This document shows, in pieces, positions 1 to 64,000 of a DNA stretch of 64,000 nt (the stretch's first letter is position 1; every line of letters starts with the position of its first letter). The position numbers were made by a program, and so were the translations under genes. The stretch lies in contig NZ_JANIBC010000002.1 in the NCBI RefSeq assembly GCF_024505085.1, positions 239,016 through 303,015 on the forward strand. Direction: 5' to 3'. Source of the DNA: Parvularcula maris. Lineage in GTDB: Bacteria; Pseudomonadota; Alphaproteobacteria; Caulobacterales; Parvularculaceae. A model generated the notes under the pieces. The model saw only the letters and a list, made by a program, of their open reading frames with translations. It had not been told where the DNA came from and made no database searches.

Positions 1-1
1 G

Positions 2-1153
2 AAGGTTCGAGACCTCGTCTATCGCCGCCCAACGCGCCTGCCGTTCCTGTTCAAGTGGCTGGGCAGCGAGATGGTCGTGACCGACGCTGCCGAGGAGGCC
101 AGCATGACCCCCGGTACGGTGGTCCTTTCGATCGACGGCGTGCCAGCCGGGGCTATGCTCGAACGGCTGGTGCGCTACGTCGGAGCGGATGGCGGCAATG
201 ACGGCAAGCGAAGGGCCGCACTCGAAGTTCAGGGCCGGGCTCCGTTCGAGACCTTCGATATCCTTCAGGGCCTGCTCTATCCGCCCGAGAACGGCGCGTT
301 CGATCTTCGTGTCCGCGGCACGGACGGCAGCGAACGCGCCCTCCGCGCGCCTGCCATCAGTGCCGAGCAGCGGCTGGCCATTCTGCCGCCGGAGCCGGAA
401 AACGGTGAAGCGGTCTGGACATGCGACGAGGACCGGAACGGCATCGGCACTTTGACCATGCCCAACTGGGCGCTTTTCAACACGTCCTGGGACTGGCGAG
501 GCTGGCTGTCGGAGAAGCTCGACAGGGCCTTGCGCCTTCGGGGGATGGTGGTCGACATCCGAGGCGTGGGAGGCGGTCTTTCCTGCGGCGATCCCATTCT
601 CCGGCGCCTGATGGATGAGGACATCGTGCTCGACGACTACCGTTCGCTGGTGCGGTTCCAGCGTTCTCCTCAAGCGCTCGACCCCTACATCTTCGCGCCG
701 TGGAACGGGTTCAAGCGGCTCGGGCGGGGCGCTCCGCCTATCGATGACGGGTTCTACGACCTCTCGGCCAAGGGCAAGCCGCGCACGATCACGCCGGTTG
801 CGCCGAGACTGACCATACCCACGGCAGTCCTTGTCGACGCGATGAACAGCTCCGCCACGTTCACCTTTGCACGGCATATCAAAGCGCACGGCCTAGCGCG
901 TCTGTTCGGCTCCGAGACCGGCGGAAACCTCAAAGGCATCAATGCCGGAGCGGTGTTCTTCGTCACCCTGCCGGATAGCGGCCTGACGATCGACCTTCCG
1001 CTGATCGGTCAGTACCCCGTCAGTCCGCAAGCGGACAGAGGTGTGCTGCCTGACAGCGCCGTCTACGAGACCGCCGCCGATATCGCCGAGGGAAAGGATG
1101 TGGTGTTGGCGAGCGCCAAAGACTGGATCCTGACGGATGGGCAAGGAGGTTGA
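2..1153 (+). CDS. S41 family peptidase-like protein, 5' end cut by window
   Basis: The reading frame is open from base 2, so the start codon lies upstream of the window and an in-frame ATG at 71 is probably internal. The visible part has a PDZ-like stretch near the start (TPGTVVLSIDGVPAG) and then an S41 catalytic core. The MNSSATFTFA segment carries the likely nucleophilic serine and is followed by GSETGGNLKGIN, the loop that closes the active site in this family. Lys in the usual GKP/GKT context is not seen; the GGN.KGIN form occurs in a divergent S41 branch. The family cleaves C-terminal tails or processes peptides in the periplasm. Substrate is unknown. It ends 266 bases before the efflux operon and need not be linked to it. 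Confidence 0.75.
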   Translation, partial: KVRDLVYRRPTRLPFLFKWLGSEMVVTDAAEEASMTPGTVVLSIDGVPAGAMLERLVRYVGADGGNDGKRRAALEVQGRAPFETFDILQGLLYPPENGAFDLRVRGTDGSERALRAPAISAEQRLAILPPEPENGEAVWTCDEDRNGIGTLTMPNWALFNTSWDWRGWLSEKLDRALRLRGMVVDIRGVGGGLSCGDPILRRLMDEDIVLDDYRSLVRFQRSPQALDPYIFAPWNGFKRLGRGAPPIDDGFYDLSAKGKPRTITPVAPRLTIPTAVLVDAMNSSATFTFARHIKAHGLARLFGSETGGNLKGINAGAVFFVTLPDSGLTIDLPLIGQYPVSPQADRGVLPDSAVYETAADIAEGKDVVLASAKDWILTDGQGG

Positions 1154-1313
1154 GAGGTTCCGAGCACTCTTGAGAAACTCGCAGCGCGAACCACGTCTAC
1201 GGGTTTCGTCGGCGTGGTTTGTAGCGACCAGGAGATGAGCTGAAGTTCGCCAACACGCTGTAATGGCGGGCTATACAGCCTTTCGGTGCAGGCAGCCGGT
1301 CTCACAATGTTAG

Positions 1314-1330
1314 CGCAAAGCAGATTTGCG
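1314..1330. promoter_or_regulatory. Inverted repeat upstream of the RND operon
   Basis: CGCAAA and TTTGCG are separated by five bases, about 90 bases before the adaptor start. The 266-base gap from 1154 to 1419 holds no convincing gene, and this is its clearest symmetric element. It could be a regulator site or a small hairpin; no dedicated regulator gene is seen next to the operon. Confidence 0.25.
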
Positions 1331-1419
1331 GTGGGAACGCGACGTCCTGCCGCGATTTGCTGCTGTAAATGTGAAGCCTGCGGTTCGCGCGGGCAGAGAT
1401 CTTGCTCTATCTGCCTCCT

Positions 1420-2487
1420 ATGAGAACCTTCTTAGCCCTCACAGTCCTGCTTCTTGCGGCATGCTCCGACGGTGCCGACGAGGAGGGGCGCTTCGGTGGG
1501 CCTCAGGCGAGCACCATCGTCCCCTTCGAGGTCGCCTATCTCGAGGATGCCCGCACCGTGCAGGCGGTCGGCACCGCCCGCGCCAGGGCGCAGGCGACGG
1601 TGCGCGCCGAGACCGCCGGTGTGGTCGAGGAGGTCCTTTTCGAGGCCGGGCAGTTCGTCGAGGCCGGTGCTCCCCTCATCGCCCTCGAGGCCGAGGACGA
1701 GCGCCTCGCTGTGCGTCTGGCCGATGTCACGGTCCGGGAGGCGGAGCAGCTTCTGGCCCGCTACCGACGGATCGAGGACACGGGCGCCGTGTCGGACAGC
1801 GCCATCGACGAGGCCCGCACCCAGCTCGAAGCTGCGAAGATCAACCTCGAACAGGCTCAGCTCAGGCTGGCGGAGCGCACGGTCAGGGCGCCCTTCGACG
1901 GCTATGTGGGCCTGAGCGACGTCGATCCCGGCAACAGGGTCGGACCCGACACGGTACTGACCGCTATCGACGACCGGCGCCTTCTCTATGTCGACTTCAA
2001 CGCCCCCGAGGAGGTGTTCGGACAGCTCGGCAGCGGCGACAGGATCACCGTCCGCCCCTTCACCGCGGAGGGTCCGCTCAAAGCCGAGATCGTGCTTCTG
2101 GACAGCCGCGTCGACAATGCCAGCCGGGCCTTTCGGGTCCGGGCCGCACTGCCCAATGAGGACGACCGGCTTCGACCCGGTATGAGCTTCGATGTGACCT
2201 TCAACATACCCGGTCGGCAGTACCCGGCAGTGCCCGAGGCCGCGATCGTCTGGGGGGCGAACGGCTCCTTCATCTGGGCAGTCGAGGACGACAAGGCCTC
2301 GAGGGTGCCGGTGCAGATCGTCTCGCGTCGGGAGGGGCAGGTCCTGATCGACGCGCCGCTCGATAGGGGGAGTGTCATCGTCGCCGAAGGGGTGCAGAAG
2401 GTCCGCGAGGGCAGCACGGTGAGCTTCGCCAAGGCCTCCTCCCGCTCCGGCAGCACCGCCGGTGTCGCGGTCGGCAGCAGCCTGTGA
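1420..2487 (+). CDS. RND efflux periplasmic adaptor (HlyD/MFP family) lipoprotein
   Basis: The 355-residue protein starts with a lipoprotein signal, MRTFLALTVLLLAACSDG, whose Cys is the expected lipid attachment site. An in-frame TTG at 1402 would spoil this signal, so ATG 1420 is chosen. The fold order is typical: a lipoyl-like half motif (AETAGVVEEVLFEAGQFVEAG), an alpha hairpin (about residues 95-140), the returning lipoyl half (RTVRAPFDGYVG), then beta-barrel and membrane-proximal domains. It should bridge the pump and outer-membrane channel in the periplasm. It overlaps the pump gene by four bases (GTGA), which suggests translational coupling. The exported substrate cannot be told from sequence. 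Confidence 0.92.
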   Translation: MRTFLALTVLLLAACSDGADEEGRFGGPQASTIVPFEVAYLEDARTVQAVGTARARAQATVRAETAGVVEEVLFEAGQFVEAGAPLIALEAEDERLAVRLADVTVREAEQLLARYRRIEDTGAVSDSAIDEARTQLEAAKINLEQAQLRLAERTVRAPFDGYVGLSDVDPGNRVGPDTVLTAIDDRRLLYVDFNAPEEVFGQLGSGDRITVRPFTAEGPLKAEIVLLDSRVDNASRAFRVRAALPNEDDRLRPGMSFDVTFNIPGRQYPAVPEAAIVWGANGSFIWAVEDDKASRVPVQIVSRREGQVLIDAPLDRGSVIVAEGVQKVREGSTVSFAKASSRSGSTAGVAVGSSL

Positions 2488-5400
2488 TCTCCTCCCTTCC
2501 TGCCTTCGCGGTCAAGCGCCCGCTTTTCGCTGGCGTCCTCAACCTCCTGATCGTCATCGCAGGCCTAGCGGCGATCTTCGGCGTCGAAGTCCGCGAGATG
2601 CCCGATGTCGACCGGCCGATCGTCTCGGTACGGGCGGTCTTCCCCGGCGCCGCACCGGAAACGATGGATGCGGAGGTCACCTCGGTTCTCGAAGGTGCGG
2701 TGGCGAGGGTGTCGGGGGTAGAGGACATCCGATCCTCCTCGGAAGAGAACAACGCGCGCATCCGTGTCTCCTTCCGTCCTGGTACGGACCTCGACACGGC
2801 GGCCAACGACGTGCGCGAGGCCATCGCCCAGGTGAGCCGCAACCTGCCCGACCGGGTCGAGCAGCTCTCCGTGACGAAGGCCGATGACGATGCCGACCCC
2901 ATCCTGCAGCTCGCGGTCCTCGCCCCGACCCTCAGCGAGGACGAGGTCACCTTCCTGATCGATAACGCCATCGCGCCGGAGCTTCAGGCCATTGAAGGGG
3001 TTGCTTCGGTGGGCCGTTTCGGTGCTCGGGAGAGGCAGCTCCGGGTGGTGATCGATCCCTTACGGCTCAGCCGCTACGGCCTCACCGTCGGCGACGTCGC
3101 AGCGGCGCTCAGGTCCGCCCCCTTCGACGTGCCGGTGGGCAGCTTCGCCTCCCGCGATCAATCGCTCATCGTCCGCGCCGAGGCGACGGCAGCCACGCCC
3201 GAACGCATCAAACAGATCATCCTCAGGGACCAGATCACGGTGGGCGATGTGGCCGAAGCCTATTTCGCACCGGCCGACGCGACGAACTTCACTCGCCTCA
3301 ATGGCCAACCGGTCGTCGGGCTTTCCATCGTGAGGCAGGCCCAGTCCAACACCATCGAGATCTCGACGGAGGTGAAGAAGGCCGTCGAGCGCATCAACCG
3401 CCGCCTCGATAACGCCGAGGTGCTGGTCTACACGGACGATGCGGTCTTCATCACCGCCAGCGTCCGCGAGGTCATCACCAGCCTCTTCATCACGGTGGCC
3501 GTGGTCATGGGGACCATCTTCGTCTTCTTCGGATCGGCTCGAGCGACGCTCATCCCGTCTCTCGCCATCCCCGTGGCCCTGATCGGCACGCTGGCGGGCA
3601 TCTACATCCTCGGCTTCTCGGTCAACGTGCTGACCCTTCTCGCCCTCGTTCTAGCCACCGGTCTCATCGTCGACGACGCCATCGTGGTGCTGGAGAACGT
3701 GCAGAAGAAGAGAGGCGAGGGGCAGGGGCGCAGGGCCGCGGCGGTGACTGGTACCAGCCAGGTCTTCTTCGCGGTGGTCGCGACCACAGCCGTCCTGGTG
3801 TCGGTCTTCGTCCCAATCAGCTTCCTGCCGTCAGAGGTAGGGCGTCTCTTCCGCGAGTTCGGCTTCGTTCTCGCCATCGCCGTCGTCATCTCGAGCTTCA
3901 TCGCCCTGACTCTCGTACCGGCCCTCGCCTCCCGGATGGGGACGGGCCGGGACAGTCTGCCGCCGCGCGTCTCCCGCTTCGGCGGGGCGGTGCAGCGAGG
4001 CTATGACCGCGCGCTGGGTGTCTGTCTTTCGCGTCCTCTTCTATCCGTGGGTGTCGGTGTTTTCGCTGCTGGTGCGGCGGCGTTTCTCTACCCGGTCCTC
4101 GACAAGGAGCTGACCCCGCCTGAGGACCGCGGCCAGGTCTTCGTCTTTGCCCGAGGGCCGGACGGCGTCGGCCTCGACTTCATGAACCGCCAGGCGGCGC
4201 TGATGGAAGAGATCGTCGCGCCCTACGCCGAAGAGGGCGGCCCCGTGGAGGGCGTCTTCACCGTGGTCGGACGGTACGACCCGAACATCGTCTACATGAC
4301 CCTGCCTCTCAAGAGCTGGGAGGACCGAAAGGTGGGTCAGGAGGAGCTGATCGCCGAGCTTCGCGGGCCGCTCGAAGAGATACCGGGGGTGCGCGGAAGC
4401 CCCTTTGGCCGGGGCAGCCTTCAGCTCGGCTGGGGCGGCTCTCGCAACGGGGTCCAGGTCGCGCTCACGGGCGGCGACTATCTACGGATCTTCGAGTCCG
4501 CCCGCGACCTCTCCGACCGCATCGAGGCGGAGAGCAACATCCTTCTCAACCCCGAGATCAGCTACCAGCCCACCCAGCCCCAGATCGCGATCAAGGTAGA
4601 CCGTCAGCGCGCGGCCGATCTCGGTGTCGATCTCGATGAGCTGTCGGTGACGCTCCGCTCCATGGTGGGCGGCGACGAGATCGTCGATCTCAATGTAGGC
4701 GACCGGGCCATCCCTGTCCTCCTCTCCGCCGAGACCGGATCGGTGACCGACCCCTCCGACCTTCAGAACCTCTTCATCCGCACAGGGAGCGGCCAGCTCG
4801 TGCCTCTCTCGTCCATGACCGAGATCGTCGAGGAAGGGGTCGCTGCCGAACTCGACCGTACCGAGCAGCGCCGCGCCATCGAGCTCGAGGCGGACATCGC
4901 CGACGGCGTCACCCTCGAAGAGGCGGTGAGCGAGATCGAGCGGCTCGCGGACGAAACCCTGCCCGATACCATCGACATGCTCCTTCAGGGCGATGCGGCA
5001 GGTCTTCAGGAGACCTCGAACGAGCTTCTTCTCACCTACGGCTTCGCCTTCGTGATCGTCTTCCTCGTCCTGGTCGCCCAGTTCGAGAGCCTGACCTCCG
5101 CGGTGGTGGTGCTCCTCTCCGTGCCCTTCGCTCTGGCTGCCGCGCTCTTTGCGCTGTTCCTGACAGGCACCTCACTCAACATCTTCAGCCAGATCGGGCT
5201 CGTCATGCTGATCGGACTGATGGCCAAGAACGGCATTCTGATGGTGGAGTTCGCCGACCAGCTTCGCGCCGAAGGGCGCAAACTCGGCGAGGCGACTCTG
5301 GAGGCTGCCTCGAGGCGCCTGAGGCCCATCGTCATGACGCTGATCTCCACCGTGCTCGGCGCGGTACCGCTCATCCTCTCCTCCGGCGCGGGGGCCGAGG

Positions 5401-5567
5401 CGCGCCAAGCCATCGGCTGGGTGGTGTTCGGCGGATTGGGTCTTGCCGGGCTCTTCACCCTTTTTCTCACCCCGGTCATCTACCTGCTCGTCGCACGCTT
5501 CGGCGCGGTGCGGAGCGCTGAGACCGAGGCGTTGGAGCAGGAGCTGAAAGCGGCCGAAGCGCTGTGA
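2484..5567 (+). CDS. RND (HAE1/AcrB-type) efflux pump, inner membrane permease
   Basis: This 1027-residue protein has the normal length and layout of an AcrB/MexF-class proton-driven drug exporter. It has an N-terminal membrane helix, a first large periplasmic loop beginning EVREMPDVDRPIVSVRAVFPGA, a helix bundle carrying the proton-relay acidic pair (TGLIVDDAIVVLENV), a second periplasmic loop (about 540-850) and a second helix bundle with LMLIGLMAKNGILMVEF. It begins with GTG inside the adaptor stop codon and ends with the same GTGA overlap into the outer-membrane gene. It works as a trimer in the inner membrane. Substrate range (drugs, dyes, metabolites) is not predictable here. Confidence 0.95.
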   Translation: MISSLPAFAVKRPLFAGVLNLLIVIAGLAAIFGVEVREMPDVDRPIVSVRAVFPGAAPETMDAEVTSVLEGAVARVSGVEDIRSSSEENNARIRVSFRPGTDLDTAANDVREAIAQVSRNLPDRVEQLSVTKADDDADPILQLAVLAPTLSEDEVTFLIDNAIAPELQAIEGVASVGRFGARERQLRVVIDPLRLSRYGLTVGDVAAALRSAPFDVPVGSFASRDQSLIVRAEATAATPERIKQIILRDQITVGDVAEAYFAPADATNFTRLNGQPVVGLSIVRQAQSNTIEISTEVKKAVERINRRLDNAEVLVYTDDAVFITASVREVITSLFITVAVVMGTIFVFFGSARATLIPSLAIPVALIGTLAGIYILGFSVNVLTLLALVLATGLIVDDAIVVLENVQKKRGEGQGRRAAAVTGTSQVFFAVVATTAVLVSVFVPISFLPSEVGRLFREFGFVLAIAVVISSFIALTLVPALASRMGTGRDSLPPRVSRFGGAVQRGYDRALGVCLSRPLLSVGVGVFAAGAAAFLYPVLDKELTPPEDRGQVFVFARGPDGVGLDFMNRQAALMEEIVAPYAEEGGPVEGVFTVVGRYDPNIVYMTLPLKSWEDRKVGQEELIAELRGPLEEIPGVRGSPFGRGSLQLGWGGSRNGVQVALTGGDYLRIFESARDLSDRIEAESNILLNPEISYQPTQPQIAIKVDRQRAADLGVDLDELSVTLRSMVGGDEIVDLNVGDRAIPVLLSAETGSVTDPSDLQNLFIRTGSGQLVPLSSMTEIVEEGVAAELDRTEQRRAIELEADIADGVTLEEAVSEIERLADETLPDTIDMLLQGDAAGLQETSNELLLTYGFAFVIVFLVLVAQFESLTSAVVVLLSVPFALAAALFALFLTGTSLNIFSQIGLVMLIGLMAKNGILMVEFADQLRAEGRKLGEATLEAASRRLRPIVMTLISTVLGAVPLILSSGAGAEARQAIGWVVFGGLGLAGLFTLFLTPVIYLLVARFGAVRSAETEALEQELKAAEAL

Positions 5568-6892
5568 GGCTTCTCTCTTTTGCTGCCATAGGGGTTCTTG
5601 CCGCCTGCGCCGCCGGACCGGACTACCGCCGACCCGAGATCCCGCTGCCGACCGGTTTCGCCGGGGAGCTTCAGAAATCCGGCGCCGATGTCTGGTGGGA
5701 GGGTTTCGGCGACGAGACCCTCACGCGGCTCGTCGGTGACGCGCTCGCCGCAAACCTCACCGTCGAGGCGGCCTCTGCACGGGTCGACCGCGCCCGCGCG
5801 CTTTTGGGCGCTCAGGTTTCGGACTTTTTCCCTGTAGTGGACGGCGAGGTAAGCGGCCGGGCGGTAGATGGCGCGGAGCCCACGGCCCAGGCAGGCGGTA
5901 CGCTCTCCTTCAACCCCGATCTTTTCGGCCGTACAAGGAGAAGCGTGGAAGCCGCCAGAGCGCAGCTCGCCGCCGCGGATGCGAGCCGAGACGACGCGGC
6001 ACGGATCGCGGTCTTTCTCACCACCTCGACCTATCTCGAACTCCGCCGGACCGAGGCGCGGCTCGAACTTCTCGAGCAGTCTCTCGATCTTCAGCAGCAG
6101 ACCTTGAGGATCGTGCGCCTACGCGCCGATGCGGGCCTCGCCGCCGATCTTGATGTGCGCCGGGCTGCCGCCGACCTCGCCAGAACCCGCGCGCAGACAG
6201 GCCCCCTGGCCGCTGCCCGCCGCGACGCCGTCCTTACCCTGGCGGTCCTCACCGCCCGTATGCCAGGTACGGAAGAGGCGGAGATCGAGCCGCGTCCCGA
6301 CGTACCGCTCTACGAAGGGGGGCCGCCCCTCGGCCTCCCCGCAGACCTTCTCCGTACAAGGCCCGATCTTCGCGCTGCCGAGCGGCAGCTTGCCGCCTCG
6401 ACGGCAGCCATCGGTATAGAAGCCGCCGACCTCTACCCGCGCCTCACCATTGGCGGCACCCTCGCCGAAAGCTTGACCGGCGGCGGGGCGGTTCAGCTCG
6501 CCACCGGCATCCTCGACATACCCGTCCTCGATTTCGGTCGCAGACGCGCCGAAGTGAGGGCCGCTCGAGCAAGTGCCGAGGAGGCGCTGGCTAACTACCG
6601 CCTCACGCTCCTCACCGCCGTGCAGGATGTGGAGAGCGCGCTTCTCGCCATCGACGCCGCCGAGGCCCAACGCGCCGACCTAGCCGCCGCCGCCGAGGCT
6701 TCCGAGGCCGCCTTCGATCAGCTTCAGGCTCTCTATACGGAGGGCCTCGCCACCCTGATCGACGTCCTTGACGCCCAGCGCCAGCTCATCGGCAGCCGGG
6801 AAGCCTTCACCGACTCCACCGCCAGCCTGGCCCAGTCCTATACCCAACTCTACACCGCCCTAGGATTTACGGCTTCAGGTAAATCAAGCTGA
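5564..6892 (+). CDS. Outer-membrane efflux lipoprotein (TolC/NodT family)
   Basis: The 442-residue product has a lipoprotein signal (MRLLSFAAIGVLAACAAG) followed by GPDYRRPEIPLPTGF, the classic NodT-family start. Two repeated long alpha-helical halves with many Ala and Arg follow, including LYPRLTIGGTLAESL and the closing FDQLQALYTEGLATLIDVLDAQRQL motif. It should form the trimeric exit duct for the pump encoded just upstream, completing a three-gene operon (1420-6892). The GTG start overlaps the permease stop. Translation ends at the edge of an AT-rich gap, and no classical terminator hairpin directly follows. Confidence 0.93.
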   Translation: MRLLSFAAIGVLAACAAGPDYRRPEIPLPTGFAGELQKSGADVWWEGFGDETLTRLVGDALAANLTVEAASARVDRARALLGAQVSDFFPVVDGEVSGRAVDGAEPTAQAGGTLSFNPDLFGRTRRSVEAARAQLAAADASRDDAARIAVFLTTSTYLELRRTEARLELLEQSLDLQQQTLRIVRLRADAGLAADLDVRRAAADLARTRAQTGPLAAARRDAVLTLAVLTARMPGTEEAEIEPRPDVPLYEGGPPLGLPADLLRTRPDLRAAERQLAASTAAIGIEAADLYPRLTIGGTLAESLTGGGAVQLATGILDIPVLDFGRRRAEVRAARASAEEALANYRLTLLTAVQDVESALLAIDAAEAQRADLAAAAEASEAAFDQLQALYTEGLATLIDVLDAQRQLIGSREAFTDSTASLAQSYTQLYTALGFTASGKSS

Positions 6893-7091
6893 GCACGGAT
6901 GCCAGCTCTATTTAGCCATTAGTATCTACAAGGAACTATCTCACGTCTTATTTTTCGCTAGTAATTGATGAGTACAGTGATTAGTTTTTAGCTGTGCTAC
7001 TGAAAATGCTTGGTATATTATAAGTACAAACAGTATAAATATTATAGAACAGTATAAGGCTTAGGAAATTCATAAAATCGGTTTAGTAAAC

Positions 7092-7109
7092 TACTGGATA
7101 TATCCAGTA
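7092..7109. repeat. 18-base perfect palindrome
   Basis: TACTGGATATATCCAGTA reads identically on both strands. It abuts a second palindrome at 7081-7091. It could be a protein-binding site or a cruciform. There is no T-rich tail, so a rho-independent terminator is less likely. Confidence 0.5.
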
Positions 7110-7175
7110 AGCCTGTCCTCTACGCAGGATCGAACCCACCGGTTTGGTACCCACAGCTCTGCTAGAACCGCATTA

Positions 7176-7221
7176 AACTGCCGCCAGAGGCCAGTCGATG
7201 GTCTATCACCAAGCGGCAGTT
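7176..7221 (-). terminator. Possible terminator hairpin of the CTERM gene
   Basis: AACTGCCGC (7176-7184) and GCGGCAGTT (7213-7221) form a perfect nine-base stem with a 28-base loop just after the stop codon of the minus-strand gene that ends at 7235. On the minus strand the stem is followed by only a short TT, so its efficiency is doubtful. Confidence 0.35.
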
Positions 7222-7234
7222 CTTCAGTCTCGGC

Positions 7235-7960
7235 TCAAACCACGGTGCTTCTGCGCCTTGCAGCACCGAACAGAGCAGCCGCACCGATGAACAGGGGCAG
7301 CGCTGCTGGCACCGGCACTTCGCTGTCGATCAGTAGGGGATCGAACCGGTAGGTGAAGTTGTCAGTCGCGAAGACATCGAACCAGCGGGTCGGGTTCTCG
7401 ATGATCATGTAGGAAGCGATGGCTGCCCCGAAATCGACCCCCCAGAACTGGTAGAGCAGCTCGCCCCCCGGCATCGTCAGGTCGATACTGGCGATGAGGT
7501 CGTCAGCAGCGTCGTAAAAGTCGAGGCTGGTCTTCTTGTCGGTCACGAAGTTGTCGCCCAGATTGCCGATCCCGCGGAAGTCTGCACCGAACGCGCTCAG
7601 TGGAAGGGTGAAGTCGATCCTCGGTGCTACATAGGTCTGCGGGTCCATCTGACCGGCCGTCATGTGAACGAAGGATGTTCCGTCTACTTGATAGTTCTCC
7701 CAGGGCAGCGGGTTCTGAACGAGTGACGTGAGGGTCTCACCGTTGTGGACCGAGTAGAGGCCCGTCTCGCGGAAGGTGAAGATGCCGACCGATGCGTCCT
7801 CCGAATGGAAGGGTAGCTCGTCGATGGTGTTGAAGTCCTGCGCGCCGTTCGGATCGACAGCGCTCACGTAGCTGTCCCGGTCCGTATAGACGGTGGCCGC
7901 GTGGACGGATGAAAGCGTTGCCAGTGAGCAAAAGGTACTGATGGTGAGTTTGCGGATCAT
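7235..7960 (-). CDS. Secreted protein with VPLPA/PEP-CTERM-type sorting tail
   Basis: The 241-residue protein starts at MIRKLTISTFCSLATLSSVHAA, a clear signal peptide, and has AAGGAG a few bases upstream of that ATG. A longer in-frame ORF reaching upstream would destroy the signal. The C-terminus is a three-part sorting tail: VPVPAALPLF, a hydrophobic segment (IGAAALFGAA) and a basic cluster (RRRSTVV), as in the VPLPA-CTERM branch recognised by exosortase-like enzymes. The middle resembles secreted, possibly carbohydrate- or surface-associated beta proteins with no clear enzyme motif. No exosortase gene lies in the window. It is transcribed toward the AT-rich gap, alone, behind a strong terminator of the upstream gene. 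Confidence 0.75.
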   Translation of the reverse strand: MIRKLTISTFCSLATLSSVHAATVYTDRDSYVSAVDPNGAQDFNTIDELPFHSEDASVGIFTFRETGLYSVHNGETLTSLVQNPLPWENYQVDGTSFVHMTAGQMDPQTYVAPRIDFTLPLSAFGADFRGIGNLGDNFVTDKKTSLDFYDAADDLIASIDLTMPGGELLYQFWGVDFGAAIASYMIIENPTRWFDVFATDNFTYRFDPLLIDSEVPVPAALPLFIGAAALFGAARRRSTVV

Positions 7961-8080
7961 GGGGTTCTCCTTGTCTCCGGCAGCTCGCCGGCTTCCTCTC
8001 CATGAGCCCTGCCCTTGTCCGTCTTTTGTCAGTCCCGGTATCATTTGTATCGTCCGCAGAACGTTCTATCCCCCATGAAG

Positions 8081-8109
8081 AAAGGCGAGCCAAGAAGGCT
8101 CGCCTTTCC
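8081..8109 (-). terminator. Strong 12-bp stem terminator
   Basis: GAAAGGCGAGCC and GGCTCGCCTTTC form a perfect 12-base-pair stem around the loop AAGAA. It lies 22 bases beyond the stop of the minus-strand gene ending at 8132. The minus-strand tail is TTCATG, with the U-rich part contributed by the stem's own TTTC, so it is a likely but not canonical terminator. Confidence 0.7.
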
Positions 8110-8131
8110 TGTATTGTACTGAGTATGTCGG

Positions 8132-9781
8132 TTATTGCAGGTTCAGCGCGCCGCCGCACCGCTCAGGCACCGTCACTGTGACGGCTGCATCGTTGTTGTC
8201 CTCGTTGCGCTCAGGTACTTCGTAGTCCGCGTCCAGGAATGCTCTCAGCGTGTAGGTGCCGGACGGCAAGAGAACGGACCCGGCCGAGAGAAGCTTTGAG
8301 CCTTTCGCGAGACCTGCATGACTTGCGATGCCCGCTACCCTGCCGGGGATGACGAGCCGGTTGTGGAACGCTGCGGCGCTGGTCTTGCCGACATTGTGGA
8401 CATCGTAGGCGTAGCGGAAACGGCAGCCCTGCCCGGTGATGTCGGTGGCACCGGTCTCCTCCAAGGTAATCTCACCACCCCACGCGGCCTTCACCCCGCC
8501 AAGCTCGATGCCTTCACGCGTGATGAGGTCAGGCCCGTAGTCCGGCTCGAACTCTGCCTCCACCGTATCGCGGCAGGAGGCCTTGTAGCGCCTGGTCGCG
8601 ATCTTGGTCTGCCCCTCGATCTTCGCCTCGATGGCGATGATCGGGTTCTGGTCGAAGGTCAGCACGTCCTTTGCCTCGAGGCCGCCATTCGTCGCGACTT
8701 TGGTCTGAATGCTCGCAGCGATATCAGAAGCGATCCCCTCCTCCACCGGCACTGCGTAGGGCAGCTCGATCTGGTCGATGTTCTTGATGTCGCGCTGCAT
8801 CCACGGGCTGATCGGCTTCCCGTTCTTCAAGAAGCGGTAGGTCAGCACGCGCTTCTGCTTCGGCTTCTCGTTGAAGCGGAGACGTGCGAGTGCGTTCACG
8901 TTACGGGGACAGATACCGACCGACTGCGGAGGATCGACCTTGATGCTGGCTTCCGTGATCTGGACCTTCTCGAGAATTTCCCCGTCACCGCCTACCGGGA
9001 CGGCGGGGGTGTAGGTGATCGAGCGGTCGCCCTCATAGCGGTAGGTGATCCGCACCATGGTCTCGGCAGTGTCGTAGTGCGGGAGCGGGTTCGCCGGATG
9101 CTTGGCCGGGTCGAGGAACGTGCAGGCACCGACGAAGGAGATCGGCACATCGACGCTGACCTTCTGGTTCTTCCGCATGAAGGCGACACGGTCACCCCCT
9201 CCCGCCACATGCTCCTCAAGCGCGGTCAGGAAGACGGTTTCGCCGTCAATCGGCTTCGAGGCTCCATCGGGAGGACTGACCAGCTTGGCTATGGGCACGG
9301 CGAGATCACTGGTGTTGCCACGGCTTTTCAGCTCGTCGCTGTTCTGGAAGGCCGCGTTGCGCAGCTCATAGGATCGGGGCTGGACCTTCGGCCACTCGAT
9401 ACCGTGGTAGTAGGTCTTCTTGTCGAAGTAGCCGCTACTGGCAGCGCCCGCTTTGCCGAGCCAAAGATGGGAGCCCTGGGGCCAGGAGAAGGTCTTCTTA
9501 CGGTTGATGGCGAGCTCCTGGACAAAGGTCTTGTCCTTCCAGCCGCAGTGATAGATCGGGAAGATGTCTTCGAACACCACTTCGTCTTGCAGGTGACCGA
9601 TCTTGAAGTCCTTCGGGTCGGTGCTTCCTGAAACGTTCGTTATATCGACGAACACTTCGTTCTGGGGTAGGTTGACCACGATGGACTTGAAAACGTCTTC
9701 GAGAAAATAGGGCTCGGCATGGGCTGAGTGGTTGGCGAGGCTGGCGCCGGCCAGGAGGGCCAGTTTGAGAGAGCGGGACAT
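8132..9781 (-). CDS. Large exported protein with CARDB-like C-terminal domain
   Basis: The 549-residue product begins with a signal peptide (MSRSLKLALLAGASLANHSAHA). Residues from about 435 on (YGPDLITREGIELGGVKAAW to LRAFLDADYEVPERNEDNNDAAVTVTVPE) look like a CARDB/adhesion-type beta domain: the ending with paired Glu-Asn-Asp-Asn is characteristic. The earlier part is beta-rich with scattered Cys (HCGWKD, GACTFLDP, GICPRN, KASCRD) that could form disulfides in the periplasm or outside the cell. I recognise no catalytic motif. It is divergent from the hybrid kinase at 10116 and could be regulated by it, but that is inference from position only. Confidence 0.6.
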   Translation of the reverse strand: MSRSLKLALLAGASLANHSAHAEPYFLEDVFKSIVVNLPQNEVFVDITNVSGSTDPKDFKIGHLQDEVVFEDIFPIYHCGWKDKTFVQELAINRKKTFSWPQGSHLWLGKAGAASSGYFDKKTYYHGIEWPKVQPRSYELRNAAFQNSDELKSRGNTSDLAVPIAKLVSPPDGASKPIDGETVFLTALEEHVAGGGDRVAFMRKNQKVSVDVPISFVGACTFLDPAKHPANPLPHYDTAETMVRITYRYEGDRSITYTPAVPVGGDGEILEKVQITEASIKVDPPQSVGICPRNVNALARLRFNEKPKQKRVLTYRFLKNGKPISPWMQRDIKNIDQIELPYAVPVEEGIASDIAASIQTKVATNGGLEAKDVLTFDQNPIIAIEAKIEGQTKIATRRYKASCRDTVEAEFEPDYGPDLITREGIELGGVKAAWGGEITLEETGATDITGQGCRFRYAYDVHNVGKTSAAAFHNRLVIPGRVAGIASHAGLAKGSKLLSAGSVLLPSGTYTLRAFLDADYEVPERNEDNNDAAVTVTVPERCGGALNLQ

Positions 9782-10115
9782 GTCGGTTCCTTTCAGTGTC
9801 TGGCCTGCCGAACCGGTGTGGGGGCAGGCTCTGTACTGAGGAATGACACTGGTTCTTGTCGGTCGAATGTCTGATTGGTATCAGGATGATTTCTTTTCAG
9901 CACTTTCTGATGGGCGATTCGGCACCTTGGAGCTTCGCTGGCATCGGTGATACAATAGATACAAAACTCCCCTCGACCGACACAAGATTGATGAAGAGGA
10001 AAGCTACCACCGCTTGCATGAAACAGCTTGGCGGCCCCGCGATGAACACTTACCGTGCGTGCGAAAGACAAGACCTGTCCATTGTCGGGCAGCCATCTGT
10101 TTGCGGAGGAAGAAG
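9782..10115. promoter_or_regulatory. Divergent intergenic region, CARDB protein and hybrid kinase
   Basis: These 334 bases separate two divergent starts and must hold the promoters of both genes. A GGAGGA ribosome binding site precedes the kinase ATG at 10116 and a minus-strand purine-rich stretch precedes the other start at 9781. I see no convincing coding sequence, tRNA or strong inverted repeat inside. Confidence 0.5.
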
Positions 10116-12107
10116 ATGATACCAGAACCTCTCTCTCCGGCTGACCAAGGCGGTGATCTGAAGAACTTACTATTCGAGCATCTCGATGAGGGCCTTCTTG
10201 TTCTCGACCCGTCCGGTATGGTCGAGTTGGTGACAGCGCGCGCTGAAGAGCTTCTCTTTAGTCCCGCAGGTATTGCGCCCTCTCCCGGCATGCCCATCGG
10301 CGAACTCGTCGAGGCCTTGGTCGAGAGCGATCTCGTCGTGGTGCCGGATGAAGTGGGGAAGGTCGAGTACGCTACATTAGTCGAAAGTGCCATTCGTCAG
10401 AACAGGAAGAATGTGCAGATGGGTCGCCGCGACCTCCCCGCGCTGCGCATCTCTTGCCGGGAACTGCCCGATGGCCGCCGCTTCATCAGCATGATTGAGC
10501 ATGTGCTCGACCTTCTTGAGCCGATCGCCACGATGAAACCGGCGTTGTCCCATACGGATCAACTCCCTGTCGTCGTGGCCCGCGAGGGTTTCGAGGTTCC
10601 TGGACAGCTCTCCGAGGCGCTCGAGTTCCTGGAGGAAGGTTTCGCCCTTTACGACAAGGAAGACCGCTTCATTCTTTGTAACCGGAAGTTCTGTGAACTG
10701 CTTTTCGTCGATCCTGAAGCCCGCCCTCGTCCCGGCGAGCTGATGGACGACATCGTCTTGCGTGCAGGTCGGACCAACGCCAACAGGGGGATGCCGGAGG
10801 GCATGACCATTGAGGAGTACTCGGCCGCTGCGACCGCAGCCTTCAAAGCGCTGTCCAAGAATGTTCAGTACGAACTCAATGATGGGCGCATCATGGAGGT
10901 CAGCGGACACCGCACCAAGAACGGCGGCTCGCTCTTCACCACACTCGACGTCACCGAGCGGGAGGCGGCAGCTAAGGAGGCGGAGCATCAGCGGGCGGTT
11001 GCACACCAGAACGAGAAACTGTCGGCCTTGGGCGAGCTCTTGGCCGGCGTGGCCCACGAGCTCAACAACCCCCTCTCCATTGTGGTGGGGTTCTCGCAGA
11101 TGCTGGAGAGCGAGCTGACGGGGGAGAAGCAGCTCCGGCGCATTGGGAAGATCCGCACTGCCGCCGAAAGGAGCGCGCGCATCGTCAAGACCTTTCTTGC
11201 CATGGCCCGTCAGCGCCCGGCCCGCATCGAACCGGCGAGCCCCGCCGAGCTGATGGAGAACGCCGCCGAGATCGCCACCTACGGGTTCAGGGCGGACGGG
11301 GGTGAGGTCAGTCTCAGACTGAGCTACGACACGGCGGACGTGCTGGTGGATAAGGACCAGCTCGTGCAGGTGCTCTCCAACCTGATCGTCAACGCCGAAC
11401 AGGCGATGAAAGGTGCTCCCGATCCCGGACGCATGGTGCTCTCGGTTATGCAGCGGGGAGCACGGATCGATATGGAGGTCACCGATAACGGCGTCGGCAT
11501 GGACGAGGCGACCAGGGCCAGGGTCTTCGAACCCTTCTTCACCACCAAGGGGGTAGGCGAAGGAACCGGCTTCGGTCTCGCCTTCTGCCACCGGATCGTC
11601 GCCGCCCATGGGGGAGAGCTGAAGGCAAGTTCCGCCCCCGGCGAAGGCAGCAGCTTCGTCGTGTCCCTGCCCGCTGCCCCGCCTTCGGCATTGGCTACGA
11701 GGGCGCCGATGAGGGACGCGGGAACTCATGCTAGTCTGAGGGTGCTGGTCGTGGATGACGAGCGCGACGTGGCCGATCTGGTCGCCGAGATGCTCACTGA
11801 CCGCGGCCACCAAGTCACCTGCGCCTACGCACCGACCGAGGCGGTGAAGCGTGCGCAGACGGAGGGCTTCGATCTAGTCATCTCCGATATGAAGATGCCA
11901 GGCATGATGGGGGATGCACTGATGAAGCTCATCATCGAGACACGCCCCGCTATGAAAGGCCGCTTCGGCTTCATCACCGGCGACAGCCTTTCGGAAGGGG
12001 TACGGAGTTTTCTGGATGAGGGAAGCCACCCCTTTATCGAGAAGCCCATCGCGGCGGACGAGTTCGATGCTCTGCTCGCCCGCCTGACGAAGCAGGTGCA
12101 GCCTTGA
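10116..12107 (+). CDS. Hybrid sensor histidine kinase with PAS domains and C-terminal receiver
   Basis: ATG 10116 follows GGAGGA by a good spacing; upstream in-frame codons are not protein-like. Two PAS-type regions are visible (about 15-70 and 170-290, with EGFALYDKEDRFILCNRKF). Then comes a HisKA dimerisation segment with the phosphorylated His314 in GVAHELNNPLS, an ATPase domain with N, G1 and G2 boxes (NAEQAM, DNGVGMDE, GEGTGFGLAF), and a receiver domain whose phospho-acceptor is Asp591 (LVISDMKMPG). No membrane helices are seen, so it should sense a cytoplasmic signal. The TTGA overlap with the next gene ties it to the OmpR-type regulator. The signal is unknown; the divergent exported protein is a candidate target. 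Confidence 0.93.
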   Translation: MIPEPLSPADQGGDLKNLLFEHLDEGLLVLDPSGMVELVTARAEELLFSPAGIAPSPGMPIGELVEALVESDLVVVPDEVGKVEYATLVESAIRQNRKNVQMGRRDLPALRISCRELPDGRRFISMIEHVLDLLEPIATMKPALSHTDQLPVVVAREGFEVPGQLSEALEFLEEGFALYDKEDRFILCNRKFCELLFVDPEARPRPGELMDDIVLRAGRTNANRGMPEGMTIEEYSAAATAAFKALSKNVQYELNDGRIMEVSGHRTKNGGSLFTTLDVTEREAAAKEAEHQRAVAHQNEKLSALGELLAGVAHELNNPLSIVVGFSQMLESELTGEKQLRRIGKIRTAAERSARIVKTFLAMARQRPARIEPASPAELMENAAEIATYGFRADGGEVSLRLSYDTADVLVDKDQLVQVLSNLIVNAEQAMKGAPDPGRMVLSVMQRGARIDMEVTDNGVGMDEATRARVFEPFFTTKGVGEGTGFGLAFCHRIVAAHGGELKASSAPGEGSSFVVSLPAAPPSALATRAPMRDAGTHASLRVLVVDDERDVADLVAEMLTDRGHQVTCAYAPTEAVKRAQTEGFDLVISDMKMPGMMGDALMKLIIETRPAMKGRFGFITGDSLSEGVRSFLDEGSHPFIEKPIAADEFDALLARLTKQVQP

Positions 12108-12808
12108 CCGATCCGCGCATTCTCGTCTGTGACGACGATACCGACCTCCGCGAGATGATCTGCGAGTATCTCGGCGAACGCGGCTTCAAAGCTGAAACCT
12201 GCGAGGATGGCCGTAGCCTTCTCGAGGCAGTAAAGGTCGATCCGCCCGCCCTTGCGGTGCTGGACGTCCGTATGCCTGGTATGGACGGGATCGCGGTCTT
12301 GAAGGAGCTTCGCAGCCGCTACGCCTTTCCCGTCATTATGCTGACGGCAGCAGCCGAGACCGTGGACCGGATCGTCGGGCTGGAGCTCGGCGCCGACGAC
12401 TATATCGGCAAACCGGTCGATCTTAGGGAGCTGGAGGCGCGTATCAAGACCGTTCTACGGCGCATGCAGGCCAATCCGGTTGCAGAACACTATCAGTCAA
12501 CATTGGAAGGTCACTGTGCGATCGGACCCCACACCCTAGATCTGAGCGGAGCACGTCTCATTGCGGAAGGGGGTGAAGACATTCCCATGACGGCCATGGA
12601 GTTCAGCCTTCTAAAGGTTCTGTCGGACAATCGCGGAAGAGTGGTCACGCGGGAAAGACTGCTCGACGAGGCACATGAACGCGGTTGGGACCCGTTCGAC
12701 CGATCCATTGATCTGAGGGTCTCGCGCTTGAGAAAGAAGATCGAGCGCAACCCTGCCAAACCGGAGATCATCAAGACCGTCAGGGGCCTCGGCTACATGC
12801 TGATCTGA
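12104..12808 (+). CDS. OmpR/PhoB-family response regulator
   Basis: A TTG start within the kinase stop codon gives a 234-residue protein. The receiver domain has the acidic cluster CDDDTD, phospho-acceptor Asp54 (LAVLDVRMPGMDG) and the switch residues in MLTAAAET and GKPVD. The C-terminal winged helix carries TAMEFSLLKVLSDNRGRVVTRERLL and the recognition and wing region SIDLRVSRLRKKIERNP followed by IKTVRGLGYML. It should bind DNA as a dimer after phosphotransfer from the upstream kinase. Because the kinase has its own receiver, the route may include an extra step. Targets are not known. Confidence 0.93.
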   Translation: MTDPRILVCDDDTDLREMICEYLGERGFKAETCEDGRSLLEAVKVDPPALAVLDVRMPGMDGIAVLKELRSRYAFPVIMLTAAAETVDRIVGLELGADDYIGKPVDLRELEARIKTVLRRMQANPVAEHYQSTLEGHCAIGPHTLDLSGARLIAEGGEDIPMTAMEFSLLKVLSDNRGRVVTRERLLDEAHERGWDPFDRSIDLRVSRLRKKIERNPAKPEIIKTVRGLGYMLI

Positions 12809-12842
12809 TCCGTTATTTGTCGCAGCCGAAGGTACGTACCCG

Positions 12843-12876
12843 TCGGAAGCTAGGCCCTTCCTCGGAGACCTTCCGA
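12843..12876. terminator. Possible terminator between convergent genes
   Basis: TCGGAAG and CTTCCGA form a seven-base stem around a 20-base loop, followed on the plus strand by TTTATTAG. It sits just after the response regulator and before the end of the minus-strand GNAT remnant, where a terminator is expected. Confidence 0.4.
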
Positions 12877-12880
12877 TTTA

Positions 12881-13335
12881 TTAGCCGGAGATCCGCTCCC
12901 AAAGCCAGGCGTCCCCGACATCCTCGTCGGTCGTCAGCCCGGTCTGCAGGAAACCAGCCCTCTCCAGAATGACCGTGGACGGTCCAGTTTGGGGCAGCGT
13001 CTTGGCGGTAAGGGTCAGTGTTCTGTCCTCCGCTAAAGCGATCTGCACCAGTTCCTGCGCCGCCATCGTACCAAAACCTCTACCCTCGTGTTCCGGCAGC
13101 GTGTAATAGGCAATCTCGACTCTACCGCCCTGTGGCCTACCGATAAAAGCGCCGCCGCCGACCGGTACGTCATCGGCGATCGCGCCGTAACCCACCCAGG
13201 GAGAATGGTAGCCGATCTTTCGGTAGAGAGCGCCGTGGCCTGACAGTTCTCAACGAACGCAGGCGGCAAGGCGGAGGACGTTTCGGTACATAAGCGACCC
13301 TCCTCGTCACACCGGGATAGTTTGAAGCTTTTCAT
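12881..13335 (-). pseudogene. GNAT acetyltransferase with a single-base frameshift
   Basis: The downstream frame encodes a GNAT core: YRKIGYHSPWVGYGAIADD, then VEIAYYTLPEHEGRGFGT with the acetyl-CoA loop (EGRGFG), and ERAGF near the end. This frame is closed by a TGA just upstream of ELSGHGALYR. In the neighbouring frame an ATG at 13335 begins MKSFKLSRCDEEGRLC and runs to LPPAFVENCQ, which fits the missing N-terminus. Adding one G near 13240 (CAGGCC to CAGGGCC) would join them as ENCQGHGALYRKIGY, giving about 150 residues, the normal size for this branch. So the gene is either a recent frameshift pseudogene, or the sequence has a base error. A short 104-residue form starting at a GTG at 13195 cannot be ruled out. 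Confidence 0.6.
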
Positions 13336-13871
13336 TATTGTATACCAGCACAGAACAGATATTCTGTCTACGTTCTTAATGTAGTGGTCTCTGAGATTTA
13401 GATCGCTGATCACCGAAGAGATCAAACCTGCACCAGATGCTGTTCGGGCCATTGAAGTCGATAGCCGCAACAAAGAGTATTACTCCAGTTCCATAGCGCC
13501 ACGACGAATGGGCGTCCGTTCCAATACGGACGGATCACTTGCTGTGAAAGCAGGAAACAGGACTCTATGCAGAGCGGCTCTGCAATAGACTGTCACCTCG
13601 CTTTTCGATGCGCCAGTAGGAATCTTGGTTGTACAAGCCGAACGGCCGCCTCGGATCCTCTATGTACGAGTAGCGATAAACCATAATCACGGTTAGGAAG
13701 GATCTAGAAAGAACCCATTTTCATGTCGGACCATGCCTATAATGCAACTTACGTGCGTTTCCGTACAAGGGTGTATTAGTTTGATGGAGAGCAAGGCCCC
13801 ACCATGCTGTGGAACACCCAACTCACGGCACGTCACGAGATTACCAGCTAGGGCGAAGAGGGCAAGCTCTA
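13336..13871. other. Gene-free stretch before tRNA-Gly
   Basis: About 535 bases lack a convincing gene. It contains a 15-base palindrome with a one-base centre at 13569-13583, a six-base-stem hairpin (GTCCGT and ACGGAC) near 13511-13530, and a TATAAT hexamer near 13740 whose -35 partner is unclear. Composition is less GC-rich than the surrounding genes. It could hold the promoter of the frameshifted GNAT gene, the tRNA terminator region, and decayed sequence. Confidence 0.45.
13569..13583. repeat. Palindrome with one-base centre
   Basis: GCAGAGC-G-GCTCTGC is a perfect seven-base inverted repeat. It could be a compact hairpin or dimeric regulator site. No gene starts nearby on the plus strand. 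Confidence 0.35.
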
Positions 13872-13945
13872 TGGAGCGGGTAGCGGGAATCGAACCCGCA
13901 TCCTCAGCTTGGAAGGCTGCTGCACTACCATTGTGCTATACCCGC
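13872..13945 (-). tRNA. tRNA-Gly (anticodon TCC)
   Basis: On the minus strand the sequence folds as a tRNA: acceptor stem GCGGGTA paired with TACCCGC, D-arm with AATGGTAG, anticodon loop CTTCCAA (anticodon TCC), and T-arm GCGGG-TTCGATT-CCCGC. The 3' end TCCA shows a discriminator T and an encoded CCA tail. TCC reads GGA and GGG codons. The first anticodon-stem pair appears to be a G-A mismatch, which is tolerated in some tRNAs. There is no sign of an integrated element at its 3' end. Confidence 0.95.
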
Positions 13946-14015
13946 AGGAAAGGCGCGCCTAGCATCCTTTCTCGCCGGGTGCAAAGGTTGTTCTGAAACG
14001 GTTGGGGAGAGCCAG

Positions 14016-15065
14016 ATGAGGAAGCTGCTGTTAGGGGTTGGAGGTTTTCTGCTGGTTCTTGTTCTCCTGCATGGGGTGCGTTTGAGCCGGTTTGCGGACC
14101 TTTACCAGACGAGGCAGTCGGTGCTGGTCGGAGCGTGCACCGAGTTCGCCTTGGTTCCCGGCGCGGAGGATATGGTCTCTGTTTCGGGCGGGGTGTTCCT
14201 CTCCTCGGTCGATCGGCGAGGCTTCGAAGACGGTTGGCGGCCCGGTATCTACTGGTGGCCTGACGGCGGCGAGATCGAGCTGGCGAGCCTCGATGCGCCG
14301 GACGACTTCAAGCCGCACGGGCTTTCTTTGTGGGAGGGTCCGGACGAGACCATCCTCTACGCCATCAGCCATCCAGGCGGGCTCTACAGCGAGGCGGAAA
14401 GTGGCCCCTCCCATACGGTCGAGGTTTTCGCTGTTAGTGAGGGAAGGCTCAGCCATCGCCGTACACTGACCCATCCTTTGTTCCGCTCACCGAACGATCT
14501 AGCGGTCTTCGCCGAGGACGGGTTCTATATCACCAATGACAAACGCTGGATCGGCGGGCTGAGGGGAGCGATGGAGACCTACCTGCTGCTTCCGGTGGCG
14601 GACGTGGTGCGGTTCGAGCGGGGAAGCGCGCGCATCGTCGCCGACGGTCTCAACTATGCCAACGGCATCGCCCTGTCCGAAGACAGAGGAACGCTCTACG
14701 TCAACGAGGTTCAGGGGCGGCGGATGCGTGCCTATGACGTCGGGGAGAACGGTGACCTTGCAGAGCGCACCCGCTTCTCGATGGGAAGCGCACCCGACAA
14801 TGTCACAATTGCCAAAGGCGGCAGCCTCATCAGTGCAGGGATCAGCGACGCATTCCGCTTCGAAGCCTTTCGCGACGAGAAGGCTGATGATGCCCCCTCC
14901 CTTATTCTCCGCGTAGACCCGAAGAGCGGCGAGAAGGAGACGCTGTTCTATGACGATAGCGGACAGATCTCCGGCGCCACCGTCGGACTACAGCACGGAA
15001 GCGAGCTCCTGATCGGAACGGCTTACGGCCGCCACGTTGCGCGCTGCCCCTACCCCGCCGGGTAG
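14016..15065 (+). CDS. SMP-30/paraoxonase-like membrane-anchored beta-propeller protein
   Basis: The 349-residue product has an N-terminal membrane anchor or uncleaved signal (KLLLGVGGFLLVLVLLHGV). The rest fits an arylesterase/SMP-30-type six-bladed propeller: DFKPHGLSLW, FRSPNDLAVFAEDGFYITND (calcium-site Asn-Asp pattern) and DGLNYANGIALSEDRGTLYVNE. Such proteins hydrolyse lactones or esters with calcium in the active site, and substrate is not predictable. GGGGAGAG precedes the ATG. It converges with the TetR gene and overlaps its 3' end by 16 bases. It probably is an independent unit next to the catabolic locus. Confidence 0.75.
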   Translation: MRKLLLGVGGFLLVLVLLHGVRLSRFADLYQTRQSVLVGACTEFALVPGAEDMVSVSGGVFLSSVDRRGFEDGWRPGIYWWPDGGEIELASLDAPDDFKPHGLSLWEGPDETILYAISHPGGLYSEAESGPSHTVEVFAVSEGRLSHRRTLTHPLFRSPNDLAVFAEDGFYITNDKRWIGGLRGAMETYLLLPVADVVRFERGSARIVADGLNYANGIALSEDRGTLYVNEVQGRRMRAYDVGENGDLAERTRFSMGSAPDNVTIAKGGSLISAGISDAFRFEAFRDEKADDAPSLILRVDPKSGEKETLFYDDSGQISGATVGLQHGSELLIGTAYGRHVARCPYPAG

Positions 15066-15733
15066 CGTTCGGCCACCGCTTCGAGGCGGGCTACGGCCCG
15101 CTCCAACCGCTCTTCCACGCCTGGATCTCTGTCCTCGGCGCGCGGCTGCAAGACAGCGAGCATGGCTGTCATCAGTGTCTCGATAATCCGAGACGAGGCC
15201 GCATCCTCCCCGCGGGCGAGGGCGGAGCGTGCGGCGTAGTCGAGCGTGCCGAAGAAGAGGTCGCGCAGCAGTTTGGGGTTCGCCGAGGCCGTGAACACGC
15301 CCTCCGATCTCCCCCTTTCGATCACCCCGTCGAACACCCGGACATAACCTAGGCGGTCGGTGGCCGCCGTCAGGCCCTCGCCGGCATGGGCGAGATACAA
15401 AGTCAGCTCGAAGAGCTTCCGATCACCCATGATCCGGTCCAGCGTGTAGCTCGCCAAGGTCTCGAGCTGCAGAACGGGATCGGTTTCGGCCCTCACCACC
15501 TTCTGCGCACCGCGCCTGAGATCGTCCCAGTGCCTAGCGACCACCGCCTCGAACAGAGCCTCCTTGTTGCGGTAGTAGAGGTAGAGCGTGCCCTCGGCCA
15601 CCTGCGCGGCTTTGGCGATCTCGGCCATGCGGGCCGCCTTGAGGCCGCCGAGCAGGAATGCTTTAGTAGCGGCCTGAAGGATCGCCTCCTCCTTCTCAGC
15701 GAGCTTCTCGCGCCTTGTTTGTGTACGGCTCAT
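15050..15733 (-). CDS. TetR/AcrR-family transcriptional regulator
   Basis: The 227-residue protein has the N-terminal TetR helix-turn-helix, with GLKAARMAEIAKAAQVAEGT and LYLYYRNKEALFEAVV, followed by an all-helical ligand-binding domain. Its ATG directly abuts the TAG of the acyl-CoA dehydrogenase gene, so the two are cotranscribed. Regulators of this kind repress fatty-acyl, terpene or branched-chain catabolic operons and are released by acyl-CoA ligands. A good dimeric operator candidate lies in the divergent promoter at 16904-16918. It therefore likely controls both arms of the locus, including its own gene. Confidence 0.9.
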   Translation of the reverse strand: MSRTQTRREKLAEKEEAILQAATKAFLLGGLKAARMAEIAKAAQVAEGTLYLYYRNKEALFEAVVARHWDDLRRGAQKVVRAETDPVLQLETLASYTLDRIMGDRKLFELTLYLAHAGEGLTAATDRLGYVRVFDGVIERGRSEGVFTASANPKLLRDLFFGTLDYAARSALARGEDAASSRIIETLMTAMLAVLQPRAEDRDPGVEERLERAVARLEAVAERYPAG

Positions 15734-16876
15734 CTAGAGCCCCATCTGGCGCACGGCGAGGTCCTTCATGATCTCCTCCGAGCCGCCGCCAATGGCCATG
15801 ACCTTCACCTCACGGTAGGCGCGCTCGATCCTGTTGCCGCGAAGATAGCCCGCCCCGCCCATGATCTGCATCGCCTCGGAGGCGACATATTCGAGGGTCT
15901 TGGTGGCGAGGAACTTGGCCTTGGACAGCTCCGCGACCGGCATATCGCCCTCGTTGATCGACCAGCAGATCTGGTTGGCATAGGCGTCGAGCGCGTCGAT
16001 ACGCGCGCTCATCTCGGCGATCTTGTGACGGATGGCCTGGCGGGTGATCAGGGGACGTCCGAAGGTCACCCGCTCCTTCGCCCAGGCCACGGCATCGTCC
16101 ATGCAGACCCTGGCTGAGCCGAGCGAACCGCAGACAATGGCCAGCCGCTCCAGGTTGAAGTTCTGCATGATGGCCATGAAGCCCATATTCTCCGGGCCGA
16201 TCATATCCTCATCGGGGACGAAAACGTCGTCGAAATACAAGGTGGCCGTGTCGGAGCACCACCAGCCCATCTTGCGCTCGATGGCGGTGCGAGTGAAGCC
16301 TTCGGCGCCCCATTCGAGGAAGAAGAGGGACACGCCGCCGAGACCCTCGCCGCCCGTCCGGGCACCGACGATGAAGTAGTCCGAGGTCATGCCGCCGGTG
16401 ATGAAGGTCTTGGAGCCGGAGATGCGCCAACCGCCCTCCACCCTTTCGGCTTTCGTCGTCAGGCTCGCCACGTCCGAGCCGCCGCCGGGCTCGGTGATGC
16501 AGAGGCTGGCGCTCGCCCTGCCGGAGGTCAGCTCTGGGACGATCCGGTCCCTGATGCCAGCGCGCGCATGCTGGACGACGGGGTTGATGGCCACGGTGCG
16601 GATATTGAGGGCCGCGCCGATGCCGCCCGCGCCGCACTCAGCCAGCTCCTCCGCCCAGATCTTGCGCATGAAGGCATCGTCGAAGCCGAGACCACCGAGT
16701 TCTTCGGGGATACCGAAGCCGAACACCCCCAGCTCCGCTGTCTTCTGATGGAGCTCCCAGGGGATCACGCCTGCCTCATCCCAAGCGTCCGCAAAAGGGG
16801 TGATCTCTTTAGCCACAAAGTCCCGCACCGTTTTGCGAAACGCCCGGCGCTCGTCCGTATCGAAGGGGTTCTTCAT
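15734..16876 (-). CDS. Acyl-CoA dehydrogenase
   Basis: The 380-residue flavoprotein has full family length. Signature stretches are CITEPGGGSDVASLTTKAER, the FAD/substrate segment WRISGSKTFITGGMTSDYF, and the C-terminal AMQIMGGAGYLRGNRIERAYREV. The usual catalytic glutamate of the short-chain type, in YEGT, is replaced by glycine (IGGGSEEI). Glu243 in NFNLERL matches the position of the base in isovaleryl-CoA-type enzymes. It may desaturate a branched or isoprenoid acyl-CoA for the carboxylase encoded divergently, like LiuA or AtuD, but the exact substrate cannot be assigned. It is first in a two-gene unit with TetR. Confidence 0.92.
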   Translation of the reverse strand: MKNPFDTDERRAFRKTVRDFVAKEITPFADAWDEAGVIPWELHQKTAELGVFGFGIPEELGGLGFDDAFMRKIWAEELAECGAGGIGAALNIRTVAINPVVQHARAGIRDRIVPELTSGRASASLCITEPGGGSDVASLTTKAERVEGGWRISGSKTFITGGMTSDYFIVGARTGGEGLGGVSLFFLEWGAEGFTRTAIERKMGWWCSDTATLYFDDVFVPDEDMIGPENMGFMAIMQNFNLERLAIVCGSLGSARVCMDDAVAWAKERVTFGRPLITRQAIRHKIAEMSARIDALDAYANQICWSINEGDMPVAELSKAKFLATKTLEYVASEAMQIMGGAGYLRGNRIERAYREVKVMAIGGGSEEIMKDLAVRQMGL

Positions 16877-16903
16877 GCCTTAGCTCCTGCTTGCTGAAGC
16901 ACA

Positions 16904-16918
16904 CTCATTTAGAATGAG
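16904..16918. promoter_or_regulatory. Candidate TetR operator in divergent promoter
   Basis: CTCATT-TAG-AATGAG is a perfect six-base inverted repeat with a three-base centre. It lies in the 104 bases between the divergent starts of the acyl-CoA dehydrogenase (16876) and AtuA-like (16981) genes, the expected position for a repressor of both. Confidence 0.5.
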
Positions 16919-16980
16919 GCTTGCTCAGCGGCGGCGTCAAGGGTTAGGCAGGGGGCGGCGTAGTGAGAAGGTCCGGCGCG

Positions 16981-18750
16981 ATGAAGATAGGCGGTGCCAG
17001 CGGCTATTGGGGCGACAGCGCGCGCTCGACGCCGCAACTTCTGGGCGCGAATGTCGACGTTCTGGTCTATGACTACCTCGCTGAGATCACCATGAGCCTC
17101 CTGGCGAGAGCCCGCATGAAGGACCCGGAGAAGGGCGGCTACGCTAGGGACTTCGTGACGGAAGCCATGGCGCCGCACCTGGCCCAGATCGCTGAGAAGA
17201 AGGTCAAGGTGCTGAGCAATGCAGGTGGGGTGAACCCGAAGGCCTGCGCGGAGGCACTTCGGCAGCTCGTCAAGGAGAAAGGTTTGGATCTCACCGTCGC
17301 CGTGGTGGAGGGCGATGATCTCATCGGCCGTAAGGAGGAGATCGCCAAGGGTGGTCCGCCTGAGATGTTCAGCGGGAAGGCCTTCCCCCACCCCGCCGCG
17401 ATCGTCAGCATGAATGCCTATCTCGGCGCGGTGCCAATCGCGAAGGCTCTCGATGCGGGAGCGGACATCGTCGTCACCGGGCGCTGTGTGGACAGCGCCC
17501 TGACCTTAGGTGCTCTGATGCACCGGTTCGGCTGGCCTGCGAACGACTACGACCTTCTGGCGGTGGGAAGCCTGGTAGGGCACCTTCTCGAATGCGGCGC
17601 CCAAGCGACGGGCGGCAACTTCACCGACTGGCGCGACGTGCCGGACCGCGCCCATATCGGCTACCCCATCGCCGAGGTCTCCCCGGACGGCGCTGCGCGC
17701 ATCACCAAACCCGACGGAACCGGCGGTCTCGTCAGTAGAGAGACCGTGGCGGAGCAGCTTCTCTACGAGATCGGCGATCCGTCAGACTATCAGCTCCCTG
17801 ATGTTCGCTGTGACTTTACCAATGTGATCATCGCGGAGGATGGCGAGGGGGGCGTCGTGGTGAGCGGCGCGAAAGGCCGTGCGCCCTCCCCTCGGCTCAA
17901 AGTCTCGGCTACCCATCTGTCCGGCTGGCGCGGCGGTCTCACGCCGAGCTTCTACGGCTTCGAAGCCGCCGAGAAGGCGGAAGCCTTCGCAAACGACGCG
18001 GTCGAGAGAGCGCAGGAACGGCTAGAAGGCGCAGGCCTTCCCCCCTTTACCGAGGTCAGCACGGAGGTGCTCGGCTCGGGCACGCAGTTCGGCGAAGGAG
18101 GCGAGGCAGATGAGGTGGTCCTGAAGCTCGCCGTCCGCCATCCCGACGCCGAAGGGGTAGGAGCGCTTCTCAAGGAAGCCGCGGGCCTGGGGCTCTCCGC
18201 ACCGCCCGGTCTTTGCGGCTTCGCGGGGACGAGGCCCAAGCCCTCGCCGGTGGTAGAGTTGTTCTCGTTCCTCATCCCCAAAGAAGACGTGGAACCGAAC
18301 TACGACACAGGCGACGGCCCGATCCGTGTTCCGTTTACGGCAGGCAGCGATAGCAGAGCCGAGCCAGTCTCTACCGAGATCGCCAGTCCGTCAGGGGACG
18401 AACCGATGGTCACCGTCCTCCTCATCGAGGCCGCCGTTGCGCGCTCCGGTGACAAGGGCAACGACGCCAATATCGGCGTGATTGCACGGCATAAAGATAT
18501 TCTTCCTTATCTTTGGGCGCAGCTGACCGAGAACGTCGTGGCCGAACGCTTCGCCCATGTCCTGGAAGGCCCGGTGGAGCGGTACCTGATGGAAGGGTCT
18601 GGGGCGATCAACTTCGTGCTTAAGAAGTCCTTAGGGGGCGGCGGCATCGCCTCCCTGCGCAACGACCCGCAGGGCAAGGGCTTCAGTCAGGTCATGCTGA
18701 CGATCCCCGTGCGCGTACCCGAGCGCCTTCTGGCGGAGGTACTGCCGTGA
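16981..18750 (+). CDS. AtuA-family (DUF1446) acyclic terpene utilization protein
   Basis: The ATG at 16981 follows GAGAAGG and gives MKIGGASGYWGD, matching the normal AtuA start; an upstream GTG at 16963 adds only six residues. The 589-residue product has the AtuA core (GGASGYWGDSARSTPQLL, SNAGGVNPKACAEAL, DIVVTGRCVDSALTLGALMH) and the small C-terminal AtuA-like ferredoxin-fold domain (about 490-580, with ARSGDKGNDANIGVIARH). AtuA is required for citronellol/geraniol use in Pseudomonas, though its reaction is unknown. It leads an operon through 25935, each gene overlapping or abutting the next. Confidence 0.9.
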   Translation: MKIGGASGYWGDSARSTPQLLGANVDVLVYDYLAEITMSLLARARMKDPEKGGYARDFVTEAMAPHLAQIAEKKVKVLSNAGGVNPKACAEALRQLVKEKGLDLTVAVVEGDDLIGRKEEIAKGGPPEMFSGKAFPHPAAIVSMNAYLGAVPIAKALDAGADIVVTGRCVDSALTLGALMHRFGWPANDYDLLAVGSLVGHLLECGAQATGGNFTDWRDVPDRAHIGYPIAEVSPDGAARITKPDGTGGLVSRETVAEQLLYEIGDPSDYQLPDVRCDFTNVIIAEDGEGGVVVSGAKGRAPSPRLKVSATHLSGWRGGLTPSFYGFEAAEKAEAFANDAVERAQERLEGAGLPPFTEVSTEVLGSGTQFGEGGEADEVVLKLAVRHPDAEGVGALLKEAAGLGLSAPPGLCGFAGTRPKPSPVVELFSFLIPKEDVEPNYDTGDGPIRVPFTAGSDSRAEPVSTEIASPSGDEPMVTVLLIEAAVARSGDKGNDANIGVIARHKDILPYLWAQLTENVVAERFAHVLEGPVERYLMEGSGAINFVLKKSLGGGGIASLRNDPQGKGFSQVMLTIPVRVPERLLAEVLP

Positions 18751-20360
18751 GCGTCTTCACCTCCAAGACCGATACGAAATCGGACAGCTTCGCGGCCAAC
18801 CGCGAGGCCATGGGGGAGCTCACCAGCCGCCTGGCCGAGCTCAACGGCCGCGGTGCAGCGCTTTCTGCACGGAAGGCGGAGAAGTTCGCCGAGGCGGGCA
18901 AGCTCCTGCCGCGGGACCGCCTCGCAGCCCTCCTCGATCCAGGCTCGCCCTTTCTGACCATCGGCAACCTCACCGGCTATATGGTCGACACAGACAAAGA
19001 GGAGCGCTCCGTTCCCGGATCGACCATCATCGCTGGCATCGGTACTATTGCCGGGCGGCGCTGCATGGTGGCGGTGGACGACAGCGCCATCAAGGCAGGC
19101 GCGCTGACTGTCGGCTCGGCGCAGCGCATCATCCGCTGCGAGCGCATCGCCCTTCGCCAGGGCCTGCCCTTCGTCCACCTGGTCGAGAGCGCGGGCGGCG
19201 ACCTCAAGGCCTATACGGTCGAAGGGTTCGTGGAGGGGGGAGAGATCTTCGCCAATCTCGCGCGCCTCTCCGCAGCAGGCATTCCGACCATCGCCGTGCT
19301 GCACGGCTCCTCCACGGCGGGGGGCGCGTACATGCCCGGACTGTCCGACTACGTGGTGGCGGTGGAGGGCGAAGGGAAAGCCTTCCTCGCCGGCCCTCCC
19401 CTTCTGAAAGCCGCCACCGGTGAGATTGCAGGGGATGACGAACTCGGCGGCGCGAAGATGCATGCGGAGGTCTCCGGCCTCGCGGACATTCTGGTACCCG
19501 ACGACCGGGAGGGCGTTCTGGCCGCGCGCGAGGTGATCGGCAGGCTTCCGCCCACCCCGGAAGTTAGGGCCGAGGACTATACCGAACCCCTCTACCCCGC
19601 CGAGGAGCTGCTCGGCATCGTGCCAGCCGACTACCGCAGTCCTTTCGACGCGCGCGAGGTCGTCGCCCGGATCGTGGACGGCTCGGACTTCACCGAGTTC
19701 AAGGAGCGGATCGGTTCGGCGACGGTCTGTCTCTTCGCCTTGATCATGGGCCACAGGGTAGGTATCCTCACCAATAACGGTCCCATCGACAATCAGGGTG
19801 CGCATAAGGCGACCCAGTTCCTGCAGCTCTGCGACAGCTCGCAGACGCCTGTACTCTTCCTGCAGAACACGACCGGCTACATGGTCGGGGTGGAGACCGA
19901 GCGCGGGGGGATGATCAAGAACGGCTCGAAGATGATCCAGGCCGTCGCTAATATCCGTGTGCCCCGGATCACTCTCCAGATCGGCGCCAGCTTCGGTGCC
20001 GGAAACTACGGCATGTGCGGGCGCGGCTTCGACCCGGACTTTTGCTTCCTCTGGCCCAATGCGAAGACCGGGGTGATGGGCGGAGAGCAGGCTGGGCGCG
20101 TGATGCGCATCGTCGCCGAGGACGCCGCCAAGGCGAAGGGAGAGGAGCCGAACGAACAGATGCTCGCCTTCCAGGAAGCCGCCCTCAAGCACCATTTCGA
20201 CGGCCAGTCCGACGCCTTCACCAGCTCTGGCCGCAACTGCGACGACGGAGTCATCGACCCGCGCGACAGCCGCGCCGTGCTAGGCATGGTGCTGGCCGTT
20301 TGCGCGGAGGCGAAAGCAAGAACCCTTCACCCGAACGCCTTCGGCGTTGCGAGGATGTAG
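18747..20360 (+). CDS. Acyl-CoA carboxylase beta subunit (carboxyltransferase, AtuC/MCC-beta type)
   Basis: The GTG start overlaps the AtuA stop (GTGA). The 537-residue protein has the two carboxyltransferase halves: N-terminal half with AKFAEAGKLLPRDRLAALLDPG and VESAGGDLKAYTVEGFVEGG, and the C-terminal half with LTNNGPIDNQGAHKATQF, FLQNTTGYMVGVETERGGM and LQIGASFGAGNYGMCGRGFDP. It transfers carboxyl from biotin to an acyl-CoA such as 3-methylcrotonyl-CoA or geranyl-CoA. The partner biotin carboxylase is encoded two genes downstream. The AtuA neighbour favours an acyclic terpene-like or related branched substrate over leucine, but this is not decisive. Confidence 0.93.
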   Translation: MSVFTSKTDTKSDSFAANREAMGELTSRLAELNGRGAALSARKAEKFAEAGKLLPRDRLAALLDPGSPFLTIGNLTGYMVDTDKEERSVPGSTIIAGIGTIAGRRCMVAVDDSAIKAGALTVGSAQRIIRCERIALRQGLPFVHLVESAGGDLKAYTVEGFVEGGEIFANLARLSAAGIPTIAVLHGSSTAGGAYMPGLSDYVVAVEGEGKAFLAGPPLLKAATGEIAGDDELGGAKMHAEVSGLADILVPDDREGVLAAREVIGRLPPTPEVRAEDYTEPLYPAEELLGIVPADYRSPFDAREVVARIVDGSDFTEFKERIGSATVCLFALIMGHRVGILTNNGPIDNQGAHKATQFLQLCDSSQTPVLFLQNTTGYMVGVETERGGMIKNGSKMIQAVANIRVPRITLQIGASFGAGNYGMCGRGFDPDFCFLWPNAKTGVMGGEQAGRVMRIVAEDAAKAKGEEPNEQMLAFQEAALKHHFDGQSDAFTSSGRNCDDGVIDPRDSRAVLGMVLAVCAEAKARTLHPNAFGVARM

Positions 20361-21159
20361 ATGACTGCTCTCACCCAACATGATCTTCTGCACACCGATC
20401 TCGATGATGGCTGGCTGCGTCTCACCATGGACGACCCGGAGAAGCGCAACGCTCTCTCCACGGAGATGGCGGGCGCCCTCCTGGAAACCCTGACAGCCGT
20501 CCGCGATGACCGCAGCGTCCGAGGTATCACGCTGCAGGGTTCGAATCGTATCTTCTGCTCCGGCGGCGACCTGAAGGGGATGGCCGGGCACATCATGGGC
20601 GGCGACCGCGAAACCATCCGCACGATGAGCGAGGTGGGCGGGCGCCTCTTCGCGGCTTTCGCCAGCCAGCCGCAGGTGACCCTCGTGTTGATCGACGGCT
20701 CCGCTATGGCGGGGGGGCTTGGTCTTGCCTGCTGCGCCGATTTCGTGGCGGTAACCCCAGCGGCCAAGTTCGCCTTCACCGAGGTAAGGCTCGGTATCCC
20801 CCCGGCGCAGATCGCCCCCTTCGTCGTGAGGCGGGTCGGGCTCGTCGCGGCGAAGAAGCTGATGCTGACGGGTTCGTCCTTCGGCGGCGAGAAGGCGGCG
20901 GAGATAGGCCTCGCCGACGCGCTCGTGGCCGACGGTGAAGCGCTGGAAGCCTATGAACAGGCGTTGGCCGAACAGGTTCGCGGCTGCGCGCCGGGGGCCG
21001 TCGCAGCCACTAAGGAACTCGCCATCAGGGCGGCGGAGCACCCCCCTCACACCCTTGCAGAGGAAGCGGCGCAAGTCTTCACCGACTGCCTCCTCTCCGA
21101 CGAAGGACGGGAAGGCATCGCGAGCTTCGCCCAGAAGCGGAAGCCGAGCTGGGCGCCCC

Positions 21160-21167
<8 letters not shown>
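20361..21167 (+). CDS. Enoyl-CoA hydratase/isomerase family protein
   Basis: The 268-residue crotonase-fold protein starts directly after the carboxylase stop. The oxyanion-hole segments are visible: NRIFCSGGDLKGMAGH and DGSAMAGGLGLACCADFVAVT, followed by FTEVRLGIPPAQIAPFVVRRVG. In Atu and Liu pathways the corresponding enzyme hydrates the carboxylated product (isohexenylglutaconyl-CoA or 3-methylglutaconyl-CoA). Its place between the two carboxylase genes supports that step. The last codons overlap the next gene by eight bases. Confidence 0.9.
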
Positions 21168-23117
<1,950 letters not shown>

Positions 23118-23121
<4 letters not shown>

Positions 23122-24245
23122 AGTCACCCATCTGCGAGATGTTCGGGATCGAGTTTCCCCTCCTCGCCTTCAGTCACTGCCGCGATGTGGTGGCAGCGGT
23201 CTCCCGCGCAGGCGGCATGGGGGTCTTCGGCGCTGTCAATCACCCCCCGGAGCTGCTGGAGGAGGAGCTCGCCTGGATCGACGATCATGTGGACGGCAAG
23301 CCCTACGGCCTCGACCTCATCGTCCCCAACGCCACCGCGCTTCAGGCAGGGCCTGTGGACAAGGACGCACTTCTTTCCATGGTGCCAGAGGAGCACAAGA
23401 ACTTCGCAGCGGACCTTCTGGAGAAGAGCGGCGTCTCCACCAATACGCTCGAGCAGAGCCGCCGCGAGCATCTTCACTTCACGGACAACCTCACGCCTCA
23501 CGGTGCGGAGGCCGTGCTCGACGTGGCCCTTGCCCACCCTATCAAGCTGATGGTCAACGCATTGGGCGTTCCGCCCGAGATCATGCTTCAGAAGGGCCGA
23601 GAGCACGGCGTGGCCGTCGGTGCGCTAGTCGGCTCGGCGAAGCATGCAGCGCGGCAGGTCGAGGCGGGCGTGGATGTGCTGATCGCGGCGGGCGGCGAGG
23701 CAGGCGGGCATTGCGGTGAGGTCTCGACCATCGTTCTCGTTCCCGAAGTTGTCCGCGCCGCGGAAGGCACGCCGGTGCTGGCCGCTGGCGGCATCGCCAC
23801 GGGCGCGCAGATGGCGGGTCTGATGGCCATGGGCGCGGCGGGCGCCTGGTGCGGCTCGGTCTGGCTGACGACCTCGGAGGCGGAGACCAGCCAGTCCGTC
23901 AAAGAGAAGATGCTTACCGCCACCTCCGCCGACACGGTCCGCTCCCGCTCGCGCACCGGCAAGCCCTCCCGGCAGCTGAAAAGTCCCTGGACCGAAAGTT
24001 GGGATAAGGAGGGGCCGGCACCCCTGCCCATGCCGCTCCAGACCCTGGTCACCGAACCCGCTCTGAGGCATCTCGACAAGCTCGCGGACGGCGGCCATGA
24101 GGGGGCGAAAGAGCTCTCCACCTACTGGGTCGGCCAGGCGGTCGGTCTGATGAACGAGACCGAGAGCGCAGGCCGGGTGGTGCAGCGCTTCAAGGAGGAG
24201 TTCGCGGAAGCCTATGAGCGTCTGGCCGAGGCGCTCGGCGAATGA
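23118..24245 (+). CDS. Nitronate monooxygenase-like FMN-dependent protein
   Basis: The 375-residue TIM-barrel protein shows the nitropropane dioxygenase/nitronate monooxygenase layout: GIEFPLLAFSHCRDVVAAVSRA at the start, IAAGGEAGGHCGEVST in the core, and AAGGIATGAQMAGLMAMGA, the FMN-phosphate loop. Known relatives oxidise alkyl nitronates or act as other FMN oxidoreductases. Here the tight operon with acyl-CoA catabolism suggests a different substrate, possibly an acyl-CoA or unsaturated intermediate, but this is unproven. It overlaps both neighbours by four bases (ATGA). Confidence 0.75.
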
Positions 24246-25045
24246 TTCCCGTCGCACACGACTTCCTCGCTGAAAGCTACGCGCTCTCCTCCGTGCTCAA
24301 CCGTCCGGATCTCGACTGGGACCGCGAGCTGCTTTTCAAGGGCTGGACCGCCAACCAGATCGTGCGCCACCTCCACCTCTGGAACCAGGCAGCCCTCCTC
24401 AGCCTAACCGATGAAGCGGGCTTCCAGACCATGCTGACCGAAGCCATGCCGGTCATGATGAGCGGCGGGCTGCGCGCCTATGAGGACCAGCGCTATGGCG
24501 AGCTCGAAGGCGAGGCGCTGCGCAAGGCGTGGCTGACGGGCGCGGAGGAGACGGCTGATGCTTTCGCGAAGGCTGACCCCGACCGTCGCCTGCCCTGGGT
24601 CGGGCCTCCCATGAGCGCCTCCTCCTCCATCGGTGCGCGGCTCATGGAGACCTGGGCGCACGGCCAGGCGATCTACGACGATCTCGGCATCGAGCGGCGG
24701 GACGAGGACCGCATCGAGGAGATCGCCACCTTGGGTGTGCGAACCTTCGGTTGGACCTACGCCGTACGCGGACAGGACAAACCCTCTACCAAGCCCTATG
24801 TGGAGCTGACCGCGCCCTCGGGGGCTGTCTGGCGCTTCAACGAGGAGCGCGACGACGAGCGGATCGAAGGTCCGGCGACCGCCTTCTGTCAGGTGGTGAC
24901 TCAGACCCGCAACATCGCCGACGTGCCGCTTCGGGTGACGGGCGAGGTTGCGAAGGACTGGATGAGCAAGGCACAGTGCTTCGCAGGCGCCGCCGAGACG
25001 CCGCCGCCGCCAGGCATGAGGCGCCCTAGGGGAGAGAGTGAATGA
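24242..25045 (+). CDS. TIGR03084 family protein (DinB/maleylpyruvate-isomerase-like)
   Basis: The 267-residue product has an N-terminal DinB-like helical bundle (WTANQIVRHLHLWNQAAL) and the hallmark WVGPPMSASSSIGARLMETWAHGQAIYDDLG, then a C-terminal domain with VWRFNEERDDERIEGPATAFCQVVTQTRN. The fold is shared with mycothiol-dependent S-transferases and MDMPI-type isomerases, where His residues bind metal. Proteobacteria lack mycothiol, so the thiol partner, if any, is unknown. It lies in the AtuA-type operon, overlapping both neighbours by four bases, and two genes before the inositol-phosphate synthase. Confidence 0.75.
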   Translation: MIPVAHDFLAESYALSSVLNRPDLDWDRELLFKGWTANQIVRHLHLWNQAALLSLTDEAGFQTMLTEAMPVMMSGGLRAYEDQRYGELEGEALRKAWLTGAEETADAFAKADPDRRLPWVGPPMSASSSIGARLMETWAHGQAIYDDLGIERRDEDRIEEIATLGVRTFGWTYAVRGQDKPSTKPYVELTAPSGAVWRFNEERDDERIEGPATAFCQVVTQTRNIADVPLRVTGEVAKDWMSKAQCFAGAAETPPPPGMRRPRGESE

Positions 25046-25935
25046 CAGAACACAGAACGAGCGGCGACCCCTCGATCGCCTATGAGGTGGACGGGCCGGA
25101 AGGCGGCGAGGCGGTCCTGATGCTGAACGGCCTGGGCATGCAGCTCACCCAGTGGCCCCAAGCGTTCCTCGACGGACTGCACGGCGCAGGCTTCCGCACC
25201 GTCAGAGTCGACAACCGCGACGTCGGTCTGTCCGGCAAGCTGGCGGGTGTGAGAGCCCCGAACCCCTGGCTGCAGCTCGGCATGGGGATTTTCGGCATGT
25301 CGGCCGGCGCACCCTACTCTCTAGCCGACATGGCCGACGACGCAGCGTCGGTCATTGATGAAATGGGCCTCGTCAAGGCGCACGTCCTAGGCCTCTCCAT
25401 GGGCGGGATCATCGGCCAGATGCTCGCCTCGCGGCACCCTGACAAGGTGGACCGGCTGACGCTCTTCATGACCACCACCGGCAACCGCAGCCTGCCTCTG
25501 CCCAAGGGCGAGGCCCGCAAGATCCTGATGTCCCGCGAGGCCGCCCCCTCGAGCCGCGAGGAGGCCGTCGAGCGCATGGTAGCCAAATGGCAGTACTTCA
25601 TCACCGCCGATGGCGGCATGAGCCTGGACGAACTGCGCGCCTTCCACGCCGCCGCCGTCGAGCGGGGGATGGACCACGAAGGCTGGCACCGCCAGCTCGC
25701 CGCCATCCTGGAGACAGGCGACCTGCGAAAGCACAGCCGGACGATCAAGGCGCCGACGCTGGTCATTCACGGCAGCGAGGACAAACTCGTTCCCACCGAA
25801 GCGGGAAAGGACGTCCACGCCCAGATCGAAGGCTCCAAGCTAGAGATCATTGAGGGCATGGGCCACGACCTGCCCCCCCGGCACATGCCCCGTCTCGTTG
25901 CTCTCGTGACGGAACACTTACGCGGCGACACCTAA
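25042..25935 (+). CDS. Alpha/beta hydrolase
   Basis: The 297-residue protein has the classic nucleophile elbow, HVLGLSMGGIIGQMLA, with Ser119, the acid in IHGSEDKLVPTE and the histidine in EGMGHDLP, together giving a Ser-Asp-His triad. Members act as esterases, lactonases or thioesterases. As the last gene in the AtuA-type operon, it may release a free acid from CoA or open a lactone, but substrate is not assigned. Its stop codon lies in a perfect 14-base palindrome that may end this transcript or regulate the next operon. Confidence 0.85.
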   Translation: MTEHRTSGDPSIAYEVDGPEGGEAVLMLNGLGMQLTQWPQAFLDGLHGAGFRTVRVDNRDVGLSGKLAGVRAPNPWLQLGMGIFGMSAGAPYSLADMADDAASVIDEMGLVKAHVLGLSMGGIIGQMLASRHPDKVDRLTLFMTTTGNRSLPLPKGEARKILMSREAAPSSREEAVERMVAKWQYFITADGGMSLDELRAFHAAAVERGMDHEGWHRQLAAILETGDLRKHSRTIKAPTLVIHGSEDKLVPTEAGKDVHAQIEGSKLEIIEGMGHDLPPRHMPRLVALVTEHLRGDT

Positions 25936-25945
25936 CCTAGGTTAG
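25932..25945. promoter_or_regulatory. 14-base perfect palindrome before the inositol operon
   Basis: CTAACCTAGGTTAG overlaps the hydrolase stop codon. It sits 140 bases upstream of the inositol-phosphate synthase ATG. A dimeric regulator site is plausible; no T-run follows, which weakens a terminator reading. Confidence 0.4.
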
Positions 25946-26085
25946 AAAGCGTCCCTTTCGCTCAGTACCAGTCGTGATTGGAACAGCTTCCAGCCGATTG
26001 GCCGCTTGTCGCGGGCCGCACCCAACCTACCCTCCTGTCCGGTCAGAAAATACCTGTCTCTACCCGGACTGGAGGGAACCAGCAG

Positions 26086-27297
26086 ATGCACGGACAATTA
26101 GGAGTGGCCATTGTCGGCCTAGGAGGCGCTGTGGCGTCCACGGCTGCGGCGGGCATCGAGCTCCTCAAGCTCGGCAAAGCGGATGAGACCGGCTTGCCCT
26201 TGGGAGACCTGCCAGGCCTCGTTCCCTATACGGGCATGACGTTCGGCGGGTGGGATCTCTATGCGGAGGATCTCCTGGCTGCTGCCAAGCACCACAAGGT
26301 TCTGGACCGCGATCAGATCGACGACGCCGAGGAAGCGCTGGCGAAGATCAAGCCGTGGCCTGCCATGGGCGACGCCAGTTTCTGCTCGGGCGTCGACGGG
26401 GAGCACCGCCACGGAGACCTCTCTCACCGGGAGAAGATCGACTGCCTCATCGAGGATCTAGTACGCTTCAGGGAGGAGAGCGGCGGCTCTGCCGTTCTCA
26501 TCAACCTCGCCTCGGTCGAGCGTACGCCTGACCGTCAGAACCCGATCTATCACATCAAGGAGGCGTTCGAGGCGGCCCTCGACGCCTCCGATCCCGAGAT
26601 CAGCCCGGCCATGCTCTACGCCTATGCGGCCATCAAGTGCGGTGTGCCCTACGGCAACTTCACGCCCAGCTTCTCGGGCGACGTGCCCGCGCTGATCGCC
26701 ATGGCGGAGGAGGCCGGCGTGCCGCTTGCCGGCAAGGACGGCAAAACCGGCCAGACCTTCATGAAGACCGTGCTGGCCCCCGCCTTTCGCGACCGTGCGC
26801 TGAGGATCGACGGCTGGTACTCCACCAACATTCTCGGCAACCGCGACGGCGAGGCGCTCAACGAGCCGAACAGCCTCGCCTCGAAGATCGAAACCAAGGG
26901 CGACGTCCTGAACTCGATCGTCGGCTACGATGTCGGATCGCACCTCGTACAAATCAACTACTACAAGCCGCGCGGTGACGAGAAGGAGGCCTGGGACAAT
27001 ATCGACGTCTCAGGCTTCCTCGGACGTCCCATGCAGATCAAGCTGAACTTCCTCTGCCGCGACAGCGTGCTCGCAGCGCCCCTGGTGATCGAGATCGCCC
27101 GCTGCCTGGACCTCGCCAAACGGCGTGGCGAGGGCGGCATTCTCGAACCGTTGGGCGTGTTCTTCAAGGCGCCCATGACGCAGCCCGGCCAGACTGTCCA
27201 GCACGCCTTCCCCGAGCAGCAGGCTGCCCTTCAGACCTGGCTCGCCGGTGAGACCATGCAGCAGAGCTACGATGCAGCCCGCGCCGCAGCCGAGTAG
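26086..27297 (+). CDS. Inositol-3-phosphate synthase
   Basis: ATG 26086 follows GGAGGGAAC and gives MHGQLGVAIVGLGGAVASTAAAG, an NAD-binding Rossmann start. The 403-residue protein carries the myo-inositol-1-phosphate synthase core: ALINLASVERTPDR, AYAAIKCGVPYGNFTPSFSG, GKDGKTGQTFMKTVLAPAFRDR and GWYSTNILGNRDGEALNEPNS, with the conserved lysines of the cyclisation site. The enzyme converts glucose 6-phosphate to inositol 3-phosphate using NAD. It is the first gene of a nine-gene run of sugar-modifying functions and supplies the probable cyclitol precursor. Genes downstream overlap in tandem, so the whole run is likely one transcript. Confidence 0.93.
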   Translation: MHGQLGVAIVGLGGAVASTAAAGIELLKLGKADETGLPLGDLPGLVPYTGMTFGGWDLYAEDLLAAAKHHKVLDRDQIDDAEEALAKIKPWPAMGDASFCSGVDGEHRHGDLSHREKIDCLIEDLVRFREESGGSAVLINLASVERTPDRQNPIYHIKEAFEAALDASDPEISPAMLYAYAAIKCGVPYGNFTPSFSGDVPALIAMAEEAGVPLAGKDGKTGQTFMKTVLAPAFRDRALRIDGWYSTNILGNRDGEALNEPNSLASKIETKGDVLNSIVGYDVGSHLVQINYYKPRGDEKEAWDNIDVSGFLGRPMQIKLNFLCRDSVLAAPLVIEIARCLDLAKRRGEGGILEPLGVFFKAPMTQPGQTVQHAFPEQQAALQTWLAGETMQQSYDAARAAAE

Positions 27298-28216
27298 TTT
27301 TCCGGCTCACCTGCCCCCCTCGGCCGCCACTCGCCTAGCGAGGGCGGCCTCCCTCTTCCCAGCGCTTCAGGACCTCAAACGCATGCGGCGCGCCGGCGCC
27401 CAAGGCTCGCTGGCGGAGCAGGCGTTCCTCGAGGGTTGGTCGCTTCTGACCGCTGGTGCCGAGCCTTACCAGGCTGCCCAGCTTCTGCTGCGCCGCGCCC
27501 TTCTGGACAACCAGTTCGCCGGTCTTCGCCGCGAGGAACTCGAGGAAGTGCTCGACCAAGAGCGGGCCGCCGCGATCGAGGCCGCCGCGCTAGCCAAGTC
27601 CGTGGAGGGATCGTTCGAGGACCACCCTCTTCTGGGCGAGGCTGGAAAGCCTGTCGTAACCACGGGAGACGTCCCCGCCTTCGCGGCCCTCCTGGCCGAA
27701 CAGCCAAGGGCCGGAGCAACCCATCCGACCGAGGGGCGCCTCTTCCTCTACCCGCCCGAGAGCCATGCCGAGCACTGCTGGGGCGTGGCGATCTACGCTA
27801 TCCTTCTGGCACCCTCCTTCGGCGCCGATATCGGCACCGTCTACCTCGCGGCGATGGGACATCATCTGCACAATGCCTACCTGCCCGATGGCGGGTTCGC
27901 CGGTGAGATGCTTCTGGAGCCTCACCTCCAAGCGGTCATGCAGGGTTTTAGAAAGAAGGCGCTCGCCGAGCTACCTGTTTCGCTGGCAGACGAGCTGAAC
28001 GAAGCCCACGACATCATCTCCGCCTCAGCCGCGCCGGAAGCCATGGCGTTCCATGCGGCTGATGTCTTGGACAGGGTGCTGGATGTGCGGTGGCGGGCGC
28101 AAGCTGCCGGCTTCACGCTCGACATCGCCACGAAGACATACGGTCTGGTGCATGAAGGCCCGCACAAGGACTACCACGAGACGGTCCTCACCGCCGCGAA
28201 GATCGACCCGTGCTGA
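27272..28216 (+). CDS. HD-domain-like putative metal-dependent phosphohydrolase
   Basis: The start at ATG 27272 lies inside the inositol-phosphate synthase tail; a GTG at 27248 would add eight residues. The 314-residue protein has an N-terminal helical, Ala-rich part and then a His-rich core: PESHAEHCWGVAIYAILLAP, AAMGHHLHNAYLPDGGFAGE (His197, His198, His200), and FHAADVLDRVLDVRW with His261 and Asp264. The layout resembles an HD-type hydrolase, but I cannot match it to a named family. If it is a phosphatase it could remove phosphate from inositol 3-phosphate or from a glycosylated derivative. Metal and substrate are not shown by sequence. Confidence 0.55.
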   Translation: MQPAPQPSSFPAHLPPSAATRLARAASLFPALQDLKRMRRAGAQGSLAEQAFLEGWSLLTAGAEPYQAAQLLLRRALLDNQFAGLRREELEEVLDQERAAAIEAAALAKSVEGSFEDHPLLGEAGKPVVTTGDVPAFAALLAEQPRAGATHPTEGRLFLYPPESHAEHCWGVAIYAILLAPSFGADIGTVYLAAMGHHLHNAYLPDGGFAGEMLLEPHLQAVMQGFRKKALAELPVSLADELNEAHDIISASAAPEAMAFHAADVLDRVLDVRWRAQAAGFTLDIATKTYGLVHEGPHKDYHETVLTAAKIDPC

Positions 28217-29331
28217 ATCTCTTCGATCCGGATACAGGCAGCCCGCTTAGCTACCGAGAAGCGAACCTGCTGTGCTCGGCGGAAGGCAAGCTCTGGCCCG
28301 TGATCGAGGGCATTCCATGGCTACGAACAAACCGGGAGGAGATGAGGCTCGAGGCGACTAGTCTCATCGAGGCAGGCCGGATAGAAGACGCGACGCTCAC
28401 CCTCCTGCGTGACCAGGACGATTTCTGCCCGACCCCTCCGCCTTCGCACGAAGACGTTCGAGCCATGCTGAACGACCGAGAAGCGACCTTCCGCAGCAGC
28501 ATGGAGGCGCTCGCCTATGGACGGGTCGCCAGCTACTTCGCCCACCGCTGGTCCGCGCCTACCTATCTCAGCGGCCTGGCGCTGATGGCTATGGTGGCCG
28601 AGCCTGGGGTGCCCCTTATCGAGGTCGCCTGCGGTACGGGACAGCTTATCGCTGAGGCAGCAAAGCGGGGCTTTGCGACCTATGCCAGCGACGTGGTCTT
28701 CTCTAAATGCTGGCTCGGCAAGAAGTTCATCAGCTCAGAAACGAGCTTCATCTGCTGTGACGCCGTATCCGGATCACCACCCTTGCGCATCGAGGGCCAG
28801 GGGAGCGTCTTCTGCCACGACGCCTTCTACTTCTTCCCCGATAAGCAGGCTTCCCTCGACGGAATGAGGCTTCTGGCTGACGGCGGACGGGTCGGGATCG
28901 GTCATGCGCATACGGACACAGACCCGACAGGGATCGCCGGTACGCCGCTTCCCATCGCTGACTACAAGGCACTGTCGCCTGGAGCTTCTTTCTTCTCCGA
29001 TGACGTACTGACTGACGCCATCATCGGCAATCACCAACCGGAGGAAGGGGCGGAAGAGGCCGACGCAGTAAGCTTCGTGGAGGGCGGGGCACCGCTCGAT
29101 GCCCTTCGCTTCGCCTTACCCGCTGCCGCTGCCCTTCGCCGCAACCCCCTCCTTCGGGAGCGAGAGGGCACGTACGGCCCGCACTGGCCCGATGAGGGTT
29201 TCGCCGCGGAATACGCCGGAGCAGGATATCTGTCAGGAGAGGGGACGCTTCCCGCCGACGGTGCCCTATTATCTCAGCATCATCATGCAGCGAGACACCG
29301 CCTGCTCCTCGACCTTCCGGAGCGGTGGTGA
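28210..29331 (+). CDS. Class I SAM-dependent methyltransferase with Trm112-like N-terminus
   Basis: GTG 28210 overlaps the preceding stop. Of 373 residues, the first 40 (LSYREANLLCSAEGKLWPVIEGIPWLR) match the Trm112/UPF0434-like pattern ending in GIPWL, but most zinc cysteines are missing; one Cys remains. The methyltransferase core follows near residue 140: LIEVACGTGQLIAEAAKRG (SAM-binding motif I), with acidic residues in YASDVVFSKC and CHDAFYFFP. The C-terminal third is long and less conserved. It could methylate the product of the inositol cluster. The substrate and whether it acts on O, N or S are unknown. Confidence 0.75.
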   Translation: MLNLFDPDTGSPLSYREANLLCSAEGKLWPVIEGIPWLRTNREEMRLEATSLIEAGRIEDATLTLLRDQDDFCPTPPPSHEDVRAMLNDREATFRSSMEALAYGRVASYFAHRWSAPTYLSGLALMAMVAEPGVPLIEVACGTGQLIAEAAKRGFATYASDVVFSKCWLGKKFISSETSFICCDAVSGSPPLRIEGQGSVFCHDAFYFFPDKQASLDGMRLLADGGRVGIGHAHTDTDPTGIAGTPLPIADYKALSPGASFFSDDVLTDAIIGNHQPEEGAEEADAVSFVEGGAPLDALRFALPAAAALRRNPLLREREGTYGPHWPDEGFAAEYAGAGYLSGEGTLPADGALLSQHHHAARHRLLLDLPERW

Positions 29332-30296
29332 TGATCCGTTTGGGTATCATCGGTGCCGGATGGGTAGCCAGAGACTTCGCTCTGCCTGCGATCGAAGCGG
29401 CTCAGGACGGGACGCTCGTCGCCGTCGCCGATCCGAAGGAGGGCGTTCCGGGTTACCCTCAATATCAAGACCACCAAGCCATGCTGGACGCAGAAAAGCT
29501 CGACGCAATTTATGTGGCGAGCCCCAACCATCTGCACCCGCAGCACGTGCTAGACGCCCTCCATACTGGCTGCCACGTGCTCTGCGAGAAGCCCCTCGCC
29601 ATCGCAAGCTCCGACGCCGAGGAGATGGCGGCGCTGGCGACCCGTCGCGGGTTGGTTCTGCAGACGGCTTTCGATCAGCGCCACCACCCGGCTCACCGCC
29701 TGATGAAGCAGCTCGTCCAGGAAGGAACGCTCGGTACACTGACGCAGGTCCGTATCGACTACGCCTGCTGGGTCGATGAGGAGTTCCTTCCGGACAACTG
29801 GCGGATCGAGGCGGAGCGGGCGGGCGGCGGCGCGGTCATCGACCTGGCTCCTCACGGGCTCGACCTCGTCGAGTATCTCACCGGGGAGAGGCTGACCACT
29901 CTTCATGTCCTCCGCCAGAGGCGTCTTCACGGCTACGCCGTCGATGACGGGGGCGTCCTGACCGGCCGCACGGAGAGCGGCATCCTTCTCTCCCAGACCG
30001 TCGGCTACAACCGCCCGGAGAAACTGCCGCGGCGGCGATTGGAGATCATCGGGAGCGAGGGCATCCTCCTGGCCGAGAATACGATGGGACAGACCCCTGG
30101 AGGATGTCTCACCCTCACGACCTCCTCCGGCGAGCGCCGCTCCATAGAGTTCGGGCAGACACCGCCTTTCGAAGCGCAGTTCGACAGCTTCTTCGAAGCC
30201 TGTAACGCGAGAAAATCCGATCGTCTCCCTACAGAGGACGCAAGGCTCGTGGCGCTCCTGGAACAGGGGTTCGAGGGGGACGCGGCATGGCGCTGA
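29331..30296 (+). CDS. Gfo/Idh/MocA-family oxidoreductase
   Basis: ATG 29331 gives MIRLGIIGAGWVARDFAL and shares its first base with the previous stop (TGATG). The 321-residue protein has the N-terminal NAD(P) Rossmann motif GIIGAGWVA, the DAIYVASPNHLHPQH segment, and CHVLCEKPLAIAS, the hallmark EKP. The C-terminal part carries WRIEAERAGGGAVIDLAPHGLDLVEYLTG with the family catalytic Asp-His pair. Inositol 2-dehydrogenases and other sugar dehydrogenases are typical members. With inositol-phosphate synthase encoded three genes upstream, oxidation of inositol or of a glycosyl-inositol to a ketone is a reasonable guess, still untested. Confidence 0.88.
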   Translation: MIRLGIIGAGWVARDFALPAIEAAQDGTLVAVADPKEGVPGYPQYQDHQAMLDAEKLDAIYVASPNHLHPQHVLDALHTGCHVLCEKPLAIASSDAEEMAALATRRGLVLQTAFDQRHHPAHRLMKQLVQEGTLGTLTQVRIDYACWVDEEFLPDNWRIEAERAGGGAVIDLAPHGLDLVEYLTGERLTTLHVLRQRRLHGYAVDDGGVLTGRTESGILLSQTVGYNRPEKLPRRRLEIIGSEGILLAENTMGQTPGGCLTLTTSSGERRSIEFGQTPPFEAQFDSFFEACNARKSDRLPTEDARLVALLEQGFEGDAAWR

Positions 30297-31108
30297 CCCA
30301 CTACGCCTGCACCCATTGCGGCGGATGGCTCCTTTGGTTCGAGGGGAAGCAGCCCCTCTCCTGCCCCGTCTGCATGGATCCCCGCAACGCGCTGCCGGAG
30401 AACGGCTTCTCCTTCGTTACCTTGGCCGAAGCTCAGTCGGGCCGCACCACCGAAATCACGAGGGTCGCTCCCAACCTTCGTGTCGCAAGGGAGACACCGG
30501 CGCTGGGCCTCGGCTCTGCCGGATGGCTCGTCAGTACGGACAGCGGAACCGTCTCCATCGAGGCTGCAGGGTGCTACTCCGATAGTGCCTTGTCGGAGAT
30601 AGGCTCGCTTCACCGGATCGCTGCCACCCACCCGCACGGCTACGGCGCGATGTGGCAGCTTCAAGCCCATAGCAGCGCGCCGGTCAGTATACACCGCCTC
30701 GATATACCGCATACCAAAGCCTTCAAGGTCACCATGCCCCTCGATGATCAGGGGCACCTAGCTCCCTCCATCCGCTACCGGAAGCTTGGGGGACACTATG
30801 ATGGTCAGTGTGCCTTCTATGACGAGGAAGGCGCATGCCTGTTCCTCGGCGATGCACTCAAGGTCGACTATGGCACTAGCGGGGAAGCTGTTGCCCTCTC
30901 GGTTCATAAAGGGTTCCACTACGCCATTCCGCTGACGCACAGTGAGATACGCCGCTACAGGGAAGTCGCCGAAAGCTTTCCGTTCCGGAACGTCGCCACG
31001 ACGTTCGATTATGCGGAAGGGTTGAGCCGCGAGTTCGTTCTCGCCTTCTACGACAAGCTGCTCAGTATGCCGCTCACCACCGAACCCATCAGGATCGACA
31101 GCCTATGA
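30287..31108 (+). CDS. Zinc-ribbon protein with degenerate metallo-beta-lactamase-like domain
   Basis: ATG 30287 follows GAGGGGGA. The 273-residue protein starts with a probable zinc ribbon: Cys8-x2-Cys11 and Cys26-x2-Cys29. From about residue 60 it resembles an MBL fold, with GWLVSTDSGTVSIEAAGCYSD, THPHGYGAMWQLQ at the first metal motif position (only two His, no HxHxDH), YRKLGGHYDGQCAFYD with His170, and LFLGDAL with Asp189. Most metal ligands of active MBL hydrolases are missing or changed, so the function may be binding, or a changed reaction. Overlaps upstream and downstream by four to ten bases tie it to the oxidoreductase and YcaO genes. Confidence 0.55.
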   Translation: MALTHYACTHCGGWLLWFEGKQPLSCPVCMDPRNALPENGFSFVTLAEAQSGRTTEITRVAPNLRVARETPALGLGSAGWLVSTDSGTVSIEAAGCYSDSALSEIGSLHRIAATHPHGYGAMWQLQAHSSAPVSIHRLDIPHTKAFKVTMPLDDQGHLAPSIRYRKLGGHYDGQCAFYDEEGACLFLGDALKVDYGTSGEAVALSVHKGFHYAIPLTHSEIRRYREVAESFPFRNVATTFDYAEGLSREFVLAFYDKLLSMPLTTEPIRIDSL

Positions 31109-32562
31109 CCGAAACCCTTCAGCGTGCCGCCGACCTCTACCGACAAGGGCTTCCTTCGGGCGAGTTCTGCGAGTTCGCCATCGAGGGATGCGATGCTTTG
31201 CGAACGGGTGTGCATCTGATGCGCTCAGGCTTGTCCCGGAGCGGGGGCCCGTTCGTTTGCGGTATGGGCTATGGAAGCAGCCAGTTCGAAGCTGCCGTCA
31301 GTGCCCGCGGCGAGCTGTTCGAGATGATCACCCTGGCCGACGCAGCGAAGGAGTGGACGCACACCGAAGGAACGTTCGAGGAGGTCGACGGTAAAGAAGG
31401 CTTCCCTGCTATCGACCCCTACGGCCTCGTTCTGCCTGTCGGACTAGATGATGTGGACCGGCACCGCTTCGTTTGGACGGACGTCAGGAACCTCCTCACC
31501 GACGAGACGTTCTGGGCACCGATCGAGTTTGTTGCAAGCTCACGCGCCGCCCTTCCGAGCGGCTACCAAGCGGTCACACCTCCGATCAGCAACGGCAACG
31601 GTGCCGGGGATAGCGAAGCGCGGGGGATCACCCACGGTCTTTTGGAGCTCTGCCAGAGGGACGGCAACGCATCGAGCTTCAGGGCGCTCGATCAGGGACG
31701 GATCCTCGAGAACCCGCCCCTCGATCCCGATACTGCGCAACTGGTGGCAAGGCTTCAGGAACGGGGCTTTACGATCCTGTTCAAGCTCGCCGATCTGTCC
31801 GTCGGGATACCGAGCGTCTACGCCATTCCCGTCGTGGAGGGAGAGGACAACCCCCTTGCCATGACCGCCTGCGGCGAGGCAGCCGATCCAGATCTGCCCC
31901 TCGCGCTACGCAAGGCTCTGCTGGAGGCGCTGGCGGCGCGAGCACGCAAGGTGTTCAGCCACGACACGACCGGTGTCCACCGGCACTATGAGCCTAGCGT
32001 CGTTTCGGAACGGGCGGCCAAGATCGACCCGGCACAGGAAGAACCGAGGGCTGTCGAAGCGATGCAGGAGCTTCTGGCGCTCTCGCCTAGGCAGGTTCGA
32101 GAGCGCCTCGAAAGCACCGTCTACCGAAGAGATCGCACCTTCCCGAGTTCGTCGCTCGATACGGCGCGCCTTCCCAACGAGCCTGAGGACCGGGTCCGCT
32201 ATATGCTGGACCGCTTGCAGGCAGAGAACATGACGGCCTACGCTAAAACCGTTAGGCGGGGCGATGCCTACGCTGCGAAAGTCCTCGTGCCGGGCATCGA
32301 GATGGAGCTAGCCAGCTTCTACCGCCTCGGCGTTCGCGGCGCGAGGCGCCTTCTGGAAAGGGGCGACCCGCTGCTGAGACACCAACCGGGACCGGGTCGG
32401 CAAAAGCTTACTCTTCGCCCGGAGCAAGAGGCGGAGCTGGGCGGCCCCCTCTATCTCGACAAGGAGCGCCTCGACCGCATCACCGCTCCCCTCTACTTCC
32501 TCTACCGCGAGCCCACACCAGGGGTCACCCGCGTAATGGCCGGTCGTAGGGATGCGGCATGA
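31105..32562 (+). CDS. YcaO-domain protein without adjacent RiPP partner
   Basis: The 485-residue protein shows a YcaO domain in its first 290 residues: GMGYGSSQFEAAVSARGELFEMI (E70 and E73 of the first ATP motif), TPPISNGNGAGDSEARGITHG followed by LLELCQRD (E181, Q184, R185, D186), and RKALLEALAARARK (E274 and R279). The family activates an amide oxygen with ATP to form azolines, thioamides or amidines. Compared with the usual ElvERD and EaaQsR, it reads ELCQRD and EALAAR, so two motif positions differ. The C-terminal 190 residues are unassigned and have no Pro-rich end. No ThiF, TfuA or precursor peptide gene is next to it. ATGA overlaps couple it to both neighbours. Confidence 0.75.
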   Translation: MTETLQRAADLYRQGLPSGEFCEFAIEGCDALRTGVHLMRSGLSRSGGPFVCGMGYGSSQFEAAVSARGELFEMITLADAAKEWTHTEGTFEEVDGKEGFPAIDPYGLVLPVGLDDVDRHRFVWTDVRNLLTDETFWAPIEFVASSRAALPSGYQAVTPPISNGNGAGDSEARGITHGLLELCQRDGNASSFRALDQGRILENPPLDPDTAQLVARLQERGFTILFKLADLSVGIPSVYAIPVVEGEDNPLAMTACGEAADPDLPLALRKALLEALAARARKVFSHDTTGVHRHYEPSVVSERAAKIDPAQEEPRAVEAMQELLALSPRQVRERLESTVYRRDRTFPSSSLDTARLPNEPEDRVRYMLDRLQAENMTAYAKTVRRGDAYAAKVLVPGIEMELASFYRLGVRGARRLLERGDPLLRHQPGPGRQKLTLRPEQEAELGGPLYLDKERLDRITAPLYFLYREPTPGVTRVMAGRRDAA

Positions 32563-33401
32563 GCTTGCGGTTTGCCTACAATACCAATGGTTGCGCCAAC
32601 CACCGGCTCTATGACGCCATCGAGCTGATTGGCGCCTCCGGCTATGACGGGGTGGCGCTCACCCTCGATTGGCACCACCTCGATCCGTTTGCGGATAGCT
32701 GGCACGAAGACACGATAGCCCTCAAACGGCATCTGCAGAGCGCCGGTCTTGGCAGCGTGATCGAGACCGGTGCCCGGTACCTTCTCGACCCCCGCCGCAA
32801 GCACGAGCCTACTCTGGTCAGTGACGATGCGGAGGGCCGCGCGCGGCGCATTCGTTTCCTTCAGCGAGCGGTGGAGATCGCAGATATTCTGGAAAGCGAG
32901 GCCGTCTCGTTCTGGGCCGGTGTTCCGCATACCGCTTCGGCCCGAAGCGAAGCCTTCCAGCGTCTCGTTGAGGGAACGGCCGAGGTGACCAGCTACGCTG
33001 AGAAGTACGGTGTGATCCCAGCCTTCGAACCGGAGCCCGGTATGGCTATCGAAACCGTGTTGGAGTTTCTCGAGCTGAAGAATGCGGTGGAGGAGTTAGG
33101 CGGCCCTCTGCAACTGGCCTTGGACGTCGGGCATCTGTGGGTGACGGGCGAGAGCGATCCGGCTGAAGCTCCGGTTACGTATCAAGAGCATATCGGCACC
33201 GCCGCCATCGAGGGCATGAACCGGGGGATACACATCCATCTCCCCTTCGGCGAAGGCGACCTCGATGTTCCGGAAGTTCTGAGATCGTTTCAGAGCATCC
33301 GCTTCGACCGGCTCCTCTGCGTCGAACTGTCGCGTGAATCGCCCCGCGCGCACGAGGCTGTTCCCCAGTCTATTCATTGGCTCAAGGAGCATCTGTCATG
33401 A
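32559..33401 (+). CDS. Sugar phosphate isomerase/epimerase-like TIM barrel (xylose isomerase fold)
   Basis: The 280-residue protein begins with MSLRFAYNTNGCANHRLYDA and has the metal site of the AP-endonuclease-2/xylose-isomerase superfamily: VIPAFEPEPGMAIE (Glu), LALDVGHLWVTGE (Asp and His), GIHIHLPFGEGD and LLCVELSRESPRAHE. Relatives include inosose isomerases and dehydratases (IolE, IolI), L-ribulose epimerases and EboE-like proteins. Next to inositol-phosphate synthase and a Gfo/Idh/MocA dehydrogenase, an inosose-type substrate is an attractive guess. It begins with an ATGA overlap and ends with another into the glycosyltransferase gene. Confidence 0.75.
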   Translation: MSLRFAYNTNGCANHRLYDAIELIGASGYDGVALTLDWHHLDPFADSWHEDTIALKRHLQSAGLGSVIETGARYLLDPRRKHEPTLVSDDAEGRARRIRFLQRAVEIADILESEAVSFWAGVPHTASARSEAFQRLVEGTAEVTSYAEKYGVIPAFEPEPGMAIETVLEFLELKNAVEELGGPLQLALDVGHLWVTGESDPAEAPVTYQEHIGTAAIEGMNRGIHIHLPFGEGDLDVPEVLRSFQSIRFDRLLCVELSRESPRAHEAVPQSIHWLKEHLS

Positions 33402-34654
33402 GAGTCTGTTTTTTCTCGAGACGGTACTTTCCTGCGGTCTCCGGCATGTCCGTCTACGCCTACAACTTCATCAGAGGCATGCGCGACCTCGGCCACGAGA
33501 TCACCATGCTGTCCCAGTACCGCGGAGACGCGCCCGGTATCGCCATCTATGGGGGCGGCACGCCCCCTCCTACACAAGGCGTACGGACGATCGGCTTCAG
33601 GTCGAAGGGTGAGGAGCTTGCCCCCCACGGGCAGCCTGCCGACTTCGAGCGCGATCTCAACGAACTCGTCTCCGCGTGCATAGAAGCTCACCGGGAGCGG
33701 CCCTTCGACATCCTTCACGCTCAGTATGCCTATCCCACCGGTCTGGCCGCACTGATCGCAGGTGAGCGGCTCGGCCTTCCGGTGATTGTCTCGATCCAGG
33801 GCGGTGATGGTCACTGGGTCGGGCTCTGCTGCGAGACCCACCGCCGCGCCATGCAGGCCGTGCTGGACCACGCCAACGCGGTGATTATCGGCTGTAAGAG
33901 CTTTCGGGACGAGGTCATTGGCAACCACGGCACGGATGCCGAGCGTTTCACCATCGTGCCGGGAGCGGTCAGTACAAGCCGGTTCTTCCCCTCTCAGCGC
34001 CCCGAAAACACGCCGCTACGGCTTCTCTTTCACGGTAGAGCCGACAGGCGTAAAGGTCTGATCGACACCCTGGAGAGCTGGAAACTGCTCTGCGAGCGGA
34101 ACGTCGCCTTCGAAGGGGTGGTCTCCGGCGTAGGCCCCGATCTCGATGAGGCGGAACACTTCGTCGCCGCGAACGGTCTCGAGGAAAAGGTCGAGATAAT
34201 GGGCGCAGCGGACTACTCGGCGGTCCCGTCCATCTACCGACAGTGCGATCTGTTCGTGACACCGACCTATGCCGAGGGTTTCTCGAACACCGTGCTCGAA
34301 GCAATGGCTTCGGGCCTGCCGGTCATTGGCGGCCGGGCCGTGGGGGTGGTGGATGCCATCGAACACGAGCGCAACGGCCTTCTAGTAGAGCCAGGCGACG
34401 CCACCGGTCTCGCCGATCTGCAACAGCCGCTCATCGACGACAAGGCGCTCCGCGAACGTCTTCGAGAAGCTGCGAAGAGGGACGTCACCGAGAGGTACAG
34501 TTGGCCGGTCGTCTGCCGATCCATCGAGAAGGTCTACGAACGCGCCCTCGGACAGCTCCCCCTCCCTGACTGGGAAGCCGTGTACGATCCTTCCATCGAG
34601 CTCGCCCAAGCCGATCCCACCTGCCGCTTCAGGGCGGCACCGCACCTTCTCTAG
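33398..34654 (+). CDS. Family 4 glycosyltransferase
   Basis: ATG 33398 gives MRVCFFSRRYFPAVSGMS, a normal GT-B N-terminus; an earlier in-frame start is not needed. The 418-residue protein has DILHAQYAYPTGLAALIAG, the GT4 segment LLFHGRADRRKGLIDTLESW, and the retaining E-x7-E motif in YAEGFSNTVLEAMASGLPVIGG. GT4 enzymes transfer sugars from nucleotide donors with retention. In mycothiol synthesis a GT4 joins GlcNAc to inositol 3-phosphate, so the neighbouring Ino1 and PIG-L genes make a similar glycosyl-inositol step a fair inference. Donor and acceptor are not proved. Confidence 0.88.
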   Translation: MRVCFFSRRYFPAVSGMSVYAYNFIRGMRDLGHEITMLSQYRGDAPGIAIYGGGTPPPTQGVRTIGFRSKGEELAPHGQPADFERDLNELVSACIEAHRERPFDILHAQYAYPTGLAALIAGERLGLPVIVSIQGGDGHWVGLCCETHRRAMQAVLDHANAVIIGCKSFRDEVIGNHGTDAERFTIVPGAVSTSRFFPSQRPENTPLRLLFHGRADRRKGLIDTLESWKLLCERNVAFEGVVSGVGPDLDEAEHFVAANGLEEKVEIMGAADYSAVPSIYRQCDLFVTPTYAEGFSNTVLEAMASGLPVIGGRAVGVVDAIEHERNGLLVEPGDATGLADLQQPLIDDKALRERLREAAKRDVTERYSWPVVCRSIEKVYERALGQLPLPDWEAVYDPSIELAQADPTCRFRAAPHLL

Positions 34655-34662
34655 GGTTCGGC

Positions 34663-35418
34663 GTGAGGATCGTCGCCCTCTCCCCGCACCTCGATGATGC
34701 GGCTTTCTCCGTAGGCGGTCTGCTCGCCCGTCTCGCCGGCTCGCATGAAGTCGAGGTCCACACGCTGCTCGCCGGAGGTGTCCACCCGGCGGAGGGGTTC
34801 GCTTTAGCCTGTCAGCTCGATAAGGGGCTCTCGCGGCAGACCGACTACATGGCTCTTCGTCGTGAGGAGGACCTAGCGGCTGCCAGCATACTTGGCGTTC
34901 GGTCTTTCCACCATCAGCTCTGCGAAGCGCCCAACCGAGGCTACCACGATGCCGCTTCTCTCTTCGGTGAAGCAGTGCCGAACGATCCGCTCACGTCCCA
35001 ACTCGCTCACATGCTGCCGGAGATCGTGGAGGGCGCAGACTTGGTGCTCGCCCCTTTCTGCCACGGCAACCATATCGACCACGTCCTTGTCAGGGCAGCC
35101 GCCGAGAAAACTTGCGCGGATCGGCTTCTTCTCTGGCGCGATCTTCCTTACGCGGTCCGCTGCCCCGATCCGAGCAGCGAGTGGGTTAGTGTGCGGGTGA
35201 GCGATCATCTCGGTGTCAAGATCGACGCCTGTCTCGCCTACGCATCGCAGATCGGCTTCCAGTTCGGCTCTCCGGAAGCCGCCCGCCAAGCTATTCTGAG
35301 GGATACGCAGCGCATAGGAGGCGAGCTTGTCCTGCCTTGCTCGGACGCCGCAAGGGCTGCTCTAGGGGCGCTAGCGCCGCCCGTTACCAAACAATCACAA
35401 GCGCAACCCGTCTCCTGA
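34663..35418 (+). CDS. PIG-L family N-deacetylase
   Basis: The 251-residue protein starts at GTG 34663 and has the zinc site of the family: SPHLDDAAFSVGG near the N-terminus (His and Asp-Asp) and FCHGNHIDHVLV (His pair) near residue 135. PIG-L/MshB/BshB relatives remove acetyl from N-acetylglucosamine linked to inositol or malate. It follows the glycosyltransferase by eight bases. The likely role is to free an amine on the glycosylated product of this cluster, or on another amide. A 129-base gap then separates it from the next gene. Ends of the domain after residue 230 are Pro-rich and unassigned. Confidence 0.85.
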   Translation: MRIVALSPHLDDAAFSVGGLLARLAGSHEVEVHTLLAGGVHPAEGFALACQLDKGLSRQTDYMALRREEDLAAASILGVRSFHHQLCEAPNRGYHDAASLFGEAVPNDPLTSQLAHMLPEIVEGADLVLAPFCHGNHIDHVLVRAAAEKTCADRLLLWRDLPYAVRCPDPSSEWVSVRVSDHLGVKIDACLAYASQIGFQFGSPEAARQAILRDTQRIGGELVLPCSDAARAALGALAPPVTKQSQAQPVS

Positions 35419-35547
35419 TCCCCCTGACCCCGGCGGTTCTAAAGCTCCACATCCGAAGGAGTGCCGCCTCGGTCAAGGGTTCCAGGAACAGGGTCTGAGC
35501 TTGCGTGTTCCGATCTAGTCATCACCCTGCCCCTCAAAAGGACCAAG

Positions 35548-37857
35548 ATGAGCTTCACCCCCGCCACGAACCTGTCGGCAGCTTCGTCTGAGGCGCTCAC
35601 GGTTGCCTATGTCAGCACCCTGCCGCCCCGGCAGTGTGGGTTGGCCACCTTCTGTACGGCTCTCGAAGACGCGGTCAGCCGTGCCGCCCGGTCCTACTCC
35701 GTGCCGGTCCCCGTTCTGGAGAGCAACCTCGCCCCCGATGGCCCCTCCATCGTCCGCGATGATGTCGACAGCTACATAAAGGCGGCTCAGCAGCTCAATC
35801 AGCTTCCCGTCGATATCGTCTGCATTCAGCATGAGTTCGGAATATTCGGCGGTGCGTCGGGTTCTCTTCTAGGCCGCTTCCTCTCGACGCTCGACAAACC
35901 CGTCATCAGTATACTCCATACGATACTTCCCGATCCGAGCGAGGATCAGCGGCGGGCCATGGACGCCGTAATCGCAGGCTCCGCCAAGCTCGTCACCATG
36001 TCGCAGAAAGGGCGGAGATTTCTGAAAGAAGTGTACGGCGTTCCGGAGGAAAAGATCGTGCTCATCGAGCACGGCTTCTACCGCCGGACCGCTACCGATC
36101 CGGAAGCGCAGAAGAAGCAAGTGGGCCTGGGCGGCAAGAAAGTGCTTCTCACCTTCGGCCTCGTTTCCGCTGGTAAGGGTATTGAAACCGCCATCTCCGC
36201 CCTGCCCGATATCGTCAAACTTCATCCGGACCTCGTCTACGTCATCGCTGGCGCCACCCACCCGGCGGTGCTGCGTGACGAGGGGGAACGCTATCGCGAC
36301 AGCCTCGTCCAACTGGCGGAGGAGTTGGGCGTCGTAGAGCACCTCCACTTCGTCAACCGCTTCATGGAGGATGGTGAGCTACTCGACTGGCTCTCTCTCG
36401 CCGATGTCTACGTCACCCCCTACCCCAATCTTCGGCAGATCACATCGGGCACGCTGAGCTTCGCCTTCGGCAACGGCGTTCCCGTGGTCTCGACGCCCTA
36501 CTGGCATGCCGAGGAACTCTTGGCGGACGGGCGCGGCTGCCTCGTCCCGCCGCATGATCCAGAAGCCATGGCGTCGGCGATCACGGGGCTGCTCTCCGAT
36601 GACGAGAAGCGCCTCGCCATGGCCGATCGCGCCCGCGCTTATGCCGACGCTTTCACTTGGGAGGCGACCGGTCACCGCTATGCCGAACTGATGCAGAAAG
36701 TGTCGTCGGACTGGCGTAGCCGACGCAAGCTGCACTTCGTCGATTTCAGCCGCAACGCGCCTGCGGCCAGCATCGAGCTCCCCTTCGCTCATCTCTCCCG
36801 TCTCAACGACGGTGTCGGCATCGCTCAGCATGCGGTCCACAAGATCCCAGACCGCCGCCACGGCTACTGCACCGATGACTGCGCACGCATGCTGATGGTC
36901 GTAGCGCCCGCCACCGGGCGAAGCGAGACACCCCCCGCCGCGGCGCGCTCCGCCTATACTTGCGCCGCGTTTCTCGAGCATGCCTGGAACGAGGAGGAGG
37001 TGCGCTTCCGCAACTTCATGTCCTACGACCGCAACTGGCTCGATCAGGGCGGGTCGGACGACAGCAACGGGCGAGCGCTCTGGGCCTTGGGCCTCACCAG
37101 CGCCCGCGCCGGTGACGAGGGGCTGAGGGCATGGGCGGAGAACGCCTATCTTCGCGCCCGCCCCCTGAGGGAGAATCTTCAGTCGCCACGTAGCCTGGCC
37201 TTCGCCGTTCTGGCGGAACACGAGCGCCGCCGCGTCTACGGACCCGATGGGGACGATCCCTTCTTGCGTCTGGGTAAGCACCTGATGCACCAGCGCGGCG
37301 AGATAGCCGCCCGCCAGCCCGACTGGGTGTGGTTCGAAACGGCGCTCAGCTACGACAATGCACGCCTGCCCCAGGGTCTTCTTCTGGCAGCGGAAGTGAT
37401 GAAACGAGAGGACTGGATGGAGGAAGGGCTCAAGACCCTCCGCTGGCTCTGCGAGCTTCAGTGGAAGGGCGACTTCTTCAACTTCATCGGTACCAGGAAC
37501 TTCGGTCAGGACTACACGGCGTTCCACAAGATCGACGAGCAGCCCATCGAAGCCGCCGCCCTGGTCGACGCAGCCGTCGCCGCCTACCGGTTCTCTCGCG
37601 ATGAGAGCTGGGCGGATATCGCCGAGCAGGCCTATGCCTGGTTCCTCGGCCAGAACCGGCTGCGGCTTCCCCTCGCCGATATGAGCGACGGCTCCTGTCT
37701 CGACGGCCTCCACGCGGAGCGAGGAAACCAGAACTGCGGGGCGGAGAGCACGCTTGCCCTCCACCAGGCGAGCCTGTCCATCAGGGACCTGCGCCGCCTC
37801 ACCTTGAACGAACAGAGCGACCACCTCGAACAGGTGGCCGGGGGACAGACCATATGA
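35548..37857 (+). CDS. Family 4 glycosyltransferase fused to an alpha/alpha-toroid domain
   Basis: ATG 35548 follows AAAAGGACC and gives MSFTPATNLSAASSE; an upstream GTG at 35461 would add 29 residues with no support. The first 375 residues of the 769 are a GT-B enzyme: VAYVSTLPPRQCGLATF, QHEFGIFGGASGSLLGRF, LLTFGLVSAGKGIETAIS and PYPNLRQITSGTLSFAFGNGVPVVS. The remainder is helical, with repeated aromatic and Asp-rich segments such as RHGYCTDDCARMLMV, WLDQGGSDDSNGRALWALG and WVWFETALSYDNARLPQGL, like an alpha/alpha-barrel of glycoside hydrolases. It overlaps a GH130-like gene by four bases, a pair seen in other bacteria. Its sugar substrate is unknown. Confidence 0.85.
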   Translation: MSFTPATNLSAASSEALTVAYVSTLPPRQCGLATFCTALEDAVSRAARSYSVPVPVLESNLAPDGPSIVRDDVDSYIKAAQQLNQLPVDIVCIQHEFGIFGGASGSLLGRFLSTLDKPVISILHTILPDPSEDQRRAMDAVIAGSAKLVTMSQKGRRFLKEVYGVPEEKIVLIEHGFYRRTATDPEAQKKQVGLGGKKVLLTFGLVSAGKGIETAISALPDIVKLHPDLVYVIAGATHPAVLRDEGERYRDSLVQLAEELGVVEHLHFVNRFMEDGELLDWLSLADVYVTPYPNLRQITSGTLSFAFGNGVPVVSTPYWHAEELLADGRGCLVPPHDPEAMASAITGLLSDDEKRLAMADRARAYADAFTWEATGHRYAELMQKVSSDWRSRRKLHFVDFSRNAPAASIELPFAHLSRLNDGVGIAQHAVHKIPDRRHGYCTDDCARMLMVVAPATGRSETPPAAARSAYTCAAFLEHAWNEEEVRFRNFMSYDRNWLDQGGSDDSNGRALWALGLTSARAGDEGLRAWAENAYLRARPLRENLQSPRSLAFAVLAEHERRRVYGPDGDDPFLRLGKHLMHQRGEIAARQPDWVWFETALSYDNARLPQGLLLAAEVMKREDWMEEGLKTLRWLCELQWKGDFFNFIGTRNFGQDYTAFHKIDEQPIEAAALVDAAVAAYRFSRDESWADIAEQAYAWFLGQNRLRLPLADMSDGSCLDGLHAERGNQNCGAESTLALHQASLSIRDLRRLTLNEQSDHLEQVAGGQTI

Positions 37858-39152
37858 AACTGATCGACGGAGCAAGGCTGCAGGATCTTTCGCTGCCGCC
37901 CGACCAGGAGGCTGTGCTGCTGCAGCCCTTCGGACCGGTCGTCATCCGCGCGCCCTATGTCTCGAACGAGAGCGGCAAGGTCCGCTCCGCCGCGGAACGC
38001 CTGCTCGCGCTGTCGGACGAAGAGTGCGAAGCGCTTCTCGCCAAGGTCCGTGATCAGTTCGGTCGTAGGCACCGCAACTTCGACCAGATCATCTGCGAGC
38101 GCTGGGACAAGGTTCGCTTCGCCCTTCTCGATGCGGACAAATACGACGAGACGCGCCGCTACCTGATCGGCGCGTTCTTCATGAGCGAGTACACCTTCAA
38201 ATCGACCGCCTATTTCAACCCCTCCGTCGTTCGGCACCCGGACGATAAGGACGGCGACGAGATGAAGGTCATCCTCTCCGTCCGCGCCGTAGGCGAGGGG
38301 CATATCTCCTCGGTGGCTTTCCGCGAGGGCGTCATCAAGCCCGACGGCACCCTGGAGGTGGCAGAGCCCGATGGGGTCTACGAACGCGGCGAGCTCTCCG
38401 GCCTGCGCATGCGGGAGGGTTCGATGACCGAGTGCAAAATCGCAGACGTGAACTTTCTGCACGGCGGCCCACTCAGCTCACGTATCCTCTTTCCCCTCAC
38501 CGCCGCCACCTCGAACGGTATCGAAGACCTTCGTCTGGTCGAGATGGACGACGGAAGCGGCTATTACGGCACCTATACCGCCTATGACGGGCGCCATATC
38601 GCCTCGCAGATGCTTCATACGGAGGACTTCGAGACCTTCTCGCTCTCCGACATGGAAGGCGATGCCGTCGGCAACAAGGGCATGGCGCTCTTCCCCTCCA
38701 AGATCGGCGGTCACTACGCCATGCTCGGCCGCCAGGACGCGGAGAAGGTCTGGCTTCTCTATTCCGACCAACTCGGCCACTGGTCAGGAGGCGAGGTGCT
38801 GCTCGAGCCTCGCTACGAGTGGGAGTTCATGCATATGGGCAATTGCGGCTCGCCCATGCGGACCGATGAGGGATGGCTCATCCTTACCCACGGCGTCGGC
38901 CCTGTCCGCGAGTACACGATCGGGGCCGCCCTTCTCGATCTCGACGATCCGTCCAAGGTGATCGGCCGGACTTCCGTCCCGCTGGTCGGGACGGACGACC
39001 AGGACCGCCATGGCTATGTCCCTAACGCGGTCTATAGCTGCGGTGGGATCGTCCACAACGATCGGCTCATTATGCCGTTCGGCCTCGCTGACTACGAAGT
39101 GAGATGCGTCGACGTCGGTGTCCGCGATCTGATCGACCAGATGGAAAACTAG
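37854..39152 (+). CDS. GH130-like glycoside phosphorylase/hydrolase
   Basis: The 432-residue protein has a five-bladed propeller pattern with family features: RRHRNFDQIICERW, KSTAYFNPSVVRHPD, GSMTECKIADVNFLHGG, and MGNCGSPMRTDEGWLILTHGVGPVREYTIGAALLDLDDP. GH130 enzymes cleave beta-mannosides with phosphate (phosphorylases) or water. The stop-start ATGA overlap with the preceding transferase/toroid gene indicates a coupled pair, perhaps building and trimming one mannose-containing glycan or storage molecule. It is followed by a 67-base gap before the type III PKS gene. Confidence 0.82.
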   Translation: MKLIDGARLQDLSLPPDQEAVLLQPFGPVVIRAPYVSNESGKVRSAAERLLALSDEECEALLAKVRDQFGRRHRNFDQIICERWDKVRFALLDADKYDETRRYLIGAFFMSEYTFKSTAYFNPSVVRHPDDKDGDEMKVILSVRAVGEGHISSVAFREGVIKPDGTLEVAEPDGVYERGELSGLRMREGSMTECKIADVNFLHGGPLSSRILFPLTAATSNGIEDLRLVEMDDGSGYYGTYTAYDGRHIASQMLHTEDFETFSLSDMEGDAVGNKGMALFPSKIGGHYAMLGRQDAEKVWLLYSDQLGHWSGGEVLLEPRYEWEFMHMGNCGSPMRTDEGWLILTHGVGPVREYTIGAALLDLDDPSKVIGRTSVPLVGTDDQDRHGYVPNAVYSCGGIVHNDRLIMPFGLADYEVRCVDVGVRDLIDQMEN

Positions 39153-39219
39153 GGCGGGACCTCAGGCCTCACTGCGCCCGGCGATTGCCAGCAGCGCGGC
39201 AACGCGCAACGCTAACGCT

Positions 39220-40275
39220 ATGTCTGCCGCATATCTCAACGCCGTCGCCAGTGCGAACCCGCCCCACGAGGTCCACGGGCTGTTCAAGACCTTCGCGAGG
39301 CGTCAGATCACCGACCGCAGACGCGTGCTCCTCGACCGCATGCTGGAGAGGTCGGGGATCGAGGCACGCTACTCACCGCTCGAACCGCTTGAGACCGAAG
39401 CCAGCATGGATGCGGAGGACTTCTACCGTTACGGCAGCTTCCCGCCGACCAGTGCACGGATGGCCCTCTACGACCGGGAGGCCGCCCCCCTTGCGGAGAA
39501 AGCCGTCAGGGCCTTACGCGCCGATCTGGACGGCGTGACCCACCTTCTGGTCACCACCTGCACAGGCTTGTCCGCACCCGGCATCGACCTTCAGCTTACG
39601 GAGCGCCTAGGCTTGAATCCATCGGTTGAGCGGACCGTCATCGGGTTCATGGGATGCTACGCAGCCATCAACGCTCTTCGACTAGCGAGGCAGATCGTGC
39701 TGGCAGAACCGGACGCTAAGGTACTGTGCGTATCGGTCGAGCTCTGTACACTGCATCTTCACGAGACCGACGACCTCGAGAAAGTGCTCTCCTTCTCGAT
39801 CTTCGGCGATGGTGCGGCAGCGGCCTTGGTGACTGCCGATCCTGAGGGCTTCCGCCTCGACAGTTTCAAGACCACGACCATGCCGGACGATCGTTCGCTC
39901 ATCACCTGGCAGGTGGGGGACACCGGCTTCGACATGCACCTATCCGGGGAAACGCCCGCTGCCCTCCGCCGAGGTCTGCCGACGGCTATGCAGGCGCTCT
40001 CACAGGAAGGGACGGATGATATTGATCTGTGGGCGGTTCACCCAGGAGGAAAATCTATTCTCGACGCGGTTGAGAGCTCCTTGGAGTTGCAGCCGCACGC
40101 CCTCGAACCGTCGCGGGAGATCCTCCGCCGCTTCGGCAATATGTCGTCGGCTACGGTGCTCTTCGTCCTCGAACACATGTTGCAAAGCGAGCCCGAACCC
40201 GGAGCCAAAGGCATCACCATGGCGTTCGGCCCCGGCCTGACCGCCGAGACCATGCGCTTCACCGCTGCAGGTTGA
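39220..40275 (+). CDS. Type III polyketide synthase (chalcone/stilbene synthase-like)
   Basis: The 351-residue protein has the full catalytic triad of the family: Cys146 in GFMGCYAAINAL, His274 in AVHPGGKSILDA and Asn307 in RFGNMSSATVLF. The CoA-binding and gatekeeping surroundings (TCTGLSAPGIDLQL, FSIFGDGAAAALVT, ITMAFGPGLTAE) are intact. The enzyme condenses acyl-CoA starters with malonyl-CoA units into pyrones or resorcinols. It heads a three-gene cassette with a methyltransferase and flavin oxidoreductase, which would tailor the product. Starter and chain length are not predictable from the residues I can read. Confidence 0.93.
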   Translation: MSAAYLNAVASANPPHEVHGLFKTFARRQITDRRRVLLDRMLERSGIEARYSPLEPLETEASMDAEDFYRYGSFPPTSARMALYDREAAPLAEKAVRALRADLDGVTHLLVTTCTGLSAPGIDLQLTERLGLNPSVERTVIGFMGCYAAINALRLARQIVLAEPDAKVLCVSVELCTLHLHETDDLEKVLSFSIFGDGAAAALVTADPEGFRLDSFKTTTMPDDRSLITWQVGDTGFDMHLSGETPAALRRGLPTAMQALSQEGTDDIDLWAVHPGGKSILDAVESSLELQPHALEPSREILRRFGNMSSATVLFVLEHMLQSEPEPGAKGITMAFGPGLTAETMRFTAAG

Positions 40276-40281
40276 GGTCTC

Positions 40282-41025
40282 ATGCTGCCGCCAGCGCTCA
40301 CCACGTCCTACGCTCAAAGGATCGAGCCCAGCGCGATGCCCGAACGGATGGACGGCGAGACATCCTTCGAACTGTTCGACGCCACACTAAAGAGCCTGGC
40401 TTCGGTCAACGTGGTGAGCCTTGGCTACCGCCCTATCACCGGTTTTCTCGCGCGGTATCTGAAGCTCCGTCCACCCACAGAAAAGCTGCATATCGTGGAC
40501 ATCGGCTCGGGTCACGGCGATGGGCTGCGCCGAGCCGCCGAGTTTTTGGATAAGCACGGCGTCGCCGCCACCCTCAGCGGCGTCGACATGAACCCGCATG
40601 CCGCCGCATCGGCGTCCAAGATCGAAACCCAATATACGCATGTCGACATCGAGTGGATCACCGCGGACGTCTTCGACTACATCGAGAATGCTCCGCCCCC
40701 TGACATCGTGATGAGTTCGTTGTTCTGTCATCACCTGGACAGCGACGACATCCCGCCGTTTCTGAGTTGGATGGACCGGACCGCCAAGAAAGGCTGGCTG
40801 ATCAACGATCTCTACCGTAGCCGCCTAGCGTCTTGCGGCTTCTTCGCCCTGGCCCACCTCTCCCTCCGGCACCCGGTGGTCCGCCACGACGGGCCGGTCA
40901 GCTTCGCCCGCAGTTTCCGAAGGCCCGAATGGCAGCGTTTCCTATCGGAAGCTGGCGTGACCGACGCCCGCATCGGAATGGGAGCACCCTTCCGCCTGTG
41001 TATCGAGAAGATCCGTGCGCCCTGA
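40282..41025 (+). CDS. SAM-dependent methyltransferase of the type III PKS cassette
   Basis: The 247-residue protein has SAM motif I as LHIVDIGSGHGDGLRRAAE, then SGVDMNPHAA with the acidic motif II residue and VMSSLFCHHLDSDDIPPFLSWM. The GAGG ribosome site precedes the ATG by a few bases. It begins six bases after the PKS stop and overlaps the flavin enzyme start, so the three are one unit. In similar cassettes such enzymes methylate polyketide hydroxyls or ring carbons. The exact position is unknown. Confidence 0.88.
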   Translation: MLPPALTTSYAQRIEPSAMPERMDGETSFELFDATLKSLASVNVVSLGYRPITGFLARYLKLRPPTEKLHIVDIGSGHGDGLRRAAEFLDKHGVAATLSGVDMNPHAAASASKIETQYTHVDIEWITADVFDYIENAPPPDIVMSSLFCHHLDSDDIPPFLSWMDRTAKKGWLINDLYRSRLASCGFFALAHLSLRHPVVRHDGPVSFARSFRRPEWQRFLSEAGVTDARIGMGAPFRLCIEKIRAP

Positions 41026-42130
41026 TATGATCATCATCGGCGGCGGGCTGGCTGGCGGCACCGCAGCCTGGCATCTCGCACGAGGCGGGGCAGCAGTCAC
41101 CCTCATCGAGCGGACTACCGAGCCCCACGACAAGGTATGCGGTGAGTTTCTCTCCGGTGAGGCCCTCGGTGAGCTGCGCTCTATGGGTATCGAGCCTCGA
41201 GACCATGGTGCTGCTTCCCTGACGCGCGTCAGAACCGCTGCGCGTGGAGACGCCTCCGCCGCGCCGCTCCCGTTCGAAGCCGTGTCACTCAGTAGGCGTA
41301 TTCTAGACGAGCTTGTCCTGCAGCGCGCCGCGGAGGCAGGAGCCGATATCCTCAGGGGGGTGACCGTGCGAGCGGCGACGCCTGACAGTGTTCTTCTTCG
41401 CGATGGGGACAGCATCCACGCACCCGCGGTGATCGTCGCTACGGGGAAGCACGATCTCAGCCAGCACAAGCGCCCACCCGGCCGCCATGACGGCATGGTC
41501 GGCATCAAGACCTACCTGGCCGTCCGTCCAAGCGTCATGGCCGATCTAAGGTCTACAGTAGACGTTGTTTTCTTCCCTGGTGGGTATATCGGTTTTCAAG
41601 AGGTGGAGGGTAGTCGGATCAACGCCTGCCTCGCCGCTGAGCAATGGGCTCTCAGCGAGGCTGGGGGAGACCCTACCGCGCTCCTTCGCCGGGTTGCGCA
41701 GCAGTCCGAGCACGCACATCGTATTTTCGCCGACTGTTCGTTTCTCCTCGAAAAGCCGCTTGCCGTAGGAAGAATACCTTACGGCCTGGTCCGCTCACGA
41801 ACCGATGGTCTCTACTATATCGGCGACCAAGCCGCCGTCATCCCGTCCTTCTGCGGCGAGGGGATGGGTCTTGCCCTTCGCAGCGGCCGTCTGGTGGCCG
41901 AAGCCGTGCTCTCCGGCCGCTCGGCCACGGATTTTCAGTCCAGCTTCGCTCGCTTGGCGGGCAGGCGCGTCAAGGCTGCCGCGACCCTGTCCGCTATCCT
42001 GGCCAAACCCTCGGCGCAGCGCCTTGCGGCCGGGCTTGCGGGGGCTGCGCCCTTCCTCGTTACCGCTCTAGCAGCGGCGACGCGCACTCCCCCTACCCCG
42101 CAAGCGAGCGGCCACGTGCTAGCTCAGTGA
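41015..42130 (+). CDS. FAD-dependent oxidoreductase (geranylgeranyl reductase/PHBH-like)
   Basis: The GTG start at 41015 gives MRPDMIIIGGGLAGGTAAW, an FAD-binding Rossmann start; an ATG at 41027 is the alternative. The 371-residue protein has ERTTEPHDKVCGEFLSGEAL near residue 40, the typical segment of geranylgeranyl-reductase-like flavoproteins, and the second FAD motif YYIGDQAAVIPSFCGEGMGLALRSG. Members hydroxylate aromatic rings or reduce isoprenoid double bonds. As the last gene of the type III PKS cassette, ring oxidation of the polyketide fits best. It converges with the TonB receptor and overlaps it by 12 bases. Confidence 0.88.
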   Translation: MRPDMIIIGGGLAGGTAAWHLARGGAAVTLIERTTEPHDKVCGEFLSGEALGELRSMGIEPRDHGAASLTRVRTAARGDASAAPLPFEAVSLSRRILDELVLQRAAEAGADILRGVTVRAATPDSVLLRDGDSIHAPAVIVATGKHDLSQHKRPPGRHDGMVGIKTYLAVRPSVMADLRSTVDVVFFPGGYIGFQEVEGSRINACLAAEQWALSEAGGDPTALLRRVAQQSEHAHRIFADCSFLLEKPLAVGRIPYGLVRSRTDGLYYIGDQAAVIPSFCGEGMGLALRSGRLVAEAVLSGRSATDFQSSFARLAGRRVKAAATLSAILAKPSAQRLAAGLAGAAPFLVTALAAATRTPPTPQASGHVLAQ

Positions 42131-44038
42131 GAGTCTCACCCCTCCCCGTATCACCCTGCCAGGTGCAGGCAGCCCGATCTGAGGCAGCACCAATGCGTCG
42201 AAGATGTTGTCTGCACGCAGATAGATCTCGGCGCCAGAACCAGGCCCCTCACCCAACCGGTAGCTGACCTCGGCATCCACGGTGGTGGCGGGCGGAAGAG
42301 GTACAGCGTCCCCCGCATCGTCGCGCGACCAGGCTCGTCCCCGGTGCTGAATGCGGACCAACCCACCTACCGAGTGCTCGGGTCTGTAGCTGAGCTGCCC
42401 GCGAAGCAGCACTTCAGGCCTCTCCTCAACGAACTCCCCTGCCTCTTGCGGCCTAAGGTCAAGAAAGGTTCCTGTCAGGTCGGCGGCCCATGCCGCTCCA
42501 GGACTCCAAGATAGAAGTCCCCCTACGCCCAACGTCCGTATGCCTCCTTCGTTGATCCTCATACGTTGCGAAGGGCTACCACGCACAGCTCGCTGACCGA
42601 TCGTCCGATCCGACCACTCTGCAAAGGGGGTGAGAGATACCCGAAGCTGCCGCCCAGTCCGCACAACCCCAGCCTCGACCATGTACCGGCGTTCAGCTCG
42701 CAAGTCAGGATTGATGACGAAGCGGCCCAACGCCTCCCCGTAAAGCTCACGCTGACTGGGCAGTCTGCCGAGCTTCGCGGCTCCGGCGCTGAGCGTCCAG
42801 TTCGCACCCGCTTGATAGTTTAGGCTCGTCCGCAGGCTTACGACTTTCTGGTCCGGTGCCCTCTCTCGGTCACCAGAGCGGGTCGTCGTGAAACCCTCCC
42901 AGCGGACCGAGGCGTCACCGCTCCACCTCGCGCCACCCAAACCGGCGTCAGCCCAAACAGCTTGGGTTCGTCGTTCGAAGGTTTCCCTTCCATCCGAAAC
43001 CAGGCGGACAGCATCTTCTCGCAACTCCCCGCCGACGGAAACCGAGGCCGCACCGAACCGGCGCGAACCGCTGCTCCGTATCCCGGTCGAGCGGCTGCGG
43101 TTCTCGCTGGTTTCAGCAAGCTCCGCATAGGTTTCATCCGTAAACGCTTCGATGGACCGCTGGCGGCTATGATGCCATGCCTGTCCGTCAAGCCGTGCGC
43201 CTGCAAGGAGACGGCTTCCGCCCATGCCGGCAACGATACGGTCGTCTTCGGGCACGCGCCAGTACCGCACCTGCGATATGTCCGGATTTATATGACCTTC
43301 GGGCGGCACCCCGTAACGCGCGAAGGAAGCCAGGACGAACCCGCTCGCGCTCCACTCCTTCCCGGCGACCGAGCCGAGGCCGAGAAGAGCGTTTCGCTCC
43401 AAGTCCGAGTTGGTGCGCCTCTCCCCTTCGTCCTGATAGAACGGAAGGTCGGCATCTGCAGATAGCGGAAACGAGTTCCTCGAAAGTCGTGAGAGCGCCA
43501 AGGCCCCGTTGCGGCGACCGAGCACGAGCTCTCCCGCCCGGTACCCTCTGGTTCCGCCCTCCGCCTCGACCAGCAAAGCTTCGGACGGTTGGCTCAATGT
43601 CAGCTCCACCGACGAGGCGCTGCCGATCGCCGCATGCCCTCTGGGATAAGATGCCGCGCTGCTTATCAGGGCGGCAGGCAGAGGCGCGAAATCGACCCTG
43701 CCGTCCCAAGGGTCGTTCAGGGGAACGCCGTTGAGCGTAACACTCGTCTCCCGCTCACTTCTCCCGCGGATGCTGGCAACCGCCTCGCCGCGGGAGTTGA
43801 CGGAGATACTGGTCTGAGGCAGCGCCTCCACGATGGCCTTCAGGCTTCGGGGCCTGAGGGCCTGAACGTCCTCTCCGTCGAGCAGGAGGACAGGCGCGTG
43901 AGCCAGCTTCTCGCCGCGCACGACCATCAGATCGTCAGGCGTTTCCGCCGCCAGCACCGCCCCCTGGAGGAGCAGTGCCGAAACGGCGCAGGCAGACTTA
44001 CTCAGACGGAAGGTCCGCACCGGACGTCCACGGCGCAC
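42119..44038 (-). CDS. TonB-dependent outer-membrane receptor
   Basis: The 639-residue protein has a signal region (FRLSKSACAVSALLLQGAVLAA), a plug domain (LMVVRGEKLAHAPVLLLDG to SVTLNGVPLNDPWDGRVDF with VASIRGRSERETS) and a 22-strand barrel ending in YLRADNIFDALVLPQIGLPAPGRVIRGGVRLSLS. A GTG at 44020 would make a shorter signal peptide and is a good alternative start. Size and plug resemble vitamin B12 and siderophore receptors. The start overlaps the upstream BNR-protein stop by 41 bases. It would import a ferric chelate, cobalamin or glycan; nothing near names the ligand. Confidence 0.9.
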   Translation of the reverse strand: MRRGRPVRTFRLSKSACAVSALLLQGAVLAAETPDDLMVVRGEKLAHAPVLLLDGEDVQALRPRSLKAIVEALPQTSISVNSRGEAVASIRGRSERETSVTLNGVPLNDPWDGRVDFAPLPAALISSAASYPRGHAAIGSASSVELTLSQPSEALLVEAEGGTRGYRAGELVLGRRNGALALSRLSRNSFPLSADADLPFYQDEGERRTNSDLERNALLGLGSVAGKEWSASGFVLASFARYGVPPEGHINPDISQVRYWRVPEDDRIVAGMGGSRLLAGARLDGQAWHHSRQRSIEAFTDETYAELAETSENRSRSTGIRSSGSRRFGAASVSVGGELREDAVRLVSDGRETFERRTQAVWADAGLGGARWSGDASVRWEGFTTTRSGDRERAPDQKVVSLRTSLNYQAGANWTLSAGAAKLGRLPSQRELYGEALGRFVINPDLRAERRYMVEAGVVRTGRQLRVSLTPFAEWSDRTIGQRAVRGSPSQRMRINEGGIRTLGVGGLLSWSPGAAWAADLTGTFLDLRPQEAGEFVEERPEVLLRGQLSYRPEHSVGGLVRIQHRGRAWSRDDAGDAVPLPPATTVDAEVSYRLGEGPGSGAEIYLRADNIFDALVLPQIGLPAPGRVIRGGVRLSLS

Positions 44039-47000
44039 CGGCTTCCTCTAGCGCGTCCTCCATCGCCGGAATGGCTTCGGAACGAAGTTCACGCAGCTCG
44101 GCGATCACGTCGCGTAGACCTTCCTCGGCCCATTCGATGGACTGAACATGCTGCGGGGTTGGACCGTAGGTCGAGTCCCTCACGCCGCTGACAGTGTAGG
44201 ACAGCCGGTCGAACACAGTGGCCTGCTGCTGCTGGCCGATCGCGTTCTTCGCTTCATTGCCGTAGAGCTCCTCCGAAAGCTTAGCTGTCCGTGAGCGGAG
44301 GTCCGAGAGATCGTCCATCAGCTCTTCGGGTGCAGAGGAGCGGCGAATGGCGGTCGCCATCATGCCGAGCTTCTCCTCCATCTCCTCATGCACGTTCTGG
44401 GCTGCGGAGAGGCGCATCTGCAGCTTCTCGATCCGCCCCCAGAAGGCTGCGACCTCCTCCGGCGATGCTCCTTCAAGAGCACCCTCGCGCATACGAACGA
44501 CCTCGAACTCCTGCGGTCCAACCAGCTCTTCGGTCTCGCCCCGGTGGCGCTTGGACAGGGACACGGTGTAGGTGCCAGGAGACACCATCCAGCCGCTGTC
44601 GCGCTCGGCACTTGCAGAGGCCGACGTGACGGCCCTCGGATTGGGCTTGGTCAGGTCCCAGGCCATACGGTGGAGGCCTTTCTTCGCGGCTCCTTCCAAA
44701 CGGCGAACGACGGAGCCTTTCTCGTCGCGGACGGTGAGGATGACCTTGGGCTTCTCCTCGTTCATCTCTTCCGTAAGCTGCTCGAAGCTTGGCATGGCCG
44801 TGCTTTCCTGATCTTTCTCCGCCTCCTGACGCTCCTCCTCCATCGTCTTGAGGTCGTCGCGCAGATAGTAGGTGAAGACCGCGCCGAAGGGCGGGTTGTC
44901 GGCGGTGAAGTAGCCGTCGCCCTGGCTCGCCTTGCCTTCGTCGCCCAGCGGCTGCTCCTCGATATACCAGAGCGCATCACGGCCGGGCCAGAGCATGGCT
45001 TCCTGCTCGAGGCTCTCCGGGTCGATATCGCGCAGGGGCGAGATATCGTCGAGGACGTAGAAGCCGCGACCGAAGGAGGCTGCGACCAGATCGTCCTCGC
45101 GCCGCTGAATGGTGATGTCGCGCAGGCTGATGGTCGGAAGACCCGTGGACAGCTCCGTCCATTTCTCCCCACCGTCGACGGTCACGAAGGCGCCGAACTC
45201 GGTGGCGGCGAAGAGGAGGTCTTCGTCCTCGTGGTCCTGGACGATGCGCCAGACCAGATGCTCTTCGGGCAGATCGCCCGCCAGGCTCTGCCACGTTTCG
45301 CCGCGATCCTCCGACTTCAGAAGGTAGGGCGCGTAGTCGCCGTATTTGTGGTTGTCGAGCGCCACATAGACCGTGTCTTCGTCATGCAGGTCGGCGCGGA
45401 TATCGTTGACGAAGGCCGTCTCCGGCACGCCAGGCAGGGCGCCCACCTCGACGCGACGCCAGTTCTCGCCGCCATCCTCGGTGATCTGAATGATGCCGTC
45501 ATCGGTACCGATATAGAGAAGGTCCTCGTCCATTGGGCTTTCGCCGAAGGAGGTGATCGTGTTGTAGTTGGACATGGCGTAGAGGTCCCAGCCCGCGTCC
45601 CATGACCACTGACGATCCATCACCGGCAGCTCGACCCGGCGCTCGTCGCGGGTCAGGTCACCTGAGATCGCCGTCCAGCTATCACCGCGATCGTCCGAAC
45701 GCCACACGCGCTGCGAGGAGAAGTAGAGCCTCGTCGGCTCGTGCTGGCTGACGAAGATCGGCGCGTCCCAGTTGAAGCGCTCATAGGGCTCGCCCGGCTT
45801 GGCGTGGGGCTTCACATAGACCCGCTCGCCGGTGGTTCGGTCGACCCGCATCAGGTTCCCCTGCTGCCACTGGGCGTAGACGATATCGGGGTTGCCGGGC
45901 TCGGTCGCGGACTGGTGGCCGTCGCCGCCCAGCGTGATGAACCAGTCGGCATTGCGGATGCCGTTCACATTGGCGGTCCTGGAAGGTCCGCCTTGGGAGT
46001 TGTTGTCCTGGGTCCCTCCGTAGACGTTGTAGAACGGCTCGGCATCGTCGACCGCCACTTTATAGAACTGCGTGATCGGCAGATTGTCGATGAAGCGCCA
46101 TGTCTCGCGCCCGTCATAGCTCTCATAGATGCCGCCATCCGAACCGAACAGCACGTAGTCCGGATCGTCGGGACGGAAGGCCAGCGCGTGGTCGTCGACG
46201 TGCTTGGTCGAGTTGTTGATATACTCAAAGGTCTTGCCGTGGTCGTTCGACACCTGGGTATAGTTCGACAGGAGGTAGATCTGCCCCTCCTTGTGCGGAT
46301 TGGCGTAGAGCTCCTGGTAGTAGTGCGGGCCGGTGCCGCCGGAGACGGCGTCGGACTGCTTCGTCCACGAAGCGCCGCGGTCGTTCGACATATAGACCCC
46401 GCCCTCGCGGCGGTCGAGCTCGATCGCCGCATAGACGATGTCCGGGTTCTGGGGAGAGAGGGCCAGACCGATCTTGCCCATATTGCCGCTCGGCAGGCCA
46501 GAGGTGAGCTCTGTCCAGGTCTTGCCGCCGTCCTCGGACACATGGATGCCGCTCTCCGGCCCGGTGCCGACATAGTTCGCCACGGTCCGGTGGTGCTGCC
46601 ATGTCGCCGCATAAAGACGATCAGGGTCGCGCGGGTCCATGATGAGGTCGGTCACGCCGGTGAAGTCTCCGGCGCTCAGCGTGTTCTCCCAGGTCTCGCC
46701 GCCATCCTCGGAACGGTAGAAGCCGCGCTCGCCGCCGCCGGACCAGAGAGGTCCCTGGCTCGCCACGTAGAGGACGTCCGGGTCCTCGGGATGCACGATG
46801 ATCTTGGAGATGTGCTCGGAATCCTCGAGGCCGAGATGCTCCCAGGACTGACCGCCATCCCTCGAGCGGTAGACGCCGTCACCCCAGGAGATGTGGCGCC
46901 CGCCGTGGTTCTCGCCGGTGCCCACATAGATGACGTCTTCGTTGTGGGGGCTGAGCGCGATCTCGCCGATGGCGTAGACGTCCTGCCCGTCGAAGAGGGG

Positions 47001-47258
47001 CTTCCAGGTGGTACCGGCGTTCTCGGTCTTCCAGACGCCGCCGGAGCCCACGCCCACATACCAGGTCGCGGGGTCGGAGGGGACGATCTCGATATCGGCG
47101 ATCCTACCGCTCATCAGCGCCGGGCCGATGGAGCGCCATTTCATGCCTGAAATCACCTCGGAGGGAATGACGGCCTCGCTGTCCTTATGGTCGTCGGCGA
47201 ACGCCTGTCCCAGCGCAGCAAGCCCTGCGCAGCCGAGCAGCAGTCCCTTGATACCCAT
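43998..47258 (-). CDS. Large exported BNR/VPS10-type beta-propeller protein
   Basis: ATG 47258 follows AAGGGACG and gives MGIKGLLLGCAGLAALGQAFA, a signal peptide; upstream ATG 47288 is possible. The 1086-residue protein contains many BNR/Asp-box repeats, for example SRDGGQSW, SEDGGETW, SEDGGKTW, TEDGGENW and TVDGGEKW, spread over residues 60-680, forming sortilin-like propellers. The last 300 residues carry a FlgD-like beta segment (GTYTVSLSKRHRGE) and a helical coiled tail. Such proteins are often annotated as glycosyl hydrolases or VPS10-like, but catalytic residues are not assigned. The reading frame runs past the downstream TonB receptor start, implying one operon. Confidence 0.82.
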   Translation of the reverse strand: MGIKGLLLGCAGLAALGQAFADDHKDSEAVIPSEVISGMKWRSIGPALMSGRIADIEIVPSDPATWYVGVGSGGVWKTENAGTTWKPLFDGQDVYAIGEIALSPHNEDVIYVGTGENHGGRHISWGDGVYRSRDGGQSWEHLGLEDSEHISKIIVHPEDPDVLYVASQGPLWSGGGERGFYRSEDGGETWENTLSAGDFTGVTDLIMDPRDPDRLYAATWQHHRTVANYVGTGPESGIHVSEDGGKTWTELTSGLPSGNMGKIGLALSPQNPDIVYAAIELDRREGGVYMSNDRGASWTKQSDAVSGGTGPHYYQELYANPHKEGQIYLLSNYTQVSNDHGKTFEYINNSTKHVDDHALAFRPDDPDYVLFGSDGGIYESYDGRETWRFIDNLPITQFYKVAVDDAEPFYNVYGGTQDNNSQGGPSRTANVNGIRNADWFITLGGDGHQSATEPGNPDIVYAQWQQGNLMRVDRTTGERVYVKPHAKPGEPYERFNWDAPIFVSQHEPTRLYFSSQRVWRSDDRGDSWTAISGDLTRDERRVELPVMDRQWSWDAGWDLYAMSNYNTITSFGESPMDEDLLYIGTDDGIIQITEDGGENWRRVEVGALPGVPETAFVNDIRADLHDEDTVYVALDNHKYGDYAPYLLKSEDRGETWQSLAGDLPEEHLVWRIVQDHEDEDLLFAATEFGAFVTVDGGEKWTELSTGLPTISLRDITIQRREDDLVAASFGRGFYVLDDISPLRDIDPESLEQEAMLWPGRDALWYIEEQPLGDEGKASQGDGYFTADNPPFGAVFTYYLRDDLKTMEEERQEAEKDQESTAMPSFEQLTEEMNEEKPKVILTVRDEKGSVVRRLEGAAKKGLHRMAWDLTKPNPRAVTSASASAERDSGWMVSPGTYTVSLSKRHRGETEELVGPQEFEVVRMREGALEGASPEEVAAFWGRIEKLQMRLSAAQNVHEEMEEKLGMMATAIRRSSAPEELMDDLSDLRSRTAKLSEELYGNEAKNAIGQQQQATVFDRLSYTVSGVRDSTYGPTPQHVQSIEWAEEGLRDVIAELRELRSEAIPAMEDALEEAGAPWTSGADLPSE

Positions 47259-47383
47259 ATCTCGTCCCTTACCCATCATGTTTCCCATTCGATCCTTATC
47301 AGCTAACGATAAAGAATGTGACAGTGTTGGCCAGTAGGGTAAGCAGTCGCATCCCTTCCCCGCCATTGGGAGCAGTCCGCCGC

Positions 47384-47908
47384 GTGAAGGCACAGAAGCT
47401 ACTTCGTCAGATTCACCGCTGGGCCTCGCCGCTCATCATGCTGCCGCTCGGCCTTGTGATCGCCACCGGCATCCTGCTGATGCTCAAGAAGGACATCGAC
47501 TGGATTCAGCCCCCCACCGCACGCGGGCAGGTGGCGGACCAGATACCGACGCAGAGCTTCGAGGCCCTGTTCGCCGCGGCCTCGGGCGTGCCGCAGCTCG
47601 AGCTCTCCGGCTGGGGCAGCCTCGACCGGGTGGACGTCAAGCCGGACAAGGGCGTGGTGAAGTTCGTCGCCGCCAACGGCTGGGAGGCACAGGTAGACAC
47701 CGCCACCGCCGAGGTGGTGCAGGTCGCCTATCGCCGCTCGGACCTGATCGAGAGCCTCCATGACGGCTCGTTCTTCGCCGGATGGACGAAGAAGTGGGTC
47801 TTCCTGCCCTCCGGGGTGGTGCTGTTGGTTCTCTGGGGGACGGGCATCTACCTCTTCTTCCTGCCCCATTGGAAGCGCCGCCAGAAGCGACTCGCCAGAC
47901 GAAGCTAG
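47384..47908 (+). CDS. PepSY-domain membrane protein
   Basis: GTG 47384 gives VKAQKLLRQIHRWASPLIMLPLG, with GGGAG upstream; a GTG at 47318 would add 22 residues with no membrane character. The 174-residue protein has one N-terminal membrane helix (about 15-33), a periplasmic PepSY-like portion (FEALFAAASGVPQLELSGW, TATAEVVQVAYRRSDLIESLHDGSFF) and a second helix near the end (WVFLPSGVVLLVLWGTGIYL). Relatives sit next to TonB receptors and ferric reductases, with roles in iron handling. It is divergent from the BNR/TonB operon, sharing a 125-base promoter region that holds a TTATC-x7-GATAA repeat at 47296-47312. Confidence 0.82.
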   Translation: MKAQKLLRQIHRWASPLIMLPLGLVIATGILLMLKKDIDWIQPPTARGQVADQIPTQSFEALFAAASGVPQLELSGWGSLDRVDVKPDKGVVKFVAANGWEAQVDTATAEVVQVAYRRSDLIESLHDGSFFAGWTKKWVFLPSGVVLLVLWGTGIYLFFLPHWKRRQKRLARRS

Positions 47909-48016
47909 GCTTTGCCTGAGATCGAGAAAGCGTAGGCGCTCCCTGGTCTGTAGAGGAACCAGGGGGTGGGAAACAGTCGTGATCGCAACCCCCTTGCGCG
48001 CACCCATCCAATGAAT

Positions 48017-48034
48017 TAGTTGCACAAACAACTA
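48017..48034. promoter_or_regulatory. Candidate MarR operator upstream of phhA
   Basis: TAGTTGCACAAACAACTA is a perfect six-base inverted repeat with a six-base centre, a shape typical of MarR-family sites. It ends 45 bases before the phenylalanine hydroxylase ATG. The MarR gene at 50717, the last gene of the same operon, is the obvious candidate regulator. Confidence 0.55.
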
Positions 48035-48079
48035 TCGGTGCACGGCCACGAGCCTTGCCCGAACGAGAGGAGCGGTTCC

Positions 48080-48985
48080 ATGGAGATGCCTACCGGCGAG
48101 AGCCCTGCCTTCCATAGGGCCAGCCAGGCCCCGGCGGATGACTACACTATCCCCCAGGACTGGGAGAGCTACACGGCGGAGGAGCACGGCACCTGGGATA
48201 CGCTCTACAAGCGTCTGATGAAGGTGCTGCCGGGCCGGGCTGACCAGGCGTTCATCGACGGCCTCAAGGCTCTCGACCTGGGCCGCGGCGGCATTCCCCA
48301 TTTCGAGCGCATGTCCGACGAGCTTGAAACCCTCACCGGCTGGCGCGTCGTCGCCGTACCGGGCCTGGTGCCGGATGAGGTCTTCTTCGACCACCTTGCC
48401 AACCGGCGCTTCCCGGCGGGCAACTTCATCAGGAAGCCGGACCAGCTAGACTATATCCAAGAGCCCGATGTCTTTCACGACGTCTTCGGCCATGTGCCGA
48501 TGCTCACCAACCCGGTATTCGCCGACTATATCCAGGCCTACGGCCAGGGTGGCCTGAAGAGCCTGAACTCGGGCTGTCTGAAGAACCTCGCCGCGCTCTA
48601 CTGGTACACGGTGGAGTTCGGCCTGATCGAGGGCGAGGACGGCCTGCGCATCTACGGCGCGGGCATCGTCTCCTCCCCCGCCGAGAGCGTCTTCAGCTTG
48701 GAGGACCCCTCCCCCAACCGTCTCGGTTTCGACGTGCCGCGCCTCATGCGCACGGACTACCGGATCGACGACTTCCAGCAGACCTACTTCGTCATCAAAA
48801 GCTACGAAGACCTCCTGGAGCGCACCCAGCGTACGGAGTTCTCTCCCCTCTACGACAAGCTGCACGAGGAGGGCTGCGCGGGCAGCTACCGCCACACCCC
48901 GGCCGACGTGCTGGAGAGCGATAAGGTCTACACAAGCGGCACCCAGGCCTATGCAGACAAGGGCGGGCGCTTCGCCGAGAAGTAG
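48080..48985 (+). CDS. phhA: Phenylalanine 4-monooxygenase
   Basis: ATG 48080 follows GAGAGGAG and gives MEMPTGESPAF; an earlier GTG at 48020 overlaps the operator and is rejected. The 301-residue single-domain enzyme has the iron-binding motif QEPDVFHDVFGHVPMLTNP (two His) and the third ligand Glu in WYTVEFGL, plus SCLKNL-like and GAGIVSSPAESVFSLED segments of aromatic amino acid hydroxylases. It converts phenylalanine to tyrosine with tetrahydropterin and oxygen in the cytoplasm. It leads an operon with 4-hydroxyphenylpyruvate dioxygenase, so its role is catabolic: feeding the homogentisate pathway. Confidence 0.95.
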   Translation: MEMPTGESPAFHRASQAPADDYTIPQDWESYTAEEHGTWDTLYKRLMKVLPGRADQAFIDGLKALDLGRGGIPHFERMSDELETLTGWRVVAVPGLVPDEVFFDHLANRRFPAGNFIRKPDQLDYIQEPDVFHDVFGHVPMLTNPVFADYIQAYGQGGLKSLNSGCLKNLAALYWYTVEFGLIEGEDGLRIYGAGIVSSPAESVFSLEDPSPNRLGFDVPRLMRTDYRIDDFQQTYFVIKSYEDLLERTQRTEFSPLYDKLHEEGCAGSYRHTPADVLESDKVYTSGTQAYADKGGRFAEK

Positions 48986-49042
48986 TCCGCCCACCACATC
49001 ATCTTTCGAGGCCGCCGCCTCACCCTCTTTCTGGAGACAATC

Positions 49043-50140
49043 ATGGCTGATCTGTTCGAAAACCCCGCAGGCCTCGACGGCTTCGAATTCCTGGAGTTCT
49101 GCGCCCCCGAGAAAGGGCTGCTCGAACCCATCTTCGAGCGCATGGGCTTCACTAAGGTTGCCCGTCACCGCTCCAAGGATGTCGAGCTCTGGCGCCAGGG
49201 CGGCATCAACCTCCTTACCAACTACGAGAAGGGCACCCCCGCCTGGCACTTCGCGCAGGAGCACGGACCTTCCGCCTGCGGCATGGCCTTCCGCTGCCGC
49301 GACGCCGCCAAGGCTTATGACCATGTCATCAGCCAGGGCGCCGAGGCTGTGACCGTGCCCGTCGGCCCGATGGAGCTGCGCATCCCTGCCATCCGCGGTA
49401 TCGGCGGCGCGCTGGTCTACCTCGTGGACCGGTATGAGGGTTCGGAGCGTGCTTCCAACCTCTCCATCTACGACATCGACTTTGAGTGGCTCACGGACGA
49501 TCGTAACCCGGTGGGCGCAGGCTTCGAGGTGATCGACCACCTTACCCACAATGTCTATCAGGGCCGCATGGATCACTGGGCGGACTGGTATGGCCGTCTG
49601 TTCAACTTCCGTGAGATTCGCTTCTTCGACATCAAGGGCGAGTATACGGGCCTGACCTCCCGTGCACTGACGGCTCCTGACGGCAAGATCCGCATCCCCC
49701 TCAACCAGGAGGGCGAGAACGGCAAGGGCCAGATCGAGGAGTTCCTGGTCGCCATGAAGGGCGAGGGCATTCAGCACATCGCACTGAGCTCGCAGAACCT
49801 CCTCGAGAGCTGGGACATCCTCAAATCCAAGGGCCAGCCCTTCATGACCGCCCCGCCCGCCACCTATTACGAGATGCTAGACGAGCGTCTTCCAGGCCAC
49901 GGCGAGCCCGTCGAAGAGCTGCAGAAGCGCGGCATTCTGCTCGACGGCTCGACCGAGAACGACGACCCCCGCCTTCTCCTGCAGATCTTCTCCGAGACCA
50001 TGATCGGCCCCGCCTTCTTCGAGTTCATCCAGCGCAAGAAGGATGAGGGTTTCGGCGAGGGCAACTTCAAGGCGCTCTTCGAGTCGATTGAGCGCGATCA
50101 GCTCGCCCGCGGTGTGCTGAAACAGAAGGAAGACGCCTGA
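49043..50140 (+). CDS. hpd: 4-hydroxyphenylpyruvate dioxygenase
   Basis: The 365-residue enzyme has two VOC-fold halves and all three iron ligands: His in [19 protein letters not shown], His in [13 protein letters not shown], and Glu in the C-terminal helix region [18 protein letters not shown] followed by [14 protein letters not shown]. It converts 4-hydroxyphenylpyruvate to homogentisate with oxygen. It starts 57 bases after phhA and shares one base with the following gene (TGATG). Homogentisate dioxygenase and the later tyrosine enzymes are not in this window. Confidence 0.96.
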
Positions 50141-50709
50141 TGGCCGATCTCGACCAGGTGGCGAAGGCTCCGGCCCTCAACGGTATCCACCACGTGGCCT
50201 ACCGTTGCCGCGATGCGAAAGAGACGGTGAATTTCTACCGCCGCGTCCTCGGCATGGGCTTCCAGCTCGCCATCGCCGAGGACGAGGTCCCCTCCACCGG
50301 CGAGCCCGACCCCTATATGCATGTCTTCCTCGACGCAGGGCGAGGCAATGTCCTCGCTTTCTTCGAGCTTCCCACCAAGGAGGCGATGGGCCGCGACGAG
50401 AAGACACCCCTCTGGGTGCAGCACATTGCGTTCGATGTTCCGACCATGGACGATCTGATGGCCGCCAAATCCCGCGCCGAGGCCGAGGGGCTGGAAGTGC
50501 TCGGCCCTACCAATCACGGCATCTTCAAGTCGATCTACTTCTTCGATCCCAACGGTCATCGGGTCGAGCTCGCCTGCCAGACCGGCACCGCCGAAGAGAT
50601 GAAGAAGCTCAAGGATGTCGCCGACATCATGCTCGACGAGTGGGCCGAGACGAAGAAGGCCCCTCGCCACGCAGCCTGGCTGCATGAGAAGGCACGCGAC
50701 GAGCACTGA
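50140..50709 (+). CDS. VOC/glyoxalase superfamily protein
   Basis: The 189-residue protein has one VOC pair: NGIHHVAYRCRDAKETVNFY and LWVQHIAFDVPTMDDLMAAK, with the second-half ending KSIYFFDPNGHRVELACQ, placing metal-binding His and Glu residues. It is a single-domain relative of dioxygenases or isomerases. Shared start-stop base with the dioxygenase and a common operon point to a role in tyrosine breakdown, for example on a maleylacetoacetate- or homogentisate-related step. That is inference; no specific reaction is evident. Confidence 0.8.
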   Translation: MADLDQVAKAPALNGIHHVAYRCRDAKETVNFYRRVLGMGFQLAIAEDEVPSTGEPDPYMHVFLDAGRGNVLAFFELPTKEAMGRDEKTPLWVQHIAFDVPTMDDLMAAKSRAEAEGLEVLGPTNHGIFKSIYFFDPNGHRVELACQTGTAEEMKKLKDVADIMLDEWAETKKAPRHAAWLHEKARDEH

Positions 50710-50716
50710 CCTTTCC

Positions 50717-51205
50717 GTGAGCGAGACCCTGAGCCATCCTACCGAGGAAGAGGAGGTCCTGGATCTCTTCAGCCTCTCGCGCTTTCTCCCCTACCGCATC
50801 GTCGCGCTGGGCCAAGCCATGGGGCAGGGCTTGGCAGCGGAGTATGCGGAAGAGTTCGGCCTCTCCATTGCCGAATGGCGCACCCTTGCGGTGATCGGTC
50901 AGTACCGTGAAGCCTTGGCATCCCAAGTGGTTGCGGAAACGCCTATGGACAAAGCCACTATCAGCCGGGCGGTGAGCAGCCTGGCGGATCGGGGACTCGT
51001 CCTCCGTGCTCCGCATCAAGGCGATCGGCGCGCCTCGCTTCTCCGTCTGACGGCCGAGGGAGAGCGCACCTTTCGAAGCGTGGCAGGGCGCGCCCTGGCC
51101 TATGAGCGCTCGCTTCTTTCTGCCCTGACGGATGAAGAGCAGCGCGCCTTGAACGCGCTGCTCGACAAGCTGTCCTCCGCCTCCGGGCAGGCCGATAGAA
51201 CTTAA
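50717..51205 (+). CDS. MarR-family transcriptional regulator
   Basis: GTG 50717, seven bases after the VOC stop, gives a 162-residue protein. The winged helix is visible: GLSIAEWRTLAVIGQY, SQVVAETPMDKATISRAVSSLADRGLV and the wing HQGDRRASLLRLTAEGE. MarR proteins often sense aromatic acids or phenylacetate-type ligands. Its position as last gene of the phhA-hpd operon, and the palindrome at 48017-48034, suggest it regulates that operon. The convergent CTERM gene overlaps its stop by four bases. An upstream start at 50615 would overlap the VOC gene and is not supported. Confidence 0.9.
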   Translation: MSETLSHPTEEEEVLDLFSLSRFLPYRIVALGQAMGQGLAAEYAEEFGLSIAEWRTLAVIGQYREALASQVVAETPMDKATISRAVSSLADRGLVLRAPHQGDRRASLLRLTAEGERTFRSVAGRALAYERSLLSALTDEEQRALNALLDKLSSASGQADRT

Positions 51206-51891
51206 GCCCGCTTGCGGCGAAGGAAGGCCGCTGCCGCTAGCCCCGCTGCGATCCCGACGCCCGGAACCGGCACCTCCGCCGTGTCCAGGGTATCGAAGGT
51301 GACCGACCAGTCCGTGAACGAACCGATATTGTCGTCGTTGAAGTAGTCGTAGACGAACAGGCTCAGGTTGACTGATCCTGTGGCCGAGCCGATCAGCTCG
51401 GCGAAGCTCGTCACCCCCTCCATTCCCAGAAAATCCGTGAAGTAGCTGTTGGCGATGTAGTCGTAACGGTCCGTAGGCCGGTAGGTACCGCTGACCAGGT
51501 TTTCGAGCGGCACCTCCTCGCTGGCATTCTCGTCGAAGGTGAGATCGACATTCGTCACCGCCACTGGCGAGAAATCGAAAGAGTTGCCGGAGCGCAGCAC
51601 GATCCCCCTCTCCAGGCTTGCGAAATTTCCGCCTGCAGGACCGATGGCCAGCACCCAGTCAACATCCCTCCAGCTATCGTGGGTCAGGCCTTCGATGCTC
51701 ACAGTGAGGTTCGTGATCGTCTCAATGTCGTCGACGGTGATCGAAGGCAAGAACGGAGACGCGTAGCCGAAATCATCGCCGCTACCCAGAGGGTCGACAA
51801 CAACGGGCGAACCGTAGTTGATGGTGGTCGATGCGTGGGCCGCGCCCAGCATGGTGAAGCTGGCTGCCAGTGCGAGAACAGTCGTTTTCAT
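51202..51891 (-). CDS. Exported protein with PEP-CTERM-like sorting tail
   Basis: The 229-residue protein starts with a signal peptide, MKTTVLALAASFTMLGAAHAS. It ends EVPVPGVGIAAGLAAAAFLRRKRA: a VP motif, a hydrophobic stretch and a basic tail, a second sorting signal of this kind in the window. The middle is a beta-rich secreted domain (GDDFGYASPFLPSITVDD, SIEGLTHDSWRDVDWVLAIGP) similar to proprotein convertase P-domain-like folds. It is divergent from the LytS-like kinase at 52089 and is not in an obvious operon. Function unknown. Confidence 0.75.
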   Translation of the reverse strand: MKTTVLALAASFTMLGAAHASTTINYGSPVVVDPLGSGDDFGYASPFLPSITVDDIETITNLTVSIEGLTHDSWRDVDWVLAIGPAGGNFASLERGIVLRSGNSFDFSPVAVTNVDLTFDENASEEVPLENLVSGTYRPTDRYDYIANSYFTDFLGMEGVTSFAELIGSATGSVNLSLFVYDYFNDDNIGSFTDWSVTFDTLDTAEVPVPGVGIAAGLAAAAFLRRKRA

Positions 51892-52088
51892 GGTTCGTCT
51901 TCCCCTTTTTACGGAACAAGCACCAAGCCTGCCTCCATCCCGTCCGTGTCGGGAGTAGCCTTGCGACCGGACCCCGCCTCGGCGAGACTGAAGCTAGAGG
52001 TAGCGACGAAGAGCCGAAGAGGTGCGACGAAACCGGTAGCGTCCCGCAAGGGTTCGGGTCACACTTCACGGCTCGCACTGGATGGTAC

Positions 52089-53147
52089 ATGCTGAACTGG
52101 AAGCACTCCTGGATCCTCCTGGCGATCAGCGCCGGGAGCTGGTCGCTCTTCTACGCGTTCTACACCGGGCTGACCCTCTTCGAAGGCAACGTACCTCCTG
52201 ATCTCGCCCAGCGCGGGCTCGTCTACACGGTCAGCGCCGCTCTCACCTTCTTCGCCAGTCTACGCCTGACGGGGTCGGCACCCAGGCGGAAGAGACTGGC
52301 CTGGCTGCCTATCAGCGCGCTGACGCTCGGCATCTGCCTGCTTCACGGCCTGTTGGGCGGCGCCGTTTACAAGCTTTTCCCTCCCACACGGGCTTGGGAG
52401 GGCTACCCCTTCGCCGCCCTCATAGGGGCGGGGGTGCTCTACGGCAGTCCTATCGTTCTGTGTACGATGCTGGGCGCCGGCACCGTGCATCTGGTCGACC
52501 GGCTGGGAACGCTGAAGCGCCTCACTCTGGAGAAGGACCTCGCCGCCCAGCGCGCGCAGCTCGAGAACCTGAGAGGCCAACTCCACCCCCATTTCCTCTT
52601 CAACACCCTCAACTCGGTCGCAGCCCTCATCACCGCCGGGCGCAATGACGATGGGGAGGTCATGGTGCTGCGCCTGGCCGCCCTCCTCCGCCGTTCACTC
52701 GATATGGACATCGCCGCGGTCATTCCGTTTCAGGAAGAAGTCGAGGCCGCCCTCGAATATATGGAGATCGAGAAGGTGCGCTTCGAGGACCGGATGCGGG
52801 TAGAGGTGCATATCCCGCCGGAAGCTAAGGACGTTCCCGTCCTTCCCTTCCTCCTCCAACCTGTTCTCGAAAACGCCGTGAAGCATGCCGTTTCGAAGGT
52901 TCAGGACATGGTGACGATCACCCTGAGGGCCGAGGTCAGGGAAGATCGCCTCATCGTCGAGGTAGCCAATGACGGCCCGCCTCTTCAACCGGCCGGCAGC
53001 CCCCGCCGCGGCATAGGCCTCGAGAACGTCCGTAAGCGGCTCGAAGTCGCCTACCGGGAGAAGACGAACCTCTCGATTGCCAACCGGCCCGGCAGCGGCG
53101 TTGTCACCACCATTACCCTTCCTTCGAGAGGTCCCGACCATGCGTAG
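52089..53147 (+). CDS. LytS/YehU-family sensor histidine kinase
   Basis: ATG 52089 gives MLNWKHSWILLAISAGSWSL. The 352-residue protein has four predicted membrane helices in the first 140 residues, then the His_kinase motif LRGQLHPHFLFNTLNSVAAL with the phospho-acceptor His in HPHFLFN, and an ATPase segment with PFLLQPVLENAVKHA (N box) and RRGIGLENVRKRLEV (G box). It is coupled to the LytTR regulator, overlapping it by eight bases. These pairs sense small molecules or membrane state. Signal unknown. Confidence 0.92.
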   Translation: MLNWKHSWILLAISAGSWSLFYAFYTGLTLFEGNVPPDLAQRGLVYTVSAALTFFASLRLTGSAPRRKRLAWLPISALTLGICLLHGLLGGAVYKLFPPTRAWEGYPFAALIGAGVLYGSPIVLCTMLGAGTVHLVDRLGTLKRLTLEKDLAAQRAQLENLRGQLHPHFLFNTLNSVAALITAGRNDDGEVMVLRLAALLRRSLDMDIAAVIPFQEEVEAALEYMEIEKVRFEDRMRVEVHIPPEAKDVPVLPFLLQPVLENAVKHAVSKVQDMVTITLRAEVREDRLIVEVANDGPPLQPAGSPRRGIGLENVRKRLEVAYREKTNLSIANRPGSGVVTTITLPSRGPDHA

Positions 53148-53895
53148 AGTTCTTGTCGTCGACGACGAAAGCCTAGCCAGGCAGCGCCTGAGCCACCTCG
53201 TCGGACGCGTCGACGGCTTCGTCCTCTGCGGCGAAGCCCGAAACAGCGAGGAAGCTCTCCGCCTACAGCAGAAGGAGGGGGCGGACATCCTCCTTCTCGA
53301 CATCGAGATGCCTGGCGGGAGCGGCCTGAACCTCGCCTACCGTCTTTCCACGGAAGAAGCGCCTCCAGAGCTCGTCTTCGTCACGGCCTTTGCGGAGTAC
53401 GCCGTCGACGCCTTCGAGCGCGGCGCCATCGACTACGTCCTTAAACCCGTCCGTCTGGACCGTCTTTCCGAGGCGCTGAACCGTGCCGACAAGCAGCTTG
53501 CGCTCCGCACGGCCGAAGAGAGGGCCGCACGCCTGCAGGAGGCGCTGACCGCCTTTAAGGGAGAGGGGGAGCCCGAGGACCTCTGGATCAAGAACGGCGG
53601 ATCGGAGATGCGCCTCAGCCGCTCCGACATCCGCTACGCCTCGTCGGACCGCGACTACGTCTACATCGTCGCCCAGAGCGGCAGCTACCATATCCGCTCC
53701 ACCATGACCGGGCTCGCAAAGAAGCTTGGCGACGCCTCGTTCCTCCGTATTCACCGCTCCCATGTGGTTCGAAAGGAGGAGATCAGGGGGTTCTCGAGGG
53801 TCGCGCCCGACCGCTTCGAGGTCGAGCTCAACAATGGCGACGCGCTGCCCGTCGGGGCCAGCTACGTCTCGAAGGTCAGAGAGCTGATCGGTTAG
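53140..53895 (+). CDS. LytTR-family response regulator
   Basis: ATG 53140 gives MRRVLVVDDESLARQRLSHL. The 251-residue protein has a receiver domain with Asp54 (LLLDIEMPGGSGL), followed by a LytTR DNA-binding domain at about 150-250 (IRYASSDRDYVYIVAQSGSY, ASFLRIHRSHVVRKEEI, LNNGDALPVGASYVSKVREL). LytTR regulators bind paired direct repeats. It is partner to the kinase upstream. A strong hairpin with a T-rich tail follows its stop. Confidence 0.94.
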   Translation: MRRVLVVDDESLARQRLSHLVGRVDGFVLCGEARNSEEALRLQQKEGADILLLDIEMPGGSGLNLAYRLSTEEAPPELVFVTAFAEYAVDAFERGAIDYVLKPVRLDRLSEALNRADKQLALRTAEERAARLQEALTAFKGEGEPEDLWIKNGGSEMRLSRSDIRYASSDRDYVYIVAQSGSYHIRSTMTGLAKKLGDASFLRIHRSHVVRKEEIRGFSRVAPDRFEVELNNGDALPVGASYVSKVRELIG

Positions 53896-53899
53896 AGCT

Positions 53900-53935
53900 G
53901 CAGGCAGCGCGTCGAAGCGCTGCCTGCTTAGTTTT
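53900..53935 (+). terminator. Rho-independent terminator
   Basis: GCAGGCAGCGC and GCGCTGCCTGC form a perfect 11-base stem around GTCGAA, followed by TTAGTTTT. It lies five bases after the response regulator stop and before the convergent HflC stop. Confidence 0.85.
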
Positions 53936-54830
53936 AGCGGCCTTCCTGATCGTTGAAGTAGCGGAAGAACTCCGAGTCCGGGGACAGGATGATCGTCGTC
54001 TGACCATCCTGAAGCGCCTGCTCATAGGCCGTCAGCGACCGGTAGAAGGCGAAGAACTCCGGGTCCCTCGTATAGGCCTGGTTGTAGATCGCGTTGCGCT
54101 GGCCGTCGGCGGCGCCCCTGATACGTTGCGATTCCTCGCGGGCGGCGGCGGTGATCTGCACCACCTCCTTCTCGGCGGAGGCGGTGATCTCACGCGCCTG
54201 ACGCTCGCCCTCGGCCCTGATGCTTTCGGCCTGCTGGTTGTAGTCCGAGATCATCCGCTCATAGACGTTCTCGGCGTTCTCCTGGGGGAAGTCCGCCTGG
54301 CGGATACGCACGTCGATGATCCGTACGCCAAGCGCCCTCGCCTCCTCGGAGACGGCGGCCTGGATGGCGGCCATCAGCTCGCCGCGGCGCTCGGTGATGA
54401 TGTCGCGGATCTGCACCTCGCCGAGCACCTGGCGAACCGCCTCGCCCAAGACCGCGCCGATCCTGGTGTCGAACCGCTCCCGGATCTCGAGCGCGTTGGT
54501 GGAGACGCCTGAGAGACGCTGGAAGTAGAGAAGCGGATCGGCGATCTCGTAGCGCACGAAGGCGTCGACCAGGAGCCGCTCCTCATTGGCAACAATCACC
54601 TCAACGGGGGCAGCGTCGAAGTTCAGGTTCTTGGCGCTGAAGCGGACGACGTTCTGGACCACGGGGGTCTTGAAGTGAAGGCCGGCGTCCTCCGACGGGA
54701 TGGTCTTAACCGGGTCACCGAACTGCAGGACGATGGCCTGCTCGTCCTCCTTGACGGTGAACAGCGCGCTCGAGGCGATGATCAGCCCGACGATAACGAA
54801 GGCGAGGACGGCGTAGCTGAGGTTCTTCAT
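53934..54830 (-). CDS. hflC: HflC protease modulator
   Basis: The 298-residue SPFH/band-7 protein starts MKNLSYAVLAFVIVGLIIASSALFTVKEDEQAIVLQFGDP with one membrane helix. The band-7 domain covers residues about 25-180, then a helical coiled tail with EKEVVQITAAAREESQ and TRDPEFFAFYRSLTAYEQAL. HflC forms a large cage with HflK around the FtsH protease in the inner membrane and controls turnover of membrane proteins. It follows HflK with an ATGA overlap, the usual operon order. Confidence 0.95.
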   Translation of the reverse strand: MKNLSYAVLAFVIVGLIIASSALFTVKEDEQAIVLQFGDPVKTIPSEDAGLHFKTPVVQNVVRFSAKNLNFDAAPVEVIVANEERLLVDAFVRYEIADPLLYFQRLSGVSTNALEIRERFDTRIGAVLGEAVRQVLGEVQIRDIITERRGELMAAIQAAVSEEARALGVRIIDVRIRQADFPQENAENVYERMISDYNQQAESIRAEGERQAREITASAEKEVVQITAAAREESQRIRGAADGQRNAIYNQAYTRDPEFFAFYRSLTAYEQALQDGQTTIILSPDSEFFRYFNDQEGR

Positions 54831-56044
54831 TCCTGGCCTCCGGGCTGGCGCTGCTGCGGCTGGGACGAGCCCGACGTGCGCCGCGGTCTGTTCTGCTGCG
54901 CCTCGCGGGCGAGCTCGTTGAGGTTGAGATAGGGCAGCGTGCCGCCCGCATCGTCGTCGATGACCACCTTGTTCATGTCGCCCAGGACCCGCTCCATGGT
55001 CTCAAGATACATGCGCTGGCGGGTCACCTCGGGGGCCTTGGCGTACTCGTCATAGATGGCGTTGAAGCGGGCCGCGTCACCATTGGCCTCGGCCACCACG
55101 CGGGCGGCATAGGCTTCGGCGTCGAGGACGATCTGGCGCGCCTCACCCTGCGCCACGGGGATCTGCCGGTTGGCGATCCCTTGCGCCACGTTGACCTGGC
55201 GCTCGGCTTGGGAGTTGGCGTCGATCACGTCGCGCTGGGCAGGGACCACGCGCTCGGGCGGGCTGGCCGTGCCGAAGTTCACGCGGATGATGTTGACGCC
55301 GCTATCATAGCTGTCGAGCGTGTTCTGAAGGATCTCCGCCGTACGCTGATTGACCAGCGCCCTGCCGCGGGAGACGATGGGCTCGAACTCGTTCGCGCCG
55401 ACCACTTCGCGCAGCGCCGCCTCCGCAGCGGCCCGCACCGTGACCGAGGGCTCCTCGATATTGAAGAGATACTTTGCCGCGTTGGGCAGGGTCTCGTCAC
55501 CGCCGTCCCAGGTCTCGTCGGGTTTGACCTCGTAGTTCACCGTCATGTTCACATCGACGATGTTGAGGTCCGAGGTCAGCATGGAGACGCGGCTGGAATT
55601 GCCGCCGATGCGCACCTCGCGGTCCGCCACCACGTCCACCTTCTCGGCATTCTGGATGGGCCAGGGCACGTGCCAGTTGAGGCCGGGTCCGGTCAGACCG
55701 GTGAAGTTGCCGAAGGTGGTCACCACCCCCCGCTCGCCGGGCTTCACCTGGTAGATGCCGGAGAAGAGCCACAGGGCGATGATGCCTGCGATCACCAGAC
55801 CGAAGACGGGACCAGAAGGCGCGGTGACGCCGCCGCCCCCTCCCGCGCCGCCGCCGCGGCCGCGGCCGAAACGCTCGCGTCCCGAGCGCAGCAGCTCTTC
55901 GAGATCGGGGCTCGTCGGTCCGCGGCGTGGGCCGTTTCCGCCCCCTCCGCCGCCGCCATTGTTGCCGCCGCCATTGTTTCCGTTAGGTCGGCCCCAAGGG
56001 CCGGGGTTGTTGGGTCCGCCTGAGGGCTTATCAGTCCAGGGCAT
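54827..56044 (-). CDS. hflK: HflK protease modulator
   Basis: ATG 56044 gives MPWTDKPSGGPNNPGPWGRP, the usual Gly/Asn-rich alphaproteobacterial start; the longer in-frame extension to 56467 overlaps the divergent Mrp-like gene and is rejected. The 405-residue protein has a membrane helix (FGLVIAGIIALWLFSGIY), the SPFH domain (VKPGERGVVTTFGNFTGLTGPGLNWHVPWPIQ), and a coiled tail with VAEANGDAARFNAIYDEYAKAPEVTRQRMYLETME. It partners HflC and FtsH. A C-terminal Gln/Pro/Arg-rich tail is present. Confidence 0.95.
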   Translation of the reverse strand: MPWTDKPSGGPNNPGPWGRPNGNNGGGNNGGGGGGGNGPRRGPTSPDLEELLRSGRERFGRGRGGGAGGGGGVTAPSGPVFGLVIAGIIALWLFSGIYQVKPGERGVVTTFGNFTGLTGPGLNWHVPWPIQNAEKVDVVADREVRIGGNSSRVSMLTSDLNIVDVNMTVNYEVKPDETWDGGDETLPNAAKYLFNIEEPSVTVRAAAEAALREVVGANEFEPIVSRGRALVNQRTAEILQNTLDSYDSGVNIIRVNFGTASPPERVVPAQRDVIDANSQAERQVNVAQGIANRQIPVAQGEARQIVLDAEAYAARVVAEANGDAARFNAIYDEYAKAPEVTRQRMYLETMERVLGDMNKVVIDDDAGGTLPYLNLNELAREAQQNRPRRTSGSSQPQQRQPGGQE

Positions 56045-56170
56045 CAGTCCGCCGTTCTGGGGCGAAGGGCCATGATGGCTCCTCCGCAACTTCGAGGAAA
56101 TCTTGCTTATGAGCAGCACTCTATATGAGGCGTTGAAATCTTCGCGCAACGATCCAAGGCGGTTTGCGTC

Positions 56171-57247
56171 ATGATGCGCCGTTTCAAGGAAGCCGCGAGG
56201 CAGGGCCGGGTCGAGAACGCCCTTCGCAAAGCCTTGGCTGAAAAGGGCCTCGCCGCCGAGATCACCATCCGGGCGCTGGAAGGCCGTATCTCCGCCGCCG
56301 TGGTGCTGAAGGAGGGCCTCGGCGCGCAGGATCCCGCCGCCTTGGAGGCGGAGTTGCTTGGGGCCTCGGGTGCCGACCGGCTGACTCTGGTGACCACGGC
56401 TCACGAGAACGCTGGCAGTTCGGGCAGACCGGCCCCTCTCAAACCTGCTCCGGCAAGGGGCGGCCATGCCGACCCCCTAGGCCTCGGCGCGAAGGTCCAG
56501 GCCAGACCCTCCCCGCAGCGGCCCAACGGGGTCCGAGCGGTCATCGCCGTCGCATCGGGTAAGGGCGGCGTCGGCAAGAGCACCGTGGCCGCCTCCCTGG
56601 CGCTGCGTCTGAGCGAGCAGGGCCTGAGGGTCGGCATCCTCGACCTCGACATTCACGGCCCCTCCCTCCCCGTCCTCTTCCCCCGCGAGGAGAAGCTGAG
56701 GGGCGAGGAGGGCCGCGTTATCCCCGCAGAGGCCGAAGGTCTCAAGCTCGTCTCCCTGGGCTACATGGTGGACGAGCGGCAGGCGGTGGCCTGGCGCGGG
56801 CCGATGGTCATGAACGCCGCCCGCCAGCTCATCGACGAGACCGATTGGGGTGAGCTCGACATCCTCATCGTCGACACCCCGCCGGGGACGGGGGATGCGC
56901 ACCTCTCCATGATCCAGCGGCTAAAGCTTGACGGCGCCGTCCTGGTCGCGACCCCCTCACCCCTCGCCCTGGCCGATGTCCGCCGGGGGGCCAGCCTGTT
57001 CGAGAAGGCGGGCACCCCCCTTCTCGGCGTGGTGGTGAACATGACCGGCGGGCCGATGGGCGACGACCTGCCGCCCGGCCTTGCCGAGGAGCTGGGGCTC
57101 GATGTTCTGGACAGGACGCCTCTCTCCCCAGGGGTCGCTTCCCTTCCCTTCCGCAAAGAGAGCGGCGCAACTCTCGAAGGCACCACTCAGGCCGTCACCG
57201 CGCTGTTCGCTCAGCTAAAAGGTGACAGCGGCGCGCGAAGCGATTAG
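56171..57247 (+). CDS. Mrp/NBP35-type P-loop ATPase without cysteines
   Basis: The 358-residue protein has an N-terminal MIP18-like part (RRFKEAARQGRVENAL, RALEGRISAAVVL) and then the Mrp ATPase with the deviant Walker motif GKGGVGKST, LDLDIHGPSLPVLF, WRGPMVMNAARQLIDETDWGE and the catalytic VDTPPGTGDAHLSMIQ. Mrp proteins carry a 4Fe-4S cluster for delivery to apoproteins, bridged by a C-terminal CxxC. Here the expected region reads NMTGGPMGDDLPPGLAEELG with no Cys, and I find no Cys in the whole protein. It is divergent from hflK and overlaps nothing else. It may keep ATPase/carrier function without a cluster or have a different role. Confidence 0.88.
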   Translation: MMRRFKEAARQGRVENALRKALAEKGLAAEITIRALEGRISAAVVLKEGLGAQDPAALEAELLGASGADRLTLVTTAHENAGSSGRPAPLKPAPARGGHADPLGLGAKVQARPSPQRPNGVRAVIAVASGKGGVGKSTVAASLALRLSEQGLRVGILDLDIHGPSLPVLFPREEKLRGEEGRVIPAEAEGLKLVSLGYMVDERQAVAWRGPMVMNAARQLIDETDWGELDILIVDTPPGTGDAHLSMIQRLKLDGAVLVATPSPLALADVRRGASLFEKAGTPLLGVVVNMTGGPMGDDLPPGLAEELGLDVLDRTPLSPGVASLPFRKESGATLEGTTQAVTALFAQLKGDSGARSD

Positions 57248-57257
57248 GCGCGGGGCT

Positions 57258-57743
57258 ATGACCGACGGAACCGAACTCGACTATGCCTGGCTCACCCAGA
57301 ACGCGATGCGCGGCGTCGTCCGGGAGGTGCTCGGCATCACCAGGGAGCTCGGCGCGCTGCCGGGCGAGCACCACTTCTACATCGAGTTCGACACCAACAT
57401 GCCCGGCGTCGGCATCGCCGACAGCCTTAAGTCGCAGTACCCCGACCGCATGACCATCGTCCTGCAGCACCAGTTCGAGGGGCTGGAGGTGGAAGAGGAG
57501 CACTTCCAGGTCGTCTTGAAGTTTAAGGGTGTGCCGGAAATGCTCACCATCCCGTTCGCGGCGGTTACCCAGTTCGCCGATCCCTCGGCCAGTTTTGTCC
57601 TTCAGTTTCAACCCATCGACACGCTGGAGGGCGGAAACGACGTCGACGAAGCGCCGGCGGAAGACGAACCAAACCCTCCCGAGGACAACCCGCCCTCCGG
57701 CGGCGCCGACGTGGTCAGCCTCGACCGTTTTCGCAAGAAGTAG
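57258..57743 (+). CDS. sspB: SspB-family ClpXP adaptor
   Basis: ATG 57258 gives MTDGTELDYAWLTQNAMRGVVREVL. The 161-residue protein matches the alphaproteobacterial SspB (DUF/PF04386) fold: GEHHFYIEFDTNMPGVGIADSLKSQYPDRMTIVLQ and LTIPFAAVTQFADPSASF, then an acidic linker and a short C-terminal tail VVSLDRFRKK that docks on ClpX. It delivers ssrA-tagged and other substrates to ClpXP. It begins 11 bases after the Mrp-like gene and may be cotranscribed. ctrA follows after 237 bases. Confidence 0.9.
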   Translation: MTDGTELDYAWLTQNAMRGVVREVLGITRELGALPGEHHFYIEFDTNMPGVGIADSLKSQYPDRMTIVLQHQFEGLEVEEEHFQVVLKFKGVPEMLTIPFAAVTQFADPSASFVLQFQPIDTLEGGNDVDEAPAEDEPNPPEDNPPSGGADVVSLDRFRKK

Positions 57744-57806
57744 TTGAAAAACCTATCTATTTCTTGGTTCGCGCGGCTTCTGCAGAAAACCGGCTTCCTG
57801 AATAAG

Positions 57807-57844
57807 TTAACGCTTGCTCCGCGAATCGGACGCCGTCTAGACTC
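57807..57844 (+). promoter_or_regulatory. Candidate ctrA promoter with two GANTC sites
   Basis: A TTGCTC (57814-57819) and TAGACT (57838-57843) pair with 18-base spacing resembles a sigma-70 promoter. GAATC at 57823-57827 and GACTC at 57840-57844 are CcrM methylation sites, and TTAAC at 57807-57811 is a CtrA half-site; a second TTAA-rich stretch lies at 57880. In Caulobacter the ctrA promoter is also under CcrM and CtrA control, so a similar cell-cycle control is plausible here. The gap 57744-57980 holds no other gene. Confidence 0.55.
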
Positions 57845-57980
57845 ACCTAAGCGTGTGGGCAGTAGGCGCGCGCGGGCGATTAATCTTTATGAAAGCTAAT
57901 GGCTGTTAGGCTGAACGAAAGCTTCACAGGGCCGCCTCCTTGCGCGGCATTGACCTAACGGACGAGGAGGACAGGTTCCA

Positions 57981-58676
57981 ATGAGGGTTCTGCTGATCGA
58001 GGACGACGGCGCGACGGCACAGAGCATCGAGCTGATGCTTAAGTCGGACGGCTTCAACTGCTACACCACCGATCTCGGTGAAGAGGGTGTCGATCTCGGC
58101 AAGCTCTACGACTACGACATCATCCTTCTGGACCTGAACCTGCCCGACATGACCGGCTTCGACGTGCTCAAGCAGCTCCGCGTAGCCAAGGTCGGCACGC
58201 CGATCCTCATCCTCACCGGCCTCGGCGACACCGAGAATAAGGTCCGGGGCCTCGGTTTCGGCGCCGACGACTACATGACCAAGCCGTTCCACAAGGACGA
58301 GCTCGTCGCCCGCATCCACGCCATCGTCCGCCGCTCCAAGGGCCACAGCCAGTCGATCATCAACACCGGCACCCTCTCGGTGAACCTCGACGCGAAGACG
58401 GTGGAAGTCGCCGGCCAGCGCGTCCACCTCACCGGCAAAGAGTATCAGATGCTGGAACTCCTCTCCCTGCGCAAGGGCACGACCCTGACCAAGGAGATGT
58501 TCCTCAACCACCTCTACGGCGGCATGGACGAGCCCGAACTGAAGATTATCGACGTCTTCATCTGCAAGCTGCGCAAGAAGCTCTCGGCTGCGACCAGCGG
58601 CGAGCACTACATCGAAACCGTCTGGGGCCGCGGCTACGTCCTGCGCGACCCGGCAGAGGAGAAGGGCGCAGCGTAA
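57981..58676 (+). CDS. ctrA: Cell-cycle response regulator CtrA
   Basis: The 231-residue OmpR-type regulator closely matches Ctr[21 protein letters not shown], phospho-acceptor Asp51 in [43 protein letters not shown], and the winged helix with [20 protein letters not shown] and [26 protein letters not shown] precedes the ATG. CtrA controls cell division, DNA methylation and motility genes in alphaproteobacteria and blocks replication initiation. The C-terminus ends in a short Ala/Gly tail, like the degradation signal known in Caulobacter. A terminator hairpin follows. Confidence 0.97.
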
Positions 58677-58703
58677 GCCAGCCCGCAATCCTTGCGAGTA
58701 CCC

Positions 58704-58729
58704 AACGGACCCTACGGGGTCCGTTTTTC
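58704..58729 (+). terminator. Rho-independent terminator of ctrA
   Basis: AACGGACCC and GGGTCCGTT form a nine-base stem around TACG, with TTTTT continuing from the stem, 27 bases after the ctrA stop. Confidence 0.85.
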
Positions 58730-58831
58730 GTTGCGCAGAAAGGCGTTCTATCGCCGCTGTTCGAAAGCTTAATATTGCATTTACCACCTTGCGCCCGCCA
58801 TATTATCACACAACCAGAGGCAGGGTTCGTT

Positions 58832-60481
58832 GTGGCGGTATTCAAAGGTAGCAAGGTTTTCCATCTGTTGGCGGCGGTCGCGCTGCTGGGCGTCGCTTCC
58901 TGCGGCGGGAGCGGCGGCGGGGGTTCGACCGCTCCGGTCAGGCGCCCCTCGCCTCCCCCCACGACGAACACCCCGCCGAGCTGGACCCCAGGGGTCTTCG
59001 CCGCCTCCAGCAGCTTCGAGCAGCGCTGTGAGCGCCCACGCACCGGCGTGGATATCGAAGGCAACCCCTTCCCCGACCGTGCAGGGTCGGTCCTAGAAGA
59101 GAACCACTGGCTGCGCTCCTGGACGGACGAGACTTATCTCTGGAACAACGAGGTCCCGGACCAGAACCCGGCCAATTTCGACGATCCGCTCGACTACTTC
59201 GCCGAGCTTCGCACCACGGCGCGGACCCCGTCGGGTACGCCCAAGGACAACTTCCACTTCTCCCAGTCCACCGAGGACTTCCTCCGCTCGCGCAACTCGG
59301 CTGGCTCCTCTGGCTACGGCTTCAGCCTGGCGGCGATCAGAACGACCGCGCCGCGGGACTACCGCATCCGCTACGTCGATCCCGGCACGCCCGCGGCGGC
59401 GGTGGTCGGCGGCGAGCAGCAGTTCAAGCGCGGCACCCGCATCCTCGAGGTGGACGGCAACGACCTCGTCAATGGCAGCAACACCGAGGCGCTCAATGAT
59501 GGCCTCTTCCCGGAGAACGACGGCGAGACCCACACCTTCCTCGTTCAGGATGCAGGCTCGACCCAGACGCGGCTCGTGACCATCACCTCCGCCAATGTCG
59601 CCCGCGTGCCGGTCATCGAGACGAAGGTGATCGACGATGGCGGGGTGCGTGTCGGCTACATCGTCTTCAACACCTACAGCCCGTTCTCCTCGGAGGAGGC
59701 GATCATCGACGCTGTCCAGACCCTCTCCGATGCCAATGTCGAGGAGCTGGTGCTAGACCTTCGCTATAATGGCGGCGGGCTTCTCGCGGTCGCCTCGCAG
59801 CTCAGCTACATGATCGCGGGACCGAGCTTCACCAGCGGCAAGTATTTCGAGCGCCTGCGCTTCCAGGCCGATGCGGGGAACACCAACCCCGTTACCGGCC
59901 AGCGCAACGACCCCACGCCCTTCTACACCACCGGCCTCGGATTCTCGGCAGCCGAGGGGCGGCAGCTTCCCCTCCTGCCCGATGTGAACCGGGTCTTCGT
60001 TCTGTCGACAGACCGCACCTGCTCGGCGTCCGAGGCCACCATCAACGGGCTGCGCGGCGTCGGTTTCCCGGTCGTGCTGATCGGCGACACCACCTGCGGC
60101 AAGCCCTTCGGCTTCTACCCCACCGACAATTGCGGCGAGACCTACTACACGATCCAGTTCCAGGGCGTGAACTTCGAAGGGTTCGGCGACTACCAGGACG
60201 GCTTCGTCCCCGACAGCAGCACATCGTCCATCGGCGAGCGCCTGCCGGGCTGCCGCGTCTCCGACGATCTCAGCTTCCAGCTCGGCGACGAGAGCGAGCC
60301 GCTTCTCGCCGCCGCTCTCGCCTACCGCCGCACGGGCGCCTGCCCCACGACGCTGGCCACTTCATCGGCGAGAGCCCTGATCGAGACCCGCTCGAAGGAG
60401 CCCGGCATCGTGCGCTTCCCCGCTGAGGACCTTCTCTCGGTCAACCGAGACATGCGCCTCCCCGGCGGCGAGACCCTTTGA
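58832..60481 (+). CDS. S41-family peptidase lipoprotein
   Basis: GTG 58832 follows an AGAGGCAGGG site and gives a lipoprotein signal ending LLGVASCGGSGGGGS; longer in-frame forms lack the signal. The 549-residue protein has a Pro-rich linker, a PDZ-like region (GYGFSLAAIRTTAPRDYRIR, AVVGGEQQFKRGTRILEVDG) and the S41 protease core with VEELVLDLRYNGGGL, STDRTCSASEATINGLRGVG (likely catalytic Ser in SASEA) and DTTCGKPFGFYPT (Lys in GKP). Cys-rich loops near the active site may form disulfides. It would act in the periplasm, tethered to the outer membrane or inner membrane. It overlaps the small lipoprotein below by four bases (TTGA). Confidence 0.88.
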   Translation: MAVFKGSKVFHLLAAVALLGVASCGGSGGGGSTAPVRRPSPPPTTNTPPSWTPGVFAASSSFEQRCERPRTGVDIEGNPFPDRAGSVLEENHWLRSWTDETYLWNNEVPDQNPANFDDPLDYFAELRTTARTPSGTPKDNFHFSQSTEDFLRSRNSAGSSGYGFSLAAIRTTAPRDYRIRYVDPGTPAAAVVGGEQQFKRGTRILEVDGNDLVNGSNTEALNDGLFPENDGETHTFLVQDAGSTQTRLVTITSANVARVPVIETKVIDDGGVRVGYIVFNTYSPFSSEEAIIDAVQTLSDANVEELVLDLRYNGGGLLAVASQLSYMIAGPSFTSGKYFERLRFQADAGNTNPVTGQRNDPTPFYTTGLGFSAAEGRQLPLLPDVNRVFVLSTDRTCSASEATINGLRGVGFPVVLIGDTTCGKPFGFYPTDNCGETYYTIQFQGVNFEGFGDYQDGFVPDSSTSSIGERLPGCRVSDDLSFQLGDESEPLLAAALAYRRTGACPTTLATSSARALIETRSKEPGIVRFPAEDLLSVNRDMRLPGGETL

Positions 60482-60816
60482 CCCGGCTGGCGGCGCTGGT
60501 TGCGGGGCTGTCGGCGGCGGCTTGCCAGACCTCGGCCCAGACCCAGGAAACCCCGGCGGCACTCGACCCCGACCGGATGGACGAGGTCGCTGCCCTGGTC
60601 GCGGAAGCGGTGGGTAAGGCTTCGGTCGAACTTGGCGTATCGTCCGATCCGGGACGGGTGGTCATCCTGCCCCCGCCCCCTGGCCCCTACGAGGACCGAA
60701 GCCCCGCTATGCCGAGGACTTTCCAGGCGGTGCTTAGGGACGATACCTGTCTTCTGGTCCAGACGGATGGGGAGCTGGAGGTAGAGCTGCCGCAAGGGGT
60801 TTGCCTACCACTCTAA
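60478..60816 (+). CDS. Small putative lipoprotein, translationally coupled to S41 peptidase
   Basis: The 112-residue product starts at TTG within the peptidase stop codon. It begins MTRLAALVAGLSAAACQTSAQ, with a likely lipobox Cys, then a mostly acidic, Pro-rich middle (VVILPPPPGPYEDRS) and a C-terminal part with two Cys (DDTCLLVQTD and PQGVCLPL) that may form a disulfide. I do not recognise the family. Its coupling to the protease suggests a partner, inhibitor or anchor, by inference. Confidence 0.55.
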   Translation: MTRLAALVAGLSAAACQTSAQTQETPAALDPDRMDEVAALVAEAVGKASVELGVSSDPGRVVILPPPPGPYEDRSPAMPRTFQAVLRDDTCLLVQTDGELEVELPQGVCLPL

Positions 60817-60909
60817 AAGGCTTTCTGCCGCCTTCCCATGGTCCGCGAAGCGGATCCGTGGGACGCATCATCCGCATGGAATGATCTCGCGGCGCTAGTG
60901 GGAGTTGGG

Positions 60910-60943
60910 TCCCACGGTCTCCGGCTATGCCTGGGCCGTGGGA
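60910..60943. repeat. Inverted repeat between convergent genes
   Basis: TCCCACGG and CCGTGGGA pair perfectly around an 18-base loop that itself could partly pair. It lies between the small lipoprotein and the end of nusG. It lacks a T-run on either side, so a terminator role is only possible, not shown. Confidence 0.3.
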
Positions 60944-60964
60944 AAGCGTCGATAGAAAAGCAGC

Positions 60965-61504
60965 TCAGCTCTCTTTGTCGACCTGGTGGTACTCGAGCTC
61001 CACCGGGGTCGCCCGGCCGAAGATCGAGACCGACACCTTAAGGCGGGCATTGTCCTGGTCCACGTCCTCGACCACGCCGGAGAAGCTGGCGAAGGGGCCG
61101 TCGATGACTTTGACCATCTCGCCGACCTCGTAGATGACCGACGGCTTGACGGGTGCGGCGTCGCCCTCCTCCATCGTGCCGAGGATGCGATCGACCTCGC
61201 GCTGGGAGATCGGCAGCGGCTTCTTGCCCGATCCCAGGAAGCCGGTGACCTTGTTAGTCTCGTTGACCACGTGGAAGGTCTGGTCGTTCATCACCATCTT
61301 CACCAGGACATAGCCGGGGAAGTAGCGGCGCTCGGTGTTCACCTTACGGCCACGGCGCACCTCGACCACCTCCTCGGTGGGCACCAGCACGTCCTCGAAC
61401 AGGTCGCTCAGACCCTTCTCGGCGGCGGCGGCTTTGATGGAGTCCGCCACCTTCTTCTCGAAGTTGGAGTAGGCGTGGACGATGTACCACTTGGCTTCGG
61501 ACAT
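60965..61504 (-). CDS. nusG: Transcription termination/antitermination factor NusG
   Basis: ATG 61504 gives MSEAKWYIVHAYSNFEKKVADS, the standard NusG start; the long upstream extension of the frame covers secE in another frame. The 179-residue protein has an NGN domain (PTEEVVEVRRGRKVNTERRYFPGYVLV) and a C-terminal KOW domain (VKVIDGPFASFSGVVEDVDQDNARLKV). It binds RNA polymerase and Rho or S10. It follows secE by 11 bases, the conserved secE-nusG order, and ribosomal protein genes probably continue just past the start-proximal side in other genomes, but here they are not adjacent downstream. Confidence 0.97.
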   Translation of the reverse strand: MSEAKWYIVHAYSNFEKKVADSIKAAAAEKGLSDLFEDVLVPTEEVVEVRRGRKVNTERRYFPGYVLVKMVMNDQTFHVVNETNKVTGFLGSGKKPLPISQREVDRILGTMEEGDAAPVKPSVIYEVGEMVKVIDGPFASFSGVVEDVDQDNARLKVSVSIFGRATPVELEYHQVDKES

Positions 61505-61515
61505 CGAGATCGTTC

Positions 61516-61860
61516 CTAAAACAGGTTGAGGGAGAGGATGCGGGGGACCACGAAGCGCAGGATCTGGTCCACCGAGAAGAAGAAGACGCTCATGATGGCG
61601 ACCATGATCAGCACCATGATGGTTGAGACCATGGTCTCGCCGCGGGTGGTCCAGGTAACCTTCTGCATCTCGGCGCGGACCTGCTTGTAGAACTCGAACG
61701 GGCCGACGGACTTCTTCTTGACCGGGGCGCCCGCCTCGGACTTGGCCGAGCGGCTTCCGCCCTCGCCGGCGTCGATGGTCTCGGGTGTCAGGCGCGCCTG
61801 GGCGCCCGTCCCGGCGACGCGGTTCGATTTGACTTTGCGGCGGTTCTTCGACTTCGGCAT
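61516..61860 (-). CDS. secE: Preprotein translocase subunit SecE
   Basis: The 114-residue protein has a basic N-terminal extension (MPKSKNRRKVKSNRV) and the conserved SecE part: GPFEFYKQVRAEMQKVTWTTRGETMVSTIMVLIM, followed by a single membrane helix ending near RFVVPRILSLNLF. SecE clamps SecY in the translocon. The N-terminal extension (about 50 residues) is longer than in E. coli-like short forms but seen in alphaproteobacteria. It heads the secE-nusG pair. Confidence 0.93.
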   Translation of the reverse strand: MPKSKNRRKVKSNRVAGTGAQARLTPETIDAGEGGSRSAKSEAGAPVKKKSVGPFEFYKQVRAEMQKVTWTTRGETMVSTIMVLIMVAIMSVFFFSVDQILRFVVPRILSLNLF

Positions 61861-62339
61861 CGGTCAGGCTGACCCCATCTTGAACTGACAGCCGCCCGCG
61901 TCGCCTCTGGTGAGGATCGGCGCTTCGAGCTGTCGGGAAGGCCCCGGAAGTGCGCGCTTCGAGGTGCGAAGTCAAGCCGGGAAGCGTCGGGACGTTTTTG
62001 TGCCTCACGCGCCAAGGGCGCTCCGGCGGGGCGGCGAACGATCGCCGGGCACCCGGTCGGGTGCCTTCCCGCGGCGCCGTCAGTTCGCTGGGAACATGCT
62101 TCGCCGCCGCGCTTTCCTTCCCCTTCAGGGGGCTTCGTAGCTGGTTTGCCGTAGGCAAAACTTTCGATCCAGTGGATCGAAAGTAGGCGCAGAAGGCTAC
62201 GGTAGTGGCTGCCAGAAGGGCGGAGGGGGCGTCGAGGCAGCAGCCCAACCTCTCCCCCTAGAAATGCGAGCGAAGCGAAAGCGAAGTCGAGCCGGCTCTC
62301 AAGTAGGCCCGCGGGTAGCGGGCCGGTAGGGCCACTAGA
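61861..62339. other. Structured intergenic region upstream of secE
   Basis: About 480 bases without a convincing gene hold four stem-loops: GGCACCC/GGGTGCC at 62048-62065, TTTGCC/GGCAAA at 62145-62159, CTTTCGATCC/GGATCGAAAG at 62161-62183 and GGCCCGC/GCGGGCC at 62306-62324. A short-repeat stretch (GCGAAGCGAAAGCGAAG) lies near 62270. On the minus strand it carries the secE promoter and the end of the SDR transcript. A tRNA-Trp, sometimes found before secE, is absent. Confidence 0.55.
62145..62183 (-). terminator. Tandem hairpins, likely terminator of the SDR gene
   Basis: On the minus strand a perfect 10-base stem (CTTTCGATCC and GGATCGAAAG, three-base loop) is followed by TTTTGCC and then a second six-base stem. 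The T-run directly after the first stem is typical of rho-independent termination. It is 157 bases past the SDR stop. Confidence 0.6.
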
Positions 62340-63350
62340 TTAATGCTTCCGGTCGCCTCTTCCCAGGAAGTACCCCACCGCCCCGGCAGCCACGGCGCCG
62401 ATCCCGACGGCGGCGAACCTCGCCACGTCCCCGTCCACGATCAGCGCCTTATCCTTCGCCTTGTGGTCGTAGGAGCCATGAGCGCCGAACATGCCCTCGC
62501 CGGGCTCGTAGGCGTAGCCATCGGTTTTGTTGTCGATGGTCCTGGGCTGCTTCGACGTCTGATCGTCGGCGCCGGAGCTGGCGAGCTGGCGGTCGAGGAG
62601 CTGCGGCATGCCTTGCCCGCCCAGGAACACGGCGAGCGCGGGCAGCCCCACGAAGAGCTCCCGCGGCCCCTCCTTCGCGGCTCTGACTACGGCCTTGGCG
62701 ACGGTCTCGGGCTGGAAGATGGGCTCGGTGGGCTGGGGCTTGTTGGGCAGCGAGGTGTCGGCCCAGTCGAACTGGGGCGTGTTGATGCCCGAGGGGTGGA
62801 CCATGGACACGGTAACCGAGGAGCCCTCGGCGATCAGCTCGGTGCGCAGCGCTTCGGAAGCTGCCTTTGCCGCATGCTTGGCGGCGCAGTAGGCGGACTG
62901 GAGCGGGATGGCCCTATAGGCGAGGCCGGAGCCCACATTGACGATGGCGCCCCTGTCCCTTGGCCGCATATATTTTAGGGCGGCCATCATGCCGTGCACC
63001 TGTCCCAGATAGGTCACCTCCATGACCCGTCTGATGTCGCTCGGCTCCATCTCCCAGAAGCGCTTGATCACCGTGGTCATGGCGTTGTTGACCCAGACGG
63101 CGATCGGCCCCTGGGCCTCGTCGATCTCTCTGGCTGTCGCCATCACCGCGTCGGCATCGGCCACGTCGCAGGGGTAGGACCGCGCGTCCACGCCGTAGGC
63201 GGACAGCTCTTCGGCAGCTTTTTCGAGCCGCTCTTCCCCACGCGCGAGCAAAGCGAGGTCGTATCCGTTCTGTGCGAACAATTCCGCGCAGGCGCGACCG
63301 ATCCCGGCGCTGCCCCCCGTGATGACAACGCAACCTTTCCCGATCGTCAT
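62340..63350 (-). CDS. Short-chain dehydrogenase/reductase with C-terminal membrane helix
   Basis: The 336-residue protein has the classical SDR Rossmann motif (VVITGGSAGIGRACAELFAQNG), the NNA motif (VWVNNAMT), and active-site residues in NVGSGLAYRAIPLQSAYCAAKHA (Tyr-x3-Lys with Ser nearby). A C-terminal extension ends in a hydrophobic helix and basic tail (ARFAAVGIGAVAAGAVGYFLGRGDRKH). It probably oxidises or reduces a hydroxyl or ketone with NAD(P). The membrane tail suggests attachment to the inner membrane. Substrate unknown; it is single-gene and divergent from the secreted protein at 63577. Confidence 0.88.
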   Translation of the reverse strand: MTIGKGCVVITGGSAGIGRACAELFAQNGYDLALLARGEERLEKAAEELSAYGVDARSYPCDVADADAVMATAREIDEAQGPIAVWVNNAMTTVIKRFWEMEPSDIRRVMEVTYLGQVHGMMAALKYMRPRDRGAIVNVGSGLAYRAIPLQSAYCAAKHAAKAASEALRTELIAEGSSVTVSMVHPSGINTPQFDWADTSLPNKPQPTEPIFQPETVAKAVVRAAKEGPRELFVGLPALAVFLGGQGMPQLLDRQLASSGADDQTSKQPRTIDNKTDGYAYEPGEGMFGAHGSYDHKAKDKALIVDGDVARFAAVGIGAVAAGAVGYFLGRGDRKH

Positions 63351-63576
63351 AGTATAGCTTCCTTTGTAAATCCTTGGATAAGAAGGCGATCAGCCTACAG
63401 CGGTTCCAGCCGTCATGCGGCTTTGCAGCGGTTCCTCTCGCAGGCGTGAGGTTTTCGTTCGGTTCCCGGACGAACGAGCCTCTCGCGCGTCCGTGAAGTT
63501 CTGTACCCGACCCTCCCCCCGTGTCGCCGTGTTAACGAAGCGTGTGTCATGCACGGAAAATAGAACGAGGGAACTC
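63351..63576. promoter_or_regulatory. Divergent intergenic region with inverted repeat
   Basis: TCGTTCG (63455-63461) and CGAACGA (63471-63477) form a seven-base stem with a nine-base loop, roughly midway between the divergent starts at 63350 and 63577. It may be a regulator site. A GTTAAC stretch near 63532 resembles a CtrA half-site. No gene is present. Confidence 0.4.
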
Positions 63577-64000
63577 ATGAAGAAACTTCTCGCGATTGGT
63601 CTTTCGGCTGCCCTGATGGCTGGTGTCTCGCACGCTGCCACGATTACCGGCGGTCAGACCACGATCACGCTTACCGCGGTGGAAGAGCTCGGACTGGAAA
63701 CCGAGGCCGTCGGCGAAGCCCAGGACTTTTCCGAAGCGTTCGACCAGCCGGTCTTCACCATCCTGATTACCGGTGACGAGCTGACCTTCGGCGCCAGCGA
63801 AGACGAGCTGAACGGCACGATCACCCACGGTCTCAACGACGGCATCGCGCTGAGCAGCGGCGCCACCACGGTGACGCTGACGAACTTCGTGCTGGACTTC
63901 GACAACAACCTGATCACGGCGAATGTCACTGCCGGCGCCATGAGCTTCGACGACGCTGCCGTGTTCGAGTTCGAGCTGCCTGACGATCTGCCCCCCGGCG
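63577..64000 (+). CDS. Secreted protein, 3' end cut by window
   Basis: ATG 63577 follows GAGGGAAC and opens a signal peptide, MKKLLAIGLSAALMAGVSHA. The visible 141 residues are a beta-rich, acidic domain (ITGGQTTITLTAVEELG, FGASEDELNGTITHGLN, VTLTNFVLDFDNNLITANV) with no Cys, and the frame is open to the window end. It resembles the secreted, low-complexity-free proteins that carry CTERM sorting tails, but the C-terminus is outside the window so this cannot be checked. Function unknown. Confidence 0.7.
   Translation, partial: MKKLLAIGLSAALMAGVSHAATITGGQTTITLTAVEELGLETEAVGEAQDFSEAFDQPVFTILITGDELTFGASEDELNGTITHGLNDGIALSSGATTVTLTNFVLDFDNNLITANVTAGAMSFDDAAVFEFELPDDLPPG

Follow-up and report, generated by a model that had tools for sequence, protein, structure and literature searches.

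The known systems with the closest likeness to the locus described here are the YcaO systems for TOMM and thioamide formation, the mycothiol and bacillithiol pathways, mycosporine-like amino acid biosynthesis and the ebo pathway. To our knowledge, all characterised YcaO proteins act on peptides or proteins. For the ebo system, a cyclitol is thought to be formed by the sugar-phosphate cyclase EboD, and the final product is believed to be a cyclitol linked to a lipid (available sections of PMC5133447 and PMC6282210). As for literature joining YcaO and Methylobacterium, the available part of PMC8776678 names one YcaO gene, that of Roseomonas mucosa. In agreement with the preliminary description, whose author knew of no such cluster, a description of the gene combination reported below was found neither in the literature searched nor among the matches listed.

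Gene content of the run

The window, i.e. the whole analysed stretch of Parvularcula maris DNA (64,000 nt), contains nine ORFs at positions 26086-35418, all on the + strand:

26086..27297, +, Ino1, inositol-3-phosphate synthase (PF07994, 188 bits; PF01658, 114 bits; nearest solved structure 7nwr); the only Ino1 of the genome
27272..28216, +, HD-domain protein with His-His replacing His-Asp (HD_3, structure model, alignment)
28210..29331, +, class I SAM methyltransferase (Methyltransf families in homologues; invariant ExACGxG)
29331..30296, +, Gfo/Idh/MocA oxidoreductase (PF01408, PF22725; 88 bits)
30287..31108, +, rubredoxin-like zinc ribbon plus metallo-beta-lactamase (MBL) fold (homologue domains, structure model)
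31105..32562, +, YcaO protein, the only one of the genome (PF02624, 135.1 bits, cut-off 25.7; nearest solved protein by profile MJ1094)
32559..33401, +, xylose-isomerase-like TIM barrel, Ino1 partner (AP_endonuc_2, PF01261, 111 bits; alignment)
33398..34654, +, GT4 glycosyltransferase (PF00534/PF13579, 113 bits)
34663..35418, +, PIG-L family N-deacetylase, final gene of the conserved run (PF02585, 50.6 bits, cut-off 28.2, i.e. within the deacetylase family)

According to these coordinates, with the nearest ATG assumed as the start, successive genes from Ino1 to GT4 overlap by 26, 7, 1 (7 with GTG), 10, 4, 4 and 4 bases, and an 8-base gap separates GT4 from PIG-L. The starts of the Ino1 (26086), HD (27272), Gfo (29331) and GT4 (33398) genes are probable. 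The next genes (GT4b, GH130 and type III PKS) had no match of their own beside the runs of relatives in the 6 loci and the 80 loci checked, which indicates that the run ends at PIG-L. Its GC content (62-65%) is the same as that of the surroundings and thus gives no sign of recent transfer.

Among solved structures, 7nwr was nearest to Ino1 (252 bits); a five-membered-cyclitol synthase (6k96-like Ino1, 59 bits vs 252) is less likely. The HD protein matched HD_3 with 27 bits (cut-off 22.5), and its structure model (pLDDT 89) had HDDC2, YfbR and OxsA as top matches (Z about 10-12.3), the best value, 12.3, lying in the range where helical models match through a common arrangement. The usual HD pair is absent, and H199-H200 are invariant in the 14 alignment rows (the HD proteins of L028, by the length filter, and L037, with a stop codon at the coordinates used, were left out, as were any further rows whose length departed from the median by over 60 residues). 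No myo-inositol oxygenase was present among the 50 structural matches listed for this model, an absence that does not argue against such an identity.

The window methyltransferase and MBL proteins gave no Pfam match at E 0.001. The identities proposed for them in the preliminary description nevertheless hold, since their homologues carry the families: Methyltransf_25 was found in 14/15 methyltransferase homologues, with ExACGxG invariant in the alignment, and Lactamase_B and a rubredoxin-like domain in 13/16 and 5/16 MBL homologues, respectively. The modelled structure of the MBL protein likewise adopts the MBL fold, with Z 19.6 against 2p97. The Gfo/Idh/MocA oxidoreductase scored 98 bits with the IolG model TIGR04380, below its cut-off of 355, which leaves the earlier comparison with inositol oxidation weak; inositol catabolism (iol) was rejected on account of this score and of the biosynthetic nature of Ino1.

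The YcaO protein was below the cut-offs of the SagD-type model TIGR03604 (87.6 bits, cut-off 219.25) and the McrA-glycine thioamidation model TIGR03266 (48.2 bits, cut-off 365). All 18 YcaO members matched one common set of three NCBIfam models, and the window protein reached the cut-off of none of these. MJ1094, its nearest solved relative by profile, is an archaeal YcaO linked to thioamidation. No precursor peptide was detected at the window junctions, where genes overlap or sit 8 bases apart, and inspection by eye of the Gfo-YcaO gap in eight Methylobacterium loci revealed no shared small ORF; a precursor may be encoded at a distance.

Conservation and spread of the run

Relatives were collected with the TIM-barrel gene (374 loci), and the best 80 of the 374, a choice that favours close, syntenic loci, were examined (L109-L111 lie outside the 80 counted). 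In 70 of these 80, eight genes occur in one order, on one strand and in a compact arrangement. The zinc-ribbon/MBL gene accompanies them in 31 of the 70 colinear relatives and not in the other 39; it is absent from 39/80 loci, chiefly of Methylobacterium. Median junctions in the relatives, with estimated starts, range from -10 to +3.5 bases, except for Gfo-YcaO, which measures 119 bases where the MBL gene is absent. Distance correlations, calculated for the 34 loci with all nine genes, were r 0.84-0.96 for all 36 gene pairs (0/999 shuffles); the loci of this co-variation test and of the tree were picked for the presence of the MBL gene, so that Methylobacterium is in neither. The nine genes are a travelling unit, kept together, ordered and co-varying across distant bacteria. 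The preliminary description had given the single-direction run and its limits correctly. Conserved synteny in unrelated genera, proposed there as a check, is strongly borne out, and instead of breaking up randomly in relatives the run holds together.

YcaO was detected in 108/111 Methylobacterium genomes, in 2/62 genomes of the family of the window, in 23/250 Sphingomonas and in 6/21 Neolewinella, as well as on four plasmid-collection records, where the run was present in 3/3 of those inspected. The three Methylobacterium genomes without YcaO and the patchy carriage elsewhere show the product to be dispensable. According to record titles, the carriers come from air, leaf, desert-crust and marine sources. 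The methyltransferase gene is absent from Corallococcus and Hymenobacter loci, and the clusters of two Neolewinella genomes are complete but for the TIM-barrel gene, with a TIM encoded elsewhere in the genome. Two Neolewinella genomes keep Ino1 and TIM without YcaO, so some of these genes also serve a different purpose. Within the genus of the window, Ino1 was found in 2/2 carriers and in 0/8 non-carriers (10 genomes). This distribution, and the single YcaO of the window's genome, speak against the earlier concern that the genes might be unrelated housekeeping copies, although Sphingomonas commonly has another Ino1 besides that of the cluster.

Proposed pathway and competing explanations

The nine genes rather likely constitute one self-contained, horizontally moving pathway leading to a small polar modified cyclitol that carries a hexosamine. 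In an order of steps that we infer, (i) Ino1 would convert glucose-6-phosphate into inositol phosphate, (ii) its TIM-barrel partner would reshape the ring as an isomerase, epimerase or dehydratase, (iii) the Gfo/Idh enzyme would oxidise the ring to a ketone, (iv) the HD protein might, doubtfully, remove the phosphate, (v) the methyltransferase and the MBL-fold protein could add a methyl group and a tailoring reaction, respectively, both as optional steps, and (vi) GT4 would attach an N-acetylhexosamine, from which PIG-L would then free the amine. With ATP, YcaO would activate this small molecule at a carbonyl or vinylogous amide so that a nitrogen (or sulfur) nucleophile can attack, thereby carrying the chemistry of other YcaO proteins from the peptide backbone to a cyclitol. 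Most likely, this YcaO acts on a small molecule and not on a peptide; if its substrate is a cyclitol, the enzyme family leaves peptide chemistry. The modified glycosyl-inositol or aminocyclitol of the preliminary description still appears the best choice, with the product itself being what we infer. Its role is probably cell protection in exposed habitats. The pathway is kept as a unit across distant bacteria and is near-universal in Methylobacterium, without a family model of its own.

We regard it as possible, if unlikely, that the cluster is a second, independent natural route to mycosporine-like sunscreens, yielding a water-soluble compound in bacteria of leaves and air, that the UVA absorber already known from Methylobacterium originates from it, and that its YcaO is the first to act on a carbohydrate-like small molecule. 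An inositol-derived enolic ring would be O-methylated and glycosaminylated, and YcaO would turn it into a UVA-absorbing vinylogous amidine. This reading was favoured by the carriage of the cluster and by its absence from two of three nodulators. The literature searched names no genes for the Methylobacterium UVA absorber, and the available parts of the papers naming methylobamine or UVA-absorbing compounds give no structure. The cluster supplies a short gene list for testing the origin of this compound of leaf bacteria. UV-repair genes were sought near the cluster in 101 loci (L023-L123, many of them repeats or incomplete and four being Streptomyces ebo loci) and the window: spore-photoproduct-lyase family genes were found beside it in L099 (one) and L110 (two), and L069 has a photolyase-related gene (DPRP). 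In a follow-up of 20 Sphingomonas regions, of which L125, L133, L138 and L141 repeat L105, L099, L104 and L100, repair genes were matched only in the already-known L099 genome, in 0/16 new regions (two short) and in 0/20 control regions. Flank gene picks were longest-ORF guesses, shadow ORFs included. Photolyase queries (the two longest stop-to-stop ORFs from each of the window-genome loci L165 and L166) had no match in cluster loci or controls, in a search without a positive control. The reaction-centre family occurred in 1/23 Sphingomonas carriers vs 36/227 others (Fisher 0.22). The phototrophy test and the repair-gene follow-up therefore lend no support to the sunscreen reading.

The genes might instead serve the synthesis of a cell-surface glycan or build the head group of a glycolipid, with the glycosyl-cyclitol placed on a lipid or polymer and not released as a free small molecule. 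An MdoH-like GT2 close to the cluster in 12 loci of Acetobacteraceae and in L037 and L074, the GT4/GH130 pair after the run in the window, a polysaccharide pyruvyl transferase downstream in L083 and the presumed lipid linkage of the ebo product (PMC5133447 and PMC6282210, in the sections available) all point this way. However, the nine include no family of membrane enzymes, prenyltransferases, flippases or polymerases, and the adjoining glycan genes differ from group to group; we consider this explanation improbable. A glycosyl-inositol compatible solute or desiccation protectant, lacking a chromophore, would agree with the inositol and hexosamine chemistry and with the sources of the carriers, but YcaO, Gfo/Idh and the methyltransferase exceed the needs of a solute, and we consider it quite improbable.

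A similarly low probability is assigned to a low-molecular-weight thiol resembling mycothiol or bacillithiol, for which YcaO would deliver the sulfur. Ino1, GT4 and PIG-L recall both pathways, GT4 matched MshA (TIGR03449, 73 bits) and BshA (TIGR03999, 97 bits) weakly, and MJ1094, with its link to thioamidation, is the nearest solved YcaO by profile; these scores are far under the cut-offs of 462.5 and 273.7, as is that of Ino1 with the mycothiol model TIGR03450 (53 bits, cut-off 638), and no Cys ligase (MshC) family was found among the nine cluster genes. The resemblance to mycothiol synthesis noted in the preliminary description thus stands for the enzyme types but not for the specific models. 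It is very improbable that the target of YcaO is a peptide or protein from another locus, which the remaining genes would glycosylate: the known substrates of the family and the SagD-type match (88 bits) are in its favour, whereas no precursor was seen in the cluster, the nine include no peptide-maturation partner family, and Ino1 and PIG-L would have no evident part.

Comparison with known systems

The likeness to TOMM and thioamide systems consists in the YcaO domain; the nine genes differ from them in that a partner family is missing and no precursor peptide was seen. Mycothiol and bacillithiol synthesis share the enzyme types GT4 and PIG-L, plus Ino1 in the case of mycothiol, but differ in the model scores and the Cys ligase, and the run has extra enzymes. 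Mycosporine-like amino acid biosynthesis resembles the run only in the logic proposed here, which comprises a cyclitol ring, a methylation and an amine condensation driven by ATP. By family, the nine contain neither a DHQ-synthase match indicating a sugar-phosphate cyclase (DDGS/EEVS) nor an ATP-grasp condensing enzyme, and Ino1 with TIM, and YcaO, would replace these.

The ebo pathway differs in that the nine genes lack the UbiA, TatD, EboA, EboB, EboC, EboE and EboF families, and in that no YcaO, GT4 or PIG-L is annotated in the Streptomyces ebo runs, whose gene tables are incomplete. In all four Streptomyces ebo loci inspected, one gene separates Ino1 from a TIM barrel with 40-47% identity to that of the window, and no EboD cyclase is annotated. 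The cyclitol-forming Ino1 and TIM pair of this ebo form is present in the nine-gene run, and as a cyclitol-forming module it may account for some steps of the unsolved ebo pathway.

The nine-gene run and its occurrence

The run consists of nine ORFs identified by ORF reading of the window:

26086 to 35418, + strand, nine ORFs of the run

They encode, in order, Ino1, an HD protein, a methyltransferase (MT), a Gfo/Idh/MocA oxidoreductase (Gfo), a zinc-ribbon/metallo-beta-lactamase-fold protein (MBL), YcaO, a xylose-isomerase-like TIM barrel (TIM), GT4 and PIG-L, and the family assignments of the preliminary description agree with the domain-family matches of the window proteins and their homologues. 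Seven of the eight junctions are overlaps, while GT4 and PIG-L are separated by an 8-base gap. The window (GC content 63.8%) lies on contig 2 of a 3.19 Mb genome, whose single YcaO and single Ino1 genes are both located inside the run.

Just upstream (24242-25042), flanked by genes for a nitronate monooxygenase and an alpha/beta hydrolase, is encoded a protein with the mycothiol maleylpyruvate isomerase N-terminal domain (MDMPI_N, 82 bits). PIG-L is directly followed by a large GT4-domain protein and a GH130 phosphorylase-type protein (35461-39152), a pair that was no companion of the cluster in the loci tested. Further downstream (39220-42130) there is a row of type III polyketide synthase, methyltransferase and FAD-dependent oxidoreductase, a trio also reported for type-3 PKS clusters of Acetobacteraceae (PMC8776678).

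In the window's family, few genomes (2/62) have a YcaO of this type. Some YcaO match was detected in 18 of 398 genomes of the phylum sample, where matches with E < 1e-50 were confined to the window's own genome and five Methylobacterium genomes. Eight genes were colinear in all six loci compared (these five and a second carrier of the window's genus, G051), with the MBL gene present in G051 only. A TIM-barrel alignment scan yielded 374 relatives, the best 80 of which were retained for locus reading. Among these 80, all nine genes were colinear and compact in 31, MBL alone was missing in 39 and MT alone in one (Corallococcus); five shorter loci (L034, L039, L053, L058, L098) carried a partial run, and four, all of Lewinella/Neolewinella, had TIM alone or only Ino1 and TIM. 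The carriers include Methylobacterium, Sphingomonas, Erythrobacter, Belnapia, Roseomonas, Skermanella, Aerophototrophica and a Caulobacter, as well as Neolewinella and Leeuwenhoekiella (Bacteroidota) and Corallococcus (Myxococcota). Genus-wide, YcaO was carried by 108/111 Methylobacterium, 6/21 Neolewinella and 23/250 Sphingomonas genomes.

In the plasmid collection, YcaO occurred in records of Hymenobacter, Roseomonas and two Methylobacterium. The three records read contained all nine genes (Roseomonas), eight without MBL (Methylobacterium aquaticum) and eight without MT, with Gfo and GT4 each in two pieces (Hymenobacter). In the last (L109, Hymenobacter volaticus), which is adjoined by bshB1, the annotation splits Gfo into two overlapping ORFs; this copy may be decaying or contain sequence errors. 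Two Sphingomonas genomes (G793, G812) have one TGA within the YcaO match and possibly carry pseudogenes, and in one Methylobacterium genome (G474), assembled as one 6.8 Mb contig, two equal-score matches lie at opposite ends, perhaps because the overlap of a circular assembly was left untrimmed.

In many Sphingomonadales clusters (L066, L069, L082, L099, L102, L105) and in 10 of 20 Sphingomonas regions, two of these ten being L099 and L105 again, Ino1 is immediately preceded by a gene for a Crp/Fnr-type regulator. The flanks of 12 Acetobacteraceae loci (e.g. L057, L044, L091) encode an MFS transporter and an MdoH-like GT2, the latter also found at L037 and L074 outside the family; they are candidates for export and addition of a further sugar, respectively.

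Evidence for a single pathway

For 34 loci in which the run is complete, correlation of the gene distance matrices gave 0.84-0.96 for every one of the 36 pairs, a level reached in none of 999 shuffles. In the concatenated tree (midpoint root) the window copy clusters with Bacteroidota (support 1.0) and that of G051 with Sphingomonas and a Hyphomicrobiales MAG (0.99). The simplest reading is that these two copies, from one genus, were gained separately. Within this genus, Ino1 was present in both carriers versus none of eight non-carriers. Outside it, a second Ino1 is common: two were found in all three genus-sample Sphingomonas carriers tested (G586, G602, G603), and one or two in 7/10 non-carriers; of six Methylobacterium carriers tested, four had one and two had two, and two of three non-carriers had one. 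We consider it very likely that the run constitutes one pathway.

Two Neolewinella genomes (G458, G461) carry the other eight genes at one site (L120, L121) and TIM at a separate site, with a second Ino1 (L054) or alone (L033). Two more (L073, L076) retain Ino1 and TIM, and a YcaO search of these genomes gave no match. The pathway therefore seems to need TIM, supplied from elsewhere if necessary, and TIM seems to have a further use with Ino1.

Enzymes and putative product

The best solved match of Ino1 is inositol-3-phosphate synthase 7nwr (252 bits), the five-membered-cyclitol synthase 6k96 being distant (59 bits). Ino1 would convert glucose-6-phosphate into inositol phosphate, TIM would alter the ring and Gfo would oxidize it. 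A dephosphorylation by the HD protein is doubtful: its model (pLDDT 89) has HDDC2 (Z 12.3), YfbR (Z 10.9) and OxsA (Z 10.1) as best structural matches, a Foldseek search gave no match with E < 0.001, and all 14 aligned rows have His-His at the His-Asp position of YfbR. MT, with an invariant ExACGxG stretch, and MBL may perform optional methylation and tailoring steps. The latter consists of a rubredoxin-like ribbon and a part with the MBL fold (2p97 match, Z 19.6); it retains H115, H117, H170 and D189, the metallo-beta-lactamase motif HxHxDH being incomplete. GT4 is predicted to transfer a hexosamine and PIG-L to N-deacetylate it.

YcaO would form a C-N or C-S bond driven by ATP; Glu, Gln, Arg and Lys positions that we take to be ATP-binding are invariant in its alignment. 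Its profile is nearest to MJ1094 (111 bits; LynD 47, TruD 45), and the window protein scores below the cut-off of every NCBIfam YcaO model. The window junctions are too tight for a precursor peptide gene, and visual inspection of the wider gap in eight Methylobacterium loci revealed no small ORF common to them. Since a vinylogous acid or amide of a cyclitol ring acts like a carboxylic acid or amide, YcaO chemistry could apply to a cyclitol without any peptide. A glycosylated cyclitol, made with a non-peptide YcaO, is on balance the probable product.

Possible role and relation to known systems

It appears rather unlikely that this product is a UVA screen, a role we regard as a lead and not a result. 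In favour of this role, the cluster is near-universal in Methylobacterium, a genus for which UVA-absorbing compounds and methylobamine are reported, and nodA-bearing strains are overrepresented among its YcaO-less genomes (two of G484, G490 and G509 versus 1/108 carriers, G510; hypergeometric 0.0015, relatedness disregarded). Also in favour, spore-photoproduct-lyase family genes are near neighbours of the cluster on a Roseomonas haemaphysalidis plasmid and immediate ones in Sphingomonas RIT328; in Sphingomonas solaris, a photolyase-related gene is found at a distance of about 4 kb. However, such genes were found in none of 16 new Sphingomonas regions, and no classical-photolyase match was obtained near any locus searched. 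Moreover, carriage in Sphingomonas is not linked to reaction-centre genes (1/23 carriers versus 36/227 others), and carriers such as Corallococcus have no evident need of a sunscreen.

No description of this cluster was found among the matches listed in the literature searched. Every one of the nine enzymes falls in a known superfamily; their combination, and YcaO in such a setting, fit no system known to us. Streptomyces plasmid records contain TIM relatives with 38-47% identity (25/36 records), and all four loci read have the order Ino1, UbiA prenyltransferase, TIM, EboA, TatD, EboE and phosphodiesterase, with EboD annotated in none of them (the gene tables of that collection are incomplete). 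EboD is a sugar-phosphate cyclase thought to form a cyclitol (PMC5133447, PMC6282210); thus, Ino1 and TIM may provide the cyclitol in these loci too.
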